DNA from: a virus
IMG/VR virus record: IMGVR_UViG_3300021962_000603
Location: 1-25,001 of that record
DNA length: 25,001 bases
Direction: 5' to 3' (one strand)
In this document: positions 1-25,001 of the stretch, piece after piece
Position numbering within the stretch: the first letter of the stretch is position 1
How the letters are laid out: every line of letters starts with the position of its first letter
Made by a program: the position numbers and the translations under genes
The notes under the pieces: generated by a model
The model's database searches: none
Seen by the model: the letters and a program-made list of their open reading frames with translations, nothing else
Told to the model about the DNA's origin: nothing

Positions 1-291
1 CTCAATGCCGGGCTGAAACATATCTTCAAAGTAGACAACATCTTCACCTGTAACTTCTCCCTTACGCATCATTTGCACCAGATTCATCAGTTGGCTCATA
101 CCAAAGTAACTGCGACCGTGTGCATCTAACACTTGGCCCACCGAAATTGACTGCGAGTTGTCAATCACTGTACCAGGAACATAAACTACATCAAGACCAC
201 GGCGATCAAACACCCGCCGGTTCCATTCAGTTAGTTGAAGAGTGTAGCGAGCCTCGTATGATTCAAGACCCATGTAGTAGAGTTTTCTCAT
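1..291 (-). CDS. Unknown phage protein, 3' part cut by window edge
   Basis: A reading frame opens with ATG at 289-291 and runs off the left edge, giving 97 residues of N-terminal sequence that starts MRKLYYMGLESYEARY. Its start overlaps the stop of the preceding 75-residue gene by 4 nt (ATGA), so it probably belongs to the same translationally coupled operon as queD and dpdA. The visible part is soluble, with a mix of charged and aromatic residues, including DNSQSISVGQVLDAHGR near residues 47-63 and a short acidic stretch, VVYFEDMF, near the edge. I do not recognise the family with certainty. The layout (an N-terminal alpha/beta segment in a DNA-modification operon) would allow a GT-B-type glycosyltransferase or another modification enzyme, but that is only a guess. 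Confidence 0.75.
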   Translation of the reverse strand, partial: MRKLYYMGLESYEARYTLQLTEWNRRVFDRRGLDVVYVPGTVIDNSQSISVGQVLDAHGRSYFGMSQLMNLVQMMRKGEVTGEDVVYFEDMFQPGIE

Positions 292-515
292 GGACCCACA
301 TTCCGATTCAAACGACGAGCATCTTCCAGCCACATGTCGCGAGCATTTTTGCCCTGAACAAATTTAGTATACTGCTGCCATGCATAACTTTTAAAGTTAT
401 ACAAGTCGGCTTCGTTGTAGCGATAGCCATAGTCCCGACAAAAGTTCAACAATCGTTCCAGATCCTCTTGGACTGCATAAACTTTGTTGTTAACTTCGAA
501 ATTGGGTTTACCCAT
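288..515 (-). CDS. Small hypothetical protein (75 aa) in the dpdA operon
   Basis: This 75-residue, charged, probably helical protein begins MGKPNFEVNNKVYAVQEDLE and has no membrane segment, signal peptide or recognisable motif. An AAAGGA Shine-Dalgarno sequence lies just upstream of the ATG at 513-515. The gene starts 11 nt after the end of the queD-like gene, and its TGA overlaps the ATG of the next gene in an ATGA arrangement, so it looks like a genuine operon member and not a chance frame. The Tyr- and Trp-rich middle (residues 29-50) suggests a compact helical fold. The function is unknown. Its position suggests an accessory role in DNA modification or an unrelated phage function. Confidence 0.75.
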   Translation of the reverse strand: MGKPNFEVNNKVYAVQEDLERLLNFCRDYGYRYNEADLYNFKSYAWQQYTKFVQGKNARDMWLEDARRLNRNVGP

Positions 516-526
516 GATATTTTCCT

Positions 527-979
527 TTAGATTTTTACATTAAGGTTAGGACGAGAAATTTCATATTTGATCAAGCAGCCATTCTCGCCATCTTCTGCCA
601 CTTCGATCCATACAGCCCTTTCGGGGTATCGGTTTGCAATTTGCAGATACAAATCATCTGCAATCATTTCACAACTTTTATAGTTCAGTTCTAGCGTTCC
701 ACCAGCATAAAGATTCTCTAGCCAGCGTTTAAACTGAATAAACTCAATGTCGCGATCATTATGGAACACATCAATCCATACGCGAAAGTGAAAGATATGC
801 CTGTGGGGCACACCTAGAAAGGATACATCATACTCGTCGCCTGTAGCCAGTGCGGGATCGCTTGCAGCCGCGGGATATTTGTGTACCCCTTCTTTTCTAA
901 ACGTGACCCAAATCTTGCGTTCAGCTTGACTCATTATTCTTGCTGCTGTTTCAGCCAGTGCTTGTTCTCTTGGATTCAT
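527..979 (-). CDS. queD: QueD-like 6-carboxytetrahydropterin synthase homologue (T-fold)
   Basis: This 150-residue protein resembles the T-fold family of QueD and 6-pyruvoyltetrahydropterin synthase. QueD makes 6-carboxytetrahydropterin, an early intermediate of preQ0 and 7-deazaguanine synthesis. The three zinc-binding histidines appear to be kept: His33 in GVHKYPAA, and His59 and His61 in PHRHIFHF, matching the usual H...HGH pattern. Later blocks also fit: IEFIQFKRWLE (residues 78-88) for the DFxxLK segment, LNYKSCEMIADDL (98-110) for the NPTxExLA segment, and VAED (127-130) for the terminal glutamate region. The catalytic cysteine, normally four residues before the HxH motif, is not seen; Leu55 is there instead. 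It lies between an unknown gene and a 75-residue gene, with a 4-nt overlap upstream, in the same operon as dpdA. The family call is fairly good, but activity is uncertain because of the missing cysteine. Confidence 0.72.
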   Translation of the reverse strand: MNPREQALAETAARIMSQAERKIWVTFRKEGVHKYPAAASDPALATGDEYDVSFLGVPHRHIFHFRVWIDVFHNDRDIEFIQFKRWLENLYAGGTLELNYKSCEMIADDLYLQIANRYPERAVWIEVAEDGENGCLIKYEISRPNLNVKI

Positions 980-1482
980 AATACTTCATCCTTGGTATAT
1001 TTAGACCAGTCCGTAAATGCCTTCCGATCCATTAGATCGTGCAAACTATGACACCATACTCCGGGGTTGGTGGCTCGGAAATCTTTGTCGTCAATTTTAA
1101 TTGTGGCATTATAACCCAACTGCTGTAGGTAAGGCAGTTTAACTGAAATCATAGGAATAAAGTTGGGGTATTCAGCTAATCCGCCTTCGATTAGGCCTTC
1201 TACACAACTTGCATCAACATCGAGTGTACACCAATAGCCTTTTTGTAGAAATGGTGTAATCATCTGTTCCCAATGCTGCCAATCAGGCGAGTTAGTTGAC
1301 AACCTAGGAAAGCTCATATTGGCACCAAAATAAACATGCTCGCGGCCTTGTAGGTGAGCAGCAACGTCATCAACTGGTTGTACGCCAATAACAAATAGAG
1401 TTTTTAATCCGTGTGCGGGCGTGTGTTCTACTTCGACGCCGGTAAAGAAGTTTACCGATTCGTCATATCCATCTCTTTTCAT
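976..1482 (-). CDS. Unknown 168-aa protein between dpdA and queD
   Basis: This soluble alpha/beta protein has no membrane segment. Visible blocks are HTPAHGLKTLFVIG (residues 20-33), WCTLDVDASCVEGLIEGG (83-100) and FIPMISVKLPYL (107-118), which look like beta strands alternating with short loops. It begins with ATG overlapping the dpdA stop (ATGA) and ends overlapping the queD-like start (ATGA), so the three proteins are translationally coupled and probably act in one pathway. I cannot assign a family with confidence. It shows neither the CxxxCxxC radical-SAM motif of QueE nor the P-loop-type ATPase motif of QueC, and no QueF-type cysteine motif was recognised. It may be a chaperone, scaffold or tailoring enzyme for 7-deazaguanine DNA modification; this is inferred from context only. 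Confidence 0.8.
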   Translation of the reverse strand: MKRDGYDESVNFFTGVEVEHTPAHGLKTLFVIGVQPVDDVAAHLQGREHVYFGANMSFPRLSTNSPDWQHWEQMITPFLQKGYWCTLDVDASCVEGLIEGGLAEYPNFIPMISVKLPYLQQLGYNATIKIDDKDFRATNPGVWCHSLHDLMDRKAFTDWSKYTKDEVL

Positions 1483-3047
1483 AGCATTAGATCGTGTTCG
1501 AGTTTATCTAGGTTTTTGCTGTCAAGTTCGTCGTTGTCAGATTGTACTACAGAGTCGGCTTCTTCGTCAACCACTTCAAACAAGTTATTAAACTGAGTTC
1601 GGGCATTTTTAGCCTTTTTACCCTTAAAACCTCTAGTGCCCACAATGTCCATCCAATAACGGTCATAACTTTCGATAATGGCTTCGGATTCAGCTCGATC
1701 AGGCGTGGCAAAAATGGCTTCTACAATGTCTTCAAAACGAGTGTGATCACCGTTTGCATCCCACATCATTCGCGGCCGGGAGCCGTTATCAAAATCACGA
1801 TTGGCACGTTGTACCGACTCAATGTGTATCCAAACATTGTGTGCCATTAGTAAAGCATACGAAAAACTATCCCACGATGTTTTGCCTTCTTTACCAATCT
1901 TATTAAGATCGCCGGGCTTGTAGTAGCAGATGTCCTTCATTTGCAGTTGGCGGCTTATGGGACTTTCGTCAAAACAATCAACCAAACCATCGGCTACCAC
2001 TGCGGGCCCAAACGGGCGAGTATCGGTGGCATACTTTTTATCATCCACAATGGGGTTCATACGATAACTCCACTTGCCATCATACGGCAGTACAATTTCG
2101 TGATAAACTTGTCCATTGGCTGTGGCTAGGAATGGACTTGCACAATCAAAGGAAATGGTAAAGTTAGGATTAACATACTTTCTAACCGCCCTTTGAATCA
2201 CAGTGAGTAGCACAGCCCATTCCAACTTAGAGGTGCCTAGGAAGTGCATCCAATCGTGTACGCCGGCTTGTAGTAGATTATCATGGCGTAGTGCTACCAA
2301 ACGCTTGAGCACTAGATGTACATCGCACATGTTTTGTCCACCCATGGACCAACCATTAAAGTGTGTGTCGGGATACTTGACAGGATCGCAGTACTCTTTC
2401 ATGATGTCATACCAGCGATCAGCGTCAGCGTGATTGGCACCTTGCAGCACGTTTAGTATTTTCATACCACCATTTTTGACGCCACGGCGGTGTTTCATAA
2501 AGTATTCGTTGTTATACTTTGTTGCGTCAACTGCTTCTTGTAGTGTGCTAATACCGCAAGCAGAGCTGGCTTTCTTATCGTGTATAACCCATGTGGGAAT
2601 ATCCAGTGTCATACCATAGTCGGCAACACCGTCCAACCACTTGAGTACAGCTTCACGACGTTTTTGTGCCTTAGGGCAACCGGAGTTGGCTTTCCAGTCG
2701 CCTTCCCAAAGTCCCTTGGCAATTTGGAATCCGCCCGAGTCGCCTAGCATTAGTGTGCCGGGCTCACGATTCCGAACCATGTCCTCAGACCAGTCTTGCT
2801 TGTTAAGATCAAGATTGGCATGACCACCTGAGTACAAACTCCATTTATATGGGAACAATGCCTGCTGACTGTTAAGCCAGTTTAACCCCTCCATGTCTTG
2901 TATACCCGCGGGCATACGAGATGGTTCCACATAAGGACCCCCTACTGGATCACGCTGTTTGCCTATAAAGGTAGCGTAAAATCCACTGATGGCCGGCAAA
3001 AAGATGGCGTAATCGTTTTGCTTGGCCGTTAAGTTGTCTTGTGTCAC
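1479..3047 (-). CDS. dpdA: DpdA-type 7-deazaguanine DNA transglycosylase (TGT superfamily)
   Basis: This 522-residue protein shows a tRNA-guanine transglycosylase-like layout, as expected for phage DpdA, which swaps guanine in DNA for a 7-deazaguanine base. Visible blocks in order are LGDSGGFQ (residues 101-108, TGT SDSGGFQ with a candidate catalytic Asp103), MTLDIPTW (146-153), ILNVLQG (197-203, matching the LFGIVQGG loop), GWSMGG (232-237, matching the AIGGL block) and ISFDCASPF (298-306, with candidate nucleophile Asp301). The CxCxxC zinc site of tRNA TGTs was not seen, which suits a diverged DNA-acting branch. The start is GTG, overlapping the sliding-clamp stop as GTGA. The stop overlaps the next gene as ATGA. 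Coupling to the clamp and to a queD-like gene favours DNA over tRNA as substrate. The C-terminus is acidic. Confidence 0.82.
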   Translation of the reverse strand: MTQDNLTAKQNDYAIFLPAISGFYATFIGKQRDPVGGPYVEPSRMPAGIQDMEGLNWLNSQQALFPYKWSLYSGGHANLDLNKQDWSEDMVRNREPGTLMLGDSGGFQIAKGLWEGDWKANSGCPKAQKRREAVLKWLDGVADYGMTLDIPTWVIHDKKASSACGISTLQEAVDATKYNNEYFMKHRRGVKNGGMKILNVLQGANHADADRWYDIMKEYCDPVKYPDTHFNGWSMGGQNMCDVHLVLKRLVALRHDNLLQAGVHDWMHFLGTSKLEWAVLLTVIQRAVRKYVNPNFTISFDCASPFLATANGQVYHEIVLPYDGKWSYRMNPIVDDKKYATDTRPFGPAVVADGLVDCFDESPISRQLQMKDICYYKPGDLNKIGKEGKTSWDSFSYALLMAHNVWIHIESVQRANRDFDNGSRPRMMWDANGDHTRFEDIVEAIFATPDRAESEAIIESYDRYWMDIVGTRGFKGKKAKNARTQFNNLFEVVDEEADSVVQSDNDELDSKNLDKLEHDLML

Positions 3048-3766
3048 TTGCTTTGTGCGGGGAGGATATAGTTATAAACAGCCAGACCAGAATCAACAGT
3101 GATCATTGCGGCGCCGTCGTCGCTGATCTTAACCACTTTGTCGCCAGTAAGGTCCATAATGCCAATAAAAGTTTTAATGGGCCAAGACCAAGCACGTTTA
3201 AGTTGGCCTTTAACACCAGGTTGGAATACAAAATTACCAGCGTGTGTGCTGTGATCGCCAAAGAAAAACATTAAATTACCACCGTCAGTTTTGGCTTGGA
3301 AGTTTACTTCTTCGGCATTAGCCTGTGCTTGCATTTTTAATCGCATGATGCTGGCTACTGTGGGTTCAAATTCAATGTGCCAGTTAGCACCTTTAAACTT
3401 GATTGTTTTTAGTTTTTCATTGACAATTTCACTGGCCATAAAGCGATAGCTGTTTTTAAAATCGCCTGTGGCATTTTCAAAGTTAATACCATCGGGCTCA
3501 CCAGTGGCGCGCCGTGTGATACTGAGCTTGGCATTTTCGCGATACTCTTGAAGGTTAAGCAAAATTTTCAGTTTGCTTAAATTTGGCATACCAAAGTTGC
3601 CAATAAAGTCCGCAATGGGGTTGGCAAATTTGCCCTCTACTACTACAGAACGGTCTTCGGCTAGTCCCGAAATAACTGTTTCTTTATCGTCGCCAGTAAT
3701 TTTGACCAAATCAATTACACCCAAATCAAGTGTGTGTTCAACCAAGTCCAGTAAATGATCTCTCAT
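3044..3766 (-). CDS. 45: DNA polymerase sliding clamp, gp45-like
   Basis: This 240-residue protein is most likely the ring-shaped processivity clamp that tethers the phage DNA polymerase and, in T4, also activates late transcription. Length (T4 gp45 is about 228 residues) and character fit: an acidic N-terminal domain, an alternating beta-strand pattern, segments such as VVVEGKFANPIADFIG and a C-terminal half ending in a strand before PAQSK. Overall identity to T4 is low, so the call depends partly on context: it lies two genes downstream of a gp43-type polymerase whose C-terminus looks like a clamp-binding peptide. An AGGAGAA ribosome-binding site at 3774-3780 supports the ATG at 3764-3766. 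The stop overlaps the dpdA GTG by 4 nt. A TAAATA late-promoter-like motif lies about 34 nt upstream. Confidence 0.78.
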   Translation of the reverse strand: MRDHLLDLVEHTLDLGVIDLVKITGDDKETVISGLAEDRSVVVEGKFANPIADFIGNFGMPNLSKLKILLNLQEYRENAKLSITRRATGEPDGINFENATGDFKNSYRFMASEIVNEKLKTIKFKGANWHIEFEPTVASIMRLKMQAQANAEEVNFQAKTDGGNLMFFFGDHSTHAGNFVFQPGVKGQLKRAWSWPIKTFIGIMDLTGDKVVKISDDGAAMITVDSGLAVYNYILPAQSK

Positions 3767-3799
3767 GTGTTAATTCTCCTATTGTGTATTGTAAGTGAT

Positions 3800-4783
3800 T
3801 TATTTAGATTTAGCAAGTGTTTTAGGAATTATTTTTGCCAATGCTTGCCCGCCTTTTAAGCTGCCAATTGTTCCGGGTTTGACCAATTCCAACCAAGTGA
3901 CGTTTTGTGTATTGTTCCAAGAAAATTGTGTGCGATAGCCAATTTTTCGAGCTGCTGCCCTAACACGCTTACCGGGTGTGTAAAAGCAGTAGTGCCTCTC
4001 AACTAATTCTACAGCATGATAGCGATCGCAATCGTTAAAAGTCATTGCCAGTGTGCCTCCAGGTCTTAATTTTTTATAAATGTTTTCAAGATAGCTTTCC
4101 AATACTTCCATAGACACAAATTCAAAAAAGTTAAATGCAAGACACAAGCCCATTTGGTTGTTGGGCAACTCCGATAATAAATCAGTGTCTGTTGGTAATT
4201 GGGGATAGATGCGTAATCGATTTTTGTAATCGTCGTTAAATTTAGACAGAGCCGGCTCTAATAGTTCATTACTATAATCAACCAAATAAAGAGGATCAAG
4301 TGCTACTAGGTCATCTATAAAAGATTCTGTTGCTGGCCTAATAATCAAGCCAGCACACTTCCAGTCAGCTAGCGATTTTAAGCGATTTTGCAACATTGTC
4401 TTGGCTTCGTCGGAAATTGTTAAGCGTCGATCTAGAATCTGCTGATCAACTTTTTTATCTGTTTCTTCACCAAGAGTCTTATAATTGTTTGCAATTACAG
4501 CATACCGTGCTGAACTGCTTTCATAGTAGTCTTTTTCCGCAAACTCAATCATAAGATCAAGCTCGCGTATTAGCTCATTTAGTGTAGATCCAAACTGATT
4601 AAATGTATCAATAAGATTGTATAAATCTTCTTCAATAGTTTCAGTAAATGTGCGCGGCTGTATGACACTGGTTTTAACGGTATGAACAACATCTGACAAT
4701 TTGTGCCGTGCCTGATACTGTATGTCCTCAATGTCATACTTTTGTAGTTGATTGCGATATGCAATAAGTTCACTTAATTTCAT
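3800..4783 (-). CDS. Class I SAM methyltransferase-like protein with helical N-terminus
   Basis: This 327-residue protein has two parts. Residues 1-135 are highly charged and helical, probably coiled coil. Residues about 140-300 resemble the second half of a Rossmann-fold methyltransferase: LYLVDYSNELLEPA (165-178, acidic ribose-binding strand), LCLAFNFFEFV (213-223, motif IV region) and KKLRPGGTLAMTFND (237-251, post-motif III loop and strand). The glycine-rich SAM loop is not obvious; the expected place reads CAGLIIRPATE. The gene therefore may be diverged or non-catalytic. It starts 3 nt after the DNA polymerase stop and precedes the clamp gene, so it is part of the replication operon. The basic Lys-rich tail may bind nucleic acid. 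Substrate unknown; DNA, RNA or protein are all possible. Confidence 0.65.
   Translation of the reverse strand: MKLSELIAYRNQLQKYDIEDIQYQARHKLSDVVHTVKTSVIQPRTFTETIEEDLYNLIDTFNQFGSTLNELIRELDLMIEFAEKDYYESSSARYAVIANNYKTLGEETDKKVDQQILDRRLTISDEAKTMLQNRLKSLADWKCAGLIIRPATESFIDDLVALDPLYLVDYSNELLEPALSKFNDDYKNRLRIYPQLPTDTDLLSELPNNQMGLCLAFNFFEFVSMEVLESYLENIYKKLRPGGTLAMTFNDCDRYHAVELVERHYCFYTPGKRVRAAARKIGYRTQFSWNNTQNVTWLELVKPGTIGSLKGGQALAKIIPKTLAKSK
3801..3808 (-). promoter_or_regulatory. Candidate T4-type late promoter upstream of clamp gene
   Basis: The minus strand reads TCTAAATA here, one mismatch from the T4 late promoter core TATAAATA. It lies at the very end of the methyltransferase-like gene, about 34 nt upstream of the clamp ATG, leaving room for a leader and an AGGAGAA ribosome-binding site. 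Several other intergenic gaps in the window carry the same TAAATA core. Short AT-rich matches can occur by chance. Confidence 0.4.
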
Positions 4784-4786
4784 ACA

Positions 4787-7444
4787 TTACCATTCAAATA
4801 AAGTTTGGAATGTGTTTTCAGTGTTAGTGGCACTGGTCAAATCCCACTCAAGCACACCTAGCAAATTGTCGATCTTTTGATCAACCACAGTGGCTTCCAT
4901 AGCACCGTCATCAAATGGCAGTTCCTTAAACCACTCGGGCAGTCGCTGTTCATCTGTGGGATAACCAATACTGGTCCAGCCCAGTGGATTAGCTTTTAGC
5001 TTGCACACAATAGTTTTCATACCATCAACAATTTGCATTGAGTAGTTATCGCCATTCATACGCCGTAAATTATTCCAGTTAAGTGCTGCTCTAACGTGCC
5101 CGGGCATGTTGGCTTTGCCTAACCGTTCTTCCTCAGCGGCATACTTGGTTAAGTTATTAACACGTTTGGGACTGCCCTTTTCCCAACCTGGGCGATCCAT
5201 GAACGTATACTTAAATTCGCGTATGCGTTCAACAATCTTGTCCCGCGGATGACCACTCAGAGCCATGTTCAATATTTCTAACAAAAAATCTTGAATCACA
5301 CGCGGAGTATCACTGCGTTTTAGATCCAAGCCCATGACCTTGGTCTTGCCAATAGCACCGTTAATGTCTAGGCGTTTGCCTTCAAGATCAACAATGTTTA
5401 CAGCATAACGCTTTTTAGTAATAAACAAGCCACGATCGGCTACCAGTTCGCGACCAGCCCGGATCAACGCCCCCATTTCTCGCGGGCAGTGAAATGCTTG
5501 TTCCATAAATCCCGGGAAAGAGCCATTCACTTGTTCAGCAATAGAATCATACAGCGCAATACAAGTTTCTTTGTTCCATTCCATGTTTCCTGCTTCAACT
5601 TCTTTTTTCACTGCGTGCCAAGCAGTAAAGTAACAACTGTCAGTGTCGCCATAAATGATAGCGTCGCCCACATGGTCATATACACCAGTGATACACTCAT
5701 TGATATATGCATCCATGTGCTTGGCAATTGAACGACCTGTTAGCGTAGTTGATTGTCCAATCCGATGATCAAAGAAACGGCATCCAGGATTTAAAATAGC
5801 GCCATACAAACTGTTTAGATTAATTTTCTTAACCAATTGACGCTTGTCCCAAAACGCTTCTTCTTTTTTATCCTTTGCATCGCGTTTCTTGGCTTGCATT
5901 TCCTTACGCTCCGCATACCAACGCTCCAACAATCCGGGAATGATACCTTTCTTTTCATATGTAAGAATAGTGCCATTGGCCGACAATATCCATGGACGAT
6001 TCGAATCAAATATAATGGACCAAATTTCCGCAGCCGAGTACACATCCGACTCGCCAGACTGCCAGTCAACGGTGATTTCAGTGCCGCGTTGTTGTTCCAT
6101 AACAGCAGTATACTCTAAACTGCCAAACAATCCCTCCCACGCCGCTGCAAAACTTTGTCCACTGTTGATTTTATCTTTGATGTATCTATCAGTCATGATA
6201 GGACGCAGTTGCCCCACAACTGTTTCGGGTCCCATGTTCATAGCACGAATCGCTGACGGATATAGACTGTTAATGTCCACTGATCCAATCCACTCGCTCA
6301 TGCCCTTCTTGGGATAAGCCACATATGCACCGGCCGCTTGTGTGTTGTCATCAGTTAGGCGCTGCTGCCGATTGGGCACAACCATGCCCCGCTCGTGTGC
6401 TTCGTTAATAATAGCCTGCTCAGTCACAGCCACAGCACCCATGGTGGTCTGTAGCAACACAGTATTAGCATGTGCCAGCGTGTTGGCTAGATCTAGAAAC
6501 TGTAGTTTTTTGTCTAACTTGTTTAGTAGTGCTGTGTCTTGGCGGTTGTATGCAATAAACGTTTTGAAGTGCTGGTTATACAGTTGATCCAGCGTACCTT
6601 CAAACTGTGTCTTACGCTCGCCCAACTCGTATTCAGCAATAGCATCTAGACTATAACTGTGCCGTTCTTCATAAGTGTATTTCCGATACAACTGCATATA
6701 GTCCATATGCACACGACCAATCAAGTCATAAGTTTCTTGCTCGGCACCAAAGCGTTCAAACTTCCGTGGCTTGGGAAACTGCCCCCAAAGGCAAAACTTT
6801 CGTGTATCGTCCTTGCTGAGTATGCGTGTGATGCGATTGATAGTGTAAGGAATATCATAGCCTTCGGAGTTCCACCCACTAAGCACATCTGCATCGTCGA
6901 TCAGGTCCAGGAACATTTTGAGCATGTCCGCTTCGTTGTCAAACAAAAATGTGTTATCAAACTCGGCAACCAACTCTTGTGCTGTTTCCATGCTAATGGA
7001 ACGCGGAGGCACAGCCAGCGTTACCAACTGATCCAGCCAATCCAGGTATACCGAAATCGCTGTTATGGCGTTGAATGGATCTTCGGTGGGCGAAAAGCCG
7101 CGAACCTTGTCAAAGTCTACTTCAATGTCGAAAAATGCTGTTTGTAGTACAGGGGAGTCGGCATCTTTATAGTTTTCTTCAAAGCAGCGAAAGATAGGAT
7201 TGATATCGCTTTCATACAACTGCTTGCTGCTGTGCATTCGAATTTCTTTGCGAAATTCTTTGTTGTTCCGAGTGGAGAATCTGCTGACTGGTGTGCCGTA
7301 GATGCTTTGAAACTTACCCCGCGGGTCATCGTAATAAAAAACAAAACTAGCAGGATATTCTTTATAGACACGATGACCATTTACACGCTCTACAACGTGA
7401 ATGCGATCAGAATCTCTATCAAATAGTGCATCTACATATGACAT
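4787..7444 (-). CDS. 43: Family B DNA polymerase, T4 gp43-like, with proofreading exonuclease
   Basis: This 885-residue protein is the replicative DNA polymerase; T4 gp43 is 898 residues. All signature motifs are visible. Exonuclease: FFDIEVD (Exo I, Asp106/Glu108), WNSEGYDIPY (Exo II, 191-200, Asp197) and YNRQDT (Exo III, 299-304, Asp303). Polymerase: VDINSLYPSAIR (motif A, 389-400, Asp390), VKKINLNSLYGA (motif B, 538-549) and YGDTDS (motif C, 598-603, Asp600/Asp602). The C-terminus, NTFQTLFEW, resembles the hydrophobic clamp-binding tail of T4/RB69 polymerases and would dock on the gp45-like clamp encoded two genes downstream. The ATG at 7442-7444 has a GGA seven bases upstream and follows a structured 73-nt leader. 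No intein or intron interruption is seen. Very confident. Confidence 0.97.
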   Translation of the reverse strand: MSYVDALFDRDSDRIHVVERVNGHRVYKEYPASFVFYYDDPRGKFQSIYGTPVSRFSTRNNKEFRKEIRMHSSKQLYESDINPIFRCFEENYKDADSPVLQTAFFDIEVDFDKVRGFSPTEDPFNAITAISVYLDWLDQLVTLAVPPRSISMETAQELVAEFDNTFLFDNEADMLKMFLDLIDDADVLSGWNSEGYDIPYTINRITRILSKDDTRKFCLWGQFPKPRKFERFGAEQETYDLIGRVHMDYMQLYRKYTYEERHSYSLDAIAEYELGERKTQFEGTLDQLYNQHFKTFIAYNRQDTALLNKLDKKLQFLDLANTLAHANTVLLQTTMGAVAVTEQAIINEAHERGMVVPNRQQRLTDDNTQAAGAYVAYPKKGMSEWIGSVDINSLYPSAIRAMNMGPETVVGQLRPIMTDRYIKDKINSGQSFAAAWEGLFGSLEYTAVMEQQRGTEITVDWQSGESDVYSAAEIWSIIFDSNRPWILSANGTILTYEKKGIIPGLLERWYAERKEMQAKKRDAKDKKEEAFWDKRQLVKKINLNSLYGAILNPGCRFFDHRIGQSTTLTGRSIAKHMDAYINECITGVYDHVGDAIIYGDTDSCYFTAWHAVKKEVEAGNMEWNKETCIALYDSIAEQVNGSFPGFMEQAFHCPREMGALIRAGRELVADRGLFITKKRYAVNIVDLEGKRLDINGAIGKTKVMGLDLKRSDTPRVIQDFLLEILNMALSGHPRDKIVERIREFKYTFMDRPGWEKGSPKRVNNLTKYAAEEERLGKANMPGHVRAALNWNNLRRMNGDNYSMQIVDGMKTIVCKLKANPLGWTSIGYPTDEQRLPEWFKELPFDDGAMEATVVDQKIDNLLGVLEWDLTSATNTENTFQTLFEW

Positions 7445-7517
7445 AACAAAATCCGTTTATGGCCGGCAGCCGTGATACATGCTCGTAGCGTGAGCGACTC
7501 GTTGTGAATGCTACTAC
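7445..7517 (-). promoter_or_regulatory. Structured leader of the DNA polymerase gene, possible translational operator
   Basis: This 73-nt gap between the DsbA-like gene and polymerase has inverted repeats: GCTC/GAGC at 7481-7484 and 7492-7495 with a 7-nt loop, a wider GTAGC/GCTAC pair at 7485-7489 and 7510-7514, and a GCCGGC palindrome about 20 nt before the ATG. In T4, gp43 represses its own translation by binding a hairpin next to its ribosome-binding site. A similar role here is an inference; the T4 operator sequence itself is not recognised. Confidence 0.4.
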
Positions 7518-7775
7518 TTATAGCGTTTTGCCTACAGTGGTCAAAATAGTTTCTAGTAGCTCGTGATCCTGCTGCTCTTTACCAAATTCAGCTTTGTGTG
7601 CCAGTTTGATGGCTTTTTTCAGAATAGCTGGTTTGATTTCCAGTTCTTCTGCCACTGCTTTAATAGTATCGCTTAGGCCACCTTGTAATGATTCAATTTC
7701 ATGCATCACAGTCATGCCTTCGTTAATGATCTGTGTAAGTTTGATTTTTTGGTCGCCGTTGAATGTTTTGGTCAT
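7518..7775 (-). CDS. dsbA: DsbA-like small DNA-binding protein (late transcription)
   Basis: This 85-residue, helical, lysine- and glutamate-rich protein resembles T4 DsbA (89 residues), a double-stranded DNA-binding protein linked to late promoters. The pattern LSDTIKAVAEELEIKPAILK followed by KAIKLAHKAEFG matches the arrangement of T4-type DsbA proteins as I know them. I place the start at ATG 7773-7775 because GGAGT (7781-7785) lies six bases upstream. A TTG further upstream would overlap this ribosome-binding site and is less likely. A near-consensus sigma70 promoter lies directly upstream, so the gene is probably expressed early from host RNA polymerase. Its neighbour downstream is the DNA polymerase. 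The name does not refer to thiol-disulfide oxidoreductase DsbA. Confidence 0.7.
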   Translation of the reverse strand: MTKTFNGDQKIKLTQIINEGMTVMHEIESLQGGLSDTIKAVAEELEIKPAILKKAIKLAHKAEFGKEQQDHELLETILTTVGKTL

Positions 7776-7797
7776 AAAATACTCCAATTAAAAATGT

Positions 7798-7826
7798 AGT
7801 ATACACAATAAGACAAGCAAAGTCAA
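7798..7826 (-). promoter_or_regulatory. Strong sigma70-type early promoter
   Basis: On the minus strand TTGACT (7821-7826) and TATACT (7798-7803) are separated by exactly 17 nt, one mismatch each from the bacterial -35 and -10 consensus. The predicted start site lies about 15-20 nt upstream of the DsbA-like ATG, with a GGAGT ribosome-binding site between. It probably starts an early transcript covering the DsbA-like, polymerase, methyltransferase-like and perhaps clamp/dpdA genes. Confidence 0.85.
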
Positions 7827-7842
7827 CAGTTTTGGTGCAGTA

Positions 7843-8931
7843 TTATCTGAATTTGTTTAATATTTTGTTAGCGGTTTGTTCATTATTGTCCTGGCATTTT
7901 TTTCTGAAATCTCCCGACCAGACATAATCGTTGTTGTGTTCAGTACTGTTCCGGGTCATTAACTCAATGTCGTTAGTAGTGTAATTAGCAAGACTTTTTA
8001 TCAAATTAACTATTCCCTGCATTCGAGTAATATTTCCCGGATCGTTGTCCCAACTTAAATCTAGTTCACCATAATCAAATTCAAATCCCAAATCACGCAG
8101 ATGTTTATATGATTCAAATTGTCCAACAGGTACAAAAGGAGTTCCAGCAATTAAACATTTATATAACTTTTCTGAAAATGATGGCCCTGGTATAATAACA
8201 TCACCAAATTCATTAATCATGCGACTGTAATGAAAACTCTCGCCCACAAAGTGCAATGCTGACTCTAAATATGTTGATTGCCAGGGGTTTGAATTTACGT
8301 GCTGATTATTATCAATCGCGTTGTTAAACTCATCAATGGCAATTGTTTTTCCCAGCCATTTGGATTGAAATGTACTCATTAATCCGTCGAGTTCGCTGTT
8401 GCCGGTTGGCACCCAATGGTGTACATTTTTAAGCTCGACCCAGTCGCTGAGTTTAACCAGCAATTCTTCTCGTTTGATATACTCCATTAACGCAGTAAAC
8501 ACTATTGCTTTAGATTGTGTTATTCGATTGCAGATATTACTGATTTTGTATTTGATTGTGCGTGTCTGTTGATTGGGAAATCTTTGAATAATTCTGTGTA
8601 TGTGTTCGTGCCAACTATGATATTGATAAAAATAAACATTATCAAGAAATGGAAAATCATAGTCAGATCCATCACACAATACAATAATCGGCTCTGATAT
8701 TCTAGCTGCCTGACTCATAACCCATTCAGTGTCGAATCTTTCTTGATGAAATAGTAGGACATAGGTTGAATGACCTAAGGGTAGATTAATGGGGTTGTTC
8801 GATGAACTAGGTATACACGGCCAAAGTGCAAAGTATGTGTCTTTGGGTAAGTCTTCTAACCAATTTAGTTCGTCGATTTCCAGTGGGAATGTTGGACGAC
8901 CAAAAAATTGATCAGGCATAATGTATTTCAT
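7843..8931 (-). CDS. Putative glycosyltransferase (GT-B / fucosyltransferase-like C-terminal motif)
   Basis: This 362-residue soluble protein carries the block PSFSEKLYKCLIAGTPFVPV (residues 250-269), followed by KHLRDLGFEFDYG, a pattern seen in GT10/exostosin-like and many phage glycosyltransferases, where a conserved SEKxYK region binds the nucleotide sugar. The upstream FVGESFHYS (228-236) fits the strand before it. The N-terminal half lacks recognised motifs. It could glycosylate phage DNA, virion proteins or host envelope sugars. It stands between a structured non-coding element and the sigma70 promoter of the DsbA-like gene. Its ribosome-binding site is weak (ATG at 8929-8931; a second ATG four codons on is possible). 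It appears richer in A and T than the flanking genes, which hints at separate acquisition. Confidence 0.62.
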   Translation of the reverse strand: MKYIMPDQFFGRPTFPLEIDELNWLEDLPKDTYFALWPCIPSSSNNPINLPLGHSTYVLLFHQERFDTEWVMSQAARISEPIIVLCDGSDYDFPFLDNVYFYQYHSWHEHIHRIIQRFPNQQTRTIKYKISNICNRITQSKAIVFTALMEYIKREELLVKLSDWVELKNVHHWVPTGNSELDGLMSTFQSKWLGKTIAIDEFNNAIDNNQHVNSNPWQSTYLESALHFVGESFHYSRMINEFGDVIIPGPSFSEKLYKCLIAGTPFVPVGQFESYKHLRDLGFEFDYGELDLSWDNDPGNITRMQGIVNLIKSLANYTTNDIELMTRNSTEHNNDYVWSGDFRKKCQDNNEQTANKILNKFR

Positions 8932-8951
8932 GCCATTATATAGCTCACTTT

Positions 8952-9017
8952 GTAGGTCACGGTAGCGATTCGCTTCCTACGCCCAGCAGCCGGGCAACAC
9001 CACGGTAACTAGTACCG
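8952..9017 (-). other. Three adjacent stem-loops in intergenic gap (possible structured RNA)
   Basis: The 104-nt gap between two genes holds three consecutive inverted repeats: GTAGG/CCTAC (8952-8956 with 8976-8980) enclosing AGCG/CGCT (8964-8967 with 8971-8974); GCCC/GGGC (8981-8984 with 8992-8995); and CGGTA/TACCG (9003-9007 with 9013-9017). The first two abut directly. No T-run follows, so it is not a normal intrinsic terminator. I could not fit a tRNA. It could be a leader of the downstream glycosyltransferase gene, a small RNA or a processing signal. Confidence 0.4.
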
Positions 9018-9035
9018 GTCCTAAGGTGTGTTCTT

Positions 9036-10613
9036 TTACTTGCCGGCTACAGCCAGCGCAGCACCTTTGTTAAAACTGGGACTCCAGGGACTATTAGCCT
9101 GCTGTAATCCCTTACTCTTGCTCCATTCATAGCCAGCACGATGTCCCGAACAGTCTTTAGTGCACTCACTGCCCAAAAACTTTAGTTCATTCAGTTCATC
9201 TTTAAATCCGCTCAAGTTGCGCTCAACCTGACTGACCCAAGCACTAACATCACTGGAACCAATTTCTTCCACATCGCCTACAAATTCAGCAACACTATCA
9301 ATGGCGTCACCTACAGCAAAAGGTCCATATTTTTGTAATAAGTCTGCTCGCTGCCTTAAGATGCGGTTTGTAATAGCATTGGCCACAGGATTGTCTTCTT
9401 GGCCTTCGTCCACACCTTGCTGTTCATGCATATCGCGAAGCTCTTTATACTTGTCTAGTAAGTCTTTGTGTTTGCCAATCTCAGTTGATTTCAATCCATA
9501 GCGAGCAGTTTTAGCGTTGTCTAAATGATATTTGGCTCTCTTATGATCACCACGTTCATGGGCATCGATAGCCTTCTTCATAGTTGTGGCAAACGACGAT
9601 TCCGCTACACCTTGTAGTTCTTTTTGTGTGGCGCCTGCTTTACGAGCAGCTTCAGCATCTTTAGAATCTTTTGTCTTGCGATATTTTGCTAATAATTCTT
9701 TGCGGGTGCCACCTTGACTTGGGGGATTGTAATCTGTGGCACTTGCGGTTTCATCCACACCGTGTTCAGGCTTAACATCCACAACCTTAGCCATACTATG
9801 ATGCTTTAGGAAACGCTCACGAGCAGAACGAGGACCAGTCATACCCCGAACACGGAACTTTTTAACCTTACCGTCTACTTCAGCAGTGACAATGTAATCG
9901 CGAACCATTTGAGCAGCGGCTTGTAGACCACTTGGATCTAATGCTGCTTCATCCATATCGTCACGGAACTCACCGCTGTCGTGCATACGTGCTTCTTCTT
10001 CGTCACTATCAGCATAGTCGTTAAAACTTACATCGCTAGAGTGAAAACTATGCTTACCGTGATTGTATAAGTTTACAATAACAAAACGCTTGTCTTGACC
10101 AAAATCATCAATAACGCCAGTTGCACCATTGAACTCAACGTTGCCAGTGATAACAACATCATCACCAATGTTTAAGCCTTCTGCGGATTCCGCCACACCT
10201 TCTTTTACGCTGTCAATGATTGCTTTAATTTGCTTCAAGTGATTTAATTTACTTGCTAATTGTTTAGCATTAGCATATTGGCTGCCAGATGTTGTGCGCT
10301 CATAGTCGCCATATCTTTTTAATTCATTTGCAACTTGTGTAATTTCAGCATCAATGTTAGGATGCTTTGCTGCCCAACCTTGTGCAATGCGCTGGTCTCT
10401 TTCGCTACTTTGCGCATCACCTTCACTCATACCCGAGCGTAGTTTCTTGCTAAACTCCTGAGCGCTTTTCTTTTCAGCTTTTTGGAAACGGCGTTCAATG
10501 TCTTTTAACCCGCGTCTGTGTTCGCGATCAATTTTCTTATCTTGTGCCGCAAGTTTATCTATAACATCCTGAAAAGGATTGGCATTTTCATTGAAAAGGT
10601 CGTTTAAGTTCAT
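9036..10613 (-). CDS. Modular 525-aa protein with GVAE/GVDE sites, putative head-packaged polyprotein
   Basis: This charged multidomain protein contains four short tetrapeptides: GVAE (ending at residue 142), GVDE (288), GVAE (338) and GVDE (403). They split it into segments: a basic helical N-terminal region (15-135), a KOW/SH3-like beta segment LNIGDDVVITGN and following (147-196), an acidic stretch, a basic segment with GGTRKELLAKYRKTK (301-315), a helical segment (340-400) and a C-terminal module with CTKDCSGHRAGYEWSK. The N-terminus, MNLNDLFNE, resembles capsid-targeting peptides of T4 internal head proteins. V-x-E is close to the (I/L)-x-E preference of T4 prohead protease gp21, so cutting into modules is inferred. 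The start overlaps the previous stop (TAATG), with GAGGAAG upstream. No enzyme active site was recognised. Confidence 0.8.
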   Translation of the reverse strand: MNLNDLFNENANPFQDVIDKLAAQDKKIDREHRRGLKDIERRFQKAEKKSAQEFSKKLRSGMSEGDAQSSERDQRIAQGWAAKHPNIDAEITQVANELKRYGDYERTTSGSQYANAKQLASKLNHLKQIKAIIDSVKEGVAESAEGLNIGDDVVITGNVEFNGATGVIDDFGQDKRFVIVNLYNHGKHSFHSSDVSFNDYADSDEEEARMHDSGEFRDDMDEAALDPSGLQAAAQMVRDYIVTAEVDGKVKKFRVRGMTGPRSARERFLKHHSMAKVVDVKPEHGVDETASATDYNPPSQGGTRKELLAKYRKTKDSKDAEAARKAGATQKELQGVAESSFATTMKKAIDAHERGDHKRAKYHLDNAKTARYGLKSTEIGKHKDLLDKYKELRDMHEQQGVDEGQEDNPVANAITNRILRQRADLLQKYGPFAVGDAIDSVAEFVGDVEEIGSSDVSAWVSQVERNLSGFKDELNELKFLGSECTKDCSGHRAGYEWSKSKGLQQANSPWSPSFNKGAALAVAGK

Positions 10614-11314
10614 TATGCTTCCTCTATGTAGTCAGCACTTTCGTCTTGTTTTTTGCTTCGTGCAAGATACATTTCCAATGCCATTTGTGCTTGGTCTAAA
10701 TTTTTAAAGCGTGACTTTGTTGCACGACCATTGTGGCGCACTTCAAAGCCACATAGTTCATCGCCGTGTATTTCACAGATACGACCATCTTCTAGCGTGA
10801 TTGTTTTAACGGGCGACGACTCAGTGTATATAGGCTCTTCTACTGGAGCAGTAGGCATTTGGATCACTGGCTCCTCGTCAGTGGGATTTTCAGCCACAGC
10901 AGTAATTTGTTTGGCAATAATGCTACGGTCTTTATTATTTTTTTCTTTGATGTCGCTGTCGCTTTTAGTTTTTTCTTTTAAGTCTGTATCTTTCTTTTCA
11001 GTAGCAATACTGTCAAGATATTCAGCAAAAGATTTTTTAACTTTTTCTAGTTTGTCTTCACTGGTGACTGCTTCTTCGATTTTTTCTTCGTCTTCTTCCT
11101 CAACGCTTTCATTGGCGCCAACCATGTAGCCTGCGCTGGGTGCTTTTTTATTTGGATCGCCGCCTAGCACTGGACCTTGCTTGGGCATGCTAAACAATGC
11201 TGGCATCTGTGGCACAGACTTTTGTTGACTGTTTAGGCCAGACTTAACAGAAGCAGGTGTAATGCTGCCTTCAATTACAGCCAGGCGTTGCATTATAGTG
11301 TAAATTTCATCCAT
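10613..11314 (-). CDS. Acidic 233-aa protein, putative head-associated component
   Basis: The protein begins MDEIYTIMQRLAVIE, has a low-complexity Lys/Glu/Asp-rich middle (residues 70-140) and ends with a compact domain containing CEIHGDELCGFEVRHNGR and a helix KNLDQAQMALEMYLARSK. Two candidate prohead-protease-type sites are visible: VIE followed by Gly at residue 15-16, and AVAE followed by Asn in the middle. The C-terminal domain looks like a small beta-hairpin plus helix module, similar in style to the repeated modules at the end of the 1440-residue protein. It starts 2 nt after the Dps-like stop with a good AGGGAA ribosome-binding site, and its stop overlaps the start of the 525-residue gene. 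No catalytic motif. Inferred to be virion-associated; not proven. Confidence 0.75.
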   Translation of the reverse strand: MDEIYTIMQRLAVIEGSITPASVKSGLNSQQKSVPQMPALFSMPKQGPVLGGDPNKKAPSAGYMVGANESVEEEDEEKIEEAVTSEDKLEKVKKSFAEYLDSIATEKKDTDLKEKTKSDSDIKEKNNKDRSIIAKQITAVAENPTDEEPVIQMPTAPVEEPIYTESSPVKTITLEDGRICEIHGDELCGFEVRHNGRATKSRFKNLDQAQMALEMYLARSKKQDESADYIEEA

Positions 11315-11316
11315 GA

Positions 11317-11757
11317 TTATTCCCTAACGTCCTTTAGAAAGCTACGCAATTGCCAAGCATACTTGTTTTGCTGACTCAGTCGTTCAGCAATAAAGTTGGC
11401 AATGTCTTGTTTGTTTTCAGCTTCAGCATCAGCAAAACAACTGTTCAATAGGTCTACCATTGTTTGGCTGTCTGCCAGTAGTTCTTGGATCATTAGTTTG
11501 GCCCGGGGTATTTTTGTTTGGCCGGGTATTTGTGTCAATTCCTGAAAGCGTTCTAAGCTGCCAGGAGCGTATTCGTCTAAACTTCGTATATACTCAGCCA
11601 GTGGATCAATGGCTTCGTACGCATCTTGGTATATCTCTCCAAAAAAATTGTGTAACTGTGCAAAGTCGCTGCCTTCAACGTTCCAGTGAAAGTAGTGAAC
11701 TTTTAGATAGTAGGAAAACTGGCTGGCCAGTAGTGTTTTTAGTTGATCAGTTAGCAC
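11317..11757 (-). CDS. dps: Dps-family ferritin-like DNA-protection protein
   Basis: This 146-residue protein matches Dps, the dodecameric mini-ferritin that oxidises and stores iron and shields DNA from peroxide. The di-iron ligands appear intact and correctly spaced: His24 in FHWNVEG, His36 in QLHNFF, Asp51 and Glu55 in AIDPLAEY, the same spacing as His51, His63, Asp78 and Glu82 of E. coli Dps. Four-helix-bundle heptads continue to the C-terminus; the long Lys-rich N-terminal DNA-binding tail of E. coli Dps is absent. The start is GTG, overlapping the preceding 64-residue gene by 11 nt. It sits among putative head-packaged proteins but has no capsid-targeting-like N-terminus. It could protect virion DNA or lower peroxide stress in the host. 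Confidence 0.9.
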   Translation of the reverse strand: MLTDQLKTLLASQFSYYLKVHYFHWNVEGSDFAQLHNFFGEIYQDAYEAIDPLAEYIRSLDEYAPGSLERFQELTQIPGQTKIPRAKLMIQELLADSQTMVDLLNSCFADAEAENKQDIANFIAERLSQQNKYAWQLRSFLKDVRE

Positions 11758-11941
11758 GACGTTTCTTTCCTTTTTTCATATAACTTGGAGTATTTGGAGT
11801 TGCATCCGTAGTGTATTTACCAGAAAAGAAGCTGCCGCCGTTTCTACTAACCATGCCCAGCGGAGCAGCTACTGGTGCTATACCACCTGCGCTAGTGGCG
11901 CCAGCTGACGCATTTTCGCGAATAAATTCGTGTGCTTTCAT
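11747..11941 (-). CDS. Small basic protein with capsid-targeting-like N-terminus
   Basis: This 64-residue protein starts MKAHEFIRE, very close to the T4 internal protein III capsid-targeting peptide MKTYQEFIAE, which is cut after Glu by the prohead protease. The body is rich in Ala, Gly and Ser and ends in a strongly basic tail, MKKGKKRRAN, suited to binding packaged DNA. These are the features of a T4-type internal head protein: short, targeted, cleaved and basic. Its ATG overlaps the stop of the 93-residue gene (ATGA), and the first 14 nt around the start, TACACAATGAAAGC, are repeated at the start of the 62-residue gene nearby. Function after injection unknown. Confidence 0.7.
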   Translation of the reverse strand: MKAHEFIRENASAGATSAGGIAPVAAPLGMVSRNGGSFFSGKYTTDATPNTPSYMKKGKKRRAN

Positions 11942-12219
11942 TGTGTAATTTTTAAAATATTGTTGGTAATGCGTCCGGGACCGTGGTCAACACGGAGGTT
12001 GTTTATGTGCAATGTTGCTACAGTGGGATCAAGCAATTGATAACTGATAACGTATTCCCCAGGTTCTGCTTCAATTTGGAGCATTTCTTCAAGATACTCG
12101 TTGGTCCACTTCCATGTGCGTTCAGCAAACAGTTCGTCATCAACATACACACGGTATACAGGCGGTGTGCCCGACCAAGTGCAATCAAGATCACACAGTA
12201 CACGAACAAATTGTCTCAT
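11938..12219 (-). CDS. Small beta-rich hypothetical protein (93 aa)
   Basis: The 93 residues alternate in a beta-sandwich-like pattern: VYRVYVDDELFAERTWKW, then a short acidic helix, then GEYVISYQLLD and LHINNLRVDHG. This resembles small carbohydrate-binding or jelly-roll modules, but no specific family is recognised. No signal peptide. The ATG at 12217-12219 has AGG just 1 nt upstream, too close for a normal ribosome-binding site, and a TAAATA motif four bases before the start codon. The stop overlaps the next gene as ATGA. Possibly a virion decoration component. Confidence 0.7.
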   Translation of the reverse strand: MRQFVRVLCDLDCTWSGTPPVYRVYVDDELFAERTWKWTNEYLEEMLQIEAEPGEYVISYQLLDPTVATLHINNLRVDHGPGRITNNILKITQ

Positions 12220-12237
12220 CCTGTATTTAGCTACAGT

Positions 12238-12426
12238 TTATTGAACTTGTTTGATAGAACCTATGTGCCAGTCTTGTATATTATATTGGGTTTTTAAGAT
12301 GTTCCGGGCTACAGTAATGTTTGGAGCCCAAGTTGTTACGTTAACCAAAGAAACATATCGTGGGTTTTCAATACGGATTTTAGCAATCCATTGCTTGGCT
12401 GACCCGACAATTTCTTTGGCTTTCAT
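12238..12426 (-). CDS. Small hypothetical protein (62 aa), MKAKEIV N-terminus
   Basis: This 62-residue protein begins MKAKEIVGSAKQ, similar at both protein and DNA level to the start of the 64-residue capsid-targeting-like protein. The rest, with WIAKIRIENPRYVSLVNVTT and a following helix ARNILKTQY, looks like a compact alpha/beta fold. No catalytic motif or membrane segment. No clear Shine-Dalgarno is present; a TAAATA motif lies seven bases before the ATG. It is separated from the SGNH-like gene by 33 nt. Function unknown. Confidence 0.6.
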   Translation of the reverse strand: MKAKEIVGSAKQWIAKIRIENPRYVSLVNVTTWAPNITVARNILKTQYNIQDWHIGSIKQVQ

Positions 12427-12459
12427 TGTGTATTATTTACCAGATAAATGGTCATAATT

Positions 12460-13446
12460 CTATGCATTGTGCCCATATACTTGATAGTATCTTAGAATCA
12501 TTGAATCTGCAAAAAATTTGTGTGATAGTAGTCCGGGATGGCTGCCGTCAGAACCCAGGTCAATATAATGATCATCGTGGTTCTGCCCAAAAATTCCATG
12601 TAATGGAATAAAATTCGGCATTCTTTCCATGTCTGACTCAATGCCTTTGATTAGTGTTGCTAAAATAAATTTAACTCCGATTTTATTACAAAAATTTATA
12701 ACTTGGTAAATCGACGTTATAGATTTGTACTGTGTATGGTCAGACAAAAAGTATTCTTTAGTTATTAACTTTGCAGCCAGACTGCTTGCGTGACTTTTGT
12801 TTATATTTGTAAATTTCACCGACATCGACATATCGTCCCAAAATGAAAATCTTTTTGGATTTGTAATCCCCCAAAATAAAATATCATTTTTTTCTAAGTC
12901 GGACCGCAAGATCTGATCGGCTGCCCACTCAATTGAACTCCCTGAGCGTGTCAGGAAAGAAACTGGAAGATTTAATTTTTCAGAAATTATATTTCCATAA
13001 CGTTCGTGTTGTTGAACACCCATTCCGTCACTTATACTACATCCAGCAATCCAAATTTGCGGTTTTTCTGATCTTTTTGTGTCAGCAAGTTCCAGTGAAT
13101 TCTTGGCTATCCCCTTTGCTTCATATCCATGAACAATTTTTGTTGGGTCCTTTGAGAATACTGTTAGATACGATTCGATCCATTCTTTTTGCTTGCTAGA
13201 TTGAAAGAGAGATTGATCAGACCATTTTTCAGGAGGAGCATATATTATTCTGTTTGCCTGTCTTAAAACAGATGCAAATTGTACCAAATTGTCAAGGTCG
13301 CCAATACTGATATAGTAAGTGCCCGGTGATAGTTCTTTGTAATTTTTGTTGGTAATTAATACTGCATCAAGATCATGTTTTTGTGCTGTTTCTGCCAAAT
13401 ACGGAGTTATATCGCCAACAAAAATTGTAATTTCTTCGGTGGCCAT
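12460..13446 (-). CDS. SGNH/GDSL-like hydrolase
   Basis: The second half of this 328-residue protein follows the SGNH hydrolase layout: IWIAGCSISDGMG (block I, GCS replacing the usual GDS, with the candidate nucleophile serine), RSGSSIEWAADQIL (block II glycine), FWGITNPKR (block III Asn) and DGSHPGLLSH (block V Asp and His). The N-terminal 120 residues contain a separate alpha/beta segment. SGNH enzymes remove acyl groups from lipids, sugars or glycans. No signal peptide is present, so it acts in the cytoplasm or in the virion. The gene is preceded at 6 nt by the secreted-protein gene and looks AT-richer than the modular genes nearby. It may trim O-acetyl groups from host glycans; substrate not known. 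Confidence 0.65.
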   Translation of the reverse strand: MATEEITIFVGDITPYLAETAQKHDLDAVLITNKNYKELSPGTYYISIGDLDNLVQFASVLRQANRIIYAPPEKWSDQSLFQSSKQKEWIESYLTVFSKDPTKIVHGYEAKGIAKNSLELADTKRSEKPQIWIAGCSISDGMGVQQHERYGNIISEKLNLPVSFLTRSGSSIEWAADQILRSDLEKNDILFWGITNPKRFSFWDDMSMSVKFTNINKSHASSLAAKLITKEYFLSDHTQYKSITSIYQVINFCNKIGVKFILATLIKGIESDMERMPNFIPLHGIFGQNHDDHYIDLGSDGSHPGLLSHKFFADSMILRYYQVYGHNA

Positions 13447-13452
13447 TGAATA

Positions 13453-14082
13453 CTACTTTGTAGATTTAGCGGCGTTCTTTTCCTTTACAGCACCCTCGGG
13501 CATGTAGGGAAAACTTACAGGATGTCGAAAACATGCTTTAGGATCGCCTTGCCCCGCTTCGATTAAAAATGCTGTTTCGGCGGGCACTTGTCCCATAGGG
13601 CAATAGCATGTGGCAATGCCATTTGGTCCCTTTTCGCAATTCCAGCTAAAACAGTTGCTGGCATTGTAGCCTTGCTTTAGATCGGCGCTGCATTTTTGAA
13701 CCACAACTTTCATGTCTTTGGGCTTGTGGCTGAAGTTATTGGCTTCTTGTGGATACTCTAGCCGCGGCCAAAATGTGCTCCATACATGTTTGCTGTCAGT
13801 GGGCTCGCAACTGCCCTTCATGTTGCCCATGCTGGTGTCAGCAATATTGGGACCGTTTAATATGGGGCAACGGCACACCACTTCAGGATATGAATTGCCA
13901 GCTGAGTTAGTAATCATTCGCTGCGTACCATCGGCATTCATTACAGGCTTACAAGTACTGGCTGCACAAAGCGCAAATTCGCCTTGGCAAATGGTCAATC
14001 CCGGAGGTGCTTTGGGTTTTGATTGTGCAAATGCTGCACTAGCCAGTACTAAACTGGTTAAAAATATTACTAGTTGTTTCAT
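13453..14082 (-). CDS. Secreted cysteine-rich protein (Sec signal peptide)
   Basis: The first 20 residues are a classic signal peptide: MKQ, a hydrophobic core IFLTSLVLASA and an AFAQ cleavage region. The mature protein of about 190 residues has 12 cysteines, an even number, in paired motifs such as CRCP (70-73) and CYCP (159-162), suggesting a disulfide-bonded periplasmic or extracellular fold made of two related Cys-rich halves. The C-terminus is Lys-rich. It begins one nucleotide after the stop of the lipoprotein gene (TAACATG), so the two are co-translated and probably act together in the host envelope. No enzyme motif is recognised. Candidate roles are superinfection exclusion, envelope modification or an inhibitor; all inferred. 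Confidence 0.8.
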   Translation of the reverse strand: MKQLVIFLTSLVLASAAFAQSKPKAPPGLTICQGEFALCAASTCKPVMNADGTQRMITNSAGNSYPEVVCRCPILNGPNIADTSMGNMKGSCEPTDSKHVWSTFWPRLEYPQEANNFSHKPKDMKVVVQKCSADLKQGYNASNCFSWNCEKGPNGIATCYCPMGQVPAETAFLIEAGQGDPKACFRHPVSFPYMPEGAVKEKNAAKSTK

Positions 14083-14083
14083 G

Positions 14084-14971
14084 TTAATCCGCCTTAATTT
14101 GTACGTTACTTATACTCATTGATGTGGTGCTACCACACATTGCACCCCATGAGCATGAACCATTCCACCAGCCCTGGGGTTGCCCGGGACTCCAACCGCC
14201 CTGCCAAATACTAGCATGAATCCAATAACCATTGTTCATGCTGGTTTTAAGATCGTTCATGTTAATAGAACCGCTGCCACTATATCCAGACCCAACAGTT
14301 GAATCATACACTACCACGCTGTTGCTCCCTTGAGTGTATGTGACTTTATATGTGGGAGTGTCACCATAGGTAAAGTCAGCAGTCATTTGTACTGGTTTGG
14401 TAATGTCAATAATGCCGGCTAACTTGTGCGATCCCCCTGATGGATTGTCGCTCATTTTACTAGAATCATAGCAGCTGGTGTTCAATGCTTTGTCAGTATA
14501 GCTAAGTTCAAATCGTTGTGGTGCATTTATGCCACCGTTGCCTGTGTGAATTGTAGTTTGAATTACTGCGTTGGCGTTGGATTCAAGCATGTCAATTTCA
14601 CGGCAATTTTGATCAGTCAAGTTGCCCCCAGCATCACAATAGTCTTTGCCCGAGTTTGAACGGGTGGGATTGGTTGGATTGCTTACCATATAAAAAGTAT
14701 GATTTACAAAATTACTAGTGGCTCGGCTGAGATCAACAGTGGCTGTAATTTGTGTGATGTTTTTGTATGATTGCTTGCTTACCACTCGTCCCGCGGCACA
14801 CGAAGACGTGCCAAAAGACACAGCGCCCGGTGTATTCACATCAGGATTGGTGTCGCAACTTTTATAGTCTACTACAAATGTTGGTGTGTATGTGGTTTGT
14901 GCTGTGCTTGTTACTGTTGGTTTACATCCGACTAATAATGATAAAAATACCAGTGTTACTAATTGTTTCAT
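14084..14971 (-). CDS. Lipoprotein with GH16/GH7-like glucanase motif
   Basis: The start is set at ATG 14969-14971 because GGAAG lies four bases upstream; an earlier TTG is less likely. The N-terminus MKQLVTLVFLSLLVGC is a lipoprotein signal with lipobox LVGC. The mature part is rich in Thr, Ser, Asn and Gly with beta-strand alternation, and contains CREIDMLESNA (residues 123-133), whose ExDxxE (Glu125, Asp127, Glu130) matches the catalytic signature of clan GH-B beta-glucanases, followed by a TIHTGN strand. The C-terminal half has WIHASIWQGGW and a terminal strand, as in concanavalin-type glucanase folds. It may bind or cut a beta-glucan at the cell surface. The fold assignment is motif-based and moderately secure. 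Confidence 0.68.
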   Translation of the reverse strand: MKQLVTLVFLSLLVGCKPTVTSTAQTTYTPTFVVDYKSCDTNPDVNTPGAVSFGTSSCAAGRVVSKQSYKNITQITATVDLSRATSNFVNHTFYMVSNPTNPTRSNSGKDYCDAGGNLTDQNCREIDMLESNANAVIQTTIHTGNGGINAPQRFELSYTDKALNTSCYDSSKMSDNPSGGSHKLAGIIDITKPVQMTADFTYGDTPTYKVTYTQGSNSVVVYDSTVGSGYSGSGSINMNDLKTSMNNGYWIHASIWQGGWSPGQPQGWWNGSCSWGAMCGSTTSMSISNVQIKAD

Positions 14972-14988
14972 GTTACTTCCTTCAATTT

Positions 14989-14996
14989 TATTTAAC
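14989..14996 (-). promoter_or_regulatory. Candidate late promoter before lipoprotein gene
   Basis: The minus strand reads GTTAAATA, with the TAAATA core shared by T4-type late promoters, 17 nt before the lipoprotein ATG and in the gap after the 94-residue membrane protein. A GAAGGAAG ribosome-binding site lies between. The first two bases do not match the T4 consensus. Confidence 0.33.
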
Positions 14997-15010
14997 AATA
15001 TAGACGGTCC

Positions 15011-15295
15011 TTACCACCATTTCATTGCCACACCAAATCCAAATACATTTACACAAGCAAAGTATGCTGTCAGGAGCATGGGCCACGGAATGCCCCGGCG
15101 GTAATACGCATACACTCCGGCGATAGAACCAATGAAAAATCCGGGATACACAATACGCATGTCAGGATTGTCAGCAGTTAATGCCAGCGTTAAACTGGCT
15201 CCTACAGTTGTTATAAAACTAACCAGCTCGTAGTAAAAGGCAGTGCGATCGATTTTATAGCTTTGGATCCAAAAGGCTATTATTTTTTGTTTCAT
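15011..15295 (-). CDS. Small integral membrane protein (94 aa)
   Basis: This 94-residue protein shows about three hydrophobic stretches: LVSFITTVGASLTLALTA (residues 24-41), YPGFFIGSIAGVYAYY (50-65) and MLLTAYFACVNVFGFGVA (73-90), with Arg/Lys-rich connections. It is probably an inner-membrane protein with three helices. It could be a holin, since a GH19 lysozyme domain is encoded nearby, or an unrelated membrane protein; the weakly polar loops do not decide. The ATG at 15293-15295 overlaps the stop of an upstream frame (ATGA). No ribosome-binding site stronger than AAACAAACG is visible. Confidence 0.75.
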   Translation of the reverse strand: MKQKIIAFWIQSYKIDRTAFYYELVSFITTVGASLTLALTADNPDMRIVYPGFFIGSIAGVYAYYRRGIPWPMLLTAYFACVNVFGFGVAMKWW

Positions 15296-15429
15296 CGTTT
15301 GTTGCGTGTTTTGCCTATAAAATTCTGATCATTACCATTACTGTTATTACTGCCACTGCCGCTATTAGTATTAGATCCGACACCGTTTCCTTGATCTTGT
15401 TCTTGTCCATCATCGCTTGCTGCGTGTTT
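15292..15429. repeat. 20-bp near-perfect direct repeat at two gene ends
   Basis: TCATCGTTTGTTGCGTGTTT at 15292-15311 and TCATCGCTTGCTGCGTGTTT at 15410-15429 differ at two positions. Each encodes, on the minus strand, a TRxKR C-terminus followed by an ATGA stop/start overlap. The repeat suggests a local duplication of a gene end, with the 98 nt between copies perhaps a later insertion or a duplicated gene fragment. Confidence 0.8.
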
Positions 15430-15462
15430 CGCCCATGGACATTCCCCATGTGCCATCTTCAT
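15292..15462 (-). CDS. Possible small Gly/Asn/Ser-rich protein (56 aa), overlapping frame
   Basis: A frame from ATG 15460-15462 to TGA 15292-15294 encodes MKMAHGECPWAKHAASDDGQ, then a Gly/Asn/Ser low-complexity run, then NFIGKTRNKR. It overlaps the end of the 100-residue gene by about 50 nt in another frame, and its stop overlaps the start of the membrane-protein gene as ATGA. Its C-terminus, GKTRNKR, copies GETRSKR at the end of the 100-residue protein, which supports it. It competes with the 32-residue membrane peptide frame over the same DNA. Confidence 0.42.
   Translation of the reverse strand: MKMAHGECPWAKHAASDDGQEQDQGNGVGSNTNSGSGSNNSNGNDQNFIGKTRNKR
15315..15413 (-). CDS. Possible 32-aa single-helix membrane peptide
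   Basis: A short frame starts ATGATG, overlapping the stop of the 100-residue gene, and encodes MMDKNKIKETVSD followed by a strongly hydrophobic stretch, LILIAAVAVITVMVMIRIL. A charged N-terminus and one transmembrane helix fit a tiny phage membrane protein, such as a holin or spanin-type accessory. The hydrophobicity may, however, be a by-product of reading a Ser/Asn/Gly repeat out of frame. No clear ribosome-binding site. Confidence 0.33.
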   Translation of the reverse strand: MMDKNKIKETVSDLILIAAVAVITVMVMIRIL

Positions 15463-15712
15463 CTACGCCGCCTGCTCGTGCGTCCTGCTGCGACATTTTA
15501 GCTGTTTCTGCATTCCGTGCAGCGTCGGCAGCTTGTGATTGCCAGCTACTTTCATCATCAACGTTCCCAGTTTCTTCTTCCTCAATGGGCACACAGTTGT
15601 TGACTCGCACGCCACCTTTCATTTTGGTTTTGGGATTGCCAATCTTTTTACCTGACCAGCATTTGGGATCTAGCCGTGTTTTTTCTTCAATTATGATGTC
15701 TTGGATTTTCAT
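15410..15712 (-). CDS. Small protein with capsid-targeting-like N-terminus and GVDE site (100 aa)
   Basis: This 100-residue protein begins MKIQDIIIEE, where IIE is a good prohead-protease-type site and the whole N-terminus resembles a T4 capsid-targeting peptide. It continues with a basic, cysteine-bearing segment, LDPKCWSGKKIGNPKTKMKG, then an acidic stretch, an alanine/glutamine-rich helix and GVDE (residues 84-87) followed by a short tail ending TRSKR. An AAAGGT ribosome-binding site precedes the ATG by four bases, and the gene lies just downstream of the 664-residue GNAT/GH19 protein, which carries the same kind of sites. It is inferred to be an internal head protein cut into two or three peptides. 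No enzymatic motif. Confidence 0.72.
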   Translation of the reverse strand: MKIQDIIIEEKTRLDPKCWSGKKIGNPKTKMKGGVRVNNCVPIEEEETGNVDDESSWQSQAADAARNAETAKMSQQDARAGGVDEDGTWGMSMGETRSKR

Positions 15713-15724
15713 ATGTACCTTTGT

Positions 15725-17719
15725 TTATGTTCGGCTGGTATAGTCCTTGAAGTTTTCCGCACGATCTTGTAACCCCCGCATACCCGGATTGATCATTCGG
15801 GTTACTGCGGCTACGTCATTGTAGTTATCTACATTGGGCTGCACACGATGTTTCCAGTACCACACAGCCACTTGTGCTGCTACTGCTGGATCTTCAACTA
15901 ATTCTGGTCGTTGTTCAAGTGGTAATCCCAGTGCTTGTCCAGCTACTTTGTAGTTGTGTCGCCCGGTCAATTGTATAAACCCACGACCTTTGTAGCGTTC
16001 ACCATCACCAGCAAACTTATTGCCTAGTGCCCGTGCTTTCTTTGGTGCGTGTTTAGGATCGTATTTCCGAAAGTCTAACTTACCGCCAATTTCTTTTAGT
16101 CGTTTAAAGTCCAGTGTTTCGTGGGCGCATTGTGCCATAAACGCTGCTAGTTCAGTGCCGGCTAGACCAGCACGTTGAGCAACAGATTTTAACACATTTT
16201 CAAGTGGACTGTTTGTTATATTTTTTATTTGCGCCGGTGCTTTGGGTTGTGCCTGCTTGGCTGTTTGTGCTTTTTGCACGCCTTGGGCAATGGAACTTTT
16301 TGCAACTGGTGCTTGGATTTGTTTTGCTGGTTGCTGTGGTGCAGGAGCAGTTGCTACTGGAGCGGTGCTGCTTGAACTCCATTTATTAAACGCATCTTTT
16401 GCAGCCATACCACCAGCGCCACCTGCACCAATAGCGCCAGCAATAGCCAAGTTTCCTAGAGTGTCCTTCCAACCTTCTCCGAGTGGCAATGATTGTTTTA
16501 AGAACTGCTCACCTTCACTGGTAACATACCAATATCCGTCATCGTTGATAGCATAACCATTGCTATCTAAACTGTCTAACACGTTGTCATATTCTGCGGT
16601 GCGTGACTCATCTTCGATAAAATCCATACCTAATTTTGCTGCTGTATAGATAGCGTGTAATACTAATATCTTGCCGTAACCCTTACCTTTGTATTCGGGA
16701 TTGACTTCAGCAATGCTGCGTCCACTGTTTGCGTCATATTGATAACCGCCTGCAGGTTTGCCGTTAACTGTCATTTCAGTAGCAAACTTATTACGACCTT
16801 TACGAACTGAAATAGCAACTTGCTCTACTGACTCCGCCACACCTTGCTTCTTTGCCCAGTCGTCTGGAGAAACTTTATTTTTTTCAATAAATCGATCGTG
16901 TAGTTTGCTCGGTGTTATTTTATGATTTTTGGCCACAGTTTGCATCATGTGATCTATGGCGTCATAACTGTGGGGATCTTTAAGATCTTTTTCTAAATCT
17001 TCAACGCTGTCTTCGTTGGCTTTCTTTTTCCCACCTTTCATATTGGCGCACCAGTGATACATTTTGCCTTTTTCGCCTGAGTACTTTTTGGCCTTAGCCC
17101 GCAAGTCAGTTACTGAACCAGCGCAACTTGCGCCCGCTGCTTTTACACGACCTGGGCGACTTTTACCTTTTACTTTACCGTCAGCAAAGTTTTCCGCCAC
17201 ACCTTGTTCCCAGATATTTTTACCCGGTTTGTGTTTGTCCCAGAATGCAGCACCGGCATCTGTTTGCTGTCCACTGCGGCGTATTCTATATCCCTTACTC
17301 TTAACATAATCATACATTGTGGCGGCAATGCCTTGACCACGGAAGCGTTCATCAACTTCTAAGTCTTGTGGATTGAGAACCATGCCTTGACTGTCATAAT
17401 CTATTGTAAATAATACATGTCCTAATTCTCTACTACCTGCTGATGCCTTGACAAATACTTCTCCATCATCATCATCTTTTTGAAGTAAAATGTTTATACC
17501 GCCGTAGTTTTCTCTGTTCTCTGCCACACCAGCGGTGCTGCCCAGTCCTGGTAGTTTTACACCAATAACATCTTGCACCAAGTCCCAACCCTGTTTGTAT
17601 TTTTTCGCAGCGATTAAACGTTTGAGTTCGGCTTTTTGCTCAGCCGTGGCCAATGTGAAAAACTTAAAAGTTTCCATTGCGCCTATGTTACGCTTGTAAC
17701 TCAACTCATTTAATCGCAT
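15725..17719 (-). CDS. Polyprotein: two GNAT acetyltransferase modules plus C-terminal GH19 lysozyme/chitinase domain
   Basis: This 664-residue protein is split by three GVAE tetrapeptides, ending at residues 67, 176 and 296. Module 1 (75-165) is GNAT-like, with VDERFRGQGIAATMYDYV (122-139) carrying the R-x-x-G-x-G/A acetyl-CoA loop. A basic, Cys-containing segment (180-230) and a helical segment (236-290) follow. Module 2 (300-400) is a second GNAT with NPEYKGKGYGKILVLHAI. After a Gly/Ala-rich hydrophobic stretch (421-440) and a Pro/Ala/Gln linker (452-500) comes a GH19 domain (505-660) with AQCAHETLDF (Glu534) and GDGERYKGRGFIQLTGRHNY (Glu574), which cuts peptidoglycan or chitin. The N-terminus, MRLNEL, resembles other genes here. 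A virion-borne enzyme set, processed in the head, is inferred; a simple endolysin would not need the GNAT parts. Confidence 0.88.
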   Translation of the reverse strand: MRLNELSYKRNIGAMETFKFFTLATAEQKAELKRLIAAKKYKQGWDLVQDVIGVKLPGLGSTAGVAENRENYGGINILLQKDDDDGEVFVKASAGSRELGHVLFTIDYDSQGMVLNPQDLEVDERFRGQGIAATMYDYVKSKGYRIRRSGQQTDAGAAFWDKHKPGKNIWEQGVAENFADGKVKGKSRPGRVKAAGASCAGSVTDLRAKAKKYSGEKGKMYHWCANMKGGKKKANEDSVEDLEKDLKDPHSYDAIDHMMQTVAKNHKITPSKLHDRFIEKNKVSPDDWAKKQGVAESVEQVAISVRKGRNKFATEMTVNGKPAGGYQYDANSGRSIAEVNPEYKGKGYGKILVLHAIYTAAKLGMDFIEDESRTAEYDNVLDSLDSNGYAINDDGYWYVTSEGEQFLKQSLPLGEGWKDTLGNLAIAGAIGAGGAGGMAAKDAFNKWSSSSTAPVATAPAPQQPAKQIQAPVAKSSIAQGVQKAQTAKQAQPKAPAQIKNITNSPLENVLKSVAQRAGLAGTELAAFMAQCAHETLDFKRLKEIGGKLDFRKYDPKHAPKKARALGNKFAGDGERYKGRGFIQLTGRHNYKVAGQALGLPLEQRPELVEDPAVAAQVAVWYWKHRVQPNVDNYNDVAAVTRMINPGMRGLQDRAENFKDYTSRT

Positions 17720-17730
17720 ACGTGTTGCTT

Positions 17731-18876
17731 TTATTCGTCAATATAGTTTTTAACCAGCAAAACATCAAATCCGCCAGAAACACTGGCATTGGTGTTTAAC
17801 ACTGATAACACTCTCATTATCATGTCAGTTTTTTCCGGGAATCGAATGCCCCCATATATGACATTTTGGAGTCTAAACGTTGTGCCAATAGCCGTTTGAT
17901 TTAAAATACGCTCTGCTTTCCCAAATTCACGAACCCACCCGGCAACGATAGCTTGATTTGTTTGTGCATCTAACAGCGAAGCACTAAACTCTTTAACATA
18001 TGCAGTATAACCAGCGGGAACAGTATAAGCAGCAATAGCACTTTGTCCTGCAGCCGCGGGCAGGACCATGAATATATTGGCCGTTGTAGTAGTATGCTGT
18101 GCTGTTAAGGTGCCTACATTACTCACCTGACCTGCTGCGGGCGTTTGTACAATGCCTAAACTCATGCGCCAAAATGTCAAAGTAGTTACACCAACACCTG
18201 ATCCATTCAAAGTTACAACTTCATCTATTGGATTGTAATTAAAATCCAAGCCGTATAATTTTACAGTCAAGCCAGCATCTGTCGCGCCGGCGCTGCTGGT
18301 CACAGTCAGCGTTTCGGCAGTGCCTGTTGTGGGGAATCCAGTATAAAAGCCGCCACCGTTCCACACATCTTCGGGACCATCAACGTCAGTGTTGAATCCA
18401 ACTCGATTAACAATAGTACGGCCTTGATATTTGCCTTCGGCTACAAGATCAATTGCGTCCATGCTGCGCACCACAATAGAGTCAGCGTCAAATGACACCG
18501 TGTCATCAAGTCTTGTAGTGGGTATAGCAATTTTGGCACTGGTACTGAGCACGGTTACTACATCAGTAGTGCTGGTGCTCCCGCTGGCGTTTTCAATACG
18601 CAAGCGAAAGTATGGACTGATCGAAACAAAGTTGTGAATTTTGCCTGTCAACACTACATTTGAGTCGCTAATTTGTAAGATTCGTATGGGATTGGTTCCG
18701 TCAGTACTAAATTCAGCATATGCTGTTACTGCCTGGTTGGTGCTCATTGTCGTTGATATGCTGGCATATGGAACTACATAATCCCAGCCACCTGTCCATG
18801 ATTGACCTGTTAGTATGTCAGCAGTGGTGCTGTTGTTTGTGCTTACAGTTCCTGTTTGAGTGTATAAAAAGCTCAT
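17731..18876 (-). CDS. Beta-rich virion protein, tail-fibre or decoration type (381 aa)
   Basis: I place the start at ATG 18874-18876, since GGAGAA lies nine bases upstream and this ATG overlaps the preceding stop (TAATG); an in-frame ATG five codons earlier would sit on that ribosome-binding site. The protein is rich in Thr, Ser, Ala, Gly and Val and made of alternating beta strands over its full length, with no cysteine, signal peptide or membrane segment. It begins MSFLYTQTGTVSTNN, like the MSFYKIWSSF start of its upstream neighbour. Segments such as YFRLRIENASGSTSTTDVVT look like the beta-sandwich domains of virion surface or fibre proteins. No receptor-binding or lyase motif is recognised. 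Confidence 0.72.
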   Translation of the reverse strand: MSFLYTQTGTVSTNNSTTADILTGQSWTGGWDYVVPYASISTTMSTNQAVTAYAEFSTDGTNPIRILQISDSNVVLTGKIHNFVSISPYFRLRIENASGSTSTTDVVTVLSTSAKIAIPTTRLDDTVSFDADSIVVRSMDAIDLVAEGKYQGRTIVNRVGFNTDVDGPEDVWNGGGFYTGFPTTGTAETLTVTSSAGATDAGLTVKLYGLDFNYNPIDEVVTLNGSGVGVTTLTFWRMSLGIVQTPAAGQVSNVGTLTAQHTTTTANIFMVLPAAAGQSAIAAYTVPAGYTAYVKEFSASLLDAQTNQAIVAGWVREFGKAERILNQTAIGTTFRLQNVIYGGIRFPEKTDMIMRVLSVLNTNASVSGGFDVLLVKNYIDE

Positions 18877-19310
18877 TATATTATTCTCCATCCGTTATTG
18901 TATATCATAGCCAGTGCTCCATTGTTGACTGCCAGCGTTGCACCACCAGCATCGTTGTCTATGGTTCCCACTAGTACTATGTTGTTGACGTTGCAATTGC
19001 CGCTTTCGTCTTTAATTGTAATTTGTTTACCGGCCACTGCGCTGGTTGGTAGGGTAACAGTACAGACACCCGCATAGTTTATGCCAACATAGTAGTCATC
19101 AGTAGCCAGTGTATAAGAAGATGTAGTCACCGTGGTTGTATTATATACCGGCGCACCAGTGTTGTATATAAGCGTACCACCGGGTGTTACGCCGTCACCA
19201 ATACGTAGCCGAGGGTCGGCTTCACTGTACCAAATTTTTCCTAAATCTCCTACATACGTGGCTGCATCACCTTTGGTTTTGAAGCTACTCCATATTTTGT
19301 AAAAGCTCAT
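18876..19310 (-). CDS. Tail-fibre-like protein with GDGVTPGG motif (144 aa)
   Basis: The N-terminal half contains GKIWYSEADPRLRIGDGVTP (residues 24-43) followed by GG, a signature common in phage tail fibre and major tropism-type proteins. The second half shows YTLATDDYYVGINYAGVCT and GKQITIKDESGN, a beta-helix-like pattern typical of fibre subunits. It is short for a complete fibre, so it may be a small distal or accessory fibre piece or a neck fibre. AAAGGG precedes the ATG by eight bases. It follows the 1440-residue gene and overlaps the next structural gene by 1 nt. Confident as a virion structural protein; its exact position on the particle is unknown. Confidence 0.82.
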   Translation of the reverse strand: MSFYKIWSSFKTKGDAATYVGDLGKIWYSEADPRLRIGDGVTPGGTLIYNTGAPVYNTTTVTTSSYTLATDDYYVGINYAGVCTVTLPTSAVAGKQITIKDESGNCNVNNIVLVGTIDNDAGGATLAVNNGALAMIYNNGWRII

Positions 19311-19324
19311 TTTAATGCCCTTTA

Positions 19325-22300
19325 TTATCTCATCTCGGGTACTACTTCAATCTCGGCACTTTCTGGTGGAGGATTGTATCGTCCATTTCGAATGGCTGCC
19401 AACAACCATTCTTGGGCTTTGCGGTTAGCATCCCCTTGATTGTTGCCAATGCCACTGAGTCTGTGTATTTCTTGGCCGTTGACTTTAATTATCCATTGTC
19501 CAGTAAACTCACCGCCTGGTTGCTGTGTGCTTGCTGCGGGTTGTGGCTCTTGTTGCTGTGCTTGAGCAGCACGTTGGCGCTGTAGGTCTACAGTAGAACC
19601 AGGTAATGGACCACGGCGTAAACCAATTGAACCACGGGTCATGCCACTATCTCTAACCATTTCGTCTCTATACCTATTACCAATTTCTATAGCCATTTCG
19701 TCGTCGGCAGCATAGTATGTGCGATAAACTTGGCCAGTTTCGCGACTAAACATTTCATACTTTACGCTTTGATTAGAACCAGTGGGTGTTATTGACATTG
19801 GACGATCACGCCTAAATTCTGAATCGCTGCCACCGGCTGGTTGCCCCAATGTCTGATTATCATCACGTTGAGCTAACCAAACTTGATCTGGATGTTCTTG
19901 TCTCCATTGTCTTAACACAATATTGGCATCATCGATGTTAGCCGCCATGAATCGGTAATATACACTGGTTCTATCACTTTCAGGTGTAATAACATAGTTA
20001 CCGTCAGGGTTACTTGGACGACCATTTACTGTTGGTCCCGACCGTTGCCCAACTGCTTGTGGTTCACCTACTGTTGCTCGAACTGGTTCTTTATTGTACG
20101 GTGCAACGGGTTTGGCTTCTAAGTTTGCAGCACTTGCCCAATCTGGATAATTCTCTGGTTGTGTTGCTATTCTAATCGCTTCTTCTTTGGATGACGCAAC
20201 AACTTTAATGCTGGCCATATAACCTGGGCGGCTAACTTCCCACCAAAACTTTTCATCACCAGTATCGCCCTTTTTAACCTTACGCTCTAGTTGTGCTTGT
20301 TTGATAAAACTCTTTAAATCTTCTTTAGGCATTTCACCTGCTACATACTTGGCAAAGTATTCCAATGTGTCTTTGCCCGAGCCATTTGGTGACAGCACTT
20401 TGTATAACTTCTTCAAGTATTCTTGACGATACTTTTTAGGATCCATAGCAGCATCAGTAGCCACAACAAAGCGCAGTAGTGTATTTTCTAACTTGTCTAC
20501 ATTTGCCGCATACTCACCCAACCAATCGCCCCCGGGACTGCGGAATTCAATATAGTTGCCCTTTGTATTGATGCTTGTGTATTTCTGTGTTTCGCCAGAG
20601 TGAATGATTTTAGTTGCCATCGCTTCTAAATTATCTTTCATTTTCTTTAGCAAAGCAGCCGCATCTTCGGGACGCTGATTTATACGATCGCGCACAATCC
20701 TCATAGCACTTTTAGTATATGTATTGGCTGAACGACCAAATTGATCCAGTACATATTCATCGCCTAACAGCAATGCCAGTTTAACATAGTCAAGTTTATC
20801 AGTTGACAAGTCGGGTATGCTAACATTCATATGTAAGCCGGTGGAATCGTTTGTGTACGCACCAACTCTGCCTGCCCACTTTACAACTTTTTCCAAGTCA
20901 TCGAGCATTTCATCTAGTGGTAGCGGAGGACTAATAAACTCAAGACCAGATTCGCCACTATTGTCGGGATCTAAACTGCTGTCAGGTTCAATAACATAGT
21001 CTGTGGCGTTCCGCTTGGCACCGTGATAACTTGATGAGTACTGAACTTTGCGACCAATAGCATCCTCAAAATCCGACGCAATCGATCCTATATCTGTTTC
21101 GGGTTCAGGGTTGTAATAATGTGGCCAAGCGATATCGTGGCTTCCGGAAATATCACTCATGTTGGGATAAACAGCGTCCAGGAATTCTCGCTCTTCAGTA
21201 TTGTTAAACGCTTCTTCCCTGTAATCATCATATGCTTCTTGATGAAAACTGTTGGTATTTTCTATTGAATACTCAACAAAGTTCTTCCAGTCTTCTTTAG
21301 TCAGTTCATGATCTTCGGGTAATTCTAATACTTCTCTAACATCATCGTCGCTGGCATTTTCTTTAACCCAATCCCAGACACGTTCTTCCTCATCCTCTTC
21401 CCAGTTTTCATCTATACGCTCACCTAACCATTCAAAAAATTCATCTTGTAAATTTTCTATTAGGCGATCAACTTCACGGCGGGAGTTGTAGTCATTATCA
21501 TGAAAGAATTCTCTAATGTCAGCCCAACTACGGCTGCGTTGATCTGAATCATAATCAGGTTCTATGTCGCCGTCACCGTAACTATCTGTATCAACACCCG
21601 GAACGATCATTTCAAATTCCATGCCAGCACGAGCGTCAATGTTTCGTGCTAAATCGCGCAAAGAACTAATGCTCATGTTGATTTCAAACAGTGCTTCTTC
21701 GGTTAATGATTCATTTACATTATAAGTAGGATCAGTTTTGACTTTCTTCATGCCCGCCGGTTGTGCAGGATCACGAGGATCAATGTCTGTTATATCCAGA
21801 CCTGTAGCTTCTAAATCTTTAATAAACTTGTGTTCTGTATCTTCGTCGCCGAAACTGATGATAGAACTGGGAGGTCCCTTGCCAAAATCGTGTTTACCAA
21901 GGCCCTTTAAGTTGCTGATGTGTTGTCCCAATTTGTACCAGTCGTATACATCGCTTACATCTACACGCAAAGTACCCTTTGGCATAGTGGGTTTGGATTC
22001 TGGCCCAGGTGGATGATCAGGACTGTAATCTTCAGCAGTCCGGCCAGGTAGTCGCCCTGTTTCTTTAAACTCCCGCAAAGCATTGGCCAGCCCTTTCATC
22101 AACAGTTCAGGATGTCCTTGGCTGTCAGTGTTTAAATTTAATTTGTTGGCTTCTTTACCAGTGGCACCGGGTTTAACATCTTTGGTCAGGGCCATAGACC
22201 AGCGCGGATCACGGGCCTGCTTTTTTGTTGGAATGTACCCCGAGCTTTCGTTGGCGTTGGCAGCACGGCGCAGAATGTTTTTAACACCTTGGCGAGCTCC

Positions 22301-23647
22301 ATATTTTAAATCGTCTTTAGAAATTCGACTGAGATGTACAGCAGATTTAACAGCTTCGGCACCTTTATTAAGTGGTTCAGTAGTGGCGCAACCCGGAGTG
22401 CCTGCTACGCAAGCAGCAGCAAGAGCAGCACCGGCTATACGGTCTCGAACACCTTCTTCGACACTATCAGCTTCAAAAAATTCCGGATGCTTTTGAGCAT
22501 AGTCGCGCATGAGTATGCCAGCACGAGCATTGGCTTCATTTTCCCATTTGCTGCCAGTAGCGCCAGCGTCATCAGGAACATCATCCACTTCATGTTGCCG
22601 TGCGTGGGTCAGTTCGTGTGCCACTGTGCGCAATATGTCCATAACATGACGATCGGCCAGGCTTACTTCAAGCAAGTTTTCTTCAGCGTTGTATCGTCCA
22701 AATGTTTTATTGCGTGCCGACCACTGCGGATCACGTTTAAACTTGACTTGTGGATTGTGTTTAATACCCAACTGTTCAACACAGTAGTTGATAAACGACG
22801 ATACTATTTCACTGGTTGATGGCCGCGGCTTTTCATTTAAGAATGTTTGTGTTGATGGACTAACGCCGTCCCATGTTGAACCAGCATCTTCGTTCTTAAA
22901 TCCATACTTGACATAAGGTTTGACCTGTTCACGCTCTTTAAGACTAAGCTCACGATCACGAGCAGCATTGCGAGCATCAACCAATCGCTTGATAGCACCT
23001 TGATTGCGAAGCATTTTGAATGACAAATTTTCGGGACCAAACTCGCCATGCTTGTCCAATCCAGTTTGGCGCATGTTTTTGATACGCTGCATCAGCGCAG
23101 CCATCTTTTCATAATCACCAGACTCCACAGCACTATCAATGCGTGCCGACAAGTCTTCATATTTGCTACGAGTAGAAATGTCATCTACACCCACATCACG
23201 ACGCTTGGGTACTTCGATCCATTCGTCATTTAATACGCTATAAATTCCTTGGCTAATGTGCTTTTTGTTAGCGTTTTGTACATACAGTTCCACTTGCGAG
23301 CCACCAATGGTGATGTCATGCTGCTCGTTATACTGAAACTTTTTAGCATCAAACAACTCGCGATAAACTTCGCTGGTATCAGCTTGGGGTAAATCCACTA
23401 CTAAATGTAAGTCAATGTCCGAGTGCGGTGTGTAAGTGTAAGCAGCATTAGATCCGCTGACGGTGATGTCTTTAAGTTCATAACCCGAAACGCCTAGAAA
23501 TTCGCGAAAGTCGTCGGCTATTTCCAACAGGTGCTTTCGTACATCGGGCTTGAGCTGCTCGTCAGGCGTCCATAAACGAGGATTTAATCGTTGGTTAAAT
23601 TTAACAGCGTCAGCAAGATTGTAGGAATCTAATTCAAGAATATTCAT
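19325..23647 (-). CDS. 1440-aa multidomain protein: nucleotidyltransferase, metalloprotease, amidoligase-like, C-terminal repeats
   Basis: Domains in order: residues 50-125 carry SGSNAAYTYTPHSDIDLHLV (64-83), the GSx(n)DxD signature of Pol beta-type nucleotidyltransferases, with Glu120 as possible third acid. Residues 270-385 hold a zinc metalloprotease motif, VAHELTHARQHE (342-353), with a downstream WENEANARAG glutamate. A hydrophobic Ala-rich stretch (403-424) follows VEE. Residues 675-1065 look like an amidoligase (COOH-NH2 ligase): AGMEFEMIV, GESGLEFISPPLP (898-910), NDSTGLHMNVSI (933-944) and NYIEFRSPGG (1031-1040). Residues 1130-1440 contain about four divergent 60-70-residue modules. 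LTE and LFE near 648-655 and VEE near 398 are possible processing sites. The gene has no Shine-Dalgarno; a TAAATA motif lies just upstream. Likely a virion or injected effector polyprotein. Confidence 0.82.
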   Translation of the reverse strand: MNILELDSYNLADAVKFNQRLNPRLWTPDEQLKPDVRKHLLEIADDFREFLGVSGYELKDITVSGSNAAYTYTPHSDIDLHLVVDLPQADTSEVYRELFDAKKFQYNEQHDITIGGSQVELYVQNANKKHISQGIYSVLNDEWIEVPKRRDVGVDDISTRSKYEDLSARIDSAVESGDYEKMAALMQRIKNMRQTGLDKHGEFGPENLSFKMLRNQGAIKRLVDARNAARDRELSLKEREQVKPYVKYGFKNEDAGSTWDGVSPSTQTFLNEKPRPSTSEIVSSFINYCVEQLGIKHNPQVKFKRDPQWSARNKTFGRYNAEENLLEVSLADRHVMDILRTVAHELTHARQHEVDDVPDDAGATGSKWENEANARAGILMRDYAQKHPEFFEADSVEEGVRDRIAGAALAAACVAGTPGCATTEPLNKGAEAVKSAVHLSRISKDDLKYGARQGVKNILRRAANANESSGYIPTKKQARDPRWSMALTKDVKPGATGKEANKLNLNTDSQGHPELLMKGLANALREFKETGRLPGRTAEDYSPDHPPGPESKPTMPKGTLRVDVSDVYDWYKLGQHISNLKGLGKHDFGKGPPSSIISFGDEDTEHKFIKDLEATGLDITDIDPRDPAQPAGMKKVKTDPTYNVNESLTEEALFEINMSISSLRDLARNIDARAGMEFEMIVPGVDTDSYGDGDIEPDYDSDQRSRSWADIREFFHDNDYNSRREVDRLIENLQDEFFEWLGERIDENWEEDEEERVWDWVKENASDDDVREVLELPEDHELTKEDWKNFVEYSIENTNSFHQEAYDDYREEAFNNTEEREFLDAVYPNMSDISGSHDIAWPHYYNPEPETDIGSIASDFEDAIGRKVQYSSSYHGAKRNATDYVIEPDSSLDPDNSGESGLEFISPPLPLDEMLDDLEKVVKWAGRVGAYTNDSTGLHMNVSIPDLSTDKLDYVKLALLLGDEYVLDQFGRSANTYTKSAMRIVRDRINQRPEDAAALLKKMKDNLEAMATKIIHSGETQKYTSINTKGNYIEFRSPGGDWLGEYAANVDKLENTLLRFVVATDAAMDPKKYRQEYLKKLYKVLSPNGSGKDTLEYFAKYVAGEMPKEDLKSFIKQAQLERKVKKGDTGDEKFWWEVSRPGYMASIKVVASSKEEAIRIATQPENYPDWASAANLEAKPVAPYNKEPVRATVGEPQAVGQRSGPTVNGRPSNPDGNYVITPESDRTSVYYRFMAANIDDANIVLRQWRQEHPDQVWLAQRDDNQTLGQPAGGSDSEFRRDRPMSITPTGSNQSVKYEMFSRETGQVYRTYYAADDEMAIEIGNRYRDEMVRDSGMTRGSIGLRRGPLPGSTVDLQRQRAAQAQQQEPQPAASTQQPGGEFTGQWIIKVNGQEIHRLSGIGNNQGDANRKAQEWLLAAIRNGRYNPPPESAEIEVVPEMR

Positions 23648-23670
23648 TGTTTTATATTTAGCGCAAAAGG

Positions 23671-23695
23671 AAAAGCCACTGTTAAAGTGGCTTTT
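23671..23695 (-). terminator. Intrinsic terminator after the glycosyltransferase gene
   Basis: AAAAGCCACT (23671-23680) and AGTGGCTTTT (23686-23695) form a perfect 10-bp stem with a 5-nt loop. On the minus strand the stem ends in TTTT followed by CCTTTT, a T-rich tail as expected for rho-independent termination. It lies in the 65-nt gap after the glycosyltransferase stop and just before the 1440-residue gene. The stem is nearly symmetrical and could also act on plus-strand transcripts, but no plus-strand gene is seen. Confidence 0.88.
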
Positions 23696-23712
23696 GGAGT
23701 TAAACTGGTTTA

Positions 23713-24567
23713 TTACTTCTTTTTCTTTTTGCTTTCAGCAATAACTTCAGATTTGGCTTCGGGAGGCACCATGCTGGCCACCGCTTCTGCTCGCTTTTTG
23801 TCAATTAGCGGAGCAAAGTCGTTCATTAGTGCTTCTTGTGATTCGTGAGCAAATGTGTATGTGCCAGTATGACGTAGCAGAACACGCTTGTCTACCCATA
23901 TTTTGCCTCCAAGATCGCGCCAGTTTTCGCAGAATGTCCAGTCTTCAGAGTAGTACCGATTTTCCCGCACAGCAGTATCAAAGTAAGTTTTCATGTGCGG
24001 ATTTAATTCTTCAGGCAGGCCAATGTCGTTAACAAACGGCTTGGTTGCGGGATGAGCATTTAGCTTTTCAAACACATCGCGTTTGATCAACATAAATCCA
24101 GTGCCAGTTTTGCTAACTTCTTCCAGTCCATCGGGACCAGTTTCGCCGTCGGGGATGCCGTTAACACACCACTTGATGGGCATGCTTTTCATAGGATACA
24201 ATCCACCAATAACGTCCACTTGACGGTTGAGTAGCACTAAAATGTGCCAAGGCTCAAAGCCAATGTCAGCGTCAATAAACAATAAGTGTGTGCTGTCTTT
24301 GCTGGTTAAAAACTTGGCTACCAGCGTGTTACGAGCACGGCTGATCAAACTTTCATTTGTTAGCGTTTCCATGGTCCAATCAATGCCTAACTGGCGAGCA
24401 GTATTGCCCCATTTGATATAACTCATGAAAGTGGATTCAGTTAGCTGCCCCCCGTAGCAGGGCATGCAGATATGAACCTTTGTTGTCTTTAAGTAGTCAA
24501 TGTTTACTTGAATTTGTCCAGTCACTGGCTTAGAAGGCAGCTCTGTTGTGGGTTTAGCGTCAGCCAT
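23713..24567 (-). CDS. GT-A (family 2-like) glycosyltransferase
   Basis: This 284-residue protein begins, after a 30-residue charged leader, with VHICMPCYGGQLTES (31-45), the first strand of a GT-A fold, then SRARNTLVAKFL (76-87) and LLFIDADIGF (95-104), whose DAD (Asp99, Asp101) matches the metal- and nucleotide-sugar-binding DxD motif. KTGTGFMLIKRDVFEKL and YYSEDWTFCENWRDLG (near residues 205-220) fit the acceptor-site end of the domain, with ED as a candidate catalytic base. The tail is poly-lysine. AAGGAT supports the ATG at 24565-24567. It probably transfers a sugar to virion proteins, modified DNA or host glycan. An intrinsic terminator follows, so it ends a transcription unit. Confidence 0.83.
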   Translation of the reverse strand: MADAKPTTELPSKPVTGQIQVNIDYLKTTKVHICMPCYGGQLTESTFMSYIKWGNTARQLGIDWTMETLTNESLISRARNTLVAKFLTSKDSTHLLFIDADIGFEPWHILVLLNRQVDVIGGLYPMKSMPIKWCVNGIPDGETGPDGLEEVSKTGTGFMLIKRDVFEKLNAHPATKPFVNDIGLPEELNPHMKTYFDTAVRENRYYSEDWTFCENWRDLGGKIWVDKRVLLRHTGTYTFAHESQEALMNDFAPLIDKKRAEAVASMVPPEAKSEVIAESKKKKK

Positions 24568-24591
24568 AAAATCCTTAATGTTGGTTAGTAA

Positions 24592-24599
24592 TATTTACT
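24592..24599 (-). promoter_or_regulatory. Candidate late promoter before glycosyltransferase
   Basis: The minus strand reads AGTAAATA in the 36-nt gap between the 121-residue gene and the glycosyltransferase, 24 nt before the ATG and upstream of its AAGGAT ribosome-binding site. The TAAATA core is the same as at 3801-3808 and 14989-14996. Confidence 0.38.
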
Positions 24600-24603
24600 A
24601 ACT

Positions 24604-24969
24604 TTATCTTCGGTTGTAATTTTTTTCGTCGATGTAATCGGGGCGGATGTGTGTAAAATCCAGGGTAACGGCATTAGCTTCTTGCTCTAATATCAACACA
24701 CGCTCCATCCAGCCAACTGTTTTTTCTGCGCCGATTGAACGTGCTTCTTTGATGTATTTTTGTGCTTGTTCTACAATGCCTAATTTTTTGTCAAATATAT
24801 CGCGTATGGCTGGATCAGGTTGGCCATACAAATCAGCAATCACTTGATTCTTGTCATGGTCATTGCCCTTGATATACATTTTGCGTATTTCGCTGGCTGA
24901 GTTGGCATCAACTCCATTTACTTTAAAGTTAACAGTAGGTGTAATAATAACATAACCATGTTTGGTCAT
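24604..24969 (-). CDS. Small hypothetical protein (121 aa)
   Basis: This 121-residue soluble protein begins MTKHGYVIITPTVNFKVNGV, a beta-hairpin-like segment, followed by long charged helices (residues 25-100) and a Tyr/Asn/Arg-rich tail. No signal peptide, membrane segment or catalytic motif is seen. The ATG at 24967-24969 overlaps a stop codon in an upstream frame (ATGA), suggesting coupling to a gene beyond the window. It is followed by a short gap with a candidate late promoter and the glycosyltransferase gene. Function unknown. Confidence 0.72.
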   Translation of the reverse strand: MTKHGYVIITPTVNFKVNGVDANSASEIRKMYIKGNDHDKNQVIADLYGQPDPAIRDIFDKKLGIVEQAQKYIKEARSIGAEKTVGWMERVLILEQEANAVTLDFTHIRPDYIDEKNYNRR

Positions 24970-25001
24970 TGGCTTGATGCTTCGTTTATTTTGTGGTAGC
25001 A
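24966..25001 (-). CDS. Possible C-terminal end of an upstream gene (11 codons)
   Basis: One frame is open from the right window edge to a TGA at 24966-24968, ending in CYHKINEASSQ. Its stop overlaps the ATG of the next gene as ATGA, the arrangement used throughout this genome. The piece is too short to identify. Confidence 0.35.
   Translation of the reverse strand, partial: CYHKINEASSQ

Follow-up and report, generated by a model that had tools for sequence, protein, structure and literature searches.

A standard 21-letter in-frame DNA joint appears to link small cargo modules at predicted head-protease sites in large lake phages

The internal proteins of phage T4 (IPI-III and Alt) share a short N-terminus of the form MK/R..EF[I/V]xE↓ (MKTYQEFIAE↓ in IPIII; arrows mark the known or predicted cut), an L/I-x-E cleavage rule and a conserved signal with variable cargo behind it, the head genes being gp20-21-22-23; T4 gp21 is described as needing L or I in the P3 position. 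In phiKZ and SPN3US many head and ejection proteins are cut at x-x-E motifs, proteolysis acting there on individual structural and ejection proteins, and neither a standard DNA joint nor an exchange of modules is known to us from these phages. Modules are swapped at short repeated in-frame DNA in tail-fibre linkers and in shufflon or integron cassettes. Phages and conjugative elements also have polyvalent proteins, presented by Iyer et al. (2017, PMC5512222) as multi-domain proteins thought to be delivered with the DNA, and the processing described in that account is by built-in peptidase domains.

The DNA analysed here (the window, 25 kb) is a piece of a jumbo T4-superfamily phage belonging to a group abundant in IMG/VR, and all features given below lie on its minus strand. 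Large lake phages of this kind appear to join small cargo proteins through a standard 21-letter in-frame DNA joint. They resemble the T4 internal proteins in the above traits, the cleavage rule being a predicted one here and the gp20-21-22-23 head genes being present in relatives; unlike in T4, the cargo modules are also fused in series, with separators that include V-A-E and of which a subset are copies of one 21-bp repeat. Cutting at x-x-E motifs, known from phiKZ and SPN3US, is predicted here for serial cargo modules. The group resembles the polyvalent proteins, as far as that account describes them, in joining enzymatic domains of unrelated kinds (in this case GNAT, GH19 lysozyme, nucleotidyltransferase, amidoligase and, in a relative, ParB), whereas the borders here carry prohead-protease-type sites and a DNA joint. 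Among the characteristic polyvalent domains (MPTase, ART, DdrB-like ParB etc.) only ParB_N was found, in one relative, and most modules have no Pfam match. In contrast to tail-fibre linkers and shufflon or integron cassettes, cargo genes are involved, one 21-bp sequence is dispersed over many phages without inversion, and the joint coincides with a predicted protease site. The earlier note, made from the sequence of the window, had known of no such system. A literature search indeed found neither QGVAEG nor any published description of the 21-bp repeat or of useful analogous repeats, but parts of such a system have known precedents in the internal proteins of T4, in polyvalent proteins and in the multi-site proteolysis of giant-phage heads.

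Recounting confirmed exactly the tetrapeptide numbers reported earlier: GVAE twice (residues 139 and 335) and GVDE twice (285 and 400) in a 525-aa protein (9036..10613), GVAE three times (64, 173 and 293) in a 664-aa protein (15725..17719), GVDE once (82) in a 100-aa protein (15410..15712) and AVAE once (139) in a 233-aa protein (10613..11314). No GV[AD]E was found in the other window proteins, the remainder of 8,126 aa. In composition shuffles 0.04 GV[AD]E were expected per large protein, and the observed count was reached in 0 of 3,000 and 1 of 3,000 shuffles; together with the permuted-peptide scan and the strict reading frame described below, this rules out a chance origin. The nine sites had been treated as one class, which they are not. 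When classed by mismatches to the 21-bp consensus, six are clear copies (3 to 7 mismatches) and a seventh is a borderline case. Two, with 11 mismatches each, are by their DNA no copies of the repeat: the GVDE in the 100-aa protein and the AVAE in the 233-aa protein. The 233-aa protein is conserved whole in close relatives (71-81% identical over its full length), and its AVAE is not evidently a joint.

Pfam and PHROGs divide the 664-aa protein into a GNAT-like module, an NFADGK module, a short module, a second GNAT-like module and a GH19 lysozyme/chitinase. Its sites are a borderline copy, AGVAE↓N (17516..17536; 10 of 21 positions mismatched, core GGTGTGGC intact), the joint EQGVAE↓N ahead of the NFADGK module (17189..17209; 3/21 mismatches, third positions matching 5/5) and the joint KQGVAE↓S ahead of the second GNAT-like module (16829..16849; 5/21). 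The claim that such sites fall between domains holds for this protein, where they separate GNAT, NFADGK, GNAT and GH19 modules, but the GH19 border itself is without GVAE and has instead LGE↓GWKD (residue 413), another hydrophobic-x-E. An AlphaFold model of the protein (mean pLDDT only 57) places all three GVAE sites in segments of low confidence. The four joints of the 525-aa protein are KEGVAE↓S (10185..10205; 5 mismatches, core identical), the variant EHGVDE↓T (9747..9767; 6), LQGVAE↓S (9597..9617; 7) and the variant QQGVDE↓G (9402..9422; 3). By blastp this protein is a mosaic, residues 1-64, 138-237, 390-472 and 471-525 each matching different ORFs in different phages; a search for relatives with its own peptides found none, consistent with this mosaic nature. 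A 1440-aa modular protein (19325..23647) has a nucleotidyltransferase-like N-terminal module and an amidoligase-like module (Pfam/PHROGs), so that it combines, as does the 664-aa protein with its two GNAT and one GH19 domains, disparate enzymatic domains within one chain. No GV[AD]E was found in it; its homologue in a relative (G028) carries a joint.

QGVAE is encoded by one interspersed 21-bp DNA repeat, GAGCAAGGTGTGGCGGAAGGC, translating as EQGVAEG. Over 215 distinct sites with random flanks its synonymous positions are conserved (GCG 89% against a background of 9%, GTG 87% against 20%, GGT 95% against 43%), which rules out a motif at the peptide level alone. What had been read as a peptide signature, GVAE, is in the main this repeat in translated form, and the repeat itself acts as a boundary for recombination. 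The borders of the repeat are sharp, the same short sequence occurs in hundreds of unrelated contexts, and up to seven joints are present in one protein. In the window and in loci chosen independently of the motif, 86 copies of the 17-mer core were found at up to two mismatches, 85 of them in the QGVAE frame, where about none would be expected, and the remaining hit is antisense. Scanning IMG/VR with degenerate codons for EQGVAEG gave at least 120 stretches, with 116 of 120 lying in frame; the permuted peptide EQGAVEG gave 63 stretches, 38 of which are in frame. Bacterial and archaeal genomes (257 Gb) held only four exact 20-mer matches, ruling out a bacterial source.

Similarity between phages tends to break at the joint. 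Protein alignments gave 960 edges at the joint versus 235 alignments spanning it, compared with 294 versus 1,118 in the control, and a masking artefact behind these edges was ruled out with random masks. DNA similarity runs on past the joint in 37 of 247 pairs matched upstream of it and 36 of 457 matched downstream; the corresponding figures for random sites within these ORFs are 193 of 421 and 208 of 397. DNA that is identical up to the joint can be unrelated past it. Two contigs (L324 and L334) have in common a 459-nt module, 100% identical, with joints at both ends and unrelated neighbours on either side, and both flanks differ in 60 of 99 whole-module matches. The mosaic breakpoints and the movement of whole modules are thereby demonstrated from the sequences, as are the repeat, its frame and its borders. 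With its frame kept, its flanks switching and modules moving, the repeat thus serves as a joint for module exchange that preserves the frame, and it also encodes a predicted cleavage site; homologous recombination would be the likely route of exchange.

The same borders are also formed by other sequences. Identical modules start at the same residue whether preceded by a T4-like capsid-targeting sequence (CTS) at the N-terminus, MRAxEF[I/V]xE↓, by QGVAE↓ or by a different hydrophobic-x-E↓, and in non-GVAE junctions with E at P1, P3 is one of [ILVMF] in 165 of 204 cases (81% versus a background of 33%, p = 3e-45). The separators follow a broad [ILVMF]-x-E rule of which V-(A/D)-E is one case, so that the distinct V-(A/D)-E specificity proposed earlier does not form a separate class, and the junctions fit predicted T4-type head-protease sites. 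CTS-like starts are clear in a 64-aa protein (11747..11941; MKAHEFIRE↓) and in the 100-aa protein (MKIQDIIIE↓EKTRLDPKCW), weak in the 525-aa protein (MNLNDLFNE↓) and not clear in the 664-aa protein (MRLNELSYK). Sequence comparison shows that the 64-aa protein continues with NASAGATSAGG, resembling the mature major capsid N-terminus of relatives (LKE↓NASAGSTAAGN). The module of the 100-aa protein sits behind EQGVAE↓ in other phages, and the NFADGK module is elsewhere preceded by a CTS-like start or by another [ILVMF]xE; across module families, CTS-like, GVAE and other [ILVMF]xE sequences are demonstrably interchangeable as left borders. The Glu codon of the repeat falls exactly where CTS propeptides end. 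V, which the GVAE class has at P3, is common at P3 in the CTS-like N-termini of the group.

A search of the 25-kb window that included gp23 found no capsid or protease gene. Thirteen long relatives encode both gp23 and an S77 gp21, and three of them have a polB 82-85% identical; the predicted capsid-protein site in the polB relatives, LKE↓NASAG, is L-x-E. The comparison with capsid site and protease suggested in the earlier note gives, in relatives, a matching predicted capsid-protein site and an S77 protease; set against the L or I described for T4 gp21, GVAE has V at P3. The virion proteome of S-CREM2, a cultured cyanophage and distant relative, contains homologues of several modules (PMC10665884). 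Five of six S-CREM2 homologues of joint-bearing polyproteins are in it, the base rate being 50 of 236. The GH19 part of the 664-aa protein resembles virion protein gp208 (E 1e-28), which may be a tail protein, and the N-terminal module of the 1440-aa protein resembles virion protein gp156 (E 7e-41). Virion-associated enzymes of S-CREM2 have T4-like CTS N-termini, by a pattern picked after some of the sequences had been seen. The idea of head-packaged modular proteins that would be cut by a gp21-type protease is partly supported by the interchangeable CTS N-termini, the junction rule, the matching capsid-protein site and S77 protease of relatives, and the S-CREM2 virion data.

We consider it probable that these proteins consist of small and for the most part unrelated cargo modules in series, with separators predicted to be cut by gp21, a subset of which are 21-bp exchange joints. 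The [I/L/V/M/F]-x-E↓ separators at module borders would most likely be cut by a gp21-like (S77) prohead protease, and free-standing modules would enter the prohead by means of their T4-like CTS N-terminus, which closes with this motif too. The cargo would be cut into pieces inside the prohead and then delivered with the DNA. At those separators that are copies of the repeat, always in the same frame, modules would be swapped between genes and phages, and a crossover between any two copies would keep the frame and leave the predicted cleavage site intact. On the stronger proposal that one 21-bp sequence serves both as in-frame cassette crossover and as in-capsid protease release, giving an exchangeable, self-processing arsenal of standard parts, our judgement from sequence is evenly balanced.

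Perhaps the joint is a recombination or linker element only, a flexible uncut spacer in multi-domain proteins that act intact as polyvalent proteins. The DNA conservation and the breakpoints require no protease, and intact-packaged polyvalent proteins such as the N4 virion RNA polymerase are mentioned in PMC5512222. However, the same modules directly follow CTS-like N-termini ending in [IVL]xE, the other junctions are constrained to a hydrophobic P3 and E at P1, and of six stop-free frame possibilities for the repeat one is strictly used, therefore the peptide matters; we hold an uncut linker to be unlikely, if quite credible. That one short sequence with sharp borders recurs identically in hundreds of contexts unrelated to each other would also suit a selfish short interspersed element, or the site of a dedicated site-specific recombinase, tolerated in this frame only. 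This we regard as very improbable, given that the 86 copies include no inverted or out-of-frame ones except for the single antisense hit, that 85 share frame and strand in a repeat which, unlike RPE-type in-frame palindromic mobile repeats, is non-palindromic, that the Glu codon lies at the exact CTS propeptide end, and that whole modules move beyond the repeat alone. For the codon conservation one might invoke an RNA or DNA structure such as a G-quadruplex of two tiers (GG-TGT-GG-C-GG-AA-GG), at which ribosomes would pause or recombination would start, and the consensus does match the G2 quadruplex pattern, but third positions in G-tracts deviate at least as much as the loop position (GTG 13%, GCG 11%, GGT 5%) and the common natural variants GVDE and GVAEA break a tract. 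The variants give no support to a quadruplex as conserved feature, and we give RNA or DNA structure hardly any credence.

If the reading of exchangeable, head-processed cargo is true, a joint or CTS-like start would flag many small unclassified lake-phage modules as delivered cargo and offer a route to finding proteins for anti-defence and host takeover. Signals for protein processing and DNA exchange would be combined in one 21-bp element, allowing modular evolution without frame breakage, and the scheme could be borrowed to package foreign proteins into phage heads. The [ILVMF]xE motif is a weak one, found inside folded domains too. Named phages gave no DNA match for the system and INPHARED no match for the NFADGK module; the W-S-x-K-Y-K module occurs in cyanophages.

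A set of minus-strand window proteins had been proposed in the earlier note, from the sequence alone, to be head-packaged polyproteins marked by GVAE or GVDE sites, and all of its tetrapeptide counts were confirmed. GV[AD]E does not occur elsewhere in the predicted window proteins, which total 8,126 aa, and shuffled sequences almost never matched the observed counts. Six of the nine GV[AD]E/AVAE sites in the window are clear copies of a 21-bp DNA repeat (3–7 mismatches of 21), and one is borderline. The GVDE of the 100-aa protein and the AVAE of the 233-aa protein were ruled out as copies by mismatch comparison. This repeat, the joint, encodes QGVAE at cargo-module borders, with a predicted head-protease cut (↓) after the Glu.

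IMG/VR was scanned with a codon-degenerate pattern for EQGVAEG, using permuted EQGAVEG as the control. The pattern was found in at least 120 stretches, and among the matches listed 116 of 120 were in frame with an ORF 100 aa or longer. For the permuted pattern there were 63 stretches across the whole collection, 38 of them in frame. In 215 distinct sites the QGVAE codons are CAA-GGT-GTG-GCG-GAA, with GCG at 89%, GTG at 87% and GGT at 95%, versus 9%, 20% and 43% in the same contigs; the 21-bp core is GAGCAAGGTGTGGCGGAAGGC, and the sequence outside it is nearly without information. Searching for a 17-bp core with up to 2 mismatches, in the window and in loci chosen without regard to the motif, gave 86 copies where about none were expected, 85 of them in the QGVAE frame. 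The sole antisense copy (412-428 of the compared contig L118) is possibly an artefact of ORF calling. The other five frames through the repeat consensus are all stop-free and the QGVAE frame is nevertheless strict, therefore the peptide is selected; the synonymous conservation in turn points to DNA shared through descent or exchange. Deviations at third positions are uniformly low (5–13%), a pattern that fits identity by descent better than structural constraint. The joint consensus, GGTGTGGCGGAAGG, matches a two-tier G-quadruplex pattern, and natural variants give no sign of this as a conserved feature. Only four exact 20-mers were found in bacterial and archaeal genomes.

The joint is also a breakpoint. 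Protein alignments between contigs started or stopped at it in 960 cases versus 235 crossing it, as against 294 and 1,118 when random sites of those proteins were masked instead. DNA similarity upstream carries across the joint in 15% of pairs, and similarity downstream in 8%, compared with 46% and 52% at random sites in the same ORFs. The most extreme pairs share 237 identical nt up to the joint and are then unrelated. Modules move as units: a 459-nt module with a joint at each end is 100% identical between contigs L324 and L334 with both neighbours unrelated, and 60 of 99 whole-module matches had two differing flanks. The 525-aa window protein is a mosaic of this kind, and in two near-complete relatives the QGVAE joints are confined to cargo-type proteins.

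The modules of the 664-aa protein are, in order, GNAT, NFADGK, a short module, GNAT and GH19. In every one of 56 related loci a Glu directly precedes the NFADGK module, which is either N-terminal (e.g. MRAKEFITE↓NFADGK) or internal to a larger protein, behind unrelated sequence mostly ending in hydrophobic-x-E. The FDQPY, WSxKYK, KTRLDP and DWQKxNR modules were each found, at the same residue, after a start resembling a T4-like capsid-targeting sequence (CTS) and after QGVAE↓, and three of them also after another [ILVMF]xE↓. When the sequence 3' of joints was aligned to the full set of available proteins, P3 was I, L, V, M or F in 165 of the 204 internal non-GVAE junctions with Glu at P1 (33% expected), and P2, P4, P5 and P6 were lower than background.

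This rule resembles head processing in T4, for which the published gp21 motif is L/I-x-E and the published processing positions of the CTS are its residues 8 and 10 (PMC9026906). T4 IPIII opens with MKTYQEFIAE↓ASVVK, and T4 gp23 has SFLTE↓AEIGG where it is cleaved. Since the IMG/VR record consists of the 25,001-base fragment alone, the capsid protein and protease were examined in relatives. The window DNA polymerase shares 42–50% identity with its counterparts in jumbo T4-superfamily phages (Sinorhizobium phage Phosso, Agrobacterium phage Atu_ph07 and the 121Q/RaK2 group) and 81–91% with the polymerases of many IMG/VR contigs, including two of 346,856 and 364,404 bp. A gp23-type capsid protein and an S77 protease occur together in thirteen relatives. 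In the closest long relatives the N-terminal part of gp23 includes ...RKYLKE↓NASAGSTAAGN, the cut after LKE being predicted by analogy, and the 64-aa window protein (MKAHEFIRE↓NASAGATSAGG) has the same residues past its predicted cut.

Virion evidence comes from the cultured T4-like cyanophage S-CREM2, which has a published virion proteome (PMC10665884). Its virion-associated enzymes start MKDFDSFLEE, VKRFDAFLTE, MKNFSSFLTE and the like, while GLLTE↓APTQ is present in its capsid protein. Five of the six S-CREM2 proteins resembling joint-bearing polyproteins (gp137, gp154, gp156, gp160 and gp208) are in virions, against a base rate of 50/236 (p = 0.002). The 1440-aa window protein resembles gp156 in its N-terminal module (E 7e-41), as the 664-aa protein does gp208 in its GH19 part. 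These virion homologues support, by sequence similarity, the packaging of such modules, with two reservations: gp208 adjoins tail genes, and the pattern for CTS-like starts was settled with some examples already in view.

The sequences themselves show the repeat, its frame, the breakpoints, the movement of modules, the junction rule and the interchange with CTS-like starts. From these we infer packaging, cleavage and delivery of the cargo modules, and a recombination pathway, along the following lines. Cargo modules would bear a targeting N-terminus or sit fused behind other cargo, and as the head matures the protease would cut at [ILVMF]-x-E and so free each piece. The shared 21-bp joint would offer short homology for recombination, preserve the frame by construction and restore a cut site. 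CTS-bearing internal proteins are already known (PMC9026906), as are the proteolysis of multiple head proteins of a giant phage (PMC10052503) and injected polyvalent proteins (PMC5512222). In the open-licence papers searched, no account was found of a dispersed in-frame DNA joint coinciding with the predicted cleavage site.

Several other proteins deserve mention. A 386-aa protein adjoining the 664-aa protein (window 17731-18891, minus strand) resembles S-CREM2 gp176 (E 4e-20), a virion protein of unassigned function. The cyanophage proteins S-SM2_108 (2174-2602 of locus L417) and S-CREM2 gp160 (28342-29235 of locus L421), the latter present in the virion, contain a segment similar to the mature N-terminus of a cyanophage major capsid protein (APTNSxxN.. 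/ GATGFTGAAAPEGPVAGYDP), which in S-SM2_108 directly follows a CTS-like start. The 64-aa protein (11747-11941, minus strand) likewise has a CTS-like start and then a capsid-protein-like segment, and is overlapped by 11 nt by a Dps/ferritin-like protein (11317-11757, minus strand); the pair is possibly a two-gene route for Dps into the head.

A 522-aa protein (1479-3047, minus strand) has DSGGFQ and TLDIPTW motifs that recall the tRNA-guanine transglycosylase-like DpdA, and gave no Pfam match at E 0.01. DpdA acts in 7-deazaguanine modification of DNA. Within the cargo region, two adjacent minus-strand proteins (13453-14082 and 14084-14998) have apparent signal peptides, the latter with a lipobox-like LLVGC, and may be envelope or superinfection-exclusion proteins.

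Follow-up and report, generated by a model that had tools for sequence, protein, structure and literature searches.

A putative T4-like capsid-targeting tag and predicted prohead-protease junctions on candidate head cargo of jumbo phages

Introduction

The closest described counterpart of the system analyzed here is the capsid-targeting sequence (CTS) of phage T4, a short N-terminal peptide carried by unrelated internal proteins (IPI, IPII, IPIII and the propeptide of Alt; Mullaney and Black 1996, reviewed in PMC9026906). For IPIII, a peptide of its first ten residues is enough for encapsidation, with positions 4 and 7 serving targeting and positions 8 and 10 processing, and gp21 removes such short propeptides by cleaving after L/I-x-E; the propeptide lost by Alt is only 7 residues long (PMC9026906). 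The T4 capsid protein gp23 loses a 65-residue propeptide at FLTE/AEIGG (in sequences a slash marks an established or predicted cut; PMC5694885, PMC9026906). T4's three internal proteins are anti-restriction factors in the host (PMC12373910). The giant phages SPN3US and phiKZ likewise cut head propeptides with a prohead protease after x-x-E, but those propeptides are mostly long (often more than 100 residues), the motif is A/S-x-E and the phages belong to another lineage (PMC5694885, PMC10052503). Polyvalent proteins are a further multi-domain, injected type, with ART-PolyVal, ParB, amidoligase, GNAT and nucleotidyltransferase domains, and in the published model are released by embedded peptidases (Iyer et al. 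2017, PMC5512222). Neither polyvalent proteins nor, in T-even phages, CTS-bearing internal proteins are new. A literature search that was thin on subscription journals returned no account of the tag described below in jumbo phages, and no description of prohead-protease junctions in polyvalent cargo.

The window analyzed here, 25,001 bases, is an entire IMG/VR viral fragment. The nearest isolates by its family B DNA polymerase are Sinorhizobium phage Phosso, Agrobacterium phage Atu_ph07 and RaK2-like jumbo phages, and on this polymerase kinship we place the phage in the T4 superfamily. Relatives with 81–91% polymerase identity include contigs of ∼350 kb. Because the 25,001-base fragment contains no head genes, the facts on head assembly, including the protease, are drawn from these relatives.

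Results and Discussion

A 64-residue protein with a T4-like N-terminus

The 64-aa protein (11747..11941, minus strand) reads MKAHEFIRE/NASAGATSAGGIAPVAAPLGM...KKGKKRRAN and is presumed to be a small basic internal head protein. Its first nine residues (11915..11941, minus strand) form a capsid-targeting-like tag with a predicted cleavage after E9, and NASAGATSAGGIA comes directly after this final glutamate. The original prediction held that MKAHEFIRE resembles T4 MKTYQEFIAE in pattern. Both starts were confirmed, since ipII and ipIII of the T4 record each begin MKTYQEFIAE, and the T4 Alt start is MELITELFDE. The counterparts of F6, I7 and E9 in IPIII are F7, I8 and E10, so that the order of aromatic residue, isoleucine and x-E is shared, while the tag of the 64-aa protein has 9 residues versus 10 in T4.

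The protein belongs to a family of 23 members in which M1 and the tag-final glutamate are invariant. Tag length in the family is 8, 9 or 11 residues, and a hydrophobic-x-E, mostly [IL]xE, directly abuts [NSTD]A[STV].G.T..G.[IV]A. The protein matches PHROG 17311 (annotated "unknown function"), and a tblastn search with it and one relative against the phage collection gave no match. The gene shares 4 bases with the one before it, and a Dps/ferritin-like gene (window 11317-11757) overlaps the end of the 64-aa gene.

The tag is enriched at N-termini of unrelated proteins

To count the tag we used the pattern M[KR]xx[ED][FIL][ILVFMY]xE, which includes MKAHEFIRE. Among dereplicated proteins of related contigs it occurs at 66 of 2932 N-termini and at 3 of 11130 internal methionines (Fisher P 1.7e-41); shuffled N-termini gave a mean of 0.2 and a maximum of 2. 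Given the first seven residues, glutamate stands at position 9 in 66 of 108 N-termini compared with 12 of 106 internal positions. A smaller set analyzed earlier had two residues between K/R and E/D in 82 cases and three in 2. With longest-ATG gene calls and a loose pattern the enrichment within single genomes was weak, and it was the fixed-spacing pattern that settled the matter. Across IMG/VR, a DNA pattern for MRAxEFIxE turns up in at least 120 contigs, and a control with its codons scrambled in 2; of the 133 tag DNA matches listed, 131 start an ORF 40 aa or longer, with 78 distinct bodies. Thus, a short conserved N-terminal peptide on unrelated proteins is confirmed and extends beyond the window. 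That helix-starting N-termini merely look alike by chance, as MKLSELIA proves that they can, is next to negligible as an explanation given the N-terminal versus internal counts and the scrambled-pattern control. Chance is refuted for the tag group as a whole and may still account for MRLNEL and MNILEL individually.

The tag might also be a spreading DNA leader, that is, a translation-start cassette copied among genes that has no function as a peptide; single genomes with many copies and freely shuffling bodies are what such a leader would leave. Nevertheless, identity at the third codon positions of the tag is only 0.59, the upstream and flanking DNA is unrelated (identity 0.28), and the final glutamate stays invariant though the length changes. 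Because third codon positions vary and flanks are unrelated, selection acts on the tag peptide, and copying of a DNA leader was rejected as a very improbable origin.

The core of the tag has F/I/L at position 6, I/L/V/F at 7 and E at 9, and in the 64-aa family it ends in [IL]xE/. Unlike the ten-residue T4 CTS, the tag here is usually 9 residues long (8–11) with alanine favored at position 3, it occurs on dozens of multi-domain enzymes, its cut motif is repeated within the cargo, and P3 is often V or M.

Bodies behind the tag

As a whole the tagged bodies are non-homologous; when 58 and 47 members were aligned, essentially the tag columns alone were retained. Their families include GH19, GNAT, gamma-glutamylcyclotransferase (GGCT), RegB-like RNase and zeta-toxin kinase, as well as ART-PolyVal, ParB, amidoligase, LysM, lytic transglycosylase and Tat-signal proteins. 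The strict tag is found on only ∼1–2% of the genes per genome. An equal frequency on cytoplasmic enzymes, which would have spoken against targeting, was sought and not seen. Across six jumbo-phage contigs, homologues of annotated Atu_ph07 enzymes carry the strict tag in 0 of 104 cases and those of its structural proteins in 0 of 92, versus 21 of 2,161 other proteins. Taken by itself this count is too small for significance, although its direction is the one that targeting predicts. Among 63 Atu_ph07 enzymes there is a single loose look-alike, MAIKELWVE.

Two groups of tagged proteins are noted in their own right. In one, a Tat (twin-arginine) signal follows immediately after the tag glutamate (L154:8760-9158, L361:413-1297 and L322:2992-3612; e.g. 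MRASEFIAE/DLSRRGFLRGLGAAGATVATGGALA). Cutting in the head would uncover this export signal, suggesting that the host re-exports the injected cargo. The other is a family of ∼110–130 aa, MRAxEFIxE...xPYxxYRFGxAxA, present in nearly all large relatives (G001:247396-247782, G002:218097-218486, G005:320-703, G006:262210-262554 and G010:184335-184679).

The tag end matches the predicted capsid maturation site

The reading that we hold with high confidence is that the peptide is a T4-like CTS, cut off by a gp21-type (S77) protease, and that internal copies of the site split some cargo polyproteins. A tag of the form M[KR]xx[ED][FIL][ILV]xE would associate with the prohead core and draw its protein in, and cleavage behind the tag's final glutamate (hydrophobic-x-E/) would fall to the gp21-type (S77) prohead protease. 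The mature cargo would remain with the DNA in the head and then be injected into the next host cell. From the sequences we infer the targeting, the cleavage, the injection and the host role of each cargo.

The protease accompanies the tag. A T4-type S77 prohead protease together with gp23 is present in 9 of 10 large relatives, and the S77 protease occurs in 3 of 3 large contigs with the 64-aa family and in 8 of 8 contigs of at least 178 kb picked by the tag pattern alone; in two tag-picked fragments of ∼141 kb it was not found. Small prohead-core proteins adjoining the portal also start in a tag-like manner (MLLTEFWHKE, MKLLEFFYFND and MNIFELFDPE).

The capsid protein of the relatives, ...ENTRKYLKE/NASAGSTAAGNIATLNRVILP, aligns with T4 gp23 ...FLTE/AEIGG...NIA, so that YLKE/NASAGST... 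stands at the position of the T4 cut. The stretch that follows the tag glutamate in the 64-aa protein copies the major capsid protein at this expected maturation cleavage, YLKE/NASAGSTAAGNIA: residues 10-24, NASAGATSAGGIAPV (11870..11914, minus strand), reproduce the predicted mature N-terminus. When the 64-aa protein was compared with the whole proteome of one relative (G001), the top ungapped match was this capsid-protein stretch, with a score of 62. The same stretch scored 59 against the capsid protein of a second relative (G013), while 500 shuffles of the 64-aa sequence gave a mean of 28.7 and a maximum of 55. In a search of all ORFs for the capsid-like motif with the preceding residue left free, glutamate precedes it in 42 of 42 contexts and P3 is I/L/V in 40; for a looser motif, [LIVMF]xE precedes it in 46 of 55 contexts versus a 1.6% background. 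In contrast to T4 gp23, the site and the ∼13 next residues are here copied onto small tagged proteins and other cargo. With this copied N-terminus of the mature capsid protein, the 64-aa protein probably either lies against the inside of the shell or shares a longer protease-recognition sequence. What the capsid-like segment does is the point of which we are least sure; it may be prime-side protease recognition or shell binding.

These observations also weigh on the idea that the tag sends proteins elsewhere, to a membrane or a compartment of the phage, or acts as a signal for secretion or for a chaperone. The tag looks as though it begins an amphipathic helix, and Tat signals or hydrophobic segments follow it in some tagged proteins, both as such a signal might predict. 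We consider it improbable nonetheless, as the end of the tag is the site that precedes the mature capsid-protein N-terminus and is retained despite varying tag length, the same site precedes internal modules, where an N-terminal localization signal would be senseless, and tag-like starts are found on prohead-core proteins. Shared targeting into the prohead, as originally proposed, is therefore the best-supported reading, given the identity of the capsid site, the co-occurrence of the protease and the virion-rich region of Atu_ph07 described below. That proposal had overlooked the internal copies of the site.

Copies of the site at module borders

The 525-aa, 664-aa and 100-aa proteins of the window contain four, three and one copies of GV[AD]E, respectively, and the density of this motif is 10x higher in tagged than in untagged proteins. 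Mobile modules allow the residues before the site to be compared. The NFADGK module stands behind a tag in contig L097 (MRAKEFITE/NFADGK) and behind QGVAE/ in the window; elsewhere it is preceded by LTE/, IEE/, VDE/ or MAE/. Over 45 distinct contexts of the NFADG module, P1 is glutamate in 45 of 45 and P3 is L/I/V/M/F in 80%, while P2 and P4–P8 are unconserved. The KWS module is preceded by glutamate in 11 of 11 cases and lies behind a tag in 7 and internally in 5. Similarly, the KKRK module (KKRKRKKPRWA) has glutamate before it in 5 of 5 and behaves as the NFADG and KWS modules do. An automatic search for more mobile 8-mers returned mostly the NFADG module again and did not find a second strong class. 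The argument for internal sites draws on few module families. At many module junctions P3 is V or M, versus L/I in T4. Conservation of P1 and P3 alone resembles a protease site, and on this resemblance we equate the end of the tag with the internal site.

Since [LIVMF]xE/ recurs at module borders inside the cargo, we propose that the 525-aa protein, and probably the 664-aa protein, would come apart into single modules inside the head, with [LIVMF]xE/ sites such as QGVAE/ and YNVDE/ freeing the modules. Alternatively, only the N-terminal tag may be a true capsid-targeting propeptide, the GVAE-type internal sites being uncut linkers of shuffling modules. Shuffling borders often have low-complexity linkers, and [LIVMF]xE is so short and so frequent, at 1.6% of random positions, that a lone internal site is weak by itself. 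Yet conservation is confined to P1 (E, 45/45) and a hydrophobic P3, which is protease-like rather than what linker homology would leave, and identical modules stand behind tag ends. Uncut linkers thus appear unlikely, while carrying more weight than the other alternatives, and we favor cleavage in the head. No peptidase family was found in the 664-aa or 525-aa proteins. Polyvalent proteins share the ART-PolyVal, ParB, amidoligase, GNAT and nucleotidyltransferase domains with the cargo described here. In the model put forward for them they are released by peptidases of their own, while the junctions here fit the motif of a head protease acting in trans and are combined with a CTS-like tag.

Candidate cargo proteins in the window

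The original prediction grouped five proteins of the window under one N-terminal form. All five starts read as quoted, and the form is complete through E9 in the 64-, 100- and 525-aa proteins, whereas MRLNEL and MNILEL show only the start of the tag. The 100-aa protein (15410..15712, minus strand), MKIQDIIIE/EKTRLDPKCWSGKK..., consists of a CW/NCV module and has an internal GVDE/ at 15458..15469 (minus strand). Its homologue in contig G005 starts MKFNDFIVSE/EKVRLDPKCW, with the tag length altered and the site retained. The 525-aa multi-module protein (9036..10613, minus strand), MNLNDLFNE/NANPFQ..., has four internal sites, all on the minus strand: GVAE/ (10188..10199), GVDE/ (9750..9761), QGVAE/ (9600..9611) and QGVDE/ (9405..9416). 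At its C-terminus (window 9036-9200) is a 55-residue module, SECTKDCSGHRAGYEWSKSKG..., that also ends several otherwise unrelated proteins.

The 664-aa protein (15725..17719, minus strand) is a candidate cargo polyprotein whose start, MRLNE/LSYKRNIGAME, is a truncated tag at best; two relatives read VGE/ASY..NIGAME at this point. It combines two GNAT domains, a GH19 domain and two modules, and is laid out as a module (residues 5-58), GNAT (65-176), the NFADG module (177-233), a module (236-292), GNAT (297-414) and a hydrophobic segment plus GH19 (413-660). Blocks homologous to other proteins span residues 5-58, 65-176, 171/174-233, 236-292, 291-414 and 413-660, and from these limits GVAE at 64-67, 173-176 and 293-296 falls on borders. 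These are GVAE/ before the first GNAT (17519..17530), QGVAE/ before the NFADG module (17192..17203) and QGVAE/ before the second GNAT (16832..16843), all on the minus strand. E415 of LGE/GWK (16475..16477, minus strand) precedes the hydrophobic segment and GH19. In an AlphaFold2 model of residues 59-299 (mean pLDDT 65.5), the GVAE sites ending at 176 and 296 lie in stretches with pLDDT <50 and the 64-67 site directly follows one at residues 1-5 of the modeled fragment, a placing that is only mildly supportive. We also observed that [LV]xE/GWK followed by a hydrophobic helix recurs before GH19 in many GH19 cargo proteins, window 16475-16477 included; a cut there would uncover a membrane-inserting N-terminus.

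The 1440-aa protein (19325..23647, minus strand) unites a nucleotidyltransferase-like N-terminus with an amidoligase and starts MNILE/LDSYNL, a weak or truncated tag of uncertain assignment. Like polyvalent proteins, the 1440-aa and 664-aa proteins each join several biochemically unrelated domains in one chain. It has a HELTH-like motif, for which Pfam gave no confirmation. MRLNEL and MNILEL possibly represent a 5-residue tag form ending in LNE/ or ILE/. The methyltransferase-like protein MKLSELIA... (3800..4783, minus strand), which the original prediction had flagged as a warning, was judged not tagged and rejected as a look-alike: the homologues compared keep roughly MKLS[ED][LI][IV] and lack E9.

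Implications for head loading in jumbo phages

More broadly, we lean toward a general head-loading code in jumbo T4 relatives, made up of one short N-terminal address and a reusable hydrophobic-x-E cut site, often with a capsid-like P' segment. If this is true, any module could join a cargo polyprotein and be dismantled by the prohead protease in the capsid, and one virion could deliver many injected enzymes from few genes. The tag reading itself predicts that the prohead protease dismantles multi-domain cargo. The signature would single out the head cargo, probably injected, among hundreds of jumbo-phage proteins, and the tag would offer new addresses for loading proteins into large bacteriophage capsids.

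A tandem array in Atu_ph07

In Atu_ph07, the ten consecutive genes gp53-62 have starts of the form M[KR]W[ENDHQ][QD]L[TNI]E, a tandem tagged array at NC_042013 39484-49507 (L309). They fall inside CDS 31-76, a region with 46 products of which mass spectrometry found 29 in virions, a count for the region as a whole (PMC6102473). Within gp53 there is an internal ITE/TSSAGSTGAGNVAT, and the capsid protein of the same phage reads LME/NATAGATSSGNVA. For the YRGM proteins gp54-61, Pfam gave no confirmation of an ART domain. Most products of the array have this YRGM motif, which recalls Alt-type ADP-ribosyltransferases, and gp53 has a zeta-toxin-like kinase domain besides.
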